A stretch of DNA of 64,000 bases, from assembly GCA_024743195.1 (NCBI GenBank), contig JANSXE010000003.1, positions 310,001 through 374,000 of the forward strand. Direction: 5' to 3'. A program made the position numbers and the translations under genes. A model generated the notes under the pieces. It made no database searches, was not told the origin of the DNA, and saw only the letters and a program-made list of their open reading frames with translations. Within the stretch, counting starts at the first letter, position 1; each line of letters opens with the position of its first letter. The stretch comes from Alphaproteobacteria bacterium (GTDB taxonomy: Bacteria > Pseudomonadota > Alphaproteobacteria > UBA8366 > Aestuariispiraceae). Below, one piece after another: positions 1 to 64,000 of this stretch.

Positions 1-465
1 CAGCGCTCTTTTCTCGACTATCGGCCGGCGGACTACCCCCTGCACGCGCTGAATTGTCGGCTCGATCTGCCGGACGCCTTCGCCTTCCTGCGCGGGCGCT
101 TCGCCTATCAGGGCGAGCTCTGGATGCGTCCGGGCAGGGGCGGTCGGCAGGGCATCGGCCTTGCCCGCAAGCTGACCAACTTCGCCATGATGCACGCCCT
201 GCGGCGCTGGGACTACGACGTGATCTGGGCGGTCGTGTCGGAGAAGAAGATCCGCACGAAGTTCCCGCAGCGCTCCGGCTATGCGCATCATAACGGTCCG
301 GCCTTCCGCTGGAGCGCAGGCGACAAGTCGTTGGAGGAGTTCGTCGTCTGGTCGCTGGCCGAAGAGGCGCCGGACTATTCGAACGATATCCGCTGCGAGG
401 GCGTCGGGTCGGTGAACACCGCCAATTTGCCCAGCGAGAGCAGCGGCACGGTGATGCGCTTGTAA
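1..465 (+). CDS. C-terminal part of an acetyltransferase-like (GNAT-like) protein, truncated by the window start
   Basis: Open from base 1 in frame 1 to the stop at 465; motif GELWMRPGRGGRQGIGLARKLTNFAMMHAL resembles the GNAT acetyl-CoA loop. Overlaps the convergent ORF by ~90 bp. Confidence 0.5.
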   Translation, partial: QRSFLDYRPADYPLHALNCRLDLPDAFAFLRGRFAYQGELWMRPGRGGRQGIGLARKLTNFAMMHALRRWDYDVIWAVVSEKKIRTKFPQRSGYAHHNGPAFRWSAGDKSLEEFVVWSLAEEAPDYSNDIRCEGVGSVNTANLPSESSGTVMRL

Positions 466-1172
466 TGCAGCCAGCGCCGCTCCCGTCCGCCGATCCGCAC
501 CGGCGCGGTCACGAGGTCCACCACCGGCCGATTGCTTTCGATCGCCGCGCGGTAGGCCTGCGTGACCGCGTCGCCGAAGCCGTTGTCGGCCGGATCGATC
601 GAATCTTCCTTGCCGACGGTCTCGCGCACCTCTTCCGGCGTGCAGACATTGGCGAAGAGGGTGCGCCCGCCGATATGGGCGTAGCGCAGGCGGCCCGGCT
701 CCAGCACGTCGTAGAGGATGATGTCCTCAAGCGCGTTCTGGCGCACCTTGCTCTCGATGTCGCGGGCGGCGCGCTCCTCATCGTCCGAGGGGGAGAGCGC
801 CCGGATCCGGGGCGTCATGTTGATCGGGCGTCGGGCGATCTCTTCGATGTAGTCGAGACGTTCGAAGATCTCGGCCGCGTCGAGCGTCTCTTCCGCCCAG
901 CCGGAGACGTAGTAGCGCAGGCTGATGCGCGCGCTCTCGAAATCGCTGCGCGCGACGTTGCTCGCCGCATTGAGCGCGGGCCAGTCGGTCGCGTCCGGAA
1001 CCCAGGTCATCAGAGGCGGCGCGCTGCGCGCATCGTCCGCCAGCAGAATAACGCCGCCGGCGTAGCGCATGCAGGCGCCGAGGGCCGGATCGTCGATCAA
1101 TCGCGGGGGCGGGCGCCGATGGGCGCGACCCTCATTGTCGAACCAGGCGCACCAGGTTTCGCTCTCGCTCAT
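375..1172 (-). CDS. hypothetical protein with a PAS-like C-terminal region
   Basis: 265-aa ORF; segment ILYDVLEPGRLRYAHIGGRTLFANVCTPEEVRETVGK looks PAS-like; lies beside an HTH gene on the same strand. Confidence 0.5.
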   Translation of the reverse strand: MSESETWCAWFDNEGRAHRRPPPRLIDDPALGACMRYAGGVILLADDARSAPPLMTWVPDATDWPALNAASNVARSDFESARISLRYYVSGWAEETLDAAEIFERLDYIEEIARRPINMTPRIRALSPSDDEERAARDIESKVRQNALEDIILYDVLEPGRLRYAHIGGRTLFANVCTPEEVRETVGKEDSIDPADNGFGDAVTQAYRAAIESNRPVVDLVTAPVRIGGRERRWLHYKRITVPLLSLGKLAVFTDPTPSQRISFE

Positions 1173-1192
1173 CGGCCGATCCAGCCTTTCTC

Positions 1193-1495
1193 TTACCGCC
1201 GCCTCCCTTTCGGGGTGGGCGGCGTCGCGTCGCCAGGCCCCGGCGCGCCGGGGGCGAGGGCGGGTTCGATGGTCAGGCCGTCGAAAATCCGCTCTACGCT
1301 AACATTCAACGCGTCTGCGAGCCGGAGTAAAGTTGTATAATCGGGCATCTGCTCGCCCTTTTCGAAAGATTCAAGGGCGGCTTCGCAGGTCGGGGCCCGC
1401 CTGGCGACCTCCGCGCGACTCATCGAGCGTCGTGCGCGCAGGCGCGCCAGATTCCGACCGACGATCGCGATCACTTGCGCTTCTTGACGGACCAT
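1193..1495 (-). CDS. XRE-family helix-turn-helix regulator
   Basis: 100 aa; VGRNLARLRARRSMSRAEVARRAPTCEAALESFEKGEQMPDYTTLLRLADALNVSVERIF is a typical XRE HTH. Confidence 0.75.
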   Translation of the reverse strand: MVRQEAQVIAIVGRNLARLRARRSMSRAEVARRAPTCEAALESFEKGEQMPDYTTLLRLADALNVSVERIFDGLTIEPALAPGAPGPGDATPPTPKGRRR

Positions 1496-1645
1496 GACCC
1501 TACCGTGACGGTTGAAACGCCGCTCGGTAAGAGTGTGCGCCGTCCTGGGATATACGGCAAGTCGTTTGCGCTCGGATCACCGGGAAAAGCGCAGAGGGGG
1601 TTGGCTGGGGACCCGGTGCGCCGGGTGCGCCGCCCCCCTCGGCCG

Positions 1646-2308
1646 TCAGCCGCTCGGGTCGGCGACGTAGCGCAGATACGGCTTCTCCGCCCGCCAACCG
1701 TTCGGAAACTTCTCCTTCGCGGCCTCGTCGTTGAGCGCCGGCACGATGATGACCTCGTCGCCGCGGGTCCAGTTCACCGGCGTGGCGACCTGGTGCTTGG
1801 CCGTCAGCTGCAGGGAATCGACGACGCGCAGGATCTCGTCGAAGTTCCGGCCCGTGCTCATCGGATAGGTCAGGATCAGCTTGATCTTCTTGTCGGGGCC
1901 GATGACGAAGACGCTGCGCACGGTCATGTTGTCCGCCGCGGTGCGGCCTTCCGAGCTGTCGCCGGCGCCCGCCGGCAGCATGTTGTAAAGCTTCGAGACC
2001 GTCAGGTCGGTGTCGCCGATCATCGGATAGTTCGGGGCGGTTCCTTGGGTCTCGGCGATGTCGGCGGCCCAGGCGGCGTGATTTTCGACCGGGTCGACGC
2101 TGAGGCCGATCACCTTCACGTTGCGCTTCTCGAACTCGGGCTTGAGCTTCGCCATGTAGCCGAGCTCGGTCGTGCAGACCGGCGTGAAGTCCTTCGGATG
2201 CGAGAACAGGATCGCCCAGCTCTCGCCGATCCATTGATGGAAGTCGATCTCGCCCTCGGTCGTCTGGGCGGTGAAATTCGGAGCGTCCGATCCGATTTGC
2301 AGGCTCAT
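1646..2308 (-). CDS. peroxiredoxin, 1-Cys/Prx6 type
   Basis: MSLQIGSDAPNFTAQTTEGEIDFHQWIGESWAILFSHPKDFTPVCTTELG with PVCTTE active site; start at the internal ATG (2308). Confidence 0.92.
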   Translation of the reverse strand: MSLQIGSDAPNFTAQTTEGEIDFHQWIGESWAILFSHPKDFTPVCTTELGYMAKLKPEFEKRNVKVIGLSVDPVENHAAWAADIAETQGTAPNYPMIGDTDLTVSKLYNMLPAGAGDSSEGRTAADNMTVRSVFVIGPDKKIKLILTYPMSTGRNFDEILRVVDSLQLTAKHQVATPVNWTRGDEVIIVPALNDEAAKEKFPNGWRAEKPYLRYVADPSG

Positions 2309-2496
2309 GGTCAGGGTCTCCTGGGGAATGGGGCGGCGCCGGGGGGCGCCGGCTTCTCCGCCTATGTGAGGCGGTTCACTCAATATACAATGGGATGCTG
2401 GGAATAAAACGAATTACAGCTGTTCTTGTGAAATATGGCCGCCGCGCGCCGTCGCCAGCCGCGAGGGGCCTTGGCCGGGTCCGTACGGCGGGCTAA

Positions 2497-3657
2497 GTGA
2501 TCCGCATGCCCGCGACGTCGTCTCTCACCCCGCGGTCCGCCGCGCCGCATTTCATCGCGTCGGAAATCTACCGCGCCTCGCGCTATGGCGCGAAACACCC
2601 GCTCTCGATCCCGCGGGTCTCGCTGGTCGCGGACCTCGTCCGCGCGCTGGGCTGGCTGGACGAGACGGTCTATCGCGACGGACCGATCGCGACGCCCGAA
2701 CAGCTCGCCCGCTTCCACGATCCCGCCTACATCGCCGCCCTGCAGCGCGCCGAGCGCGATCAAACCCTGCCGGAGGCCGAGCGGCGGCGATGGAACATCG
2801 GGGCGGGCGGCAATCCGATCTATGGCGAGGTCTTCCGGCGCCCGGCGACGGCGGCGGGCTCCTCGCTCCTGGCCGCGGACCTGCTGGCGGACGGCGTGGC
2901 GGCGGTGCACAGCCCGGCTGGGGGCACCCATCACGGCCGTCCCGACCGGGCCAGCGGCTTCTGCTATCTGAACGATCCGGTGCTGGGGATCCTGCGGCTG
3001 CTCGACCGGGGGGTGACGCCGATCGTCTACATCGACCTCGACGCCCATCACGGCGACGGGGTGGAGGCCGCCTTCGCGGACGATCCCCGCGTGCTGACGA
3101 TCTCGCTGCATCAGGAGGATCTGTGGCCCCGCACCGGCGGGATCGAGCGCGCGCAGGCATTGACGGCGGCGGTCAATCTGCCGGTCCCCTCAGGCTTCAA
3201 CGACGACGAGTTCGCCTATGTGCTGGAGGCGGCGATCCTGCCGCTGGCGGCGGAGCACGCGCCGGCGGCGCTGGTGCTGCAATGCGGCGTCGACGGCTTG
3301 GCGGAAGATCCGTTGAGCGGGCTCGCGCTCTCCAACGGGGCCTATTGGCGCGCGCTCGACCTGCTGCGCGGGTTGGCGCCGCGGCTGCTGCTGCTCGGCG
3401 GCGGCGGCTACAACCCCTATGCGGTCGCGCGCGCCTGGACGGGGCTGTGGGCGCGCCTCAACCATCTGGACATCCCCGGGCGTCTGCCGCCGGCGGGGGA
3501 GGCGGTGCTGCGCGCGATCGCCTGGCGCCACCGGCTGGGCCGCAATCCGCCGGAAGCCTGGATGACAACGCTGGCCGACCCGCCGCGCGGCGGCCCGATC
3601 CGCGAGCCGGTGCGCGCCATGGTGCGCGCGGCGCTGGCCGGACGCGCGGCCGCGTGA
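2497..3657 (+). CDS. histone deacetylase-family protein (AcuC-like)
   Basis: SPAGGTHHGRPDRASGFCYLND, VYIDLDAHHGDGVEAAF and LLGGGGYNPYAVARAW match HDAC-fold catalytic and Zn motifs. Confidence 0.9.
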   Translation: MIRMPATSSLTPRSAAPHFIASEIYRASRYGAKHPLSIPRVSLVADLVRALGWLDETVYRDGPIATPEQLARFHDPAYIAALQRAERDQTLPEAERRRWNIGAGGNPIYGEVFRRPATAAGSSLLAADLLADGVAAVHSPAGGTHHGRPDRASGFCYLNDPVLGILRLLDRGVTPIVYIDLDAHHGDGVEAAFADDPRVLTISLHQEDLWPRTGGIERAQALTAAVNLPVPSGFNDDEFAYVLEAAILPLAAEHAPAALVLQCGVDGLAEDPLSGLALSNGAYWRALDLLRGLAPRLLLLGGGGYNPYAVARAWTGLWARLNHLDIPGRLPPAGEAVLRAIAWRHRLGRNPPEAWMTTLADPPRGGPIREPVRAMVRAALAGRAAA

Positions 3658-3689
3658 CGTCGGCCCCGAACATGGGCTAGAAGGACGCC

Positions 3690-4166
3690 ATGCGACGGTT
3701 TCTCCCAGCCCTGGCCCTGCTGCTGCTCGCGCTCGCCGCGCCGATCTCGCCCGCGACCGCCCAGCAACCGGAAGAGCGCCCGGATTTCGCGATCGAACCG
3801 CTCGCGATTCACACCGCAGACGGCGCCCGCCACGCCTTCGCGGTGGAGATTGCCGACACCCGGGCCAAGCGCGCTTTCGGCCTCATGTTCGTGCGCGACC
3901 TGGCCCCGGACCGCGGCATGCTGTTCGACTACAAACGCCCCCAGCGCGTCTCGATGTGGATGAAGAACACCTACATCCCGCTCGACATGCTGTTCATCGA
4001 GGCGGACGGGACCATCGAATCGATCATCGAGCGCACGACGCCCCATTCGCTCAGCCCCCGCGCGTCGAAGGGACGGGTGCGCGCCGTGCTGGAACTGCCC
4101 GGCGGGACCGTCGAGCGGTTAGGGATCGCGCCCGGCGATCGGATCGACCACCCGCTTTTTCAATAG
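3690..4166 (+). CDS. DUF192-family secreted protein
   Basis: Signal peptide, then FAVEIADTRAKRAFGLMFVRDLAPDRGMLFDYKRPQRVSMWMKNTYIPLDMLFIEADGTI, a DUF192 hallmark. Confidence 0.85.
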   Translation: MRRFLPALALLLLALAAPISPATAQQPEERPDFAIEPLAIHTADGARHAFAVEIADTRAKRAFGLMFVRDLAPDRGMLFDYKRPQRVSMWMKNTYIPLDMLFIEADGTIESIIERTTPHSLSPRASKGRVRAVLELPGGTVERLGIAPGDRIDHPLFQ

Positions 4167-4180
4167 GTTGCCGGCGTTTC

Positions 4181-4843
4181 CTAACGCACCCGGCAAAGCG
4201 TCAGCCCGTCGCCGATGGGGACCAGGCTGAGGCTCACGCGGTCGTCCTCCAGAAGCGCGGCGTTGAGCGCGCGGATCGCCTCCGTGTCCGCGTCGCGCTT
4301 CGCCGGATCGATCACCGAGCCGCCCCAGAGCACGTTGTCGATGAGGATCAGGCCGCCCGGCCGCACGAGCTCCAGGCACGCCTCGTAGTAGCCGCGGTAG
4401 GTCTCCTTGTCCGCGTCGATGAAGGCCATGTCGAAGCCGTCGCGCCGACCAGCGGCCAGCAGGGCCTGCAACGTCTCCAGCGCGGGCGCGATGCGCAGAT
4501 CGATCTTTTCGGCGACCCCGACCTCCGCCCAATAGCGCCGGCCGACCGCCGTCCAGTCCTCGCTGACGTCGCAGGCGACGAGGCGCCCGTCGGCCGGCAG
4601 CGCCTGGGCGATGCAGAGCGCGCTGTAGCCGGTGAAGGTTCCGACCTCCAGCGCCGTCCGCGCGCCGATCAGTTCGGCCAGCAACGCCATGAACTGACCC
4701 TGCTCGGGTGCGATCTGCATCGCGCTCTCCGCCAGCTCGGCGGTTTCCGCGCGCAGTCGGCGCATCGCATCGCTCTCGCGCAGGCTGACGGAGAGGAGGT
4801 AATCGTAGAGCGGGCGATCGAGGCCGATGCTCGTCTTTGTCAT
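4181..4843 (-). CDS. class I SAM-dependent O-methyltransferase (catechol O-MT-like)
   Basis: ALEVGTFTGYSALCIAQALPADGRLVACDVSEDW, DMAFIDADKETYRGYYEACLELVRPGGLILIDNVLWGG; start MTKTSIGLDR at 4843. Confidence 0.88.
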   Translation of the reverse strand: MTKTSIGLDRPLYDYLLSVSLRESDAMRRLRAETAELAESAMQIAPEQGQFMALLAELIGARTALEVGTFTGYSALCIAQALPADGRLVACDVSEDWTAVGRRYWAEVGVAEKIDLRIAPALETLQALLAAGRRDGFDMAFIDADKETYRGYYEACLELVRPGGLILIDNVLWGGSVIDPAKRDADTEAIRALNAALLEDDRVSLSLVPIGDGLTLCRVR

Positions 4844-5045
4844 GGGGCTCCCTTTCGGCGCGTGCAGTCTGTCCGGCGCCACTGTGGCGCGGCGCGGGGC
4901 CATCCGCAACGGGCGCGGCGGGCCCCGCAAGGGATGGCGCAGCGCTGGCGCGGACCCGCGACATATGGTATGCGACAGACGGTTTTCAGCCGTCGGGTTG
5001 ACCGACGGCTCGACTGGAAAGTCGGGGGCGCGAAGGAGGCGGCGC

Positions 5046-5786
5046 GTGCGGTTGGCGAAGTGGGGGACGCGACGGGTCGGCGACGCGCGCGCAGGGCGCG
5101 CTGTCCGTCGGCGCGCGCTCGCAGCGTTTGCGTTGGCGGCGCCGCTGGTCCTGGCGGGGTGTCTGGAACATGGCCTGGATCCGACGCTCAGCGTGCGCGA
5201 GGCCCCGATGATCGCCGGCAACACCTACGACCGCCAGAACGCTCTCGCGATCATCTTCCCGGCGGCGGAGCGCATCAACGTCTCCTACGAGTACCTGTAC
5301 GAGGACGAACTGGAGATTCGCGCCGACGGGCTTTTCGGCGGCCCGGCCTGGCTGTTCGTCGAGCGGCAGCCGGCCGAACCGGAGCGCTTCCTCTTCCTGC
5401 ATCTCAATAAGGGCGAGGAGGGGTACGAAGCGCCGCGCGGCGAAAGCCTGCGTCTGGGCCAGCGCCGCTTCTACGCCATCGACTACTGCCTCAGCGACTG
5501 GCGCACCGACGAGAGCGCCGAGGCGGCGGAGCTGACGCCCTATCTGGCGGCGCTGGAGGCGCGCGGCTTCGCGGTGTCGCGCGACGTCTATCTGCGCCGC
5601 TTCATTCCGCGCGACATCGACAGCGACGGGCGGCGGACGAGCATCGTGGTGATCCGCGACGTGATGCGCAGCGGCTACGATTGCGAGCGCCTGGGCGACC
5701 TGATCGCGCCCGAGACGGAGGCGCAGACGGAGACCCTCGACCGGCTCCAGCAGGACGCCTCCGGCAGCTTCGAAGTGATGGGCTGA
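5046..5786 (+). CDS. putative lipoprotein of unknown function
   Basis: GTG start 5046; N-terminal hydrophobic segment with lipobox-like LVLAGC; no family recognised. Confidence 0.6.
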   Translation: MRLAKWGTRRVGDARAGRAVRRRALAAFALAAPLVLAGCLEHGLDPTLSVREAPMIAGNTYDRQNALAIIFPAAERINVSYEYLYEDELEIRADGLFGGPAWLFVERQPAEPERFLFLHLNKGEEGYEAPRGESLRLGQRRFYAIDYCLSDWRTDESAEAAELTPYLAALEARGFAVSRDVYLRRFIPRDIDSDGRRTSIVVIRDVMRSGYDCERLGDLIAPETEAQTETLDRLQQDASGSFEVMG

Positions 5787-5833
5787 AGGGGACCGGCGGC
5801 GGCGCGCAACGCCTTGTTTCACGCCGGAAACCG

Positions 5834-5850
5834 TTTCATTTGAAATGAAA
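5834..5850. promoter_or_regulatory. candidate operator: perfect palindrome TTTCATTT-g-AAATGAAA
   Basis: 8-bp perfect inverted repeat with a 1-nt spacer in the region upstream of the HPPD gene. Confidence 0.4.
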
Positions 5851-6180
5851 TTGTGGTAGTCTGCGGCCCATGATGACCGGTCGGCCGATTCTATATCATG
5901 CGTCGCGCCCGCGGCGCCTGGGCGCGGGCGCTTTCGAGCGCTTGGGCGGATCGCCGGCGCAGTTCCTCACCGTCGGGACCGTCGGGCGGTGCCTCGCGAA
6001 AAGCGGGCGCGGCCGCCCGCGCGGCTCGCCCGCGGCGGGCGCCTGATCCGTCCCGTTCCGCCGCCGCCAAGGCAGGCGGAGCCGTTTTCCGGTACAAACA
6101 CTCGATGATCCGGCCAGCGGCGGCCCATTGGGGGTCCGGCCGCGCCCGATCCGACCATCCGACGCCAGGAGGCGACCGAC

Positions 6181-7296
<1,116 letters not shown>

Positions 7297-7407
7297 AGAG
7301 ATCATGACGGAGTTGGCGCGACTGGGTCTGCAACGCACGCTAGTCCTCTAGCATTTTAGGAAAATTGTTGCATACTGCGGCATGTTCCCGGCCAGTGGTG
7401 AGGGGTC

Positions 7408-8799
7408 GTGCTCAAATTGCTGGCGGTCGTAGGCGACGTGCCCGCGGGCCTTTCGGCCCCGGATGACTGGCGGATCGTGGTCGAGCCGGAGCCGGACGAT
7501 CCGGATTTCGCGCGCGCCGGCCCGGGCGAGCGCGCCTTGCTCGCCGCGCCGGGGGCGGGCGTGGCCGACGTGGCGCGGATGCTCGACGGGCCGCTCGGGC
7601 TGGCCGCGCCGCTGCTCGACTTCTCGGCGGAGTGTCCGCGCCGGGCGGACGTGTCGGGCGAGCGGCTCACGTCGGAGAGCCTCGCCCAGGCGCTCTACGA
7701 TGCGGCCCCGATCCTGCGGGCGCTCACGCATTGGCCGGACGCGCGCGATCGCGTCGACGCGCACGCGCTCGGCGCGCTCGCCTTCGCCCAATCGCGCGAT
7801 CGGCGGATCGAGCCGGCCTGGGCGCCCGATCGCCGCCAGGGCATGCGGTATCCCGCCCTGTTCGGGGTCGCCGGATCGCGTCGGCTGCTCGACGCGCTGG
7901 CCGACGAGGGGTTGTTGGAGCGGCGCCATGCGGCGCGGCTCCATCGCTGCGGAACCTGCTCCTCCAGCAGATTGAACGCGGCGGAGCACTGCCCGGAGTG
8001 CGATTCGAGCTTTCTCCACGACGAACGCCTGATCCATCACTACGCCTGCGGCCATCAGGGCCCGCAGAGCGAGTTCGGAGCGCGCGGCGCCATGATTTGT
8101 CCGAAATGCGGCAAGCGGCCGCGGCACTTCGGCGTCGACTACGACTCGCCCGGCGTCGTCGTGATGTGCGGGGCGTGCGGTCGTCCTGCGGACCCGCCGG
8201 TGGTGAAATTCACCTGCGCCGATTGCGCCAATCAGACGCCGTCGGACGGGGCGGAGGTGGTGGACTGGTTCTCCTTCGGCCTGACGGAGGACGGGGTGGC
8301 GGCGCTGCGCTCGGGCAAGCGGCCGCGCGTCCAGGTCGCCGACGCGTTCGAGCCGATCGCCCAAAGCCGCAGCCTGAAAGAGTTCGGACGTATGCTGCTG
8401 CACGACCTGGATGTCGCCGGGCGCTACGATCGTCCGATCACGATCGTGCGCGGCAAACTGGAGAGCGCCGAGGCCCTGGTGCGTCAGTACGGGCGCGAGC
8501 AGGTCGCGGAGGCGTTCCGATTGCTGGCGGAACTGACCGGCGAGGCGCTGCGGGAAAGCGATCTGCTGGCGGTCAGCGAGAACGCCGTGCTCATCGCGAT
8601 GCCGGAGACGACGTCGGAGAACGCCCGGCACGTCCTGGAGCGCCTGAACGAAAGCGTGCTGCAGAACATCGCCATCGATCTCAGCTTCACGACGACCTTC
8701 ATGGACCGGGCCGAGGCGGAACACTTCCTGGCCGAGCGCGGGCTGCGGGCGGAGCCTGTGCACGGGGCCGACGCGGCCGCCGAGCGCAGGGCCGAATGA
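7408..8799 (+). CDS. TackOD1-type zinc-ribbon protein with a degenerate GGDEF-like C-terminal domain
   Basis: Multiple CxxC ribbons (CGTCSS, CPECDSSF, CPKCGKRP, CGACGRP, CADCANQ) with HHYACGHQGP; C-terminal LLAVSENAVLIAMPETTSENARHVLERLNE resembles a GGDEF domain lacking the GG(D/E)EF signature. Start codon uncertain. Confidence 0.75.
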   Translation: MLKLLAVVGDVPAGLSAPDDWRIVVEPEPDDPDFARAGPGERALLAAPGAGVADVARMLDGPLGLAAPLLDFSAECPRRADVSGERLTSESLAQALYDAAPILRALTHWPDARDRVDAHALGALAFAQSRDRRIEPAWAPDRRQGMRYPALFGVAGSRRLLDALADEGLLERRHAARLHRCGTCSSSRLNAAEHCPECDSSFLHDERLIHHYACGHQGPQSEFGARGAMICPKCGKRPRHFGVDYDSPGVVVMCGACGRPADPPVVKFTCADCANQTPSDGAEVVDWFSFGLTEDGVAALRSGKRPRVQVADAFEPIAQSRSLKEFGRMLLHDLDVAGRYDRPITIVRGKLESAEALVRQYGREQVAEAFRLLAELTGEALRESDLLAVSENAVLIAMPETTSENARHVLERLNESVLQNIAIDLSFTTTFMDRAEAEHFLAERGLRAEPVHGADAAAERRAE

Positions 8800-10064
8800 T
8801 TGACGAACCGCTAAACTATCTCTTGTCGCTCAACGCGCAAGAGTTCGTGCGCATGTTCTGGCACACGCTGTTCATCGAGATTCCGCGCTATCTGCTGCCC
8901 GGGGCCCTGATCGCGTTGGGCCATGCGTCGCACCGGCCGCGGCGGACCGTCGCGGGCGGCCCGACGGCGCCCCGAGTGAGCGTGCTCTTGCCGGGACACA
9001 ACGAATCGGCGCGCCTTGAGCTCGCGGTCCAGTCGATGCGGCTGCAAAGCCGACCGCCGGACCAGATCATCGTGATCGACGACGGATCGACCGACGGCAT
9101 GGGGGCGCTGGCCCGCCGACTGAAGCGGGAGGGCGCGATCGACTTGGCGCTCTCCACCCGACTGCGCGGCGGCAAGAGCGCGGCGGCCAATCTGGGACTG
9201 GGCTATGCGACCGGGGAGGTCGTGGTGATCGCCGACGTCGACACCACCTATGACGACGACGCGTTCGAGCGGCTGGTGGCGCCGTTCGACGACCCGGCAT
9301 GCGGTGCGGTGTCGGGCAATCTGGGCGTTCGCAACTGGAACGAGGGTCTGATCGCACGCTGGCAGACCATCCAATATCTGCTCAGCATCTCGCTCGGCCG
9401 CCGCGTGACCGACATGCTCGGCATCCTTTACATCGTCTCCGGCGCGTTCGGCGCCTTCCGGCGCACCGCGCTGGAGCAGGTAGGCGGCTGGGACGTCGGC
9501 CCGGGCGAGGACGCCGACATCACCGTAAAGCTCCGCCAGGCCGGCTGGCGCGTGCAATTCGCGCCGGAAGCGTGGGCTCTGACCGACGCGCCCGAGACGC
9601 TGACGGCCTTGGTCCGGCAGCGCCTGCGCTGGAACCGCAGCCTGGTGCGCATTCGTCTGCGCAAGTTCGGACGGATCCTGAACCCGCGCCGGGACGCCTT
9701 CCTGTTGCGCAACGCGATGGGCGTGCTGGACGTGCTGTTCTTCCAGGTGGTGCTTGCGGCGTCGTTCCTGAGCTATCTGATCTGGCTTTTCTGGACCTAT
9801 GGAAGCTTCGCCTGGATCGCGGTTGCGGCGGTGTCGATGTTCTATGTCGGGCTGGGAACGATCGGCTTCCTGGCCGCTTGCGCCGTTTCGGGGGATTACG
9901 GCCGCCTGCGGCTCCTGCCGGAGGCCATGACCTACGGGCTCTTCAACAGCTATTTCCTGCGCTTCGTGCGCCTCTACGCGGCGTTGGACGAATTGATCTA
10001 CCGGCACAGCTACGACGACGACTACGTGCCGCAGAAGGTGCGCGAACGCACCGAGGTCTATTGA
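8796..10064 (+). CDS. processive-type GT2 glycosyltransferase (BcsA/Alg8-like)
   Basis: ATGA overlap with the upstream gene; VSVLLPGHNES, VVVIADVDTTYDDDAF, GPGEDADITVKLRQAGW, RQRLRW motifs plus several TM segments. Confidence 0.88.
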   Translation: MIDEPLNYLLSLNAQEFVRMFWHTLFIEIPRYLLPGALIALGHASHRPRRTVAGGPTAPRVSVLLPGHNESARLELAVQSMRLQSRPPDQIIVIDDGSTDGMGALARRLKREGAIDLALSTRLRGGKSAAANLGLGYATGEVVVIADVDTTYDDDAFERLVAPFDDPACGAVSGNLGVRNWNEGLIARWQTIQYLLSISLGRRVTDMLGILYIVSGAFGAFRRTALEQVGGWDVGPGEDADITVKLRQAGWRVQFAPEAWALTDAPETLTALVRQRLRWNRSLVRIRLRKFGRILNPRRDAFLLRNAMGVLDVLFFQVVLAASFLSYLIWLFWTYGSFAWIAVAAVSMFYVGLGTIGFLAACAVSGDYGRLRLLPEAMTYGLFNSYFLRFVRLYAALDELIYRHSYDDDYVPQKVRERTEVY

Positions 10065-10065
10065 G

Positions 10066-11145
10066 GTGCGCCGGCTCAAGTCGCGACCGGCGCGGGACGC
10101 GCTCGCCACCCAACCGCGCAGCCGGGGCGGGCGCCTTGGGCGCTTCGTCTATCTGTCGCTGCTGCTGGGGCTTGCGCTCTGGCTGATCAACGCCTTCTTC
10201 GGCCATCTGATCTATCTGCGCGCCCAGGGCCTGGTCGTGGCCGACGCGGCGGAGCTGTCCTCGGAATACACGGCCACCGTGACCGAGGTGCTGGTCGAGC
10301 GCGGGGATCGCGTCAGCGCGGGACAGGTGGTCGCGCGGCTGCGCTCGCAGACGGTGTCGGAGCGCATCGCGCGAATCGCGACCGACATCGCCGACATCCA
10401 GGGGCGCCTGACGGAGGCGGAGGCCGAGCTGGCGGCCCGGCGCCGCCTGGTGGGGGAGGCCGAGTTGCGCAGGCAGGACGCCCAGCGCGTGCTGAAGCAG
10501 TTCGAAGACGCCGAACGTCAGGGGCTGGTCAGCAAGCGCGAGCGCGTCAGCGTCGCCAACGAGCTGTATCGGGCGCTCAGCGAGGTGGAGAGCCTGCGCA
10601 GCGCCATCGACGGCCTGGCGGCGGAGCGCCAGTCGCTGCAAAGGCGGCTCGCCTCGGCCGAGGAGGCTTTGGCGGATTTACGGCGCGACTTCGATTCCGG
10701 CGCGCTGAAGGCGGCTTTTTCGGGCCTCGTAACAGACGTCATGGTGCTCGAGGGGGCGGTCGTCACGCCGGGGCAGGCGATCGCGCGGATCGCCGATTCG
10801 GGGCGTTATGTGCTCGCCTATCGGGCGACCGGGACGCTTTATCAGGTCGCGGTCGGCGAACCGGTCGTCGTCAGCGACGGGGTCGAGCGGTACGCGGGCC
10901 AGATCGGCGCCGTCCTGCCGCTGACCGCGCAGCTTCCCGAGGAGTTCCGCGAGACCTTCCGTCCGGCGGCCCGCGAACAGGTGCTGCGGATCGATTTCCT
11001 GGGCCGCGAGAACGGCGCGGTCGCTGCGCCGCCGCTCTACGCGACCGTGGAGGTGCGCCGGCCCAACATCTGGTTTCTGGCGCGCCTGTCCCACCTTGTG
11101 CGGGCGTGGGCGGCGAGTTTCGCGGCGGACGGGCCGTCGTCCTAG
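10066..11145 (+). CDS. HlyD-family membrane fusion-like protein
   Basis: GTG start; N-terminal TM, biotinyl-lipoyl-like half motifs (VTEVLVERGDRVSAGQVVARL ... GLVTDVMVLEGAVVTPGQAIARI) around a coiled coil. Confidence 0.8.
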   Translation: MRRLKSRPARDALATQPRSRGGRLGRFVYLSLLLGLALWLINAFFGHLIYLRAQGLVVADAAELSSEYTATVTEVLVERGDRVSAGQVVARLRSQTVSERIARIATDIADIQGRLTEAEAELAARRRLVGEAELRRQDAQRVLKQFEDAERQGLVSKRERVSVANELYRALSEVESLRSAIDGLAAERQSLQRRLASAEEALADLRRDFDSGALKAAFSGLVTDVMVLEGAVVTPGQAIARIADSGRYVLAYRATGTLYQVAVGEPVVVSDGVERYAGQIGAVLPLTAQLPEEFRETFRPAAREQVLRIDFLGRENGAVAAPPLYATVEVRRPNIWFLARLSHLVRAWAASFAADGPSS

Positions 11146-11609
11146 CCGAAGCGCACGACCCAGTGCTGCCAGAGGACAAAGGCGTCGTAGGGAATAACGC
11201 GCCGTTCCCGAAGCAGCACATCGCCCGGGACGAGTTCACACCGCACGCCCTCACTGAGGCGGACTTGCGCCGGTTCGTGCACCGACAATTCCCCTTCGAA
11301 ACAGGCGCGCGTTACGAATCCGCGCCCGAACGGCCGGAAATCAAGCGTCAGTTCGGAAAAGCAACTCAGGCGTCCCGACAGGTCTAGGGACGTCTCTTCG
11401 CGCAGTTCGCGGACGGCGCACTCGGCGAGGCTCTCGCCTTCCTCGACGGCGCCGCCGAAGAAGCCGACATGACCCGGATAGAAGATGCCGGGCGCATCGT
11501 CCCGCAGTTGCATGAGATATCGGCCGTCCGCCGTCCACAGGATCGCGCCTGCAGCGCTTGCGGGAATCAGTTTTCCGGTGTCCGGGAAATGTCGCGGCGC
11601 TGGGTCCAT
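11142..11609 (-). CDS. Nudix hydrolase
   Basis: Nudix box GAVEEGESLAECAVRELREETSLDL. Confidence 0.88.
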   Translation of the reverse strand: MDPAPRHFPDTGKLIPASAAGAILWTADGRYLMQLRDDAPGIFYPGHVGFFGGAVEEGESLAECAVRELREETSLDLSGRLSCFSELTLDFRPFGRGFVTRACFEGELSVHEPAQVRLSEGVRCELVPGDVLLRERRVIPYDAFVLWQHWVVRFG

Positions 11610-11654
11610 CGGTCCTCGCGGGGCGCGGCGCAATCGCCTGAAGGTTCCGCGGGC

Positions 11655-12719
11655 TTAACCCTTCGTCGCGTTGGCCTCAAGGCTCTTGATGAAATCGAGC
11701 CCGGGCAGGACCTCGCTGAAGCAGAATTCGATGCGCTGTTGCGGACCGCCCGAGTCGTTCTCCGGGAACCGCTCGCGCCAGAGATCCATCTTCAAGGTGA
11801 GGCCGCAGAGCACGCCGCCGACCGTCATGTGGTGCGCGGTCACGAGGTCGCGGACCTGTTTGAAGCGTTCGGCCGAGATGTCGTCCCAGAAGTCCTTGGT
11901 CTTGCGCTCGAAGCTCTCGAATCGCCCGGTGATCGAGCCGGAGATGTCCGACAGATCCGCGATGATCCGCTTCAGCACGCGCTCGCGCGCCCGGTCGTTG
12001 CGGATCTGCCACGAGGTGCGCAACTCATCCGTCCACCCCAGGAATTCGTTCAGCGTCGGCACCAGCGCGTCGAGCTTCTCCTGGAAATAGGCGAGCGAGA
12101 GGAAGACGTCGCCGTAGTCCTCCACGAACCGCGGAATCTCCTCCAAGGGCACGGTGAGTTGCTCGGCCAGCATGGTCAGCCGGCGCAGCGCCTCTTCCTT
12201 GTCCGGATTGCGCAGCATACCCGTCAGATCGCCTGCGTCTGCCGAAGCGTCGGCCTCCTGGCCATAGACGTTGCGGATCAACGGGCCGATGAACTGCTTC
12301 ATGCGCTCGCTCAGCTCCGCCTTCTTGGCGTCGGAGAGCTGCAGATGCTCCTGCTTGTCGACCTCGATCCCGAGGCCGCGCAATTGGATGCGGGCCGAAT
12401 ACACGTCGAAGCTCGGCGTCCGCTGAAGCTGGTCGATGGTCCGAAGGTCGTTCTTGAACGGCTCCGGGTCCGCCGAGGGGAAGAAGCCGGGCAGGTCGGG
12501 CAGCGTGATCTGACCGCTGCCGGATTCCGCGTCCTTGAACAGCTCGACCATCGTTTCGATGCGGTTGTTCTTCACCAGCCGCGCGCGGCGCAGCCCCGGT
12601 GTTCCCAACGGGATGATGCACAGCGGCAAGATGTGCAGGCTGTCGCGCTCGCGATCGGTCGGGTTTGGCGGCGCGGTTTCGGTGGTCATGGAGTCCGGGT
12701 CCGTCTCGCAGGTTGCCAT
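11655..12719 (-). CDS. conserved hypothetical protein, family not recognised
   Basis: 354-aa ORF with coding-like composition; no diagnostic motif recognised. Confidence 0.65.
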   Translation of the reverse strand: MATCETDPDSMTTETAPPNPTDRERDSLHILPLCIIPLGTPGLRRARLVKNNRIETMVELFKDAESGSGQITLPDLPGFFPSADPEPFKNDLRTIDQLQRTPSFDVYSARIQLRGLGIEVDKQEHLQLSDAKKAELSERMKQFIGPLIRNVYGQEADASADAGDLTGMLRNPDKEEALRRLTMLAEQLTVPLEEIPRFVEDYGDVFLSLAYFQEKLDALVPTLNEFLGWTDELRTSWQIRNDRARERVLKRIIADLSDISGSITGRFESFERKTKDFWDDISAERFKQVRDLVTAHHMTVGGVLCGLTLKMDLWRERFPENDSGGPQQRIEFCFSEVLPGLDFIKSLEANATKG

Positions 12720-12816
12720 GTCGGGATATCAGCCGGGGCGTTAACAACCGCTTAAGGCGCGCGCGTTGGCGTCGTTCGGTTGGGCCGCGTTAACCGATGG
12801 ACAATAATTTGCGGTC

Positions 12817-13719
12817 ATGATGACGCCGCGCCGATCGGGGGAGCGCAGCCGGGGGCGGACCGTCCCCGCGCGGCGGTCCGACGTCGGTCAACCGCCGCCG
12901 CCGCGTCCACATCAACGAGCAGTCGAGCGCCAAGCGATGCCACAGAGCCCTACAGCCTCCGGACTCTCCCAGACCTCTTCCGCCCCGGCGCGCCGTCCCT
13001 TCCGGGCGGAGCGGGGCTTGCCGGCGGCGCCGGAGGCGACGCCGTCGCCCGTGTCGCCGCCGAGCCCCGCCGAAACGCCCGAAAGCGCCGAAGCTCTGGA
13101 CCTCGCGGCGCTTCGCGAAGAGATCGGCGATCTGAAGCGCATGATCGGGGCGCTGCAGTCCCCGGACGCCGCCGCCGAATCGTTCGACTCGACGGTCGAC
13201 GCGGACCTGGCGGTTCGGGTCGAGATCGCCCGCATGGTCAAGATGATCGGCCGCGCCAAGACCGAACTCGCGCAGATCAAGCATCCGAGCGCTGACACCA
13301 ACCGGATCGAAGACGCGCGCGGTGAGTTGGACGCCATCGTGCAAGACACCGGGGCGGCGACCGAGGAAATACTGGGGCAGGCCGAACGGCAGATGGATCT
13401 GCTGACCCGGCTGGCCGGCGGGCTCAACGGCGACGTGGAGCAGGAGGCGCTGGCCGCCCAGGTCGAGGAGGCGACGATCAAGATCATGGAGGCCTGCAAT
13501 TTCCAGGATCTGACCGGTCAGCGGACCTCCAAGGTGATCAGCACCTTGCGCCATATTGAGGAGCGCATCGTCGCCATGATCGCGATTTGGGGCATCGAAG
13601 CGTTCGAGGACCTTCCGATTCCCGAGGATGAAATGGAAGGCGACGCCGCCCTTTTGAACGGTCCCGCGCGCTCGGGCGAGGGGATCAGTCAGGCCGACAT
13701 CGACGCGCTCTTCGACTGA
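12817..13719 (+). CDS. cheZ: CheZ-like protein phosphatase
   Basis: IMEACNFQDLTGQRTSKVISTLRHIEER and C-terminal GISQADIDALFD tail; N-terminus uncertain (alternative start 12937). Confidence 0.78.
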   Translation: MMTPRRSGERSRGRTVPARRSDVGQPPPPRPHQRAVERQAMPQSPTASGLSQTSSAPARRPFRAERGLPAAPEATPSPVSPPSPAETPESAEALDLAALREEIGDLKRMIGALQSPDAAAESFDSTVDADLAVRVEIARMVKMIGRAKTELAQIKHPSADTNRIEDARGELDAIVQDTGAATEEILGQAERQMDLLTRLAGGLNGDVEQEALAAQVEEATIKIMEACNFQDLTGQRTSKVISTLRHIEERIVAMIAIWGIEAFEDLPIPEDEMEGDAALLNGPARSGEGISQADIDALFD

Positions 13720-13812
13720 GGCGCGCGTCTCGCGGCCGGTTTTTCGCCTTTCCCGTTTCGCGACGGCTCGGCATCATACGGGCGCGGCCGGCGTTCGCCG
13801 GGCGCCGCTCTC

Positions 13813-14877
13813 ATGCAGCCTCGCCTCGCGAACAAGGATCGACGCGCCGTGAAGACCGTCTACACCGACCGCCATCGGCTCCGCGCCTCCAAGACGGAGC
13901 TCTATGGCGGGGCCATCGTGCCGCCCTTCGAATGCCCCGAGCGGATGGATTTCGTGCTCGACCGCCTGCGCGCGGTTGAGCTGGGGACGATCCTGGAGCC
14001 CGACAGCTTCGGCCTGGATCCCGTGCGAAAGGTGCACAGCGACGATTATCTCGAGTTTCTGGAGACCTGCTGGGACGAGTGGAAGGCTGCGGGCTTCGAG
14101 GGTGAGGTGATCGCGGCCAACTGGCCCGCGCGGCGCATGACCCAGCGCCGCCCGCACCATATCGACGGCAAGGTCGGCTATCACGCGCTCGCCTCCGAGA
14201 CGGCCATCGACCAGGGAACCTGGGAGGCCGCGCAGGCCAGCGCCGACGTCGCGCTCACCGCCCAGCGCCTGGTCGCCGGCGGCGAACGCGCGGCCTTCGG
14301 CCTGTGCCGTCCGCCCGGGCATCACGCGGCGCGCGACATGTATGGCGGCTATTGTTTCCTGAACAACGCGGCGATCGCCGCGCAGGCGTTCCTGGACGGC
14401 GGCGCGCAGCGGGTCGCGGTGCTGGACGTGGATTTCCATCACGGCAACGGCACGCAGGATATCTTCTACGACCGTTCGGACGTGCTCTTCGTCTCGCTGC
14501 ACGGCGAGCCGGAGAACGCCTTTCCCTATTTCTCCGGCTATGCGGACGAGACGGGGCAGGGGGCCGGCGAGGGCTTTACGATCAATTACCCGTTGCCGGA
14601 GGCGACGCCCTATGACCGATGGGAGGAGGCCCTGGACGACGCCTGCGCGCGGATCGCGGACTACGGACCGGACGCGCTCGTCGTCTCGCTCGGCGTCGAC
14701 ACCTTCGAGGAGGACCCGATCTCCTTCTTCAAGCTGAAGACCGAAGACTATCTGCGTTACGGCCGCCGCCTGTCGGCGTTGAAAATGCCGACCCTATTCC
14801 TGATGGAGGGCGGCTACGCCGTCGCCCAGGTCGGGATCAACACGGTCAACGTGCTTCAGGGTTTCGAGGAAGGCTGA
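13813..14877 (+). CDS. histone deacetylase-family / acetylpolyamine amidohydrolase-like protein
   Basis: RPPGHHAARDMYGGYCFLNN, AVLDVDFHHGNGTQDIFYDRSDVLFVSLHG, MEGGYAV; alternative GTG start at 13849 (MKTVYTDRH). Confidence 0.92.
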   Translation: MQPRLANKDRRAVKTVYTDRHRLRASKTELYGGAIVPPFECPERMDFVLDRLRAVELGTILEPDSFGLDPVRKVHSDDYLEFLETCWDEWKAAGFEGEVIAANWPARRMTQRRPHHIDGKVGYHALASETAIDQGTWEAAQASADVALTAQRLVAGGERAAFGLCRPPGHHAARDMYGGYCFLNNAAIAAQAFLDGGAQRVAVLDVDFHHGNGTQDIFYDRSDVLFVSLHGEPENAFPYFSGYADETGQGAGEGFTINYPLPEATPYDRWEEALDDACARIADYGPDALVVSLGVDTFEEDPISFFKLKTEDYLRYGRRLSALKMPTLFLMEGGYAVAQVGINTVNVLQGFEEG

Positions 14878-14886
14878 GACAGGTCG

Positions 14887-15924
14887 ATGCGCATCATCTA
14901 TTCCGACGCGCACGAGGCCCACGTTCCCCGCTTCGATCTGATCGACGGCGAGCTGCGCGAGCCGGCGGAGGGTCCGTTCCGCGCCCACGCCGTGCTGCAG
15001 GGCGTGACGGAGGCCGGGATCGGGGCGGTGGAGGCGCCGCGGGATTTCGGGGTCGAGCCGCTGCTCTCCGTTCACAGCCGGGCCTATGTCGATTTTCTGG
15101 CGTCGGCCTGGGACGACTGGGCGGCGGCCTATGGCGGCGGGGCGGACGCCCTGCCGCTCGCGCGCGTGCAGCACGATATGCGCCGCGACCGCATCCCGCG
15201 GTCGATCGACGGGCGGCTCAGCTATTTCAGCTTCGACATCGGCAGCCCGATCACGCCCGGAACCTGGACCGCGGCGCTCGCCTCGGCGCATTGCGCGCTG
15301 ACGGCGGCGGAGCGGGTCGCGGATGGGGAGCGGGCCGCCTTCGCGCTCGGCCGGCCCGGCGGGCATCATGCGGGCGTCGATTACTATGCGGGCTACTGCT
15401 ATCTGGCGATCGAATCGCTGGCGGCGGAGCGTCTGATCGCGCGCGGCGCGGGCCGGGTTGCGATCCTGGACGTCGACTATCACCACGGCAATGGGCCGCA
15501 ATCGATCTTCTATCGCCGCGGCGACGTATTCTACGGCTCGATCCACGGGGACCCGGCGGACGAGTATCCCTTCTTCACCGGCTACGCCGACGAAACGGGG
15601 GAGGGCGCGGGCGAGGGCGCGACGCTCAATATCCCGCTGCCCTTCGGAACCGGGTGGGACGCCTACGAGCCGGCGTTGCGGCGTCTGCTCGCCGCCGTGC
15701 GCGCCTTCGGGCCGGACGCCCTGGTGATCGCCATGGGCGTCGACACCCACAAGGACGATCCGATCAGCCGGTTCCGCTTGGAAATCGACCATTATCCGCG
15801 GATCGGCGCGGCGATCGCGAACCTCGGCCTGCCGACGGTCTGGATCAATGGCGGCGGGTACGATCGCGAGGCGTTGCGGCGCGGCGTCCCGGCGATGCTG
15901 TCCGGCTTCGAGGGCGGCCTTTAG
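14887..15924 (+). CDS. second histone deacetylase-family / acetylpolyamine amidohydrolase-like protein
   Basis: MRIIYSDAHEAH..., RPGGHHAGVDYYAGYCYL, ILDVDYHHGNGPQSIFYRR, INGGGYDREA; directly follows the preceding paralog. Confidence 0.92.
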   Translation: MRIIYSDAHEAHVPRFDLIDGELREPAEGPFRAHAVLQGVTEAGIGAVEAPRDFGVEPLLSVHSRAYVDFLASAWDDWAAAYGGGADALPLARVQHDMRRDRIPRSIDGRLSYFSFDIGSPITPGTWTAALASAHCALTAAERVADGERAAFALGRPGGHHAGVDYYAGYCYLAIESLAAERLIARGAGRVAILDVDYHHGNGPQSIFYRRGDVFYGSIHGDPADEYPFFTGYADETGEGAGEGATLNIPLPFGTGWDAYEPALRRLLAAVRAFGPDALVIAMGVDTHKDDPISRFRLEIDHYPRIGAAIANLGLPTVWINGGGYDREALRRGVPAMLSGFEGGL

Positions 15925-16074
15925 GGCGCTTGGGCCGCGCGCTCCTCGACCGGCCAGCCGTTGATCGGCGCGCCCGCGTCCAGTTGCGCCTGCAGCCAAT
16001 TGTAGGTGCTGCGCACGCCCGCTTCGAGGGGCGTCGACGGCCGCCAGCCCATGGCCTGCAGCGGCGTGCAGTTC
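15921..16074 (-). pseudogene. C-terminal fragment of an NAD-dependent epimerase (GDP-L-fucose synthase-like)
   Basis: Minus-strand translation NCTPLQAMGWRPSTPLEAGVRSTYNWLQAQLDAGAPINGWPVEERAAQAP* ending at TAA 15923..15921; interrupted at the IS left end. Confidence 0.6.
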
Positions 16075-16076
16075 TA

Positions 16077-16100
16077 ATACCAACGGCCTGTGAGTTGGAC
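16077..16100 (+). repeat. left terminal inverted repeat of the IS630 element
   Basis: ATACCAACGGCCTGTGAGTTGGAC; matches the reverse complement of 17220-17243 at 19/24 positions. Confidence 0.8.
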
Positions 16101-16165
16101 TCACGACGGGTATTCCCTTTGAGGGCGAACCGTGATTCACCATGACGAACGAGAGGAGGTTCGTC

Positions 16166-17226
16166 ATGGCAGCACCGATCCCGCTTCGGAGGGACTACGA
16201 CGGTCCGGCGCTTCGCGCGCTGGCAAAGGCATCGAAGGACGCCAGGCAGACACGGCGGCTTCTGGCGCTGGCTGTGATCTATGACGGGGGCAGCCGCCGC
16301 AAGGCGGCGACGACAGGCGGTGTCGGGCTGCAGGTGATCCGGGACTGGGTGTTGCGCTTCAACGCGGAAGGCCCCTCTGGCCTGCTCGATCGGAAGGCTC
16401 CCGGCGCCAGCCGCCGGCTCAATGAGGAGCATCGCCGGGCGCTGGCGGCGCTCGTCGAGAGCGGCCCTATCCCCGCCATCCATGGCGTGGTGCGCTGGCG
16501 CCGGAAGGACCTCGTCCAGTGGCTCCGCGAGGCGTTCGGTCTCGTGGTCGGCGAGACCACGCTGGGCCGGGAGCTGCGGGCCATGGGCTTCCGTCGCCTG
16601 ACGGCGCGGCCGCGCCATCACGCCCAGAACGAGCACGCGCTCGAGGCCTTTAAAAAAACTTCCCCAAGGAGCTGGCAGCGCTCCGGGCGCTCCTGCCAGC
16701 CGGTACCGCGATAGAGATCTGGTGGCAAGACGAAGCCCGCGTCGGCCAGAAGAACAAGATCACCCGGCGCTGGGCGCGCCGCGGCACGAGGCCCAGTGCG
16801 CCACACGACCAGCGCACGAAGTCGGCCTACATCTTCGGCGCCATCTGTCCCGCCAAAGGCAAGGGCGCGGCTCTCGTCCTGCCCAAGTGCAACACCGCGG
16901 CCATGCAGCTCCATCTCGACGAGATCGCGCTCGCCGTTGAACCGGGCGCTCACGCCCTGGTCATGCTCGACCAGGCCGGCTGGCACATGACCGACAAGCT
17001 CGACATCCCCGACAACATCACCCTGCTGCCGCTGCCGCCCAAAGCGCCCGAGCTCAACCCGGTCGAGAACGTCTGGCAGTTCATGCGCCAGAACTGGCTC
17101 TCCAACCGCGTCTTCCGATCCAGCGACGACATCCTCGACCACTGCTGTGACGCCTGGAACAAGCTCATCGATCGGCCGTGGTGCATCATGTCATTGGGAC
17201 TGCGCCAATGGGCCCATCGGTCCTAA
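16166..17226 (+). CDS. IS630-family transposase produced by a -1 frameshift
   Basis: Frame 1: MAAPIPLRRDYDGPALRALAKASKDARQTRRLLALAVIYDGGSRRKAA...ALEAFKK; frame 2 after TTTAAAAAAAC: NFPKELAALRALLPAGTAIEIWWQDEARVGQ...LVMLDQAGWH...PELNPVENVWQFMRQNWLSNRVF (DDE). Confidence 0.88.
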
Positions 17227-17243
17227 TCAATGGCCGCTGGTAT
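17220..17243 (-). repeat. right terminal inverted repeat of the IS630 element
   Basis: Reverse complement ATACCAGCGGCCATTGATTAGGAC. Confidence 0.8.
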
Positions 17244-17304
17244 AACCCTCCAGTCGGCGGATGCGGACGCGCTTGCCGGCGAGGGGAAAGCGCGGCGCCG
17301 TCAC
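17244..17304 (-). pseudogene. N-terminal fragment of an NAD-dependent epimerase (GDP-L-fucose synthase-like)
   Basis: Minus-strand GTG start overlapping the permease stop (GTGA): VTAPRFPLAGKRVRIRRLEG, then interrupted by the IS; resembles the GKRV start of Fcl-type enzymes. Confidence 0.45.
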
Positions 17305-18617
17305 GCCGCCCGGCCCGTCGAGCGCTCCGGGATCAGGCCGCGCGGGGCGAAACGCATCACCACAAGCAGGATTCCGCCCATCAGCAGATAGCGCGTGTAG
17401 GCCGCGCCCGACACCAAGTGATCGGCGAACTGCGAGCCTTCGGGAAACGGCGCCGTGACGGCCTGCATGAACCAGTTGCCCAGCGGCTCCGCCTGCACCC
17501 ACAGGAACCAGATGACGAATCCGCCAAGGACCGCGCCCCAATTGTTGCCGGAGCCGCCCAGGATCACCATCACCCAGATCAGGAAGGTGTAACGCAGCGG
17601 GATGTAGCTTGTGGGCGTGAGTTGACCGTCGAGCGTGGTCAGCATCGCGCCGGCCAGCCCGCAGACCGCGCAGCCCAGCACGAAGGTCTGCAGGTGGCGC
17701 TTCTTCACATCCTTGCCCATCGCGGCCGCCGCCTCGCGATTGTCCCGGATGGCGCGCATCATGCGGCCCCAGGGCGAGCGAAGGGCGCGCTCCGCGAACC
17801 ACATCACGACGGCGAGCACCGCGACGAACAGCAGCGCGTAGCACAGCTTCACGAACAGGCTCGCCGCCTCGGACAGGTCCGAGGCGCCGAAGAAATTCGC
17901 GAACCCGATGAACCAGTCCTGCTGGACGAGATCGACCTCATAGGGGACGGGACGCGGGATGCCGGTCACGTTCTTGACGCCGCGCGACAGCCATTCCTCG
18001 TACTTGATGATCGCGATGATGATCTCGGAGATGCCGAGCGTTGCGATCGCCAGATAGTCCGCGCGCAGACCGAGCGCGATCCGCCCGATGAACCAGCCGG
18101 CGCCGGCCGCGACCAGGGCGCCCACGGGCCACGCGACCAGCACGGGCAGGCCGAGACCGCCGAGATAGCCGGAGAGTGCGGGGTCGATGGCCTCGATCTT
18201 GTCGGTCGCGGGGCCGAAGAAGACCCCGATCACGAAATAGCCGATCAGCAGGATCAGGAAGGTAGCGGGCATCTTCAAGGGACGCGGGATCGCCCGGCGC
18301 GCTGCGACGACCGCGACAACCGTCCCGCCGAGCGCCAGGACGGACAGTGCGAGATCGCCGCCCGCGACCTGCCAGGCCGCGGCGACGGGCGGCATCGAGA
18401 TCAGCACGGCCGCGAGGCCGCCGAGCGCGGTGAAGCCCATCACCCCGACGTTGAACAGGCCCGCATAGCCCCACTGCATGTTCACGCCGAGCGCCATGAT
18501 CGCGGAGATGACGCAGAGGTTGAAGATGCCGAAGGCGACGTTCCAGCTCTGGAAGAAGCCGACGAAGAGCAGCACCAGCCCCATCAGGCCGTAGAGGAGG
18601 AGCACCCGTTGGTTCAT
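17301..18617 (-). CDS. livM: branched-chain amino acid-type ABC transporter permease (LivM-like)
   Basis: Polytopic; NLCVISAIMALGVNMQWGYAGLFNVGVMGFTALGGL and RLRSPWGRMMRAIRDNREAAAAMGKDVKK motifs. Confidence 0.88.
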   Translation of the reverse strand: MNQRVLLLYGLMGLVLLFVGFFQSWNVAFGIFNLCVISAIMALGVNMQWGYAGLFNVGVMGFTALGGLAAVLISMPPVAAAWQVAGGDLALSVLALGGTVVAVVAARRAIPRPLKMPATFLILLIGYFVIGVFFGPATDKIEAIDPALSGYLGGLGLPVLVAWPVGALVAAGAGWFIGRIALGLRADYLAIATLGISEIIIAIIKYEEWLSRGVKNVTGIPRPVPYEVDLVQQDWFIGFANFFGASDLSEAASLFVKLCYALLFVAVLAVVMWFAERALRSPWGRMMRAIRDNREAAAAMGKDVKKRHLQTFVLGCAVCGLAGAMLTTLDGQLTPTSYIPLRYTFLIWVMVILGGSGNNWGAVLGGFVIWFLWVQAEPLGNWFMQAVTAPFPEGSQFADHLVSGAAYTRYLLMGGILLVVMRFAPRGLIPERSTGRAA

Positions 18618-19624
18618 ATCACTTTTCCGCGAATGATTCCGGTGGGCCTGATCAGCAGCACCGCCACCAGGATGATGAAGGAGACCGCGAACTTGTAGTC
18701 GGTCGACAGCAGCTGCACCAAGCCTTCCGGCGCCCAGCCCTCGGGTCCGAGATAGGCGAGAACCTTGCGGAAGGCGTAGGTCACCATGACCTCCGAGTAG
18801 GCCACGATGAAGGCGCCCAGAATCGCGCCGACCGGCTGGCCGATGCCGCCCAGGATGGTGGCGGCGAAGATCGGCAGCAGGATCTGCATGAAGATGAAGG
18901 GCTTATAGGTCTTGTCGAGGCCGTAGAGCGTGCCCGCGATCGCCGCCAGAGCGGCCGCGATGATCCAGCAGATCGCCACCACGCGCTCCGGACTGATGCC
19001 GGAGAGGAGCGCCAGATCCTCGTCGTCCGAATAGGCGCGCATCGCCTTGCCCGACCGCGTCTTCTGCAGGAACCAGAACAGCGCCGACATCACGGCCAGC
19101 GCCACGACGAGCGTGATGACCTGGGTCTGCTTGATCGCGATCCCTTCGTCGAGGCCGAGCGCGGCGCGCGAGTCGCGCGCATTGATGATGAAGCGCTCCC
19201 CGTCGGCGAAGCTCTGGTCGTCCGGGCCGATGATGAGCCGGATGATCCCGGCGAGCACGAACATGACGCCGACCGACACGATCGCCATCACGATCGGGTT
19301 GGAGCGCTGCTTGCGGTAGAAGCGGAACACCATCCGGTCGGTGGCGAGCGCCATGCCGATCGCCGCGGCGACGCCGATGGGCAGGGCCAGGAGCGCGGTC
19401 GGGAAGGGGGCGATGCTCACGCCGGCCTCCTGCATGCCCCAGGTCGCCAGGATCGACGCCATGGCCCCGAAGGACATCATCTCCCCGTGCGAGAAGTTGG
19501 CGAAGCGCAGGATGCCGAAAATCAGCGTGACGCCGAGCGCGCCGAGCGCGAGCTGCGCGCCGTAGGCCGTCGCCGGGACGAACACGAAGTTGGCGAAGAG
19601 GGCGAGGGCGTTGAGAATTTCCAT
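18614..19624 (-). CDS. livH: branched-chain amino acid-type ABC transporter permease (LivH-like)
   Basis: LALGALGVTLIFGILRFANFSHGEMMSFGAM, ILGGIGQPVGAILGAFIVAYSE; 4-bp overlap with livM. Confidence 0.88.
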   Translation of the reverse strand: MEILNALALFANFVFVPATAYGAQLALGALGVTLIFGILRFANFSHGEMMSFGAMASILATWGMQEAGVSIAPFPTALLALPIGVAAAIGMALATDRMVFRFYRKQRSNPIVMAIVSVGVMFVLAGIIRLIIGPDDQSFADGERFIINARDSRAALGLDEGIAIKQTQVITLVVALAVMSALFWFLQKTRSGKAMRAYSDDEDLALLSGISPERVVAICWIIAAALAAIAGTLYGLDKTYKPFIFMQILLPIFAATILGGIGQPVGAILGAFIVAYSEVMVTYAFRKVLAYLGPEGWAPEGLVQLLSTDYKFAVSFIILVAVLLIRPTGIIRGKVI

Positions 19625-19629
19625 GCGTC

Positions 19630-20334
19630 TCAGCCCCCCAGGAAGGAGCGCCGCACTTCCTCGTTCGCGAGGAGCGCTTCGCCGGTGTCGGTGAACCGGT
19701 TGCGGCCCTGGACGAGCACGAAGCCGTGATCGGCGATTTCCAGGGCCTGTCGGGCGTTTTGCTCGACCATCAGAATGGCGACGCCGGTGTCGGCGATCTC
19801 CAGGATCTTGTCGAACAGCTCGTCCATCACGATGGGCGAGACGCCGGCGGTCGGCTCGTCCAGCATCAAGAGCTTCGGTTTGGTCATCAGGGCGCGGCCG
19901 ACGGCGACCTGCTGGCGCTGGCCGCCCGAGAGTTCGCCGGCCGGCTGGCGGCGCTTTTCGGCCAGCACGGGAAAGAGGGAGAAGACGAGGTCCTTGGTGT
20001 CGCTCAGATCGTCGTCGCGGATGAAGCCGCCCATTTCGAGATTCTCTTCGACCGAGAGCGAGACGAAGACGTTGCGGTTCTGCGGCACGAAGGCCATGCC
20101 CTTCGGCACCCGGTCCTGCGGCGGCAGCGCGGTGATGTCTTCGCCGTCGAGGGTCACCGTCCCTTCGCGCAGGTTGAGCATGCCGAACACGGCCTTCATC
20201 GCGGTCGACTTGCCGGCCCCGTTCGGGCCGACGACGACGGCGATCTCGCCCGTTTCGACGGTGAGCGTGCAGTCCGTGATGATGTCGAGGCCCCCATAGC
20301 CCCCCGTCATCCCGGTCGCCGACAGAAAACTCAT
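19630..20334 (-). CDS. livF: ABC transporter ATP-binding protein (LivF-like)
   Basis: Walker A GPNGAGKST, LSGGQRQQVAVGRALMTKPKLLMLDEPTAGVSP. Confidence 0.9.
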   Translation of the reverse strand: MSFLSATGMTGGYGGLDIITDCTLTVETGEIAVVVGPNGAGKSTAMKAVFGMLNLREGTVTLDGEDITALPPQDRVPKGMAFVPQNRNVFVSLSVEENLEMGGFIRDDDLSDTKDLVFSLFPVLAEKRRQPAGELSGGQRQQVAVGRALMTKPKLLMLDEPTAGVSPIVMDELFDKILEIADTGVAILMVEQNARQALEIADHGFVLVQGRNRFTDTGEALLANEEVRRSFLGG

Positions 20335-21116
20335 GCGCGCGCCTTCTTCCGCTTGTGGGTGACGCCGGTGCCTAGATAGGCCTCGATCACCTCTTCGTTG
20401 TTCTTGACCGCGTCGACCGTCCCCTGGGTCAACAGTCTGCCCTCGGCCATGACGATCACCGGATCGCAGAGCCGGGCGATGAAGTCCATGTCGTGCTCGA
20501 TCAGGCAGAAGGTGTAGCCGCGTTCCTCGTTCAGCCGTTGGATCGAGGTGGCGATGGTGTTGAGCAGCGTGCGGTTCACGCCGGCCCCGACCTCGTCCAG
20601 GAGAACGATCTTGGCGTCCACCATCATGGTCCGGCCGAGCTCCAGTAGCTTCTTCTGACCGCCGGAGAGATTGCCCGCCAGTTCGTTCTCAAGGTGTGGG
20701 ATTTCGAGGAACTCGATCACCTCGCGGGCGCGCTCGCGGTTGCGCGCCTCGGTCTCCATCACCTTGCCGAAATTGAACCAGGTGTGGCGAAGCTGCTCGC
20801 CCTCCTGCTGGCCGGGCACCGTCATCAGGTTTTCCAGCACCGTCAGCGAGGAGAATTCATGCGCGATCTGAAAGGTGCGCAGCAGCCCCTTGTGGAAGAG
20901 CTCGTGCGGCTCAAGCTCGGTGACGTCCTCCCCGTCCAGATAGATCTGTCCGGAAGACGGCGGGAAGACGCCCGCGATGATGTTGAAGAGCGTCGTCTTG
21001 CCGGCGCCGTTCGGGCCGATCAGCCCCGTGATCGAGCCTTTCTCGATCGTCAGCGACACGCCGTCGACGGCGCGGATGCCGCCGAAATACTTGGCGACGT
21101 TCTCAACCCTGATCAT
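20331..21116 (-). CDS. livG: ABC transporter ATP-binding protein (LivG-like)
   Basis: GLIGPNGAGKTTLFNIIAGVFPPSSG, NLSGGQKKLLELGRTMMVDAKIVLLDEVGAGVN. Confidence 0.9.
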   Translation of the reverse strand: MIRVENVAKYFGGIRAVDGVSLTIEKGSITGLIGPNGAGKTTLFNIIAGVFPPSSGQIYLDGEDVTELEPHELFHKGLLRTFQIAHEFSSLTVLENLMTVPGQQEGEQLRHTWFNFGKVMETEARNRERAREVIEFLEIPHLENELAGNLSGGQKKLLELGRTMMVDAKIVLLDEVGAGVNRTLLNTIATSIQRLNEERGYTFCLIEHDMDFIARLCDPVIVMAEGRLLTQGTVDAVKNNEEVIEAYLGTGVTHKRKKARA

Positions 21117-21224
21117 ACCCCGTAAAGGCCCCCGAAGCCCCTGAATGCGCCCTGAACGCCCCCCAAAGAAGGAACGGCCAGGGGAGCGCCCTGACCGTTC
21201 CTCCGTCGAACCGGAAATCGGTCC

Positions 21225-22415
21225 TTAGTGATACATGACGGTGGTGAACTGGCCGCCGTCGATGACCGTCTCGCGGAAGCTGCCCGCCGATTCGCCGGGG
21301 CCGATCAGCTCCAGCGCGGTGCCGCCGACATAGTCGATCTCACCGCCGTCGGCCAGGATCTGCAGGGCCTTCTTGAGCTCGCCCGGGAAGATCTGCTCGC
21401 CCGGCGCGTTCGCGACGTCGAAGACCTTGTCCTTGTAGACCGACGGGTCGGTCGAATTGGCGGCCTGCATGGCCAGCAGCAGGATGGCCGACGCGTCGTA
21501 GGCCTCGGGCACGTAGGGATCGTCGCCCTTGAAGCCCTTGCCTTCGCTCAGCTTCGCCATCATCGCAGCGCCCGGGCTGTCGGTGCCCGGGTTGGTGCCG
21601 ATCGAGCCGTTGATGTCGCCGCCGAAATTGTCCGTCAGCGCCTCGCCGACCATGCCGTCCGGCAGGATGAAGGTGTCGAACGCGCCGGTGTCCAGCGCGG
21701 CCTGGATCATGCCCTTGCCGCCCTGGTCGAGATAGCCGGCGACGATCAGCACCTCGCCGCCCGCGGCGGCCAGCGTGCCGACTTCGGCCGAATAGTCGGC
21801 CTTGCCGTCCTCATGCGCGGCGACGGCGGTGATCGATCCGCCCTTGGCCTCGAAGGCGGCCTGGATCGCGTCCGCGAGACCCTTGCCGTAGTCGTTGTTG
21901 GTGTAGGTCAGCGCGGCCGAGGCGATCCCGCGGCGCTCCAGAATCTGGCCGATGATCTCGCCCTGGCGCGCGTCGGACGGCGCGGTGCGGAAGAAGTAGC
22001 CGTCGTCCTCGATCGTCGACAGCGCCGGCGACGTGGCCGACGGGGAGATCATGACCATGCCGTTCGGACGGGCGACGTTGTTGAGCACGGCGGTCGAGGC
22101 GCCGGAGCAGGTGGCGCCGACGATGCCGTGCACACCCTCGGCGGTGACCAGGCGGTCGGCGGCGGCCGTCGCGGCGGCGGCGTCGATGCAGGTGCTGTCG
22201 CCACGGATCGACACGACCGTGCGCCCGCCGAGGAAGATCCCGCTGTCGGAGACTTCCTGAATCGCCATCTCGCCGCCCAGAGCCATCGGCCTGACGAGCG
22301 ATTCCGTCGGGCCGGTGAAGCCCTGCAGCATGCCGACCTTGACCGGATCGTCCTGCGCCGCCGCCGGAGCGGTCAACGCGGCCGACGCGAGCAGAATGGC
22401 TAGCATTTTCTTCAT
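21225..22415 (-). CDS. ABC transporter substrate-binding protein (Liv-type)
   Basis: Signal peptide MKKMLAILLASAALTAPAAAQ, then PVKVGMLQGFTGPTESLVRPMALGGEMAIQEV; operon context. Confidence 0.9.
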   Translation of the reverse strand: MKKMLAILLASAALTAPAAAQDDPVKVGMLQGFTGPTESLVRPMALGGEMAIQEVSDSGIFLGGRTVVSIRGDSTCIDAAAATAAADRLVTAEGVHGIVGATCSGASTAVLNNVARPNGMVMISPSATSPALSTIEDDGYFFRTAPSDARQGEIIGQILERRGIASAALTYTNNDYGKGLADAIQAAFEAKGGSITAVAAHEDGKADYSAEVGTLAAAGGEVLIVAGYLDQGGKGMIQAALDTGAFDTFILPDGMVGEALTDNFGGDINGSIGTNPGTDSPGAAMMAKLSEGKGFKGDDPYVPEAYDASAILLLAMQAANSTDPSVYKDKVFDVANAPGEQIFPGELKKALQILADGGEIDYVGGTALELIGPGESAGSFRETVIDGGQFTTVMYH

Positions 22416-22681
22416 GATGAACCTTTCCCTGTCTTGCGAGTGTTCGTTCTTGTCCCTGCGCGCAGTATACAGATCGACGCTAGGGTTTCCAGACGTGCTA
22501 AGAGGTGGGCGCCGCCGCCCGGCCGTCAAGGGCTTTGCGGGGCGCGGCGCGATGGCTTAGGCTTGCGCCGGAGCGCCCGCGCGGGCGGCGTCTGCGCGCC
22601 AACCGCAGTCGCCACCACCGTCAGTCGCCGCACCGTCAGTCGCCACACCGTCTCCGTTTCAGGGAAAGAAGAGGGCCCGCC

Positions 22682-23215
22682 ATGTCCGGCAGCTTCAACA
22701 AGGTCATCCTCATCGGCAATCTGGGGCGCGACCCCGAGGTCCGGACGATGCAGAACGGCGACAAGGTCGCGAACCTGAACATCGCCACTTCCGAGCGCTG
22801 GCGCGACCGGGAAGGCAACCAGCAGGAGCGCACCGAGTGGCACCGCGTCGTGATCTTCGGCCGCGTCGCCGAGATCGCCGAGCGCTATCTGAAGAAGGGC
22901 TCGAAGGTGCTGATCGAAGGCCAGTTGCAGACCCGCAAATGGCAGGACCAGTCCGGCCAGGACCGCTACACGACGGAGGTCGTCGTGCGCGGCTTCGGCG
23001 GCAACATGACGATGTTGGACAGCGCCGGCGGCGGAGGCGGGGGCGGCGGTTACGGCGGCGGCTCCGGGGGAGACGAGCCGTTCGGCGACAGCTACGGCGG
23101 CGGGAGCGGGAGCGGGGGCGGCCGCGGCGGCTCTTCCTCCTCCGGTTCGGGCGGCGGCGGTCGCTCCGGCGGCTCGGACTACAGCCAGGATCTCGACGAC
23201 GATATTCCGTTTTGA
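22682..23215 (+). CDS. ssb: single-stranded DNA-binding protein
   Basis: [40 protein letters not shown], Gly-rich linker and DDDIPF tip. Confidence 0.96.
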
Positions 23216-23227
23216 GACCGAGCCCCG

Positions 23228-23266
23228 GCCGGGCGCGGCGCGTGATTCGCGAACGACGCGCCCGGC
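23228..23266. terminator. candidate hairpin downstream of ssb
   Basis: Perfect 10-bp inverted repeat GCCGGGCGCG ... CGCGCCCGGC with a 19-nt loop; no T-tract. Confidence 0.3.
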
Positions 23267-23518
23267 GCGGCGCGGGGGAGGCCCTCAGGGGCTGCGCGCT
23301 CTCAGGTGCATCGGCGTGAAAAGTGCGTCTCAATCCCCTGAAACTAAAGCTTTTGTTCAGAGTGATCTCTTGGCGGCCTCAGGATGCCAAGCGGGGTCTT
23401 TTGGGTGTTTCTTTCCCGGGCGCTATGCTAAATCCTCCACCGCCGTTCATAAGGCTTCCCAAGGCCTCTTAGCGCGCCTCCGGCGAGGCCCGCGCGCCCT
23501 GACCGTCAGAGAGTATCC

Positions 23519-26356
<2,838 letters not shown>

Positions 26357-26409
26357 CCCGACGCCGCCCTCGGCGCCATGTGCGCGCGATGCAAGCGGGG
26401 GAGTAGGGA

Positions 26410-26943
26410 ATGGCTTTGAGCGAGCGGGTCGGGATCTATCCCGGCACCTTCGATCCGATCACGAACGGCCACATGGACATCATAAGCCGGGCGGCGACGC
26501 ATCTGTGCGACCGTCTGGTCGTCTCGGTGGCCGTCAACGTCGGCAAGGGGCCGCTCTTTTCGCTGGAGGAGCGCGTTGCGCTCGTGAAGGCGGAGGTCGA
26601 GGCCCTGACCGGTCCCGGCGCGGCGGAGATCGAGGTGAAGCCCTTCAGCGGCCTGCTGATGCATTGGGCGGAGGAGTGCGGCGCCAGCATGATCGTGCGC
26701 GGCCTGCGCGCGGTCTCGGACTTCGAGTACGAGTTCCAGATGACCGGCATGAACGCGCGGCTCAACAAGGAGGTGGAGACGGTCTTCCTGATGTCCTCTG
26801 AGCGGCACCAGTTCATCTCCAGCCGGTTCGTGAAGGAGATCCGGGAGCTCGGCGGAGACATCTCGCAGTTCGTCAGCCCGCGCGTGATGCAGGCGCTGGA
26901 TCAGAAGTTCACCCACACGCGCCGGGCCGGGCATGGCGACTAG
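26410..26943 (+). CDS. coaD: phosphopantetheine adenylyltransferase
   Basis: VGIYPGTFDPITNGHMDIISRA, IVRGLRAVSDFEYEFQMTGMNARLN, SSERHQFISSRFVKEI. Confidence 0.97.
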   Translation: MALSERVGIYPGTFDPITNGHMDIISRAATHLCDRLVVSVAVNVGKGPLFSLEERVALVKAEVEALTGPGAAEIEVKPFSGLLMHWAEECGASMIVRGLRAVSDFEYEFQMTGMNARLNKEVETVFLMSSERHQFISSRFVKEIRELGGDISQFVSPRVMQALDQKFTHTRRAGHGD

Positions 26944-27265
26944 CCGGGCGCTCTGGCTCGCGCTGGCGGTCGCGCTTGCCGCCTGCGCCGACGCGCCGGA
27001 GGAGCGCGCGTCCGGCCCTGCGGAGCTGATCGGTCTCAGCGAGGCTGAAACGCTCTCTCGGTTCGGGGCGCCGGACCGGCGGCGGACGGGCGAGGGGGGC
27101 GCGATCCTGTTCTACGAGGCGGCGCGATTCGACGCCCTGCGCGGCGGCGACGCGCCGACGATACGGGGCGGCTCGCAGGGCATGGATGCGTCGCTTACCT
27201 GCTACCGCGCGCTGACGGTCCGCGACGGCGCGGTGGTCGCGGTCGACTCGGTCGGCGGCTGTTGA
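26933..27265 (+). CDS. small putative lipoprotein
   Basis: LALAVALAACADAPEE lipobox-like sequence; start overlaps the end of coaD. Confidence 0.6.
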   Translation: MATSRALWLALAVALAACADAPEERASGPAELIGLSEAETLSRFGAPDRRRTGEGGAILFYEAARFDALRGGDAPTIRGGSQGMDASLTCYRALTVRDGAVVAVDSVGGC

Positions 27266-27282
27266 CGCGGTCCCTGACCGCG
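27266..27282. terminator. candidate small hairpin at the boundary of the polysaccharide locus
   Basis: CGCGGTC-cct-GACCGCG perfect 7-bp stem with 3-nt loop immediately after the lipoprotein stop; no T-tract. Confidence 0.3.
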
Positions 27283-27358
27283 CGATGCATACTCTGAGCG
27301 GGCGTCCGCGGATCCGGTCCGGGCGACCTCGGTCATCTTCGTGATTTTCCGAGTGTCC

Positions 27359-28477
27359 ATGATGCATGTGCTTCATATTGTGATCGATCTGGAAGCAGGG
27401 GGGGCGGAGCGATCGCTCGTCAACCTGCTGGCGCAATCGACTGCGGGTTCCGTACGTCATAGCGTCTTGTGCCTCAGAAACCTCGGATTCTTTGCAGATC
27501 AGGCCCGTGCGACCGGTGCGTGCGTAAAGCGCCTCGGGGTCGGCGCGGCGACCGCGCCGTTTGACGCGCTTCGTCTACGCCGGGACGTGCGGGATGCGGC
27601 GCCTGACATCGTTCAGGGATGGATGTATTACGCAAATCTTGCGGCGTGGGCGGCTGTTGCCGGGCGTCGTGCTGGGCGGCGGCCCCGCCTGATTTGGGGC
27701 TTGCGGTGCTCTGATATGGATTTCAGCGCCTATTCCATGAAGCTGCGCGCGGCCGTCCGTCTGGGCGCGCTGTTGAGCGCCTCCCCCGACGCGATCGTCG
27801 CCAATTCACATGCCGGCGTCGTCGCCCATCGAGCCATCGGATATGGAAATCCGACGTTCGAGGTTGTCGAGAACGGCTTCGATCTAGCGCGATTCACACC
27901 TGTGGCGAGTTTCGAGGCAAGGGCGGAGGCGAAGCGGCGCTTGGGACTCTCGGGCGACGACTTCACATGCGTCACCGTGGCGCGCGCGGATCCCATGAAG
28001 GACTATGCGACCTTAATCGCGTTGGCGGCCCGCCTGCCGCACATTCGGTTCGTCGCCGTCGGCGCCGGAACGGAAGCGCTTGAGGGGCCGTCCAATTTCT
28101 TCGGTCTCGGGCGTCGTCGCGACGTACCGGATATCCTGCACGCCGCGGACCTTTTGGTGTCTGCGTCCCGCTACGGCGAAGGCATGCCGAATGCGATCGG
28201 CGAGGCGATGGCGTCGGCTGTTCCCGTGGTGGCGACGGATTGCGGGGACTCGCGGCGCATGCTGGTCGACGCCTTCGACGGCGCAGCGCCGGCCGGGGTT
28301 GTGACTCCGATCGGGGATGTCGAATCGTTGCGCGCAGCCGTCCAGTCCCTTTGGGCCGATCCCGAGAGAGGGCGCGCGTTGGGGCGGGCCGGACGGAGCA
28401 GAGCCGAGAGCCGATACAGCGTCCGAGCCAATGTCGAGGCGTGGGGACGGATCTATCAGCGCGTCATGTGGGGCTAA
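27359..28477 (+). CDS. glycosyltransferase family 4
   Basis: MMHVLHIVIDLEAGGAERSLVNLLAQ, VVENGFDLARF, VSASRYGEGMPNAIGEAMASAVPVVATDCGD. Confidence 0.9.
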   Translation: MMHVLHIVIDLEAGGAERSLVNLLAQSTAGSVRHSVLCLRNLGFFADQARATGACVKRLGVGAATAPFDALRLRRDVRDAAPDIVQGWMYYANLAAWAAVAGRRAGRRPRLIWGLRCSDMDFSAYSMKLRAAVRLGALLSASPDAIVANSHAGVVAHRAIGYGNPTFEVVENGFDLARFTPVASFEARAEAKRRLGLSGDDFTCVTVARADPMKDYATLIALAARLPHIRFVAVGAGTEALEGPSNFFGLGRRRDVPDILHAADLLVSASRYGEGMPNAIGEAMASAVPVVATDCGDSRRMLVDAFDGAAPAGVVTPIGDVESLRAAVQSLWADPERGRALGRAGRSRAESRYSVRANVEAWGRIYQRVMWG

Positions 28478-28486
28478 GGCGCGGAT

Positions 28487-30391
28487 CTAGGCGTCGACCC
28501 AAGTTTCGAACCATCGCTCGAGCCTAAGCAAGGCCCACAATCGATATTGGTATCGGTCCCCGCCGTCGCGCAGATCGTTCAGCATCTCGACGATATGGGC
28601 GTGATTGAATAGGCCGCGACGTTTCACCGTTTCCTCAGACAGGCTGTCCGTGAGCATGGTCCAGAGCTCCGTGCGAAGCCATTGCGCCAGCGGTACGCTC
28701 AAACCGACCTTGTCCCGCAACAGCACCTCTTCCGGGAGAAGGTTTTGCATTGAATCGATCAGAACCGCTTTGCCGTTGGTCCCGGGCAAGCGCAACGACG
28801 CCGGAAGCGAAGCGCAGAATTCCACGAGTTCATGGTCGAGGAAGGGGCATCGCACTTCCAGGCCATAGGCCATGGAGGCCCGATCCGTCTTGGTCATGAG
28901 CGCGTTGGGAAGATACGCGGTCAGGTCATAGGCGGCCGCGCGGGCGGCGATGGGCGCGTCCCCCATTCGGTCGAGCGCGCTGGCGATTTCCTCGGAGACG
29001 CTCTCATCGACATGGGCGGCCATCCCGTCCGCATAGAGTTGAGGTCTGTCCGCATCGCTGAAGAACGAGATCATGTTGGCGTAGCGCAGCCGTGTCGGGT
29101 GCGCCATTTCTGACATCAGACGCGTCACGTACCGCAGAACGCGCGGGGCGTTCGCGCCGAAATCGAGCTCCGCGCTGAGGCGGGAGAGCACAAACCGAAG
29201 CGGCTGCGGGATGACGTCGAGAAAGCCGGCCATCTTGCAGCCGGCGTAGCGCGGATAGCCGAGCAGAACCTCGTCGCCGCCGTCGCCCGACAGAGCGACG
29301 TCGACATGTTGCTTCGCCAGCCTCGACATCTGCATGGCCGGCAGAATCGCTGGATCCGCGAAAGGCTCATCCAGAAGCGAGTCGAGGGCGAACAGATCCT
29401 TGATCATCTCCGAGTGCGGGAAGAACTCATAGTGATCGCAGTCCAACTGCTCGGCCACCAATCGGGCGTAGTGGCGTTCGTCGTTGATCCTGTCCTCGAA
29501 GCCCACGGTAAAGGCCTTCAGACCCTCGCCGCCGAAGCTCCGCAGCGTGTGGGCGATCGCGCTGGAATCGACGCCGCCGGACAGAAACAACCCAAGGGGC
29601 ACGTCGCTGATCCGTTGTCGTTTGACTGCGAGGATCAAATGTTCGCGAAGCCGTTCGGCGGCTTCGATCGGGTCGGTGACGGCCGGGGTCGGCTGGTCAG
29701 GCAACCGCCAGTATGGATCCGGCTTGGGGAGCGCGGTCAGGTCCCCTCGGCGCAGCCGCAGCCGCGTGGCGGGCGGTAGGGACTGAATTCCGTCGAAGGC
29801 CGTGTGCGGGCTTGGCGTGTACTGGTAGGTGAGATAGCGGTGCAGCGCGGCGGAGTTCGCGCGCCGGCGGAAGCCGGGCCATGTCAGGAGGGCCTTTATC
29901 TCGGAAGCGAAGAGAAAGGCGCCGTTTTCAAAGGCGTAGAAAAGCGGTTTCTCCCCAAACCGGTCTCGCGCGAGGAACAGGCTTTCGTCACGCGCGTCGA
30001 ACACGGCGAAGGCGAACATCCCAATCAGTTTCTCGGGCGTTTCGTCGCCCCATTCGAGATACGCCTTGAGCAGGACCTCCGTATCGCCGGTGGATTTGAA
30101 CCGCACCCCGCGCGCCGCGAGTTCCTCTCGCAGTTCCTGGAAATTGTAGATCTCGCCGTTGAAAACGATGTGGACCTTACCGCTGTCGTCGGTCATCGGC
30201 TGCCGGGCGTTGTCGGAGAGGTCGAGTATCTTCAGGCGCCGATGGGCGAAACCGATTCCCGGTCCGCTCCACAGGCCCTCGCCCTGCGGCCCGCGATGCC
30301 GCAGACTTTGCGCCATGCGCGCCAGACGCTCGTCGCTGTCGGGGGCGCTAAGCGTCCCCTGCTTCAAAAAGTATCCGGCGATGCCGCACAT
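28487..30391 (-). CDS. asnB: asparagine synthase (glutamine-hydrolysing), surface-polysaccharide type
   Basis: MCGIAGYFLKQG, FNGEIYNFQELREEL, LFLSGGVDSSAIAHTL, SGDGGDEVLLGY. Confidence 0.92.
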   Translation of the reverse strand: MCGIAGYFLKQGTLSAPDSDERLARMAQSLRHRGPQGEGLWSGPGIGFAHRRLKILDLSDNARQPMTDDSGKVHIVFNGEIYNFQELREELAARGVRFKSTGDTEVLLKAYLEWGDETPEKLIGMFAFAVFDARDESLFLARDRFGEKPLFYAFENGAFLFASEIKALLTWPGFRRRANSAALHRYLTYQYTPSPHTAFDGIQSLPPATRLRLRRGDLTALPKPDPYWRLPDQPTPAVTDPIEAAERLREHLILAVKRQRISDVPLGLFLSGGVDSSAIAHTLRSFGGEGLKAFTVGFEDRINDERHYARLVAEQLDCDHYEFFPHSEMIKDLFALDSLLDEPFADPAILPAMQMSRLAKQHVDVALSGDGGDEVLLGYPRYAGCKMAGFLDVIPQPLRFVLSRLSAELDFGANAPRVLRYVTRLMSEMAHPTRLRYANMISFFSDADRPQLYADGMAAHVDESVSEEIASALDRMGDAPIAARAAAYDLTAYLPNALMTKTDRASMAYGLEVRCPFLDHELVEFCASLPASLRLPGTNGKAVLIDSMQNLLPEEVLLRDKVGLSVPLAQWLRTELWTMLTDSLSEETVKRRGLFNHAHIVEMLNDLRDGGDRYQYRLWALLRLERWFETWVDA

Positions 30392-30397
30392 GAAATC

Positions 30398-31702
30398 CTA
30401 GGCCCGGGACGGGGTTTGGGGAGGGGCGCCTAGTGGCGGCCCGGCATGGTCGCGCGTGATGGCCGACGTTGATGGCGCCGGCCGCCACAGCACCGCGATC
30501 GCAATTGTCCAGATCGTAAATTGCAGACTGATCCACCAGCTCTGCCAGACCCCGAAACTGGCGTTCGAGACGACGAACATGAAGGCGAGAACAGCGAGCA
30601 GGCCCGCCTTGCGGGCCCTCGATTGCGACCGATTGGCGCCCAAGGCTATCGCCGCACCGCCGTAAAGCGCTGCGAACAGCAGGGCCCCCGGCAGTCCAAG
30701 CTCCAACCAGACCTGCAGCGGGTTGTTATGAGGGTGCAGGGGAATGAACTCGGCCGCGCCGAGCTGCATCAGCGCGTACCATTGCGGAAGCTGTTGAACG
30801 GACGCGCCGAGGTAGTTGCTCGGGACGATCGCATCGGCTCCCGGCAGCGCCCGCGCGGTATCGAGACCCCACCCGAGCCAGCGGGCTTCGTGAATTTGTT
30901 CGATGGTGAACTGCCAGATCGAAACCCGATGCAATCCGGAACTGCTCAACCGCTCAAGTACGGCGATTGGAGCCTCGGGCGACCACGGAGCGGCCAGGAC
31001 CATCGTGACAGCGACTCCGGCGATCAGCACGCCCACGACCCTCGGCGCCAGCGCCGCAGAGCACAACACGGCCAGTCCCACCATGTAAGCAAGCAGCGCC
31101 GTTGTGCTTTCCGTCGTGACGATGGCGCCGCCGGCGAGCAACGCGATAACGCCGGCGCGGTAGTATTTTCCAGAGTTGATGAAGTGAGTCGCGAGAACGA
31201 GGGTGAGGGCGGCCAGACAGGTTCCGCCCACCTTGTACAGGGTAACGTCGACTGCGGGCTGTGATTCCGATGCGATCGCGAGAACCCGCGCGCCCAGCGC
31301 CTCACCCAGATGGAGAAGAATAAGAACTCCGATGGTCCCCAGAGTGCTGACGTGCAGCGCCTGCAGGGCGGTCTGGCGGGTCAACAGGTCGGTGCGCTCG
31401 ACGGCGGCCAAGGCGAGGGCGCCCAGCGCGAACAGAACGGGCAGGCGCGATATCCTGGTAGCGGTCTCGTCCGGGGCCACGCTCCATACGATTGAGGCCG
31501 CCCCCCAAAGGACAAGGCCCAGTAGGACGCCGCCGAGACAAATCAGGAGCCTGCGATTGAGTCGCTTGCGCGCGACAATGACGAGCGGCAAGACGGTCGC
31601 AAGGAACAAGCTGGTGAGCTGCACCGGCGCGAAGGTCGCGACGATCGGCGCGGCCGCCGCCAAGAGGGCGACCAGAAACGATGCAGGCGTAACGCGCGTC
31701 AT
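30398..31702 (-). CDS. O-antigen ligase/polymerase-like membrane protein
   Basis: Polytopic; C-terminal PLHPHNNPLQVWLELGLPGALLFAALYGGA matches the Wzy_C/WaaL H-N-x-x-L-Q motif. Confidence 0.82.
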   Translation of the reverse strand: MTRVTPASFLVALLAAAAPIVATFAPVQLTSLFLATVLPLVIVARKRLNRRLLICLGGVLLGLVLWGAASIVWSVAPDETATRISRLPVLFALGALALAAVERTDLLTRQTALQALHVSTLGTIGVLILLHLGEALGARVLAIASESQPAVDVTLYKVGGTCLAALTLVLATHFINSGKYYRAGVIALLAGGAIVTTESTTALLAYMVGLAVLCSAALAPRVVGVLIAGVAVTMVLAAPWSPEAPIAVLERLSSSGLHRVSIWQFTIEQIHEARWLGWGLDTARALPGADAIVPSNYLGASVQQLPQWYALMQLGAAEFIPLHPHNNPLQVWLELGLPGALLFAALYGGAAIALGANRSQSRARKAGLLAVLAFMFVVSNASFGVWQSWWISLQFTIWTIAIAVLWRPAPSTSAITRDHAGPPLGAPPQTPSRA

Positions 31703-31995
31703 CCAGGGCTACGCCTTCATCGCAAAAGCTTTCGGACACGCCAAACGAGCGCCGATCCCGCTTTGGCCGCAGTGCGAAAGGCCCGCAGATCGCGATCCGT
31801 TCGGTTTCAATCGATGGCCAAGCATTCCGGCTTTCCTCCAACGGAGCGGCGCCTTCGGATGGGAGGCGCATCCCGATATCTGGTCGGGGCGGTCCCTGAC
31901 AAGACAGGGTCGCCGACTTCACCTTATTCAGCCGGAGGCCGGCTGCAAGGTCGGCGTTAAGGCGCCATGCCGAGCCGCACAAAACGGATTGGTCG

Positions 31996-33954
31996 CTAGG
32001 GCCGTCCCGCCTTGGCTTTGACGTCGGCGCTGGATTCTTTCCGTCGGAAGACCAAAGTGGCGCTCGTGCACTGGGCGGGAAGGGTTCGCGTTCCCTGCCG
32101 CTGCGTCAAGTTCAGGAGCGCGGTCGCGACGGACAGGGCCCCGACAATAAGCACGAAGAGCACCCTGATCAGAATGCGTCTTTCCGGACCCGGATGAATG
32201 CGGCGTTTGACTTTCCTTTCAAGGCGCATCAGCCAGTGTTTCGTGCGCCCGCCGACGAACATCTTGGACTCGAGGCACCCCTCGGCCGACATCGGAAAGG
32301 CGCTCGCCAAGATGACGGCCAGCGCATTGGAATAGCCTTCGGCCAAGGAGTCGTCCGAGAGGTTCTCAAGGAAGAGAACGATGCGCCCGTTCGGCTTCAG
32401 CATAGCCATCGCGGCCTTCAGGGCCTGCCCCGTCATCGCGGGCGAGGTCGGATAGCTGTGGATGAGAATTTCAGAGTAGCACGGCGTCGGCTGCAGGCGC
32501 GCCTCGCGGATCACTTCGGCAATGGTGCAATGATCCGAGTGCGTTTTCTGGACAATAAGTCGGGTCGTGAAGGCCTGCATTTCGTGGACGAACAGACATG
32601 ACGCGTTCGTGCGGAGGACATCGCGCATCCATTGGCGCAGAGGAGCGTAATCGAGCCAATGCGCGTGTCGGATGGGCACGAACGGGGCGCTGATTTCGGC
32701 CGGAACCATCAACCGAACGAGGCGTCGCCAAATCGCTCTCAGGCCGACGCCCGTCGCATCGGGGATTTCCCTTTGCCAGTCGTGCAACCACGCCGGCGTC
32801 CGCAGTTCGGGCGGCGTCTCTTGGCTTCGAGCGCGGAGCGCCGCGCTGGTCGGCTTCGCCTTCTTCGCTTCGGCGATCCTTAGCAACCACCAGGACTGGA
32901 AGCCCAAGACCCAGTATGGATGATCCTCATGATCCCGAGGCGGTTGGTCGATCTGTTTCGTGAGGCGGTCGTGGAAGGCCGCAAAATCCGCCCGGGCTTC
33001 CGGCAGCGACGGGGGGGGATCCTCGGCGTGAAAGAAGACATCGACGTCGGCGTACTTACGATGCTCCTTCGTGGTCCACTCCTGCAGCCCGGCGGCGATT
33101 TCCGATGGAGCCGTTTTACCCCAGCGCAGGAATTCGGCTTCCTGTTCGTCCGGCTGTAATTCCAGCATGAAGAAGTCGTCCGAATCGTCGATGACCGTAA
33201 AGTCTCCGGACGGCACCAGGTCCGGCACAAATCCGTAGTCGCAATAGGAGGTGACTTTCGGCATCGGCCGCTCTGGCTTTATCGCCAGCATGAAGATCAA
33301 GAAATAGCGCCCGAGCAGCGTCGAATCGTCGACTCGCCAGTAGACCTGATTGTGCGTGATGCAGGTGATGTTCGATTGGGTCACGGTCTTGGCCGCCGCC
33401 GTTGGGTGGAGGTTGTCGAGCGTCAGGCGCACCATTTCCCTCGGCGTCATCGTCAGCACGCGCGCCTGCGGATCATACGCCTCCTCGAGCTGCTTCAGGA
33501 CTTCGTCCTGACCGCCGCGCAGCGACGGCGCCATGATGCAGGGCTCTCCGGCCTGCATGCGTGCGCCCAGATGAGCCAGGGAGCCGTTCGCCAGCACGAA
33601 GTCGGAGTTCATGAAAACGAAATAGGTTTCGGTCTGCGCGTCGCCGCTGTCCATAACCGCTCGGGCGTAGGCCAGTGTAAGCGTCACGCCGTACTGGCCG
33701 CGCGCGATCAGGTCATCGATCAATAGAAAGCGAACTGGGCAAAGGGCTTTGAGGTCTTGAAAGATCGCTTCCCGCTCGAAAAGCGGGACGCTCGCTTCAT
33801 CGGTGCAGATCAGGATCTCCAGGTCGCAAACCCGCGTCAGCGCCGGGATGTTTCCTGACGCCATGTATGATGGCAACGAGACGCGGCAGAAGTCCTCAAT
33901 GTATCGCCGTCCCCATATGGCGGAAATGAACTTCGCTTTCAAAGCGCTGGCCAT
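31996..33954 (-). CDS. large protein of unrecognised family (paralog of 43711-45672): GT-A-like N-terminal half, methyltransferase-like and hydrophobic C-terminal half
   Basis: SAIWGRRYIEDFCRVSLPSYMASGNIPAL, YGVTLTLAYAR, FVFMNSDFVLANGSL, NQVYWRVDDSTLLGR, SYCDYGFVPDLVPSG shared with the paralog. Start MASALKAKF at 33954. Confidence 0.75.
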   Translation of the reverse strand: MASALKAKFISAIWGRRYIEDFCRVSLPSYMASGNIPALTRVCDLEILICTDEASVPLFEREAIFQDLKALCPVRFLLIDDLIARGQYGVTLTLAYARAVMDSGDAQTETYFVFMNSDFVLANGSLAHLGARMQAGEPCIMAPSLRGGQDEVLKQLEEAYDPQARVLTMTPREMVRLTLDNLHPTAAAKTVTQSNITCITHNQVYWRVDDSTLLGRYFLIFMLAIKPERPMPKVTSYCDYGFVPDLVPSGDFTVIDDSDDFFMLELQPDEQEAEFLRWGKTAPSEIAAGLQEWTTKEHRKYADVDVFFHAEDPPPSLPEARADFAAFHDRLTKQIDQPPRDHEDHPYWVLGFQSWWLLRIAEAKKAKPTSAALRARSQETPPELRTPAWLHDWQREIPDATGVGLRAIWRRLVRLMVPAEISAPFVPIRHAHWLDYAPLRQWMRDVLRTNASCLFVHEMQAFTTRLIVQKTHSDHCTIAEVIREARLQPTPCYSEILIHSYPTSPAMTGQALKAAMAMLKPNGRIVLFLENLSDDSLAEGYSNALAVILASAFPMSAEGCLESKMFVGGRTKHWLMRLERKVKRRIHPGPERRILIRVLFVLIVGALSVATALLNLTQRQGTRTLPAQCTSATLVFRRKESSADVKAKAGRP

Positions 33955-34374
33955 GCGCTCGCTCCCCCTAGCGCTGGATGAATCCCCCGCAACGTGCGCC
34001 TCGTTGCGCCTTTCAGGACAGCCGCAGCCACCCGTCGCCATGCGTCAAGCTGGCCACTATCTGCGCGAGCCGACGCGACGATGCAAGGGGCGTGTCCCCC
34101 GGCGGGATTCGCAGGTGCCGCCGCTGCGCGCCGAAGGGGCCGGGACCCCGTCCACAGCGAGGATTGTTATTTCCCGGCGAAAGCTCTATTGACGGTCGGC
34201 GAAAGATCCAAGCGACGCCTCGCACGATCCGGCAAAAGCGCGCAGCGCCACAGAACCAGCTCCGGGAGCGGGTCACGCGTTGGCGCTTCCCTGTGTTCTC
34301 GGGGCGGTAGCGTCAAGTGGAGACGCAGACGGTGTCCGCCGTCTCCTCAAGGCTGAAGAATGGGGTAGGGGCTG

Positions 34375-35247
34375 ATGGGCGCCGGCGTTAAGACGATCCA
34401 AGCGATCATGAATCTGTCTGAGTCCGGGCGCTTGGCGTACGGAGCGCGGATCTGCGACATTGGCGTCACGCAGCTCTTTGGCGCGGCGATCAAGGAGGGC
34501 GTGGTTTCCATGATGGAGTACTACGCGCGGAAGGCGCCGGCGGACGCGCGGGCGACCGTTCTGGACGCCTCGGAAATCGACGAGATTCGCGACGGCGTGT
34601 TCCTTGGACACTATCTCGAGCGCGCGGGCTTCGAGTACGTGGCGCTCGATATCTTTCCCGCGCCGCGCACGATCCCGTTCGATTTGAATGTGCATTCACC
34701 GGGACCGGCGCTCAAGGGACGTTTCGACCTGGTCATGAATCTCGGAACCACTGAGCACGTCATGAACCAGTTGAACGCTTTCAGCGTTATTCACGATCTG
34801 TGCGCGGTTGGGGGCGTCATGTATCATGACTTGCCATCGGAAGGTTATTTCTCGCACGGGTTCTTCAGGTACGACGCTCTTCTTTTTCGAAATCTGGCCG
34901 GTTCCAACGCCTACGAGGTCTTCGATCAATCCTTTTGCGCAGGGCTTTCAGCGGCGCCGCCCCCTGACCTCACAAAGGCCGGCGTCTCGGCCGAGGCTCT
35001 GTACGACGTCGGCGTCGAAGCGAAGCTTGTCAAAACGACGGATCGCCCCTTTCAAATCCCGATGGAGCAGTCGACCAGCCTCTCTCTGGAGGCCGTGGCG
35101 GCCGACGCGATCGATGGCGAGTACGTTGTGAAGTCGGAGGGGGTGTCCGTTCTTCCCGCTCCAGCCCGCGCAGAAGAGACTGCGGCTCCCAACGTTCGCC
35201 TGTTCGACCGGGCGCGCGGGGCGATGCGGAGGCTTGTCGGCGCATGA
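34375..35247 (+). CDS. methyltransferase-like protein (paralog of 38701-39579)
   Basis: FDLVMNLGTTEHVMNQLNAFSVIHDLCAVGGVMYHDLPSEGYFSHGFFRYD. Confidence 0.72.
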   Translation: MGAGVKTIQAIMNLSESGRLAYGARICDIGVTQLFGAAIKEGVVSMMEYYARKAPADARATVLDASEIDEIRDGVFLGHYLERAGFEYVALDIFPAPRTIPFDLNVHSPGPALKGRFDLVMNLGTTEHVMNQLNAFSVIHDLCAVGGVMYHDLPSEGYFSHGFFRYDALLFRNLAGSNAYEVFDQSFCAGLSAAPPPDLTKAGVSAEALYDVGVEAKLVKTTDRPFQIPMEQSTSLSLEAVAADAIDGEYVVKSEGVSVLPAPARAEETAAPNVRLFDRARGAMRRLVGA

Positions 35248-35441
35248 CGAAGGACGATTTCATCGGCTGGACGCAGCGGTGGACCGTCGCCAAGGGCGAT
35301 GTCGACTGAGACGCCCGACAGTCTAAACGAAATGGGTGCGTCCATAGCGATGTGGTTAAGCCGCGGTGCAGGGGAGAGGCTGGCGGAGTTCGTGCGGCGG
35401 GAGTCTCCGAAACGCCGGGAAAGCCGAGAGGGGGTTTACTG

Positions 35442-36959
35442 ATGCGCGAGATCGCCGAAACGGTGCGGTATCCTGGATCGGTTCCGGATTTAAGGCGTAT
35501 ATGCAACGAGATGCGCCAGGGGTTTGGTCCTGAGGAAACGGTCGGGTTCGTCTCCGGCAACTTCAACGTCCTGCACCTTGGGCATTTGCGGTTGCTGAAG
35601 TTCGCCTCCGAAAGCGCCGACCGCTTGGTTGTCGGGCTTAATCCCGACGGTCCGCGGGAGGTCACCGTGCCCTTCGAGGCCCGTCGGGAAGCCTTGGACA
35701 TGGTCTCGTTCGTCGATTGCGTTCTGCCGCTCGACCAACCCCTTACCGAGGCGCTCACGGCTCTGAAGCCGGACATCATCGTCAAGGGCGCGGAACACAA
35801 AGAGCATTTCAACGTCGAGCAGGCGATCGTCGATTCTTATGGCGGGCGGTTGATTTTCGGCTCAGGCGACGTCGCTTTTTCGGAAAGCGAGACGCCGGAC
35901 AGCGACTTCTCCCGCCAGCCTCCCGTTTCCGCCGTACCGAGCGAGTACATTGCGCGCCATTCGTTGGACCTGATCTCTGCGGGGCGCACGGTTGCGGCCT
36001 TTAGCGGCCTGCGGGTCACGGTGATCGGAGATCTGATCGTCGATTCCTACATCGCCTGCGAGCCGATCGGAATGTCGCAGGAAGATCCGACGATCGTCGT
36101 CACCCCGCAATCCGAGAAGCGATTTACGGGCGGGGCCGGCGCGGTCGCCGGGCATGCGCGAAGCCTGGGAGCGTCCGTGTCCTTTCTGACGGTTGTCGGG
36201 CGGGACGAGATCGGGGACGTGAGTCTCGATGGGCTCGAACAACTCGGCGTCCAAGTCTTCGGGTTTCGTGATCCGACCCGGCCCACGCCGTTGAAGCGCC
36301 GCTACCGCGCGCACGGCAAGACGCTGCTGCGGGTCAACGAGTTGCGTCAGCATGACGTCGACGAAACGGTCTCGCGCCGGATCGTCGAGGCGTTCGACGC
36401 CATCCTCGAGAAGACGGACCTATTGCTGTTTTCCGACTTCAATTACGGGTGCCTGCCGCAGGCGCTCGTCGATACGTTGTCCGCCGAGGCGCGCCGGCGA
36501 AACGTCATGATGGCGGCCGACAGCCAGGCTTCGTCGCAGTTCGGGGACATTTCCCGCTTCAAGGGCATGAACCTGATCACGCCGACGGAGCACGAGGCGC
36601 GACTTTCGATCCGGGATTTCAACGTGGGCCTGGCGTCCACCGCCGAGAAGTTGAAGGCGAACACGCAAGCCGGCGTCGTCGCCATAACGCTCGGGGGCAA
36701 CGGCTTGCTGGTGCGCGCCGAGTCCGACGGCGAGGCTTTTGCTGACAGGTTGCCGGCGCTCTGCCCCGTACCCGTCGATACGGCCGGCGCAGGGGATTCG
36801 CTGTTCACCAGCATGTCGATGTCTCTATGTACGGGAGCGTCGCCCTGGTTGAGCGCCCTGATCGGCTCCGTCGCCGCGAGTTGTCAGGTTTCGCGCATCG
36901 GCAACAAGCCGTTGCAGCAAACCGAGCTGATTGACGCTCTGCGCGGCGCGATGGCCTGA
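35442..36959 (+). CDS. bifunctional HldE/RfaE-like protein with swapped domain order (nucleotidyltransferase then PfkB kinase)
   Basis: N-terminal VGFVSGNFNVLHLGHLRLLKFASESADRLVVGLN (HxGH nucleotidyltransferase), DIIVKGAEHKEH; C-terminal VTVIGDLIVDSYI..GGAGAVAGHARSLGA..DTAGAGDSLFTS (PfkB). Confidence 0.88.
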   Translation: MREIAETVRYPGSVPDLRRICNEMRQGFGPEETVGFVSGNFNVLHLGHLRLLKFASESADRLVVGLNPDGPREVTVPFEARREALDMVSFVDCVLPLDQPLTEALTALKPDIIVKGAEHKEHFNVEQAIVDSYGGRLIFGSGDVAFSESETPDSDFSRQPPVSAVPSEYIARHSLDLISAGRTVAAFSGLRVTVIGDLIVDSYIACEPIGMSQEDPTIVVTPQSEKRFTGGAGAVAGHARSLGASVSFLTVVGRDEIGDVSLDGLEQLGVQVFGFRDPTRPTPLKRRYRAHGKTLLRVNELRQHDVDETVSRRIVEAFDAILEKTDLLLFSDFNYGCLPQALVDTLSAEARRRNVMMAADSQASSQFGDISRFKGMNLITPTEHEARLSIRDFNVGLASTAEKLKANTQAGVVAITLGGNGLLVRAESDGEAFADRLPALCPVPVDTAGAGDSLFTSMSMSLCTGASPWLSALIGSVAASCQVSRIGNKPLQQTELIDALRGAMA

Positions 36960-36960
36960 T

Positions 36961-37671
36961 ATGCGTGCGTTCTTGCTTGCGGCCGGGGTGGGCAGCCGCC
37001 TGCGTCCGATCACTGACTCGACGCCGAAGTGTCTCGTGCCCGTTCACGGCCGGCCTTTGCTCGCCTATTGGCTGGATTGTTTGCTGCGCGACGGCGCCGT
37101 CGATGAAGTCTTGATCAATACGCACTATCTGCACGAACAGGTAGAGGCCTTTGTGGCCGCCTCGCCATGGCGCTCGAAGATATCGCTCAGTTACGAGGAG
37201 AACCTGCTGGGAACCGCCGGCTCTATCAAGGCGAACGGCGCATTTCACAGGCATGAGGCTCTCCTCGTGGCGCATGCGGACAATCTGACGGAACTCGACG
37301 CACCGGCCTTTATCCTGGCGCATCGCGACCGTCCCGCGGACGCCGCCTTGACGATGTTGACGTTCCGGACCGACATGCCGAAACAGTCGGGGATCCTCGA
37401 GGTTGATGACCGAGGCTTGGTGCAGGGCTTCTTCGAGAAGGTTGAAAACCCGCCCGGGGACTTGGCGAACGCCGCGGTCTACATCCTGACCCCGGAGGTT
37501 CTGCAAACGATCGACGAAGAAGAGGGCCCCTTTATCGACCTCAGCACCGAGATCATTCCCAGATTTCTGGGGCGCATCTTCGCAACGCCTGCGGCGGGAT
37601 ATCATCGCGGCATAGAGACGGTCGAGGGGCTGGAGCGGGCGCATCGGGAGTTCACGCCGGGCGGCCCATGA
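36961..37671 (+). CDS. sugar-phosphate nucleotidyltransferase (HddC/RmlA-like)
   Basis: MRAFLLAAGVGSRLRPITDSTPKCLVPVHGRPLLAYWLD, LLVAHADNLT. Confidence 0.9.
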   Translation: MRAFLLAAGVGSRLRPITDSTPKCLVPVHGRPLLAYWLDCLLRDGAVDEVLINTHYLHEQVEAFVAASPWRSKISLSYEENLLGTAGSIKANGAFHRHEALLVAHADNLTELDAPAFILAHRDRPADAALTMLTFRTDMPKQSGILEVDDRGLVQGFFEKVENPPGDLANAAVYILTPEVLQTIDEEEGPFIDLSTEIIPRFLGRIFATPAAGYHRGIETVEGLERAHREFTPGGP

Positions 37672-37704
37672 CGGGCCCGCGGGTCATCCTAACTGAGAGG
37701 CCGT

Positions 37705-38727
37705 ATGGGCGAGATGAGCATCGGCGTCGTGATTCCTCACAGGAATCACGAAACCCTGCTTCCCAGAGCAATCGACCGCTTGCTCGTCGACGAGGCTGCG
37801 GCCCCGGATTCGGTTGTCATCGTCGATGACTGCTCCGACGCACCGGCGCGTGAGATCGTGCGCGCGTTGGCGGCGCGGTCCCCGAAGATCACGCTGATCG
37901 AGCTGTCGGAACACAAGGGCGTGGTCGGCGCCCTGAATACGGGCGTCGAGGCGGTCGGGACGGATCTTGTTCACTGTTCCGCCGCAGACGACACCGTGGA
38001 TCTCCGATTGCTGGCGTCGGCCCAGGAAGGCTTCGCCTTGCGGCCGGAAGCCGCGATTTACTCCGGGCGCACCCGCCTGATCTCCGACGTCGACGACCGT
38101 GACCTCGGGGTCATTCCAAGCCCATCGCCTTTTGCTCGCAACGGTTGGGTCTCGCCCGAGGACGCCCGCCGAACGCTGATGCGCCGTGATGGGTGGATTT
38201 TCGGAAATTCGAGCGTTTATCGTCGCGATCGGCTGTTGGAGGCGGGCGGTTTCGACCCGGCCTTGAGCAGTTTCTGCGATGGGTACGCCCAACGCTATCT
38301 GGCGGCGCGTTGGGGCGCGCTGTTCGACGAAAAGGCCTACGGAGCCTGGCGGCGAAGCGACACCGGCGTCGCGGCGCGAACCAATCTGGATCCCGTCTTC
38401 CTGCTCGACGTCGGCGAGTGCGCGGCCGAGCGGTTCCGGGCCAATGCGCCGGAGATCTTTCCGAGGGGCTACGCCGAGCGCTGGCTGCGGCGGTGGATTA
38501 GCGGCGCCTTGTGCTTCCAACTTGACCGCGGCGTGTCGGCTGGACTGCGGGATCCTGCAATACGCCGATCCGTCCCGGCGCTTCCGCTCGTCCTTGCCGA
38601 CACGGCCCGAAGGCTAGGCCCGCTCGGGACGTCTTTGGCCAAACTGCTGATCTTCGCTGGCCTTCGGCCGTGGGACGCGACAAGCGTCGCGGGAGCGCGC
38701 CTAGCCTTGCGATTCCGTCGGGGCTGA
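37705..38727 (+). CDS. glycosyltransferase family 2
   Basis: SIGVVIPHRNHETLLPRAIDRLLVD..VVIVDDCSD..ALNTGVEAVGTDLVHCSAADD. Confidence 0.82.
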   Translation: MGEMSIGVVIPHRNHETLLPRAIDRLLVDEAAAPDSVVIVDDCSDAPAREIVRALAARSPKITLIELSEHKGVVGALNTGVEAVGTDLVHCSAADDTVDLRLLASAQEGFALRPEAAIYSGRTRLISDVDDRDLGVIPSPSPFARNGWVSPEDARRTLMRRDGWIFGNSSVYRRDRLLEAGGFDPALSSFCDGYAQRYLAARWGALFDEKAYGAWRRSDTGVAARTNLDPVFLLDVGECAAERFRANAPEIFPRGYAERWLRRWISGALCFQLDRGVSAGLRDPAIRRSVPALPLVLADTARRLGPLGTSLAKLLIFAGLRPWDATSVAGARLALRFRRG

Positions 38728-39579
38728 GACTTCGCCGTTCGCTTCCTCATCGCGCTGGGCGGAGTACCCGTCCCGAAGATCGCCCGTAAAGGCTCCGACA
38801 CTGGTGCTTGTCTCGAGCGTGCCCATAAAGGGCGTATCCTGCGTCTTGCGGAAGACGAGGCATATGGCGATCGTCGGGACCTGGATCGCGTCCTGACGCG
38901 TCTCACGCTCATCCGTCCCGATGCGGCCGATACGGTCGGTGAGAACGGGAAAATAGATCTGATATTGTCGCGCGCCCGTGAAAATATTCTCGGCCCCTTC
39001 GCCCACGCCCTCGTACCACATATCGACGACTTCGTATTGGTTGTAGCCCGCCATGTCGAAGAAGAAGCGGCTCGTGTAGGTGAAATAGCCGTGGTCGACG
39101 AAGCCGACCGAGGGCAGAACGTGCATCATCAGCCCGCCCGGTTTAGCGGCTGAGTGTATGGCGTTGAAGGTGTTGATTTGATTGAGGATATGCTCGCTGG
39201 TCCCGCAATTGATCACGGTGTCATAGCGCCCGATCATATCCTGCGGCAGCGGGCGAATGTTCAAGTCGACCTGACGGGTCTTGTACCCGGCGGCGATGTC
39301 AATCGAATCGTATGTCATGCCCGCAAGCTCGAGCAACTCCCCCAGGAAGGCCTGGTTCAGGGCCTGCCCATCCGGACCCGTTCCCGAGCCGGCCGCAAGC
39401 CGCCCGACCACATCCTCGAGATCGGCCGGCGCGGGATCGACATGGCGCTTTACGAAGCCGCTCAACTGCTCCGCGGTGGACCCGTACAGGTTGGAGCTGC
39501 CGAAGTCGAGCAGAGCGCGCCCTTCGCCAAGAAGGCCGTACTTCTCCATCAACTCAATCGTGTAGTAGGACACACCCAT
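38701..39579 (-). CDS. methyltransferase-like protein (paralog of 34375-35247)
   Basis: ALLDFGSSNLYGS, YDTVINCGTSEHILNQINTFNAIHSAAKPGGLMMHVLPSVGFVDHGYFTYTSRFF. Confidence 0.75.
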   Translation of the reverse strand: MGVSYYTIELMEKYGLLGEGRALLDFGSSNLYGSTAEQLSGFVKRHVDPAPADLEDVVGRLAAGSGTGPDGQALNQAFLGELLELAGMTYDSIDIAAGYKTRQVDLNIRPLPQDMIGRYDTVINCGTSEHILNQINTFNAIHSAAKPGGLMMHVLPSVGFVDHGYFTYTSRFFFDMAGYNQYEVVDMWYEGVGEGAENIFTGARQYQIYFPVLTDRIGRIGTDERETRQDAIQVPTIAICLVFRKTQDTPFMGTLETSTSVGAFTGDLRDGYSAQRDEEANGEVSAPTESQG

Positions 39580-39722
39580 CGGTTTGCACGGCTCCTTGGA
39601 ACTTGCCTGGACGGCGGTTGGTCTTCGCGTTCGGGCTTCGTATGTGGGGCGTCCGCGCCCTGCTGGCCAGAGCCGCCCATTTCACGCGCAGCGAACGCGC
39701 CCCAGTAGCGATCGGGGCTCGA

Positions 39723-40928
39723 TCAGGTCGGATAGTCTGCGTCGAAGATCGAGCGCGTGCTGGCTCTGAAGATCGAGAGAAAACGGCCGCCCGCGTCGAC
39801 GAACGCCTGATTGCGCGCAATGACCTTGTCTTCGTTCGAAATCGACAGCGCCAATAGACAAACGGCAATTCCCTCCGTCAACAGGTTGGAGGACGGCGCG
39901 ATGAGCAGGTCCGAGCCCGGTAGGTAGCGCCCCTGTTTTTCCGGCGTGTCGTCCGCGACGAATTCGATCAGATCGGCGACGCCCATGAAATTGACGAAGG
40001 CGCAGGCGAGGTGGCCAGCGCCGAAAAGGGCGATCTTGCCGTGTTTTTCACGCATCGATTCGAGCTGACGCCGCAGGTCGGCGCAGGCCGGCGCGAAGCC
40101 GCGCGCGTAGTCCCCGAGAAGGCCGATTTCGGACGCGGCGGCGTCGCTTGGCGTCGGCGTCCGAGGGGCGCCGGTCTTGCGCGCGATTTGCACCAGACAA
40201 TTCTCGAAGGGCAGGGGATGCACATCAATGTACTGGCTCTCGAAACCGCCGAGCGGCGGCAACATCTCGTAGGTCGCCGGAGTCAGATAGAGCGAGTGCT
40301 CTTCCCAAATCATGCAGTAGTCGCGCAGTGTCAGATTCTTGGTGCAGTCCGGAATTTCCAGCATCAAAAGTCCGCCCGGCTTCACCAGAGCCGCCAGACC
40401 CTGCATGAAGGCGGCCGGATCTTCGGTGTGCTCGGAAATGTGTCGGACGATGAGCAGGTCGGCTTGACCGTATTTGGCGGCCACAGCCGCCATACGCTCC
40501 GGCGTGGTGCGAATCTGGACCGTTTCAATGTTGGCGGCTGGGTTGTCGATCTCAAAGTCCGACAAGTGCGCGCGCCATGTCCGCTTGACGCCCTTGCGCT
40601 CGAACCGCTCGAGCGTCGTGTCGTCTTTGTATGTGAGGCCCGCGACGATGGACTCGGGACCGAGCTCGAAGGTTTCCAGAATCTTCTCGACGACCTCGTC
40701 CAGATGCTCCTCGGGCTCGCGTGCGGCGATGAAAGCGGGCGGGACGAGTTTCTCGTACGACACCGGTTGGCGAAGTTGGATCACGCCGCAGCGACCGCAT
40801 TGGCCGAGTGCGAGCGCGACGCGCGCTTCGGGCGCCGTTGGATCATCGCGCAGAAACGAGGAAACTGGGTGCTCGCCGACGTCCAGAGTGTCGTCCAGCA
40901 GTTTGTCCTCACAGATCAAACAACGCAT
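39723..40928 (-). CDS. sugar C-methyltransferase-family protein with degenerate SAM motif I
   Basis: MRCLICEDKL..LGQCGRCGVIQL (CxxC pairs), PGGLLMLEIPDC, IWEEHSLYLTP, C-terminal KIALFGAGHLACAFVNF; TylCIII/NovU-like architecture. Confidence 0.82.
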   Translation of the reverse strand: MRCLICEDKLLDDTLDVGEHPVSSFLRDDPTAPEARVALALGQCGRCGVIQLRQPVSYEKLVPPAFIAAREPEEHLDEVVEKILETFELGPESIVAGLTYKDDTTLERFERKGVKRTWRAHLSDFEIDNPAANIETVQIRTTPERMAAVAAKYGQADLLIVRHISEHTEDPAAFMQGLAALVKPGGLLMLEIPDCTKNLTLRDYCMIWEEHSLYLTPATYEMLPPLGGFESQYIDVHPLPFENCLVQIARKTGAPRTPTPSDAAASEIGLLGDYARGFAPACADLRRQLESMREKHGKIALFGAGHLACAFVNFMGVADLIEFVADDTPEKQGRYLPGSDLLIAPSSNLLTEGIAVCLLALSISNEDKVIARNQAFVDAGGRFLSIFRASTRSIFDADYPT

Positions 40929-41285
40929 GCATCTCTCCGAAACAGACCGGTTTGGCGCCGGCAGCCCGATGGTCACCCGCCTCGCTGGCCGGGGTGCGCG
41001 GGGCTCCGATTTACGATTTGCCTGGGCGTATCAATCCGTTCGAGCACGGTCAACGCGGAGCTTCGCTACGGCATCGGATTTTCTGGCACACCGTTCAATT
41101 AGGAATCTAGATGGAAAGTCATCGCGGAGGTCATTATTCGCGAGCGCGAACCGCTTCGCGTCGCCGTTCCCGACGGCTGTAGTATGGCAAATACCCCTCT
41201 GGTCTGCTAGAGCCAAGCGTCGCTCGCCGCCGGTGTTGGACGCGCAACCCCACTGTGACAAGTGTTGGTTGAAGGAGTTAGTGCA

Positions 41286-41978
41286 ATGAGTATCGATCAA
41301 AGCGTCTCTGATGTTCAGAGCTTGATGCAACGTAAGCGGGTCGAAGGCCTGATGGAGGCGGTTTACTATTGTTATGGCTCGGCTGTCGTCGGAGATATTG
41401 CCGAGTTCGGAACAATGACCGGAGCGACCGCCTATGGCATAGGCGTCGCGATGCTCGCGGTGGAGCGCCAGTATGGCCTTCCGGCGAAGAACCTCGACTT
41501 GTATGACAGTTTCGTCGGTTTGCCAGAACCAGATCGGACGCCGGACACTGGCTCGCCGCATGTCACGCTAGGTCATTGGGCGGCCGGGGGGTGCCAGGGA
41601 ATCAGCGTCACGGAGTTGGACGCGATGATGCGCGAGGCGCTTCCGGAGGATCGCTATAGGATTGTTGAGGGCTGGTATTCAGATACCGTTCCCAGTCTGC
41701 CCGGCGACAAACGGTACGCAATGCTTCATGTGGACTGCGACCTGTACGGCTCGACGATGGATTGCATGGTCCCGCTTTTCGAGAAGGGCCTCATCTCGCG
41801 AGGCTGCGCCGTCTGTTTTGATGACTGGATGTGCAACCAAGCGGATCCGGCCTTCGGGGAGCGTAAGGCGTTCGCCGAATTGGCCGAGAGGTTCGACATC
41901 CGGTGTTCTGACTGGGGAGCCTACACGTGGAGCGGCGCCCGGTTCATTATTCATGACTATAACGGTTGCCCGAAATGA
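41286..41978 (+). CDS. TylF/MycF-family methyltransferase
   Basis: GDIAEFGTMTGATAYGIGVAM, LYDSFVGLPEPD, YAMLHVDCDLYGSTMDCMVPLFEKGLISRGCAVCFDDW. Confidence 0.85.
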   Translation: MSIDQSVSDVQSLMQRKRVEGLMEAVYYCYGSAVVGDIAEFGTMTGATAYGIGVAMLAVERQYGLPAKNLDLYDSFVGLPEPDRTPDTGSPHVTLGHWAAGGCQGISVTELDAMMREALPEDRYRIVEGWYSDTVPSLPGDKRYAMLHVDCDLYGSTMDCMVPLFEKGLISRGCAVCFDDWMCNQADPAFGERKAFAELAERFDIRCSDWGAYTWSGARFIIHDYNGCPK

Positions 41979-43042
41979 CGGCGTCAGAAAACGACGCAGC
42001 CGGGCCAGAGGCCCAGGATGGAGGCGCGGCTGGCCAAGAGAGTCTGCGCCTCGACCCCACGGCCGTTGTGGCGCAATGCCGTGCGGGCGTGGCCTCACGG
42101 GACGTCGTCATGGCGTTGGTGGCCGAGTTGATGCAGGCCGGTGAGGCTGTTCCGTTGGAGGTCGAACGCTGCGCGCTTGAGTTCTACATCGCCGAAGACG
42201 CCAGCCGGGTGGATTTGAAGCGCCGACTGTTGAGCGTCTATCGGGAACTCGATCGGCAACCGCCGGATGGACTGGAACAGATGGTGCGCGACTCCTTCAT
42301 CACGGAGGAGCGCGAAACCGACTATCAGGAGATGATGGCCGATTACGGCCGGTCCGTCGGGCAACAGGATATGGAGCCGGCCTTCCTGGAGGACTTGGCC
42401 AAGGTGCGGCGCTTCACGATGACGTCGGTCGAACGGCTGTATGCGCTCTGGGACGCCGTGCGCTACGTGGCGCGATCGGGATTGGAGGGAGACCTTGTGG
42501 AGGCCGGCGTATGGCGCGGCGGAAGCATGATGACGGCCGCCTTGTCGCTTCAGCGGTCCGGCGACATGACGCGCACTCTCTGGCTCTTCGACACGTTCTC
42601 CGGGCTGCCGGCGCCGGATGAAGAACTCGACGTCGACATCCTTGGCAACCGGGCCATCGACGGCTGGCGTCCGCGCGCGGAAAGCGCGGAGTCGTCCCTC
42701 TGGGCCTACGCCGACGAAGCCGACGTCCGCGCGAACATGGCCACTACCGGATACCCCGAAGGCCGGTTGCGCTTCGTGAAAGGCATGGTGGAGGAGACCG
42801 TTCCGAAGGAAGCGCCGGAGCGGATTGCTTTGCTGCGCATCGACACGGATTGGTACGCGTCCTACAAGCATTTGCTGGAGCATCTTTACGATCGGGTGAC
42901 GCCCGGAGGGCTGGTCATATTCGACGATTACGGCCAGTTTCTTGGCGCGCGACAGGCGGTGGACGAGTTCCGTGAAGCGCGTGGGCTCTCCGCCCCGATG
43001 TTTCGCGTCGATTTCTCTTGTCGGATCATGCCGAAATTCTGA
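41975..43042 (+). CDS. TylF/MycF-family methyltransferase with an N-terminal extension
   Basis: GDLVEAGVWRGGSMMTAALSL, LWLFDTFSGLPAPDEE, IALLRIDTDWYASYKHLLEHLYDRVTPGGLVIFDDYG; ATGA overlap with the upstream gene. Confidence 0.88.
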   Translation: MTASENDAAGPEAQDGGAAGQESLRLDPTAVVAQCRAGVASRDVVMALVAELMQAGEAVPLEVERCALEFYIAEDASRVDLKRRLLSVYRELDRQPPDGLEQMVRDSFITEERETDYQEMMADYGRSVGQQDMEPAFLEDLAKVRRFTMTSVERLYALWDAVRYVARSGLEGDLVEAGVWRGGSMMTAALSLQRSGDMTRTLWLFDTFSGLPAPDEELDVDILGNRAIDGWRPRAESAESSLWAYADEADVRANMATTGYPEGRLRFVKGMVEETVPKEAPERIALLRIDTDWYASYKHLLEHLYDRVTPGGLVIFDDYGQFLGARQAVDEFREARGLSAPMFRVDFSCRIMPKF

Positions 43043-43160
43043 GACGGCGGGAATGAGGGTCGGTCCGGCGGTTTGCGCGTCGGGTCTAGGGTGCGTCGGC
43101 GGACGCGGCGGCGGGTCTTGGGCGAGATTAAGATCGCTGGCGGCGTCGGAGGTGAAGCGT

Positions 43161-43679
43161 ATGATCGAAGCGGGGCGATACCGCCAGGTCGCGGACGAGG
43201 TGTTCTACGCGACCGACCCTTTCGCGACCGCGGGGCCGGAGGCGATAGAGTTGATCAAGCAAACCGCCCTGGCCTCGCCGCGGCGGCGCGCTCGCATCTG
43301 CTTTCATCCCGACCCGCAAGCCGCGGCGCAGGAAATGCTGATCGCCATGGGCGGGGCTTCCTACGTGCGACCGCATCGGCACTTCGGAAAGAGTGAAACT
43401 CTGACGGTCCTGGAAGGCGCTGCGACGGCGCTGTTGTTTGACGAGGCCGGAAGCGTCACGCAGCGCGCGCCCATGGGCAGCTATGGTTCCGGCCGGCCTT
43501 TCTTCTATCGGATGCCCCCCGACGTTTTTCACACGCTGATCTTCGAGTGCGAGATGTTCGTTTACCTGGAAACCACGACCGGCCCCTTCGACCCCGCGAT
43601 GTCCGAAGGAGCCCAGTGGGCTCCGCCGGAGAGCGATCCGGAAGCGGGGCGGGCGTTCCTCAGCCGCCTCGACGGCTGA
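43161..43679 (+). CDS. WbuC-like cupin-fold protein
   Basis: ARICFHPDPQAAAQEMLIAMGGASYVRPHRHFGKSETLTVLEG..FYRMPPDVFHTLIF; alternative GTG start at 43152. Confidence 0.8.
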   Translation: MIEAGRYRQVADEVFYATDPFATAGPEAIELIKQTALASPRRRARICFHPDPQAAAQEMLIAMGGASYVRPHRHFGKSETLTVLEGAATALLFDEAGSVTQRAPMGSYGSGRPFFYRMPPDVFHTLIFECEMFVYLETTTGPFDPAMSEGAQWAPPESDPEAGRAFLSRLDG

Positions 43680-43710
43680 CGACCGCGTTTGGCGGCGAGG
43701 AAGGCTGGGA

Positions 43711-45672
43711 GTGAAAGTGCGGGCGCCGAATAAGGGGCGACGACCGAAGGCGCGGATGATCGCGGTTATCTGGGGGCGCCGCTACGTTGAACTGTTCGCG
43801 CGCGTCGCGCTTCCGTCTTATCTGGCGCCCGGGAACATCCCTGCGCTCGCCGACCGTTTCGACCTGGATGTTCTCATCATGACGACGGATGAGAGCGTGC
43901 CTGTCTTCGAGGCGGAACCCGGCTTCGCCGCGCTCCAGGCGCTTTGCCCCGTCGAATACTGTTCGATCGACGATCTCGTGACGAACGGCCTCTATGGCGT
44001 GACCCTGACGCTCGCGTACGCGCGGGGCGTCCGGTCCGCCGGCGCCGACCAGACCGAGACCCTCTTCCTGTTTATGAATTCGGACTTCGTCCTCGCGGAC
44101 GGATCCCTCGCATTCGTCGCCGATCGGATGATGCAGCCAGACGCCCGGTGCCTCCTGGCCCCGTCGCTGCGGGTTCGGAGCGAACTGGCGACGCCTCGCT
44201 TGATCGAGGCGATCGACGAACAGAGCGGGGCGCTCGCGATGGCGCCGCGCGACATGGCGTCTTTCGCCTTCGGTTGCCTTCACCCGACCGTCATCGCCAA
44301 AACCGTCACGCAGGATCTGCTGGCGTCCAGGACCTACAACCAGATCTACTGGCAGGTGGACGACGCGACTTTGCTGGCGCGGCATCATCTCATTTTCATG
44401 TTGGCGATCCGACCTGAACGGCCGATGCCGGCGGTTCGCTCCTATTGCGACTATGGGTTCGTCCCCGACCTGATCCCAAGCGGCAAATGGATCGTCGCGG
44501 ACGATTCGGATGATTGTCTGATGCTGGAACTTCAGCAAACGGAGCAGGAGCGCGACTTGCTGTTCGCAGGCGGCCCGGATCCGAGCGCCATCGCAGCCGG
44601 GCTCGCGGAGTGGACCACGAAAGAGCAGCGTCAGGTCGCTCAGCGCGACATCGTCTTTCACAGCCGTGCTTTGCCTTCCGAGCTTGAGAGCGGGAAGTGC
44701 GCCCTTGCCGATTTCATGTCGGTGGTCCAGGCCGCGATGAAGAGTCCGCCGATCGATCATGTGGACCATCCATACTGGACGCCCGCGATTCGGGTCTGGA
44801 GTCTCTTGCGTACGGAATCCCGCGCAGGCGCCGGATCGCCGCCTGAACCGCCGCCTGAACTGCCGCAGGAGGTTCGGGCTGGAGCCGGGCCGGCTGCATC
44901 GGCGCGGTTCGGGGATCTGTACCTGCGCGTTCTCCGACGCGCACGGGCGCTGCGCGGCCAGGGAATGCGGGTTGCGGTCTGGCATTACCTTTGGCCGGAC
45001 TGTCAGTTGATGCAGGAGGCGATCGACGCGCTCGCCGTCGTCAACGGGGCCCGGGTGCTGGCGATAGATGCGGGAGACGGGGCGTTGTCCGTCGAAGCCG
45101 GTCGAACCCTCGGCGCGCACGTCGGGTCTTTGGATCAACTCTTCGACGCGCCGGGTCGGTTCGACGACAGGTACGACGAGATTTTAGTCCGCCTGCCAGG
45201 GGAGAGGGCGGAAGACGCCGGCCGCGTCGCCGAGAGCGCCGGCCCAATGCTCGCCGCGGGCGGCGTGCTTCGGCTCTGGATCCATCATCCCGGCGCCTGG
45301 TCGGGCCCGCCCAGCCTTCGCGAGCACATCCCGTTTCAGATCGAACGTCTGATCCCCTCCGATTGGCTCGGCTGGTCTTTAGGGACCCGCTATGTGGGCG
45401 GACGACTCCGCAGGCGTCTCCGTTCCATCGAGGCGGCGTGTCTGAAGGCGCTGTGGCCGGGAAGCATGAAACGGCTCCCGGCGTCTCTCATCGCGGCGAC
45501 GTTCCTGCCCATCGTTGCGTTTGCTGTCGCGATCGACAACAGGCGCCAGGTCGCCCGACGCGTCGACGCTCCTCCCGCATTCTGCACCAGCATCCTGTTG
45601 ACGATGCGGCGGCGTGTCGACGCTCACGGAACCAGTGAGAGCGGAGGCCGCGGCCGATACCGTTCTGCGTGA
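43711..45672 (+). CDS. large protein of unrecognised family (paralog of 31996-33954)
   Basis: AVIWGRRYVELFARVALPSYLAPGNIPAL, YGVTLTLAYAR, LFLFMNSDFVLADGSL, NQIYWQVDDATLLAR, SYCDYGFVPDLIPSG; GTG start proposed. Confidence 0.78.
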   Translation: MKVRAPNKGRRPKARMIAVIWGRRYVELFARVALPSYLAPGNIPALADRFDLDVLIMTTDESVPVFEAEPGFAALQALCPVEYCSIDDLVTNGLYGVTLTLAYARGVRSAGADQTETLFLFMNSDFVLADGSLAFVADRMMQPDARCLLAPSLRVRSELATPRLIEAIDEQSGALAMAPRDMASFAFGCLHPTVIAKTVTQDLLASRTYNQIYWQVDDATLLARHHLIFMLAIRPERPMPAVRSYCDYGFVPDLIPSGKWIVADDSDDCLMLELQQTEQERDLLFAGGPDPSAIAAGLAEWTTKEQRQVAQRDIVFHSRALPSELESGKCALADFMSVVQAAMKSPPIDHVDHPYWTPAIRVWSLLRTESRAGAGSPPEPPPELPQEVRAGAGPAASARFGDLYLRVLRRARALRGQGMRVAVWHYLWPDCQLMQEAIDALAVVNGARVLAIDAGDGALSVEAGRTLGAHVGSLDQLFDAPGRFDDRYDEILVRLPGERAEDAGRVAESAGPMLAAGGVLRLWIHHPGAWSGPPSLREHIPFQIERLIPSDWLGWSLGTRYVGGRLRRRLRSIEAACLKALWPGSMKRLPASLIAATFLPIVAFAVAIDNRRQVARRVDAPPAFCTSILLTMRRRVDAHGTSESGGRGRYRSA

Positions 45673-45733
45673 GCGTCGTTGACATCCAAGCGCGCACTTG
45701 CCATTAGCGGGGCGTCCAATCTGTGGGGGCACT

Positions 45734-46624
45734 ATGGCGAATGGCGGAAGTTTCCTTGTTGTCGGCGGCGACAGCTTGGTCGGGGGCTGGACGGTTCGCG
45801 CGCTCGCGGCGCGCGGCCATGACGTTTTGGCGTCGACACGCCGCCAAGAGACGCTTGGAGACGGCCGCGTGCTCGTGGATTTCGAGCGCGAGGAGACGTA
45901 CCGGGCGCCGGAAGGGGTGGACTACGCGTTCGTGATCGCTGCGGCGACCAACTATGAACGGTGTGAGACGGACCCCATGGCCAGGGTGATCAATGTCGAA
46001 TTGATCCCGCGGTTGGTTGGATCGCTGCTCGAGCAGGGCGTCTTTGTCACGTTCATCTCGACGAACTCCGTGTTCGGCGGGGAACGGCCCTGGCCCCATG
46101 AGGACGACCCGCATGCGCCCGGCATCGCCTATGCTCAGCAAAAGTCGGACGGCGAAGCCGAGATCCTTCGGCGCGCCGACGCCCTGGGCGCGCGAGAGCG
46201 GTTGAACGTCACGCGCCTGACGAAGATCATGGAGGCGGACACGCCGCCGCTGCCGACCTGGCTTTCGGCTTGGCGGAAGAATGACGTCGTCACGCCCTTC
46301 GCAGACCTGATTTTCGCGCCGATGTCCGTCCAGTTCGTCAGCGAGTCGCTGGCCACGATCGGTGAGAAGCGGGCGCCTGGCAATCTGCACCTGTCCGGGG
46401 CCGAGAATGTCAGTTATGTCCAGTTCGCCGAGGCCGTGGCGACCCACCTAGGCGTCGACCGCGCGCTGATCGAGGCGACGACCGCGACCGAGAAGGGCGT
46501 GCGCATCGCCTTCAAGCCGACCTATAGCGGGCTCGGCATGACGCGAACGACGGATGTTACCGGCCTGAAGCCTCAATCCCTGGACGATCTGGTTCGGGAC
46601 TTGTTCGGCCAACAGGGTCAGTGA
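45734..46624 (+). CDS. SDR-family sugar-nucleotide reductase (RmlD-like)
   Basis: SFLVVGGDSLVGGWTVRALAARGHDV, FVTFISTNSVFGGE, AYAQQKSDGE. Confidence 0.85.
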   Translation: MANGGSFLVVGGDSLVGGWTVRALAARGHDVLASTRRQETLGDGRVLVDFEREETYRAPEGVDYAFVIAAATNYERCETDPMARVINVELIPRLVGSLLEQGVFVTFISTNSVFGGERPWPHEDDPHAPGIAYAQQKSDGEAEILRRADALGARERLNVTRLTKIMEADTPPLPTWLSAWRKNDVVTPFADLIFAPMSVQFVSESLATIGEKRAPGNLHLSGAENVSYVQFAEAVATHLGVDRALIEATTATEKGVRIAFKPTYSGLGMTRTTDVTGLKPQSLDDLVRDLFGQQGQ

Positions 46625-46638
46625 GTCAGCCGCTTTGA

Positions 46639-47925
46639 ATGCAAGGGGGACTTGCGACGATGAATGTGACCGTGTCGCACCGTGAGACGTGCCGTCTGTG
46701 CAATTCGGCGAATGTCGAACGGGTCGTTGCGCTGAAGCCGATCCCTCTTTCCGAGGGCTACACGGACGATCCGGACAGCGCCCGCGCGGCGCCGCGCTAT
46801 CCGGTGGACGTGTATATGTGCGCGGATTGCGGACACGTACAGCACCTCGACGTCATCGACGCGAAGAATCTCTGGAACTCCTACACCTATTATTCGGGGG
46901 AAGCGAAAGGCATGCCGGAACACTTCCGGCAGATGGCCGACAAGATCCTTGCAGCCGTCTCCCCGCCTGACGGCGCGCTGGTAATCGACATCGGAAGCAA
47001 TGACGGATCGCTGCTGCTGCCGTTCAAGGAGCGGGGGTTCCGCGTGCTTGGCGTCGACCCGGCCACCGAAGTCGCACGGCGGGCCAATGAACGGGGCGTG
47101 GAGACGTTCTGCGACCTCATGTCCTACGGTCTCGCCGAGAAGATTCGCGAGGAATACGGCCCGGCGCACGCCATCTGCGCCTTCAATGTCTTCGCCCACG
47201 CGGACGACCTCGGCGAAATGGTGGATTGCGTTCGCACGATGCTGGCGCCGGATGGACTGTTTTTCTTCGAGGCGCAGTACCTCCTGGACATCATCGACGG
47301 CGTTCTTATCGCATCGATTTTCCATGAGCATATGAGCCATCATTCCGTGAAGCCTCTAATCCAATTCCTGGATCGCCACGGGCTCGAACTGATCGCGGTC
47401 GAGCGGGCGCCGATTCAACACGGCTCGCTGATCGGAACGGTGCAGTTGAAGGGCGGGGCGCGGCCGGTGGAACAGTCGGTCCATGACCTCGTGGCGCTGG
47501 AGGATCGACGGGAGCTGGACAAGCTGTCGACGTTGCGAGCGTTCGACGCGAAGGTCGCCCAACTGCGCGACGGCGCCTCCAGGTTGGTCGAGCGGTGGCG
47601 CGCCGATGGCAAGACCGTCGCCGCCTACGGGGCCGCCCGAAGCGGGCCGACGCTCCTGGCTCAGCTCGGCCTGCGCGACGCCATCGAGTTCATCGTCGAC
47701 GACCACCCGCAGAAGGTTGGAAAGTACTCGTCCGGCGACGGCATTCCGATCCTTCCGACGGCCGAGCTGCTCGAGCGCATGCCGGAGTACACCGTGATCC
47801 TCGCCTGGGTGCACTCCGCGAAGATCATTGAATCGAACCAGGAGTATCTGGAGCGGGGCGGCCATTTCGTCGTCTTGTGTCCGGAGACCCGCGTCGTCGG
47901 CAAGGACGGCGACGTCAGGATCTGA
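46639..47925 (+). CDS. NDP-sugar C-methyltransferase (TylCIII/NovU-like)
   Basis: CRLCNS..MCADCGHVQHLDVID, LVIDIGSNDGSLLLPFKERGFRVLGVDPA, IFHEHMSHHSVKPL, VAAYGAARSGPTLL. Confidence 0.9.
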   Translation: MQGGLATMNVTVSHRETCRLCNSANVERVVALKPIPLSEGYTDDPDSARAAPRYPVDVYMCADCGHVQHLDVIDAKNLWNSYTYYSGEAKGMPEHFRQMADKILAAVSPPDGALVIDIGSNDGSLLLPFKERGFRVLGVDPATEVARRANERGVETFCDLMSYGLAEKIREEYGPAHAICAFNVFAHADDLGEMVDCVRTMLAPDGLFFFEAQYLLDIIDGVLIASIFHEHMSHHSVKPLIQFLDRHGLELIAVERAPIQHGSLIGTVQLKGGARPVEQSVHDLVALEDRRELDKLSTLRAFDAKVAQLRDGASRLVERWRADGKTVAAYGAARSGPTLLAQLGLRDAIEFIVDDHPQKVGKYSSGDGIPILPTAELLERMPEYTVILAWVHSAKIIESNQEYLERGGHFVVLCPETRVVGKDGDVRI

Positions 47926-47963
47926 CACGGCGCCGGGCGGCGCGCAAAGGTGGGGCGAAAGCG

Positions 47964-48647
47964 ATGAACGACACCCAACGCACGAAAGAAGCGCAATATC
48001 AGGTGATCGTCGAGGCTGCGGAGCAGCGCGGCGTCGAGCGCTTCGGTCTGCGCAGCAGCGAGAGCTGGTACGAGGATCCGAAGCATCTCGTCTTTCGGCT
48101 GTCGCGCTATAAGTTCGTCGCCAAGATGCTGCAGGGGCGCCGTCACGTGCTGGAGGTCGGCTGCGGCGACGCGTTCGGCATTCGAATCGTCCAAGCCGAA
48201 GTCGAGAACCTTACCGCGATCGATTTCGACCCCGTCTTCATTGACGACGTGAACGATCGGATGGTCGAGCGCTGGCGTTTTGAGGCGAAGGTCCACGATA
48301 TGCTGGAGGGGCCCGTTCCCGGATCCTTCGACGCGGTCTACGCGCTGGACGTTTTGGAGCATATCGAGCCGTCCGACGAGCGGGTCTTCCTGGAGAACAG
48401 CTTCGCGTCTCTGGAGCCAGACGGCTGCGCCATCATTGGCGTACCCTCACTTGAAAGTCAGGTTTACGCGTCGCCGCAGTCGAAAGAAGGGCACGTGAAC
48501 TGTAAGAGCGCTCCGGAGCTGAAGGCGTTGCTCGAGGAGTACTTCTTCAACGTGTTCATCTTCAGTATGAACGATGAAGTGGTGCATACCGGCTATCACA
48601 AAATGGCGCATTACGTTTTCGCGATATGCGCCGGGCGGCGTCCTTAA
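47964..48647 (+). CDS. class I SAM-dependent methyltransferase
   Basis: HVLEVGCGDAFGIRIVQAEVENLTAIDFDPVFI, FDAVYALDVLEHIEPSDE. Confidence 0.88.
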   Translation: MNDTQRTKEAQYQVIVEAAEQRGVERFGLRSSESWYEDPKHLVFRLSRYKFVAKMLQGRRHVLEVGCGDAFGIRIVQAEVENLTAIDFDPVFIDDVNDRMVERWRFEAKVHDMLEGPVPGSFDAVYALDVLEHIEPSDERVFLENSFASLEPDGCAIIGVPSLESQVYASPQSKEGHVNCKSAPELKALLEEYFFNVFIFSMNDEVVHTGYHKMAHYVFAICAGRRP

Positions 48648-48770
48648 CAGCCCCAGCGGACTCCTGCGGCGGTTGCCCGAGGCGGAGGTCGGAACGACGC
48701 CATGGTTGACGCGGGGGGGGCGGCCCTGCATGCGATACGCAATCGTGAACGACGAGATGGGACGACTGAG

Positions 48771-49709
48771 ATGAAGGTTTTTGTAACCGGAGCATGTGGC
48801 TACAAGGGCACCGTGCTGGTGCCCAAACTGCTGGAGCATGGCCACGAGGTCGTGGCGTTCGACATCCAGTGGTTCGGCAACCACCTGCAGCCGCACCCGG
48901 CTTTGACCGTGGTCAAAGGCGACATCCGAAACATCGACGAGGTCGATTTGGACGGCGTGGACGCCATTATCCATCTGTCGAGCGTCGCGAATGATCCGTG
49001 CGGCGACCTCGATCCGAAGCTAACGTGGGAGATCAGTTGTCTCGCCACGATGCAGCTCGCTGACCGCGCGAAGCGTCTCGGCGTGAAGCGCTTCATCTAC
49101 GCATCGTCCGGGTCGGTCTACGGCATCTCCGACGCGCCGCAAGTCACGGAAGACCTGGAGCTGTTTCCGCTCTCCGAATACAACAAGACGAAGATGTGCG
49201 GCGAGCGGATCGTGCTCTCCTATCAGGACGATATGACGGTACAGATCGTGCGGCCCGCTACGGTCTGCGGTTTTTCCCCGCGCATGCGGTTGGACGTGTC
49301 CGTCAACTTGCTGACGATGCAGGCGCTGGAGAACGGAAAGATCACCGTCTTCGGCGGCGATCAGACGAGGCCGAACATCCATATTGACGACATCACCGAT
49401 CTTTACATCTTCCTCTTGGACAACCCTCAGCACACCGGGGTCTACAACGCGGGTTTCGAGAATTTGTCGATCAAAGAGATCGCCGAGATGGTGCGCGAAA
49501 TCGCGGAAGCGGAGGTCGAGATCACTCCCTCGAACGATCCGCGGTCCTATCGGGTCAATTCGGACCGGCTGCTCGCCACCGGTTTCCGCCCCAAGAAGAC
49601 GGTGCGCGATGCGATCCAGGAACTGGCCGGCCTCTATTCGCAAGGCGTGCTGAAGAACGATCCCTCGTTCCACAATCTGAACTGGATGCAGAAAGAGGTG
49701 GTGTCATGA
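48771..49709 (+). CDS. NAD-dependent epimerase/dehydratase
   Basis: MKVFVTGACGYKGTVLVPKLLEHGHEV, FIYASSGSVYG, YNKTKMCGE. Confidence 0.9.
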   Translation: MKVFVTGACGYKGTVLVPKLLEHGHEVVAFDIQWFGNHLQPHPALTVVKGDIRNIDEVDLDGVDAIIHLSSVANDPCGDLDPKLTWEISCLATMQLADRAKRLGVKRFIYASSGSVYGISDAPQVTEDLELFPLSEYNKTKMCGERIVLSYQDDMTVQIVRPATVCGFSPRMRLDVSVNLLTMQALENGKITVFGGDQTRPNIHIDDITDLYIFLLDNPQHTGVYNAGFENLSIKEIAEMVREIAEAEVEITPSNDPRSYRVNSDRLLATGFRPKKTVRDAIQELAGLYSQGVLKNDPSFHNLNWMQKEVVS

Positions 49710-50335
49710 GCGTCGCGAAGGTGCGGGCGGAGGTCAAGAAGCCCGGCGAGGCGGAGGCGATGTTCGCCGGCTACACGGATCGTCTCTCCGAGACGCTCGA
49801 TGGGTATGATTGGAGCGTTGTGGCTGAACTCGCGGAGGATATGCTGGACGCCTGGAAGACCGGGCGTCAGGTTTTCTTCTGCGGCAACGGCGGCAGCGCG
49901 GCGAACGCGATCCATCTCGCGAACGACTTCATCTACGCCCTCGGCAAGACCCCGGGTTCGGGCATCCGGGTGCATGCGCTGCCCGCGAACCCGGCGGTGC
50001 TGACCTGTTTGGCGAACGACGAAGGCTATGATCAGATCTACTCGATTCAACTTGGCGTCTTGGCTCGGCCCGACGACATCTTGATCTGCTTTTCGGGCAG
50101 CGGCAATTCTCCGAACATCCTGCGCGCGCTCGAAGAAGCGAAGCGCATCGGCGTCAAGAGCTACGCGGTGCTTGGCTTCTCGGGCGGAGCGGCGAAGGGC
50201 CTTGCGGACCGGCCCATCCATTTCGCCGTCGACGACATGCAGATCTCCGAGGATGCACAACTGATCATCGGGCACATGCTCATGCAGTACCTGTGGTCTA
50301 AGCGCGGCGAAGTGATCGACGCCGCCGGCGCGTAG
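49706..50335 (+). CDS. SIS-domain isomerase (GmhA/phosphoheptose isomerase-like)
   Basis: VFFCGNGGSAANAIHLANDFIYA, DDILICFSGSGNSPNILRALEEAKRIG; ATGA overlap with the upstream epimerase. Confidence 0.87.
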   Translation: MSVAKVRAEVKKPGEAEAMFAGYTDRLSETLDGYDWSVVAELAEDMLDAWKTGRQVFFCGNGGSAANAIHLANDFIYALGKTPGSGIRVHALPANPAVLTCLANDEGYDQIYSIQLGVLARPDDILICFSGSGNSPNILRALEEAKRIGVKSYAVLGFSGGAAKGLADRPIHFAVDDMQISEDAQLIIGHMLMQYLWSKRGEVIDAAGA

Positions 50336-50347
50336 GGTGCTGATCTG

Positions 50348-51346
50348 ATGGCGGGTGACACACGGTTTCTGGTTCTCGGGTCGAATTCGTTCTCGGGCGC
50401 AAGCTTCTGCGACTATCTTGCCGGCTTGGGCCACGACGTGCTGGCGACCAGCCGCTCGCCGGAGCCGCATCAGGCGATGCTGCCCTACAAGTGGCGCAAG
50501 GACGGCGGTGCGGTTCGCTTCCAGAAGATCGACATCAATCACGACCTCGACGGCTTGAGCGACTTGCTCAAGCGCGAGCGCCCGACCCATGTCGTCAACT
50601 TCGCCGCGCAAAGCATGGTCGGGCAGAGCTGGGACCACCCGGACGATTGGATGCGCACGAACGTCGTGTCGACGGTGCGGTTGCACAATCTGCTGCGCGC
50701 GTATGACGGGCTCGATCGCTACGTTCACGTGACGACGCCAGAGGTTTACGGCTCGACGGACGGGTGGGTGCGCGAAGACCATCCCTACAACCCATCCACT
50801 CCCTATGCGGTGTCGCGCGCGGCCGGGGATATGAGCCTGAAGACCTATGTGGACAATTTCGGCCTTCCGGCCGTGTCCACCCGCGCGGCGAACGTCTATG
50901 GGCCCGGGCAACAATTGTACCGGATCATTCCCCGGACGATCTACGCGGCGATGACCGGGGAAAAGCTTCGGCTCGACGGCGGCGGCAAGTCGGTCCGCGT
51001 GTTCATTCACATGGACGACGTTTCCGACGCCACCTACAAGGTCGCGCTGAATGGCGAGCCCGGATCGTGCTATCACATCTCCGGCTATGAGTTGGTCTCG
51101 ATCAGGCAACTCGTGGAAATGATCCTTGAGCAGCTCGGCGTCTCGTTCGAGGACTATGTCGAGATCGGTCCGGAGCGGCCGGGTAAGGACACCGCCTACA
51201 TGCTGGACAGCTTCAAGATCCGAACGGAACTCGGGTGGCGCGATTCGATCAGTCTTGCTGAAGGTTTGGCCGGCTGCATCGCATGGGCCAAGTCCTTTGA
51301 GTCGCAACTGGGCGAGTTGCCGTCCCAATACGTCCACAAGCCCTAA
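50348..51346 (+). CDS. NAD-dependent sugar-nucleotide dehydratase/epimerase (RmlB/Gmd-like)
   Basis: FLVLGSNSFSGASFCDYLAGLGHDV, HVVNFAAQSMVGQSWDHPDDWMRTNV, TPEVYGSTDG, PYAVSRAAGD. Confidence 0.88.
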   Translation: MAGDTRFLVLGSNSFSGASFCDYLAGLGHDVLATSRSPEPHQAMLPYKWRKDGGAVRFQKIDINHDLDGLSDLLKRERPTHVVNFAAQSMVGQSWDHPDDWMRTNVVSTVRLHNLLRAYDGLDRYVHVTTPEVYGSTDGWVREDHPYNPSTPYAVSRAAGDMSLKTYVDNFGLPAVSTRAANVYGPGQQLYRIIPRTIYAAMTGEKLRLDGGGKSVRVFIHMDDVSDATYKVALNGEPGSCYHISGYELVSIRQLVEMILEQLGVSFEDYVEIGPERPGKDTAYMLDSFKIRTELGWRDSISLAEGLAGCIAWAKSFESQLGELPSQYVHKP

Positions 51347-51363
51347 TCACGGGGAGGGGAACG

Positions 51364-52206
51364 ATGGAAGCAGCGGCCATGGCGGATAGTCCCGACGCGG
51401 ACGTCTTGCGCGCGCAAGCCGCGCGCCTCCGTTACCGGGTGATCGAGATGTGCCACGCCTCGAAGTCGGCGCATCTTGGGTCGTCGCTGTCTTGTATCGA
51501 TGTTCTGACGGCCGCCTATTGGCGCGTCCTGAACATCGATCCGGCCAATCCGCAGGATCCGGGGCGGGATCGCTTCATCCTCTCCAAGGGGCATGCGGCG
51601 ATGGCGATCTACGCAACCTTGGCGATGCGCGGCTTCTTTCCCGAGGAAGAACTCCTCACCTACAACAAGGATGACGGGCGCCTGGCCGAGCATCCGCCGG
51701 CGAACATGCTGCCAGGAATCGAGGCGGCGACCGGCTCTTTGGGGCATGGTCTGCCTATCGGGGTGGGGATGGCCTTGTCGTCCCGCATCAAGGGAATCGA
51801 TCACCGGGTCTTTGCACTTCTTTCCGACGGCGAGAACAACGAGGGCTCTAACTGGGAAGCCGCGATGTTCGCCGCCGCGCAGAAGCTTGAGAATGTTTGC
51901 GTCATCGTCGACTACAACAAATGGCAAGCGACCGGCCGGTCGAACGAAACACTGGCGCTCGCGCCGCTGCGCGAGAAATGGGCCGCCTTCGGCTGGGACG
52001 CGCACGAGGTCGATGGGCACGACATGGACCAGTTGGTCCGGATGATGTCGGACGTGCCGAACGGGTCCGGCAAGCCGGTCGCGCTCATAGCCCACACCGT
52101 GAAGGGCAAGGGCGTCTCATTCATGGAAGACGACAACAACTGGCACTACCGCGCGCCCAACGCCGAGGAAGTCGTCCAGGCGCGCCGCGAGCTGGGATTG
52201 GCCTGA
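51364..52206 (+). CDS. transketolase, N-terminal (TPP-binding) subunit
   Basis: AHLGSSLSCIDVLTAAYWRVLN, DRFILSKGHAAMAIYATLA, GSLGHGLPIGVGMALSS, LSDGENNEGSNWEAAMFAA. Confidence 0.93.
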   Translation: MEAAAMADSPDADVLRAQAARLRYRVIEMCHASKSAHLGSSLSCIDVLTAAYWRVLNIDPANPQDPGRDRFILSKGHAAMAIYATLAMRGFFPEEELLTYNKDDGRLAEHPPANMLPGIEAATGSLGHGLPIGVGMALSSRIKGIDHRVFALLSDGENNEGSNWEAAMFAAAQKLENVCVIVDYNKWQATGRSNETLALAPLREKWAAFGWDAHEVDGHDMDQLVRMMSDVPNGSGKPVALIAHTVKGKGVSFMEDDNNWHYRAPNAEEVVQARRELGLA

Positions 52207-52207
52207 C

Positions 52208-53128
52208 ATGAGAAACGCCTTCGCTGATGAACTGACCAAGCTGGGGCAGGAGGATGACCGCGTCGTCATGCTGTCCGGCGATATCGGCAACCGGCTGTTC
52301 GACAAGTTCAAGGACGCTCAGCCGGAGCGCTTTTTCAACTGCGGCGTCGCCGAGCAAAACATGATCGGCGTGGCCGCCGGAATGGCCATGAACGGTCTGC
52401 GCCCGGTGGCCTACACCATCACGCCGTTCGTTACGACGCGTTGCCTGGAACAGATCCGCGTCGACGCCGCCTATCATGAGGCGCCGGTGACGGTCGTTGC
52501 GGTCGGAGCCGGTCTGGCCTACGCCGGCCTTGGGCCGACGCATCACGCGTGCGAGGATATGTCCTTCTTACGCACGATCCCGAACATGGTGGTGATCGCG
52601 CCCGGCGACGCCTGGGAGGTTCGCGCCGCACTTCGAGCCATCATGCGTCAGGATCGCCCGGTCTACATGCGCATGGGCAAGAAGGGTGAACCGGTCATCC
52701 ATCCTGGTCCGATCGAGGATTTCGAGATCGGAAAGGCGATCGTCATTGAGGAGGGGGAGGACGTCTGTCTCCTGTCCACCGGCAACATCCTGCCGGAGGC
52801 AATCGAAGCCGGCAAGCTGCTCCGGGCCCAAGGGATTTCAGCCCGGGTGGTTAGCTTCCACACGGTCAAGCCCCTGGACGAGGCGTGCCTGAGCGAGGCT
52901 TTCAGCAACTTCAAGCGCGTCGTCACGGTCGAGGAGCACTCCGTCATCGGCGGGCTTGGGGGCGCGGTGGCCGAATGGGCTGTCGACTCCGGAGCGGATG
53001 CGCGCAAGCTGCTGCGCATTGGGACGCCGGACAAATTCTTCAAACTCTCGGGCGAGCAGGAGTTCGCCCGTGATCGCCTCGGCCTAAGCGGCGAGCATAT
53101 CGCCGCCCGGATCGCCGCCGCCAAGTAA
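52208..53128 (+). CDS. transketolase, C-terminal subunit
   Basis: MLSGDIGNRLFDKFKDAQPERFFNCGVAEQNMIGVAAGMAMNGLRPVAYTITPFVTTRCLEQIRVDAAY, GLGPTHHACEDMSFLRTIPNM. Confidence 0.93.
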   Translation: MRNAFADELTKLGQEDDRVVMLSGDIGNRLFDKFKDAQPERFFNCGVAEQNMIGVAAGMAMNGLRPVAYTITPFVTTRCLEQIRVDAAYHEAPVTVVAVGAGLAYAGLGPTHHACEDMSFLRTIPNMVVIAPGDAWEVRAALRAIMRQDRPVYMRMGKKGEPVIHPGPIEDFEIGKAIVIEEGEDVCLLSTGNILPEAIEAGKLLRAQGISARVVSFHTVKPLDEACLSEAFSNFKRVVTVEEHSVIGGLGGAVAEWAVDSGADARKLLRIGTPDKFFKLSGEQEFARDRLGLSGEHIAARIAAAK

Positions 53129-53145
53129 GGGACCGTCATCGCACC

Positions 53146-54183
53146 ATGAAGACTGAAGCCGCTATCCTCGTTGAGCAAGGCAAGCCGCTGGTTGTCGCGG
53201 AACTCGGCATTCCGGCTCTGAAGCCCGGCCAGGTATTGGTTGAGATCGCTTTTTCCGGCGCCTGCGGAACGCAAGTCATGGAATGGCGAGGCGACAAGGG
53301 CCCCGATCGCTGGCTGCCCCATTGCCTCGGACATGAGGGCACCGGCGTCGTCATAGACGTCGGCGCCGGGGTCACCAAAGTGACGGAAGGCGACTCCGTC
53401 GTCTTGTCTTGGATTCGCGGCGACGGCGCCGAGACCGGGGGCTGCAAATACGATTGGGACGGCAAGGAAGTGAACGCCGGCGGCGTCACCACCTTTCAAC
53501 GACACGCGGTGGTCAGCGAAAATCGACTGACGCCGGTTCCGTCGGGCCTGACGCCTGAGCTTGGCATTCTCTTGGGGTGTGCGGCGCCGACGGGGATGGG
53601 CGCGGTTTACAACGTGCTAAGCATTCGACCCGGCGACAGCATTGCGATCTTCGGGACCGGAGGCATCGGCCTGAACGCCTGCATGGCGGCGGCCTTCGCC
53701 GGCGCGATGCCGGTGATCGCGGTCGACCCCAACCCCGCGCGGCGCGAGCTAGCCCTGCAGTTTGGCGCAACTCACGGCGTCGATCCGTCCAGCGAGGATG
53801 TCGTCGACGCGGTGAAGGCCATCGCGCCCGGCGGCGTGGACTTGGCGGTCGAAGCGACCGGCCTGCCGTCCGTTATGGGCGGCGCCGTCGATGCGGTGCG
53901 CGCGCAGGGCGGCCGAGTCGTCGTCATCGGCAACGCGAAGGTCGGAAACGACCTGACGATCAATCCGGGCGTCTTCAATCAAGGCAAGAGCCTGATGGGC
54001 ACCTGGGGGGGAGACAGCGCGCCGGATAGCGACTACCCGCGCTTTGGAAAGCTTCTGGCGAGCGGCCGCTTCCCGGTCGCATCCCTTTTGAGCGAGCCGT
54101 ACCGACTGGATCAGGCGACCCAGGCGCTTGAGGATCTGGCGGCGGGCCGCGTGGCGCGCCCTCTGATCGACGTGTCCAAGTGA
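53146..54183 (+). CDS. zinc-type alcohol dehydrogenase-like (MDR) protein
   Basis: FSGACGTQVMEWRG, PHCLGHEGTGVVIDVG, IAIFGTGGIGLNACMAAAFAGA. Confidence 0.88.
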   Translation: MKTEAAILVEQGKPLVVAELGIPALKPGQVLVEIAFSGACGTQVMEWRGDKGPDRWLPHCLGHEGTGVVIDVGAGVTKVTEGDSVVLSWIRGDGAETGGCKYDWDGKEVNAGGVTTFQRHAVVSENRLTPVPSGLTPELGILLGCAAPTGMGAVYNVLSIRPGDSIAIFGTGGIGLNACMAAAFAGAMPVIAVDPNPARRELALQFGATHGVDPSSEDVVDAVKAIAPGGVDLAVEATGLPSVMGGAVDAVRAQGGRVVVIGNAKVGNDLTINPGVFNQGKSLMGTWGGDSAPDSDYPRFGKLLASGRFPVASLLSEPYRLDQATQALEDLAAGRVARPLIDVSK

Positions 54184-54196
54184 CCGCGGTCACCCT

Positions 54197-54805
54197 ATGC
54201 GCATCGGCGTAGATTTCGACAACACGATCGCGAACTACGACGGGGTCTTCCACGCGGCGGCGCTGGATCTTGGGCTGATTTCGGCGGAGATCGAAACCAC
54301 CAAGAACGCTGTGCGCGATCATCTGAACGGCAGCGGACGCAAGGACGCCTTCACCGAGCTTCAGGGCTATATCTATGGCGCTCGGATGGATCTTGTCTCC
54401 CCGTATCCGGGGGTCGTCGAGTTCTTCGCCGACGCGTGCGCCCGGGGGCATTCCGTCTTCGTGGTCAGCCATAAGACCCGAACGCCCCTGATGGGCCCCG
54501 CCTACGACATGCATGAGGCGGCGCGCGGCTTCTTGGAGGCGCACGGGTTTTTCGCGGCCGGCTCGTTGCGACGGGATCAGACTTTCTTCGAGATCACGAA
54601 GGAAGAGAAGGTGGCCCGCGCCGCCGCATTGGAGGTTGACGTCTTCATCGACGACCTGCCTGAAATCCTCGCCATGGAGGGATTTCCTCCGTCTTGTCGA
54701 CGGATTCTGTTCGACCCGACGGGCTATAGCGGGGCCGGGTCGCCGGCTTTTGAGCGCCTCTCATCCTGGCGCGACATCCACGCGGAGCTCTTGGCCGGAT
54801 CGTGA
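54197..54805 (+). CDS. HAD-superfamily protein
   Basis: MRIGVDFDNTIANYDGVF (DxDxT), SHKTRTP, VDVFIDDLPEIL. Confidence 0.82.
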   Translation: MRIGVDFDNTIANYDGVFHAAALDLGLISAEIETTKNAVRDHLNGSGRKDAFTELQGYIYGARMDLVSPYPGVVEFFADACARGHSVFVVSHKTRTPLMGPAYDMHEAARGFLEAHGFFAAGSLRRDQTFFEITKEEKVARAAALEVDVFIDDLPEILAMEGFPPSCRRILFDPTGYSGAGSPAFERLSSWRDIHAELLAGS

Positions 54806-55845
54806 GCACTCCCAGCACTTCCAAGACCGCGTCGACCTTGCCGATGGATGGGGCGCGCCAATTGTGCGCGGCTGCGGGCGTCGGCGCGCCGGTCGATCTC
54901 GTCAGGGTGCCCGGGGGCAAGAACAATCGCGTCTTTCGCGTGGACGGAGCCGACGGTCCCTTCGTTCTGAAGTGCTATTTCCGACATCCCGAAGATCCGC
55001 GCGACCGGCTTGGGGCGGAATGGAAGTTCCTGTCGCACGCCTGGGCGCGCGGCGTGCGGTGCGTGCCGGAGCCTTTGGCCTGCGATACGACCCTAGGGAT
55101 GGCCCTGTACAGTTTTGTCGAGGGCGAAAAACTGTCGGCGGACGCCGTTTCGCGGAGCCACGTCGAAGAAGCGGCGCGCTTCGTTTGCGCCCTCAACGAG
55201 GGCGCGCGCGATCTCTCTCGGCTCGATCCAGGCTCTGAGGCTTGTTTCTCCGTCTCGGATCATCTCGAGCGTATCGACGCCCGCGTGCAGCGCTTGGCGC
55301 GCTTGGACGAGGCGGCCCCCTTCGCAACCGAGGCGGAGATTTTCTTGGCCGATGGGCTGCGCCCGACCTGGGATAGGATCAAGCGGCGCACCCTGGACGT
55401 CTGCGAAACCGCAGGCATCGCGCCGGACGCCGGTATTCCGGAGTCGGAGGTTATCGCTTCGCCGTCCGACTTCGGCTTTCACAACGCGTTGTGGGCCGAG
55501 GGTCGGGGGTTGGTGTTTCTGGACTTCGAATACGCCGGGCGGGACGACCCGGCTAAGCTGGCCGGCGACTTCTTCAATTGCCCGGAGATTCCAACGCCCG
55601 CGGAACACTTCGACCTTTTTGTCGAGACGTTGGTCTATGGGTTGAGTCTGGGGAAGAGGGCGGGTACACGGATGCGCTCGATGCGCAACGCGTATCGGAT
55701 CAAATGGGCCTGCATTTTGCTCAATGACTTCCTGCCGCACGGAGACGCTCGCCGACGCTTCGCCGAACAGGGAGAAAGAAGCGAGCGGTGCGCAATGCAA
55801 CTCCGCAAAGCCCAGAAGATGATCGAGGCGGCCGCCGCCGCCTGA
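54802..55845 (+). CDS. aminoglycoside phosphotransferase-fold sugar kinase-like protein
   Basis: VRVPGGKNNRVFRVDGADGPFVLKCYF, SPSDFGFHNALWAEGRGLVFLDFEYAGRDDPAKLAGDF. Confidence 0.83.
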   Translation: MSTPSTSKTASTLPMDGARQLCAAAGVGAPVDLVRVPGGKNNRVFRVDGADGPFVLKCYFRHPEDPRDRLGAEWKFLSHAWARGVRCVPEPLACDTTLGMALYSFVEGEKLSADAVSRSHVEEAARFVCALNEGARDLSRLDPGSEACFSVSDHLERIDARVQRLARLDEAAPFATEAEIFLADGLRPTWDRIKRRTLDVCETAGIAPDAGIPESEVIASPSDFGFHNALWAEGRGLVFLDFEYAGRDDPAKLAGDFFNCPEIPTPAEHFDLFVETLVYGLSLGKRAGTRMRSMRNAYRIKWACILLNDFLPHGDARRRFAEQGERSERCAMQLRKAQKMIEAAAAA

Positions 55846-55888
55846 CCGTGCGTTTGCGCGCTCAGAGTTTCAAACAAGAGGAAGAGCG

Positions 55889-56551
55889 ATGGCCTATCAG
55901 GATTTCGTCAGCTTGGTTCACAAATCCACGAAGCGGGACTACATCGCCCGCGTGAACGAGATCGACAAGGCCGAGGTCGCCGAGGTCGCCATCCAGTTCG
56001 GCTATGACTACTGGGACGGCGATCGCCTGACCGGCTACGGCGGCTACCGGTATGACGGGCGCTGGCGGAAGGTGGCGGACGCGATGGTGGCCGCGTACGG
56101 CATCGAGCCGGGCATGCGCGTTCTGGATGTCGGATCCGGCAAGGGGTTCCTTCTGCATGACTTCACCGAGGCGGTTCCCGGCGTCGAGGTCGCGGGGATC
56201 GACGTCTCCGAATACGCCGTTGAGCACACGATGGAGTCGGTCAAGCCCTTCTGTAAAGTTGGGTCCGCCAAGACGTTGCCCTGGCCTGACGACCACTTCG
56301 ATTTGGTGATTTCGATCAACACGCTGCACAATCTCTACCTGCCGGACCTTTGGTCGGCCCTTGTCGAGATCGAGCGCGTAAGCCGCGGTGCGAAATACAT
56401 CTGCGTCGAGGGCTATCGCAACGAGCGGGAGAAGGTGAACCTGATGTACTGGCAGTTGACCTGCCGCGCCTTCCACACGCCGGAGGAATGGAGCTTCCTG
56501 TTCGAGAAGACCGGGTACACCGGGGACCACGAGTTCATCTACTTTGAGTGA
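55889..56551 (+). CDS. class I SAM-dependent methyltransferase
   Basis: MRVLDVGSGKGFLLHDFTEAVPGVEVAGIDVSEYAV, FDLVISINTLHNL. Confidence 0.87.
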   Translation: MAYQDFVSLVHKSTKRDYIARVNEIDKAEVAEVAIQFGYDYWDGDRLTGYGGYRYDGRWRKVADAMVAAYGIEPGMRVLDVGSGKGFLLHDFTEAVPGVEVAGIDVSEYAVEHTMESVKPFCKVGSAKTLPWPDDHFDLVISINTLHNLYLPDLWSALVEIERVSRGAKYICVEGYRNEREKVNLMYWQLTCRAFHTPEEWSFLFEKTGYTGDHEFIYFE

Positions 56552-56688
56552 CGGGGATCCCGCACCTGGCGCGCGGGACCTTCGAATTTGCTGCATGACC
56601 CGGGACGCTGCAAATCGGGCAGGGCGTCGCATCTCCGGTCATCCGCGCTGTTGATGCGCCGCCAAGCGGTCTGAAGCAAGGATTGGCA

Positions 56689-57564
56689 ATGTCTTTGACC
56701 AAGGATTCCCCCTCCTGGAGCCGCGAAGCCCCCGCCCACGGCCGCAGCGCACGCTTTACCGCCCCCAGTCCAGGCAGCCCCTTCGCCATCGCCATCGCCG
56801 ACAGCATCGAGGCGGCGCGTCTCGTGAACGTGTGGGGGTACAGCGGATGGGTGGATGTCGTGTGGCGCTATCGGCGCACAAAGATCGGGCCCTTGTGGCA
56901 CACATTGAGCCTGGGCGCGTTCGTGGTGGTCATGGGGACGATTTGGAGCGTGGTGCTCGATCAGGACCCGGAGAACCACTTCCGTTTCGTCGGCACGTCG
57001 CTGATCGCATGGTCTTTGCTGTCGTACTTCGTGACCGAAGGGACCCACAGCATGCTGGGCGGCGCGCCTACGGCGTTGGCCATCCGCTACCCTTTCATCG
57101 CCTTCACGTTTCTGCATGTCTGGAAGGCGGTGCTCCTGTTCGGACACCATTTCATTCTGTACCTGCTGATCGTTGTCGGAACGCAGTTCAATCCCGGTTT
57201 GACGGCGCTCTACGCGATTCCGGGGTTCATATTGCTTGTCGCGAACGGGGTGGGGATATCGCTGCTGGTCGGCATGGTCAGCCTGCGATGGCGCGACTTT
57301 ATTCCCGCGGCCGCCTCGGCCATGCAGATTATGATGTTCGTGACGCCCGTTCTGTGGCCGAAGGACTTGCTTGGGCCGGAGTTGGCCTATGCGGTCGACT
57401 ACAATCCGCTCTACCACCTCGTTCGCATCGTCCGTGATCCTCTGCTCGGGCAATTGCCCCCGGCGGAGAGCTGGATTTGGGCCTGCGGCACTCTGGTGGT
57501 CGGGCTCATCGTCAGTTTTTGGGCCTATGGGCGGTGCCGGGATCGCATCGCCTTCTGGTACTAG
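56689..57564 (+). CDS. wzm: polysaccharide export ABC transporter permease (Wzm-like)
   Basis: WRYRRTKIGPLWHTLSLGAFVVVMGTIWSVVL, polytopic ABC-2 permease ending DYNPLYHLVRIVRDPLLG. Confidence 0.87.
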   Translation: MSLTKDSPSWSREAPAHGRSARFTAPSPGSPFAIAIADSIEAARLVNVWGYSGWVDVVWRYRRTKIGPLWHTLSLGAFVVVMGTIWSVVLDQDPENHFRFVGTSLIAWSLLSYFVTEGTHSMLGGAPTALAIRYPFIAFTFLHVWKAVLLFGHHFILYLLIVVGTQFNPGLTALYAIPGFILLVANGVGISLLVGMVSLRWRDFIPAAASAMQIMMFVTPVLWPKDLLGPELAYAVDYNPLYHLVRIVRDPLLGQLPPAESWIWACGTLVVGLIVSFWAYGRCRDRIAFWY

Positions 57565-57576
57565 AGGGTCGGATCA

Positions 57577-58659
57577 ATGGTTTCGGTCGTCGCCGAGCAC
57601 GCGTGGGTCGAGTTTCCCATCTCCAGCAGATCGGCTGATAAGGAGACGTTGGCGACCATCGGCGGCTCCATCAACGCGGAGGAGAATGTCGTCGCCGCCT
57701 TGCAAGACGTTTCGCTTGAACTCCGCGAAGGGGATCGGCTTGGCATTGTCGGCCACAACGGGGCGGGCAAGACGACGATGTTGCGCCTGCTTGCCGGCGT
57801 CTACAGCCCCACGCGCGGGCGGGTCGCGGCGGTCGGCCGCATCTCGACGCTGTTCAACTCGACGCCTGGAATCAATCTCGACGGCACGGGGCGCGAGAAC
57901 ATCCTGATTTGCGGGCTGCATCTTGGCCTCTCCCGCCAAGAAGTCAGGGCCAAGGCTGACGACATCATCAACTTCGCCGAGTTGGGCCCCTATATCGACT
58001 TGCCGGTGCGCACCTATTCAAGCGGCATGCTGATGCGGCTCGGCTTCGCGATCGCCACCTCGGTCGATCCGGAGATCTTGATCCTGGATGAAGGGTTGGC
58101 CACGGGCGACGCCAGCTTCACCCAGAAAGCGCAAGCGAAGATGAACGACCTGATCGACCGGTCGTCGATCCTGATCCTCGCCTCGCATTCGGAATCCTTC
58201 GTTCAGAGTGTCTGCAATCGGTGCATCGTGCTGGAGCACGGTCGCATCCTTGGGGACGGCGAGCCCGGGCAGTTGGTCGAAAACTACCGGAACCACGTCA
58301 TCGAGGGCGCGCGCAGCGGCGGCGCGGACGATCTGAAGCGGGCGTACCTGATGGCGATCGAAATGGCGAACAAGGGCGAGACGCCGCCGCTTGAACTCGA
58401 GGAGCTGGGCCTGCGCTATGCGCTCGGCGTCGCGCCGGACAGCCTGGAGATGCTGAACCGCTATAAGAAGGTGATGGAGCTGCAAGGCAAGCAGGCGCCG
58501 CTGGACCTCGAAATCAGCATCTTGGTCCGGCGTGGGGAGGTGTCCGGCAACGCCGCGACGGTTCGGGACGATCTTGAGCAGATGCTCGCCCAGATCGGCG
58601 AGGAGAGGGTTGAGGCGGACCTCATCGAAAGAGCGCACAAGCTTCTCAAGACCGGTTGA
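57577..58659 (+). CDS. wzt: polysaccharide export ABC transporter ATPase (Wzt-like) with an atypical C-terminal extension
   Basis: LGIVGHNGAGKTTMLRLLAGVYSPTRG, RTYSSGMLMRLGFAIATSVDPEILILDEGLATGDASF. Confidence 0.9.
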   Translation: MVSVVAEHAWVEFPISSRSADKETLATIGGSINAEENVVAALQDVSLELREGDRLGIVGHNGAGKTTMLRLLAGVYSPTRGRVAAVGRISTLFNSTPGINLDGTGRENILICGLHLGLSRQEVRAKADDIINFAELGPYIDLPVRTYSSGMLMRLGFAIATSVDPEILILDEGLATGDASFTQKAQAKMNDLIDRSSILILASHSESFVQSVCNRCIVLEHGRILGDGEPGQLVENYRNHVIEGARSGGADDLKRAYLMAIEMANKGETPPLELEELGLRYALGVAPDSLEMLNRYKKVMELQGKQAPLDLEISILVRRGEVSGNAATVRDDLEQMLAQIGEERVEADLIERAHKLLKTG

Positions 58660-58691
58660 GGCGTTTCCGGCCGCCCGTCCCAGAAAACGCC

Positions 58692-58766
58692 GGCGATCAG
58701 CTTCCCGTCCGCGAGCAGGGCGGCGGCGGCGTCGTGGTAGCCCGCAGATAGTCCGAGACTTTTCAT
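58692..58766 (-). pseudogene. N-terminal remnant of a carbamoyltransferase (NodU/CmcH family)
   Basis: Minus-strand MKSLGLSAGYHDAAAALLADGKLIA matches the family N-terminus (xLGLSxxYHDxAAALxxDGxIxA), then similarity stops close to the wzt stop. Confidence 0.6.
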
Positions 58767-59001
58767 TGCGCTCCACCGAGGTCCGCTGAGGGCTCCGAGC
58801 AGCGCCTGGTCCCCGATCCCGTTTCCCCTTGCGAAGGCCGGGCAACTCTAATAGAAGAACGCCGTTAACATTGGGGAGGAACGTTTTTCGTTATCGGTTT
58901 TTTCACAATGAAGCTGAGGAATGGTGGGGAATACTTGAAAGCATTCCAGGATAACGCTCGTTGAGTGAATGTGTAATGCTTTAATCCAGGATTGCGACCT
59001 G

Positions 59002-61260
59002 ATGGAAAACGGCGGGTTCAGTTTTTCACGACATGCGCTCTCCCCAAATTCGGCGAGCGCGAAGTCTTATGTGATCCGGGGCTGGGTTGTAGCTGTTTTT
59101 CCGCGCGAGGCCGTCGGCGTCCTGTCGCTGGTCTGCTTCTGGATCGCTGTCGCCTTCACGTGGACCCTGTTGCCGCAGGGGTTGTTTGCGGGCACGGACG
59201 GTCGTTTGCTTCAGGTTCTGACGGATCACGCACAGACGTCCGGGGAGCTCTGGAAAACCAACAACGTCAATACCCTGCAAGGCGCCTTCAATCTTGCGCT
59301 GCCGGCGAACCATCTGCTCAGCACGACCTTTCCGCTGCTGATCTGGGATGGGTGGTTGGCGTTGTTCCTCGCTTGTATGGCGACTTTGATGGCCTTCACT
59401 GGCTCGGTCTATCTTTTGGCCCGGGCGGTTGGGTTGGGCCCCGGGCTGGCGTCCGCCGCGGTTCTGCTGTCTTGCTTGCAGACGGTCTACCCGTTCCAGC
59501 ACGAGTTCAGCACGTCGGTGCAGTTTCTGATCTGGCCGACGGCTTTCTTCTCAATCGCCCAATTCAATGTGCTCCTCGCTCTCCTCGCCGCACCGGACGG
59601 GCCCAGACTTGTCTGGCGTTATGCGGCGTTCCTAGGCGTGCTGGTCTGGGCTATTGCGGCGGAGCCGCTTTGGGCTTTGGTGAACGGGTTGTTCTATGCC
59701 CCGTTCTTCGCGATTTTTCTCCTGGCCAAGGGGCGCTCATTGTTGCGCCACGGGGTCTTCTTGGTCGGTATTCTTGCGATCGTCGCGACCTCCGGGCTGC
59801 TTCAGTATCTCTACACGCTCGGGGTGGGGAACTCTCGTTCCATGGTCATGGAGGCGTGGCGCGGCGCCGGCCTCCCCGAGTATGCGTCCAGCGTGTTCTC
59901 CGGCGAGGAAACGCTTGCGCTGCAAGTCTTTGTGCTCTTCGCAATTGCTTTTGGCGCGCTCTTCGTCAAGGGCGGGCTGCGCGTTGTTTCTCTCGGGCTT
60001 TTTCTCCTGTTGGCGGGGCTCTACGCGGGGGCGATCTATTACGTTGCATTCGCCCAGACTTGGCGATACCTGATGCCTCTTTACTATGAAAGCCACGTTT
60101 ATCAGGTCTTCATCGTGGCGAGCCTAGCCGTGGTCAAGCGACTCCTCGATCAGGCGGCGTCCGGCGCGTCGGGGTTGCAGGGCGGGGCCGTCGGACGGGT
60201 TGGGACGGCCGGGCTTGCACTACTGCCCGCTCTCGCGGCGCTTTTCTACGCGGTCAACATCGCACCCGATCGGTTGGATAGGTACGTGGAGTCGCTCGAC
60301 CCCTACCGAGCGCCGGCTGAAGTCGCCGCTGCAACGCTTCGGCATGGACGCGCCGACGAGACTGAGGCGCCATTCTCCGTGGCCGTCCTGAACATCGGAC
60401 CGAAACAGACCCCGGCCTTCGATCACGTCGTCGGAAGCTTGATTCGATCTGACGTGCGTACGATGAATGAGTATGCCCAGACTGTGACTCCACCGGCTCA
60501 GTTCCTTGTGACTCGGCTCACAGAGTCGGCCGACGCAGTCGCGAGCATGCCGCCGCCGTATCGATACTACCGCGTGCGTTTCAACAAGCTTACCTTGGCG
60601 GGGTTCCAGGAGAACCTGTTTCGCGCGTTTGGCGCGAAAGCGGTCGTCTCCGGCGCCCCTCTTGCGCATCCGGCCTTGGAGGCGAGGCGGCGCGTTGACT
60701 TGTCGGACGGCGGGGTGTCGTACGTCTATCGGCTTCGCGATGCGACGTTCGTTCTCAAACCGCGCGAGGCGCTCACGGTTTCGTCCTTTCCCGACGTGAT
60801 CGACGTCATGCGGCGGCCCGACATCGACGTGCGCGAGACGCTGATCATCGAGGACCCGTCAGCGCTCGGAGCGTTCGGCCGCGCCGAATCGGCCGCTTTC
60901 CGGGTCGGGCGCAATCGTCTTCACGTCTCGGTGAAGGCCGCGGGGCCGACGGTCGTCGCCCTGCCGGTCTATTTCTCCCACTGCTGGGAGGTCGCCGCGC
61001 CGGAGACGGCGGGCGCGCGGATTTTCCGCGCGAACGGCGCCTTCACGGGGCTTGCGGTGAATGGCTCGGCGGACGTTACGCTTCGCTTCACCTATGGGCT
61101 TTTATCGGCCGGATGCCGTGTGGACGACATGGATGACTGGCGCGACGATATCACTGCCATGGCGGCCGGCCCCGGTCTTTGGAATGAGGAGGAGTTCCTC
61201 ATCTACGCTGCGACGCCGGGTGAGCGTCTGCGGGAAGCCGTGATGAAAGCCCAATGGTAG
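59002..61260 (+). CDS. polytopic membrane protein, YfhO/GT-C-like
   Basis: ~750 aa, many TM segments; C-terminal VALPVYFSHCWEV...ARIFRANGAFTGLAVNGSADVTLRFTYG resembles YfhO-type C-terminal domains. Confidence 0.65.
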   Translation: MENGGFSFSRHALSPNSASAKSYVIRGWVVAVFPREAVGVLSLVCFWIAVAFTWTLLPQGLFAGTDGRLLQVLTDHAQTSGELWKTNNVNTLQGAFNLALPANHLLSTTFPLLIWDGWLALFLACMATLMAFTGSVYLLARAVGLGPGLASAAVLLSCLQTVYPFQHEFSTSVQFLIWPTAFFSIAQFNVLLALLAAPDGPRLVWRYAAFLGVLVWAIAAEPLWALVNGLFYAPFFAIFLLAKGRSLLRHGVFLVGILAIVATSGLLQYLYTLGVGNSRSMVMEAWRGAGLPEYASSVFSGEETLALQVFVLFAIAFGALFVKGGLRVVSLGLFLLLAGLYAGAIYYVAFAQTWRYLMPLYYESHVYQVFIVASLAVVKRLLDQAASGASGLQGGAVGRVGTAGLALLPALAALFYAVNIAPDRLDRYVESLDPYRAPAEVAAATLRHGRADETEAPFSVAVLNIGPKQTPAFDHVVGSLIRSDVRTMNEYAQTVTPPAQFLVTRLTESADAVASMPPPYRYYRVRFNKLTLAGFQENLFRAFGAKAVVSGAPLAHPALEARRRVDLSDGGVSYVYRLRDATFVLKPREALTVSSFPDVIDVMRRPDIDVRETLIIEDPSALGAFGRAESAAFRVGRNRLHVSVKAAGPTVVALPVYFSHCWEVAAPETAGARIFRANGAFTGLAVNGSADVTLRFTYGLLSAGCRVDDMDDWRDDITAMAAGPGLWNEEEFLIYAATPGERLREAVMKAQW

Positions 61261-62042
61261 GGCCCGCTGCGGACAGCCGTTCCAGTGCTCTGAAGAGCAT
61301 TGGGCTTCTCGTCCTTCTGATCGTCATTCCGGTTCTTCTTGTGCAGTCGGCGAAGCAATGGCGCGCCGGGCTGTACGCCCAGATGGGATTTGCCCAGGCG
61401 GAGGAGATTGTCTCGCAATGGCGTTTGGTTTCGTCGGTCTGTGACGCTCAAGAGCTGCCACGACTTGTTGACGAGAATCCACGATGGCGCATGTCGCCTT
61501 GGGGAGGGTCGATCGCCTTGGCGTGCCAGGGAGGAGCCCGCGTTGTGAGCCTTGGCGTTTGGCGACCGATTTGCGCCAAGCTTGCGAACGAACTGAATCA
61601 GCGCGGATTGAGTTTCACCGTGTCGGGAAGGCTCGCAGAGCGGTCGCGCGATTGGTTCAACTGCGACGGGTCCGTCGCGATCATCTTCCCAGATCTCGAT
61701 TATCCCAGCGCGGCGATCTCCCGCGCCGAGGCGATCCTCCAGGAGTGGCGGGCGCTCTCGCCTGCCTGCGACCCGTCTTTGACTGCGGAGGAAGTGAAGC
61801 GACGCGAACCATGGCGCTCTTCGAGTTGGGGCGGGTCGGTGGCCTTGGCGTGCCTTGGGTCGGCGCGCGCGATAAGTTTTGAAGTCTGGCCGCCCATCTG
61901 CGAGGGTTTGGCGGAGTTGGCCGGCGCGCGCGGCTTACGCTTCACGCTGAATGGGGTTTGGAGTGACGATCTGCCCTCCTTTGAAAACTGTGCGGGCAGT
62001 CTCGCATTGGTTTATTCCGATGAAACGCGGCCGGAAGAGTGA
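61254..62042 (+). CDS. membrane-anchored protein with two tandem ~100-aa Cys-containing repeats
   Basis: One N-terminal TM; repeat pair AEEIVSQWRLVSSVCD...SPWGGSIALACQGGAR...WRPICAKLA...NCDGSVAI / AEAILQEWRALSPACD...SSWGGSVALACLGSAR...WPPICEGLA...NCAGSLAL. Confidence 0.75.
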   Translation: MVGPAADSRSSALKSIGLLVLLIVIPVLLVQSAKQWRAGLYAQMGFAQAEEIVSQWRLVSSVCDAQELPRLVDENPRWRMSPWGGSIALACQGGARVVSLGVWRPICAKLANELNQRGLSFTVSGRLAERSRDWFNCDGSVAIIFPDLDYPSAAISRAEAILQEWRALSPACDPSLTAEEVKRREPWRSSSWGGSVALACLGSARAISFEVWPPICEGLAELAGARGLRFTLNGVWSDDLPSFENCAGSLALVYSDETRPEE

Positions 62043-62086
62043 TGAAGGCGGCGCCGCTCTGCGCAACGGTGCGGCTGCTTTGTTGA

Positions 62087-63103
62087 ATGAGGGGGGGGAT
62101 CTTGGGTTCGCGAACGAAAAGCACTGAGCCCGCGGGAAACGACGGACAGGATCGCATCGAGATTTCCGTTCTTGTCCCTTTTTACAATGAAGAGGACAAT
62201 GTCGAGCCGCTCTATCGAGAACTCGTCGAGGTCCTGGAGGCCGACGGCCGGCGCTTTGAGCTGGTTTTCGTGAATGACGGCAGCAGGGACGGGACGACGG
62301 ACGTCCTAGACCGACTCGCCGAGGCGGATTCGCGGGTCGTTGCGATTCATCTTGTCCGGAACTTCGGACAAACGGCGGCCATGTCAGCGGCGATCGACCA
62401 GGCGGCGGGCGAGCTGATGGTGGGATTGGACGGCGACCGGCACAACGATCCCAACGACATCCCCGAGATGCTTGAGAAGCTGAATGAGGGCTTCGACGTC
62501 GTGTCCGGGTGGCGCCGCGACCGGAAGGACTCGCGCTCGCGAACCCTGCCGAGCCAGATTGCCAACTGGCTCATCTCTCGCGTTTCCGGCGTCCAACTGC
62601 ACGACTACGGCTGTTCCCTGAAAGTCTACCGCAGAGACGTCATCAAGGGTGTGCGGCTCTATGGGGAGATGCACCGGTTCATTCCGATCTATACGAAATG
62701 GATGGGCGGGCGCGTCACGGAGATGGTGGTGAACCACCGTCCGCGCGTCGCAGGAAAGTCCAAATACGGTATGAAGCGTATCTTCAAAGTCGTGCTCGAT
62801 TTGCTGTTGGTGCGTTTTCTGGACCGTTACCTCACGAAGCCAATTCACTTTTTTGGCGGGGCCGGTTTGATTTCAATCGGTTTGGCTTTTCTGGCAGGGC
62901 TGTACGCCCTGTTCTTGAAGCTCTTCGAGGGGGTCTCCTACATTGAAACGCCGCTGCCGCTGCTCAGCGCCATGGGCTTCATGATCGGCGTCCTTCTTGT
63001 GCTGATGGGCATTCTGGCGGAGCTGATCGTGCGCACCTATTTCGAGGGCCAGGACAAACGCACCTATCAGGTTCGCGTCATTCGCAACGGCGAAGAGGCC
63101 TAG
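62087..63103 (+). CDS. polyprenyl-phosphate glycosyltransferase (GT2, DPM1/GtrB-like)
   Basis: ISVLVPFYNEEDNVEPLYREL, VRNFGQTAAMSAAIDQAAGELMVGLDGDRHNDPNDIPEML, two C-terminal TM segments. Confidence 0.92.
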   Translation: MRGGILGSRTKSTEPAGNDGQDRIEISVLVPFYNEEDNVEPLYRELVEVLEADGRRFELVFVNDGSRDGTTDVLDRLAEADSRVVAIHLVRNFGQTAAMSAAIDQAAGELMVGLDGDRHNDPNDIPEMLEKLNEGFDVVSGWRRDRKDSRSRTLPSQIANWLISRVSGVQLHDYGCSLKVYRRDVIKGVRLYGEMHRFIPIYTKWMGGRVTEMVVNHRPRVAGKSKYGMKRIFKVVLDLLLVRFLDRYLTKPIHFFGGAGLISIGLAFLAGLYALFLKLFEGVSYIETPLPLLSAMGFMIGVLLVLMGILAELIVRTYFEGQDKRTYQVRVIRNGEEA

Positions 63104-63111
63104 CGCGCGCC

Positions 63112-64000
63112 ATGTGCGGAATCGCAGGATTCGTGGGGAGCGGCGACCGGCGCGATCTGGAAGCAATGACCGACGCTCTTGTTCATCGCGGTCCTGATGC
63201 GTGCGGCTACCATGTTGATCCGTCGCGCCGCCTCCATTTCGGGCATCGGCGTTTGTCGATCCGCGATTTGTCCGGCGGCGGCCAACCGATGTGGAGCCGC
63301 GATGGCGCGCTTTGCGTGATCTACAACGGCGAGATTTTCAACTTCGAGGAATTGCGTGCGCAACTGGAAGCGGCGGGCCATCGCTTCGAGACGAGCCATT
63401 CCGACACCGAGGTTCTGATTCACGGCTACAGGGAGTGGGGCGAGGGGGTTGCGGAACGGCTCAACGGCCAGTTCGCGTTCGCGATCTTCGATAGGGGGCG
63501 GGAGCGGCTGTATCTGGCGCGAGACCGTTTCGGCGAAAAGCCGCTCTATTACGCCGCTCGTCCTGATCTGTTCGCTTTCGCCAGTGAATTGAGCGCGCTT
63601 GCGAAACACAGTGATGTGAAGACGGAGATGTCGCAACGCGCGCTGCAGAAATTGTTTGCCTACGGGTATCTGCCGGCTCCGAACGCGCTCTATCACGGCA
63701 CTGCGAAACTGCCCGGCGGACACTTTATGACGGTCGATCTTCGATCCCTTTCCATGGAGATCAAACGCTATTGGCGCTTTTCGCTCGAGCCGGACGAGGC
63801 GATGGCCGCGCGCGGCGAAGACGCCCTGGCGGAGGAACTGCGCGGGCTCCTCGTTCAGGCGGTCGAACGGCGGTTGGTGAGCGATGTTCCGATCGGCGTC
63901 TTCCTCAGCGGAGGGGTCGATTCCAGCGGCATTCTCGCCGCCGCGGCCACGCGTGCGCCGGCCAAGACCCTGCGAAGCTTCACCATCGGATTCCAAGAAC
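63112..64000 (+). CDS. asparagine synthase (glutamine-hydrolysing), second copy, truncated by the window end
   Basis: MCGIAGFVGSGDRRDLEAMTDALVHRGPDACGYH, YNGEIFNFEELRAQLEAAGHRF, LARDRFGEKPLYYA, VPIGVFLSGGVDSSGIL; open at the window edge. Confidence 0.92.
   Translation, partial: MCGIAGFVGSGDRRDLEAMTDALVHRGPDACGYHVDPSRRLHFGHRRLSIRDLSGGGQPMWSRDGALCVIYNGEIFNFEELRAQLEAAGHRFETSHSDTEVLIHGYREWGEGVAERLNGQFAFAIFDRGRERLYLARDRFGEKPLYYAARPDLFAFASELSALAKHSDVKTEMSQRALQKLFAYGYLPAPNALYHGTAKLPGGHFMTVDLRSLSMEIKRYWRFSLEPDEAMAARGEDALAEELRGLLVQAVERRLVSDVPIGVFLSGGVDSSGILAAAATRAPAKTLRSFTIGFQE

Follow-up and report, generated by a model that had tools for sequence, protein, structure and literature searches.

As is often the case in polysaccharide loci, the recognizable transferases are too few for the linkages required, and the question raised by the locus described here is which of its genes supply the missing activity. 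The locus lies in a 64,000-nucleotide stretch of DNA, analyzed over its whole length (the window), and encodes GT4 and GT2 proteins, an O-antigen ligase/Wzy_C protein, an HldE-like CTP_transf-PfkB fusion, an NTP_transferase, a SIS protein, SDRs, methyltransferases, a split transketolase, an APH-like kinase, and an ABC exporter. An earlier note on this DNA had remarked that the locus holds few recognizable glycosyltransferases; Pfam indeed gives just one GT4 (at 27341) and two GT2 proteins (at 37705 and 62087). The note had also pointed to two related open reading frames as candidates for missing transferases or bifunctional GT-MTases. Both are present, and their products, here called P0001 and P0002 (Table 1), resemble each other far more than expected by chance, with 39% identity across 657 columns (BLASTP, E 5e-132), and the paralogy is full length. 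We consider it likely that they are paralogous cytoplasmic or inner-membrane-associated glycosyltransferases, each consisting of a GT-A N-terminal domain (N-domain) and a decayed methyltransferase-like module.

Table 1. Coordinates in the window of the locus, the two paralogs, and their domains and residues
Feature	Position	Strand	Remarks
Polysaccharide locus with both genes	27341..63103	.	Conserved in relatives
P0001	31996..33954	minus	652 aa; GT-A-like N-terminal domain plus methyltransferase-like C-terminal half
P0002	43711..45672	plus	653 aa; paralog of P0001
P0001 residues 1-345	32920..33954	minus	Candidate glycosyltransferase domain (GT-A fold); pLDDT mostly 92-99; P0002 equivalent matches GT-A enzymes
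P0002 residues 14-362	43750..44796	plus	Candidate glycosyltransferase domain (GT-A fold); modeled alone, pLDDT 96.2, pTM 0.93; Foldseek
P0001 D118 of MNSDF	33601..33603	minus	Candidate metal/donor-binding DXD residue; D in 70/72 members; aligned with GT2 DXD
P0002 D125 of MNSDF	44083..44085	plus	Counterpart of P0001 D118; aligned with DXD Asp of GT2
P0001 H183	33406..33408	minus	Near-invariant His, 69/72
P0002 H191	44281..44283	plus	Counterpart of P0001 H183
P0001 D239 of CDYGF	33238..33240	minus	Asp in 71/71 members with a residue there; N-terminal end of helix
P0002 D247	44449..44451	plus	Counterpart of P0001 D239
P0001 residues 437-652	31999..32646	minus	Rossmann fold resembling class I methyltransferases; no SAM motif (pseudo-methyltransferase)
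P0001 residues 591-617	32104..32184	minus	Hydrophobic helix inserted near end of C-terminal fold; possible membrane attachment
P0002 residues 453-457	45067..45081	plus	DAGDG, remnant or residual SAM-binding DxGxG; absent in P0001
P0002 hydrophobic segment PASLIAATFLPIVAFAVAI	45478..45534	plus	

The identity between the paralogs is uneven, 55% over the first ~345 residues and 21% over the remainder, in keeping with the earlier description of diverging C-terminal halves. The shared sequence blocks listed in that description were all found, with the correction that EIAAGL occurs only in P0001 and reads AIAAGL in P0002, and the Rossmann/methyltransferase-like stretch, the hydrophobic stretch, and the CTSxxLxxRR end that had been reported for the C-terminal halves are all real. 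We found no long direct DNA repeats, implying that the duplication that gave rise to P0001 and P0002 is old. A phylogenetic tree agrees with this, since each paralog groups with its own Marivibrio halodurans ortholog with 100% support; identity to these orthologs is 67 to 68% in the N-domain and lower, 32 to 46%, in the C-terminal half. The ATG originally proposed as the P0001 start codon appears sensible because homology begins near it; the reading frame (31996-33954) stays open upstream as far as 34041.

At a cutoff of E<=1, neither protein had a match in Pfam, in NCBIfam, or among PDB sequences, searches of the PDB with family profiles gave only chance-level matches, and there was no consistent match in PHROGs. 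Literature searches found no account of the protein family or of the gene module linked to it. The family had been called undescribed, and within Pfam, NCBIfam, PDB, and PHROGs, the resources against which we judge its novelty, this holds; we read the N-domain as a GT-A family without a name so far. The ~340-residue N-domain was found in 54 genome loci, where it is stand-alone, in tandem, or fused to GT2, methyltransferase, SASA esterase, HAD, or WD40 modules; a catalytic unit that functions by itself would be expected to occur in such varied settings.

Because Foldseek searches with the full-length protein were dominated by methyltransferase matches to the C-terminal half, the N-domain was modeled separately. 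Almost without exception, the best 50 matches of this model in the PDB were GT-A glycosyltransferases or NDP-sugar pyrophosphorylases, among them E. coli K4 chondroitin polymerase (K4CP), TarP, SpsA, XXYLT1, TarS, mannosylglycerate synthase, and RmlA (E 1e-5 to 2e-4); K4CP (PDB 2z87) has been published as a prototype of the GT-A core (PMC7185993). These matches are superfamily-level evidence only, since they span just ~150 residues, with TMq mostly 0.25 to 0.35. It is the nucleotide-binding half alone that resembles known GT-A enzymes, and in the AlphaFold models this Rossmann-like half has the GT-A order of elements; the rest of the N-domain (~residues 150 to 340) is without a match among solved structures. 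At the sequence level, PF00535 was a subthreshold match in 14 of the 72 family members (best E 6.5e-4; the runner-up family matched 6), and P0001 and P0002, which gave no match, do not reach its gathering score. In profile-profile comparisons with 14 seed families from the locus, two GT2 families ranked first, at a probability (3 to 5%) that is weak in absolute terms. On these models and profiles, we would place the N-domain in the GT-A/nucleotide-sugar transferase superfamily. The earlier guess of a missing glycosyltransferase in the N-terminal region, with MNSDFVLADGSL read as its GT-A acidic motif, gains support from the PDB fold matches, the PF00535 similarity, and the alignment of D118/D125 with the GT2 DXD Asp, and the Foldseek check proposed with it gave GT-A/NDP-sugar enzymes for the N-domain and methyltransferases for the C-terminal half.

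The other part of the original interpretation, a bifunctional GT-MTase, was not supported; such an enzyme would have a GT-A front followed by an active SAM-dependent methyltransferase that also methylates the added sugar. The C-terminal half does have a class I methyltransferase-like topology, methyltransferases lead the full-length fold matches, the locus is rich in methyltransferases, and DxGxG is retained both in P0002 (DAGDG) and in its ortholog (DGGDG). However, the SAM-binding (D/E)xGxG is missing in 43 of 46 members, being kept in three that include P0002 and exclude P0001. The stretch from beta-2 to beta-4 has just 15 to 34 residues in the 46 sequences, and beta-3 of the seven-stranded methyltransferase core is absent from the P0001 model. 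The Rossmann core has no near-invariant residue, the C-terminal half gave marginal methyltransferase matches in only 2 to 3 of 37 members, and some proteins (L047 and L072) carry an additional, recognizable methyltransferase domain downstream of the methyltransferase-like half. A bifunctional enzyme is thus improbable, and an active methyltransferase is rejected for most of the family because the SAM motif is missing. In most members a hydrophobic helix is inserted in this half, and a membrane-associated glycosyltransferase with a pseudo-methyltransferase module fits better, which corrects the tempting annotation "methyltransferase."

Conservation in the N-domain bears on whether it is catalytic. 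At the end of beta-4, only the last Asp of the DXD is conserved; the first acidic residue is absent (N-S-D), its place being taken by N in 35 of the 72 members. GT-A families with an altered or lost DXD exist (PMC7185993). From the order of elements in the models, D239/D247 is a candidate equivalent of the GT-A xED catalytic residue. The His of the FH motif (P0001 H309, P0002 H317), present in 48 of 72 members, was considered as a candidate for the GT-A C-terminal metal-binding His (C-His). The incomplete DXD and the existence of GT-A pseudoenzymes (PMC7185993) would suit a noncatalytic protein that serves another glycosyltransferase as scaffold or chaperone, in the way that COSMC serves T-synthase, but COSMC has lost both DXD and xED, whereas D118, H183, and D239 are retained in 96 to 100% of a very diverse family whose N-domain also exists as a stand-alone protein; we regard a scaffold as unlikely. 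Least likely of all is an NDP-sugar pyrophosphorylase that makes a donor rather than using one: the fold matches include RmlA and GMPPB and the locus makes nucleotide sugars, but the GxGxR nucleotidyltransferase signature after beta-1, which the locus NTP_transferase at 36931 carries, occurs in 0 of 72 members, the sequence signal favors GT2 over NTP_transferase, and this identity is rejected.

Comparison with known systems shows how far the likeness to glycosyltransferases extends. The family shares with GT2/PF00535 enzymes (K4CP [PDB 2z86/2z87], TarP, TarS, and SpsA) the nucleotide-binding half, which gives the best PDB matches, and the position of the DXD Asp, but it has motifs of its own (WGxxY, LPSLLAPGNLPAL, LHP, and DSD(D/E)). 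GT8-type enzymes such as mouse XXYLT1 (PDB 4wnh) match in GT-A fold, but over only ~160 to 180 Foldseek columns, and no member matches Pfam GT8. RmlA and GMPPA-GMPPB have the nucleotide-sugar fold in common with the family but not its lack of GxGxR. The C-terminal half shares its Rossmann topology with class I SAM methyltransferases (SpnF, RebM, and FPP methyltransferases), the best full-length fold matches, and differs in the losses and the inserted helix described above. The glycosyltransferases of ABC transporter-dependent O-polysaccharides (Klebsiella pneumoniae O4/O7, GT137) are likewise multimodular, with unannotated catalytic domains and ABC exporter loci; GT137 lacks DALI similarity to known glycosyltransferases (PMC11231755), whereas the N-domain shows a GT-A signal. 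The whole N-domain is matched by the predicted structure of A0A6J5PWU5 from an uncultured Caudovirales phage (TM 0.85/0.86 over 334 columns), an uncharacterized protein with 17% identity to it.

We envisage a glycosyltransferase in which the N-terminal Rossmann half of the GT-A-fold domain would bind a nucleotide-sugar donor and in which D118/D125, as the final Asp in a degenerate DXD motif, would probably coordinate a metal ion. D239/D247, H183/H191, and probably DSD(D/E) would take part in the reaction itself or in binding the metal, and acceptor recognition may fall to the second half of the domain, which is specific to the family. The decayed C-terminal module, usually with its hydrophobic helix, would most likely position the enzyme at the membrane, a partner, or the acceptor, without methylation. 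The two paralogs may differ in the sugar that each transfers to the polysaccharide of the locus.

A genome neighborhood survey of the kind that the earlier note had proposed located the homologs in polysaccharide loci. The neighbors of the family genes are enriched in glycan genes, and, apart from two Methyltransf_25 matches, those families do not appear among the top entries for randomly chosen control genes. A conserved module travels with the family, comprising a heptose-type kinase/nucleotidyltransferase, a split transketolase, an SDR, methyltransferases, and an ABC exporter. The HldE-like gene, a fusion whose domain order is apparently reversed, accompanies the family in the window and in 15 of 31 relatives' loci; including the window, the split transketolase is found in 11 to 13 loci, GT2, SDR, and methyltransferase genes in 12 each, and the ABC permease in 11. 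Since the family recurs with the HldE-like fusion, the split transketolase, a SIS isomerase, a HAD protein, and the APH-like kinase, we tentatively suggest, as a possibility that we hold to be doubtful, that the N-domain represents a new GT-A family devoted to an unusual sugar of heptose or transketolase origin, and that it is the transferase by which a widespread and so far undescribed class of bacterial polysaccharides would be defined. As glycosyltransferases, these proteins would fill the transferase gap in Marivibrio, Bosea, Bradyrhizobium, Azospirillum, and others, and the family profile, the key residues, and the linked gene module make both transferase and sugar directly testable. We found no relatives in phage records, one distant locus in viral contigs, and one distant relative in a plasmid search; one recorded family member carries the annotation "hypothetical protein."

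The two open reading frames picked out in the earlier note were present as described, and we found that their products, P0001 (652 amino acids) and P0002 (653 amino acids), are paralogous over their full lengths (39% identity, E 5e-132) and are the only copies found in a search of the source genome. Identity is 55% over residues 1 to 345 and 21% over the remainder, and with the Marivibrio halodurans orthologs it is 67 to 68% in the N-domain and 32 to 46% in the C-half. The conserved portion is the N-terminal ~340 residues. In a tree, each paralog grouped with its own M. halodurans ortholog with 100% support, so the duplication is older than the species split.

The note could not assign the N-terminal region to a family, correctly so for Pfam, NCBIfam, and PDB sequences, none of which gave a meaningful match to either protein, even at E values up to 1 to 5. 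We used AlphaFold models and Foldseek, as the note had proposed (pLDDT of 90.9 for full-length P0001 and 96.2 for the P0002 N-domain separately). The N-domain matched the GT-A glycosyltransferases K4CP, TarP, TarS, SpsA, XXYLT1, mannosylglycerate synthase, and PcManGT in the PDB, as well as the related RmlA/GMPPB nucleotidyltransferases, with E values of 1e-5 to 2e-4 over ~150 residues; the other half of the domain had no solved counterpart among PDB structures. K4CP (2z87) is the prototype nearest the GT-A core consensus (PMC7185993). A predicted phage protein, A0A6J5PWU5, aligned with the whole N-domain (TM 0.85). The models predict a GT-A fold, well supported as a fold class. Sequence evidence agrees: PF00535 matched 14 of 72 diverse members below threshold (best, 6.5e-4; runner-up family, 6 members), and the two GT2 profiles ranked top among 14 locus-seeded profiles, in an alignment that places P0002 D125 on the DXD aspartate, though this profile signal is weak in absolute terms.

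Among the same 72 members, W14, G15, and N35 (P0001 numbering) are invariant, and D118, H183, and D239 are kept in 70, 69, and 71, respectively. D118 is the aspartate of MNSDF that the note had singled out. From the order of elements in the model, D239, at a helix start, could be the xED residue. The pyrophosphorylase signature GxGxR occurred in none of the 72.

The C-half contains a stretch that the note read as Rossmann/methyltransferase-like, and both its element order in the P0001 model and the full-length Foldseek matches are indeed class I methyltransferase-like. A bifunctional glycosyltransferase-methyltransferase is nevertheless unlikely, because (D/E)xGxG is retained in only 3 of 46 members (P0002, as DAGDG, and its ortholog included; P0001 lacks it), strand beta-3 is missing from the P0001 model, and the Rossmann core has no near-invariant residue. 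The spacing from beta-2 to beta-4 is 15 to 34 residues, and the methyltransferase models of Pfam match only marginally. Overall, the C-half resembles an inactive methyltransferase; P0002 is the sole window protein that may retain some S-adenosylmethionine (SAM) binding. A hydrophobic segment near the end (mean hydropathy, >1.6; 27 of 40 members measured) suggests membrane association.

Genome searches turned up relatives of the N-domain in 19 of the 99 related genomes covered and at 54 named loci, including Marivibrio, Bosea, Bradyrhizobium, Nitrospirillum, Azospirillum, Magnetospirillum, Roseibium, betaproteobacterial, Desulfovibrio, and Nitrospirales records; across the phylum it is sporadic (3 of 399 genomes). 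The domain stands alone in some relatives (open frames of 368 to 410 amino acids), occurs twice within one protein (locus L043), and is fused to GT2 (L048), class I methyltransferase (L047 and L072), SASA esterase (L059), fasciclin plus HAD (L073), or WD40 (L083) domains. It is therefore a separate, mobile unit, and its occurrence both alone and joined to other sugar-modifying enzymes is most easily explained if the domain is itself catalytic. Two distant members lie on an IMG/VR viral contig (L085:4899-6284 and 7631-8644). Another distant relative, on a Solidesulfovibrio plasmid, is annotated "hypothetical protein" and neighbors SIS, PfkB, split transketolase, APH, and methyltransferase genes.

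The neighborhood survey suggested in the note, covering the window and 31 relatives' loci, showed that sugar and export genes recur beside homologs: the HldE-like CTP_transf-PfkB gene in 16 loci (the window and 15 relatives), transketolase subunits in 11 to 13, GT2 and SDR in 12 each, methyltransferases in 11 to 12, APH-like kinase in 10, ABC exporter in 9 to 11, and SIS and HAD in 7 each. Among the nearest-neighbor genes, epimerase, methyltransferase, GT2, PfkB, NTP_transferase, and SIS families are common; random genes from the window's own genome gave no comparable glycan gene set. Gene order is preserved in M. halodurans, where flanking sugar genes mostly show 62 to 86% identity and the candidate pair shows 51% and 58%. 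Taken together, P0001 and P0002 are most likely two non-redundant putative glycosyltransferases with pseudo-methyltransferase tails, in keeping with the missing transferases, not the bifunctional enzymes, of the note. We read theirs as a new family of the GT-A superfamily; a CAZy family with neither a Pfam model nor a solved structure could still contain it.

Features of the window discussed in the text
Feature	Coordinates	Strand	Remarks
Polysaccharide locus	27341-63103		Pfam-annotated genes; holds both candidates
P0001	31996-33954	-	
Second paralog pair	34375-35247; 38701-39579	+; -	Weak Methyltransf_23 matches, grouped together
HldE-like fusion	35352-36959	+	Cytidylyltransferase-like first, PfkB kinase second; recurs beside the candidate GT family
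TylF methyltransferase pair	41262-43042		
P0002	43711-45672	+	
SDR/SIS/transketolase/ABC exporter block	48702-58659		
Split transketolase pair, HAD-like protein, APH-like kinase	51364-53128; 54197-55845	+	Within polysaccharide locus
763-aa protein	58969-61260	+	No Pfam match

Escherichia coli HldE has the reverse domain order to the HldE-like fusion. The TylF pair and the exporter block had no counterpart in the syntenic stretch of the M. halodurans locus that was searched, where the flanks are conserved. The split transketolase/HAD-like/APH-like set recurs across relatives and on the Solidesulfovibrio plasmid and may synthesize an unusual sugar that is branched or has a longer chain. The second paralog pair was found in 8 loci, the window among them. 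The gene for the 763-amino-acid protein, whose M. halodurans counterpart is 50% identical, lies two genes upstream of a conserved GT2-family gene.
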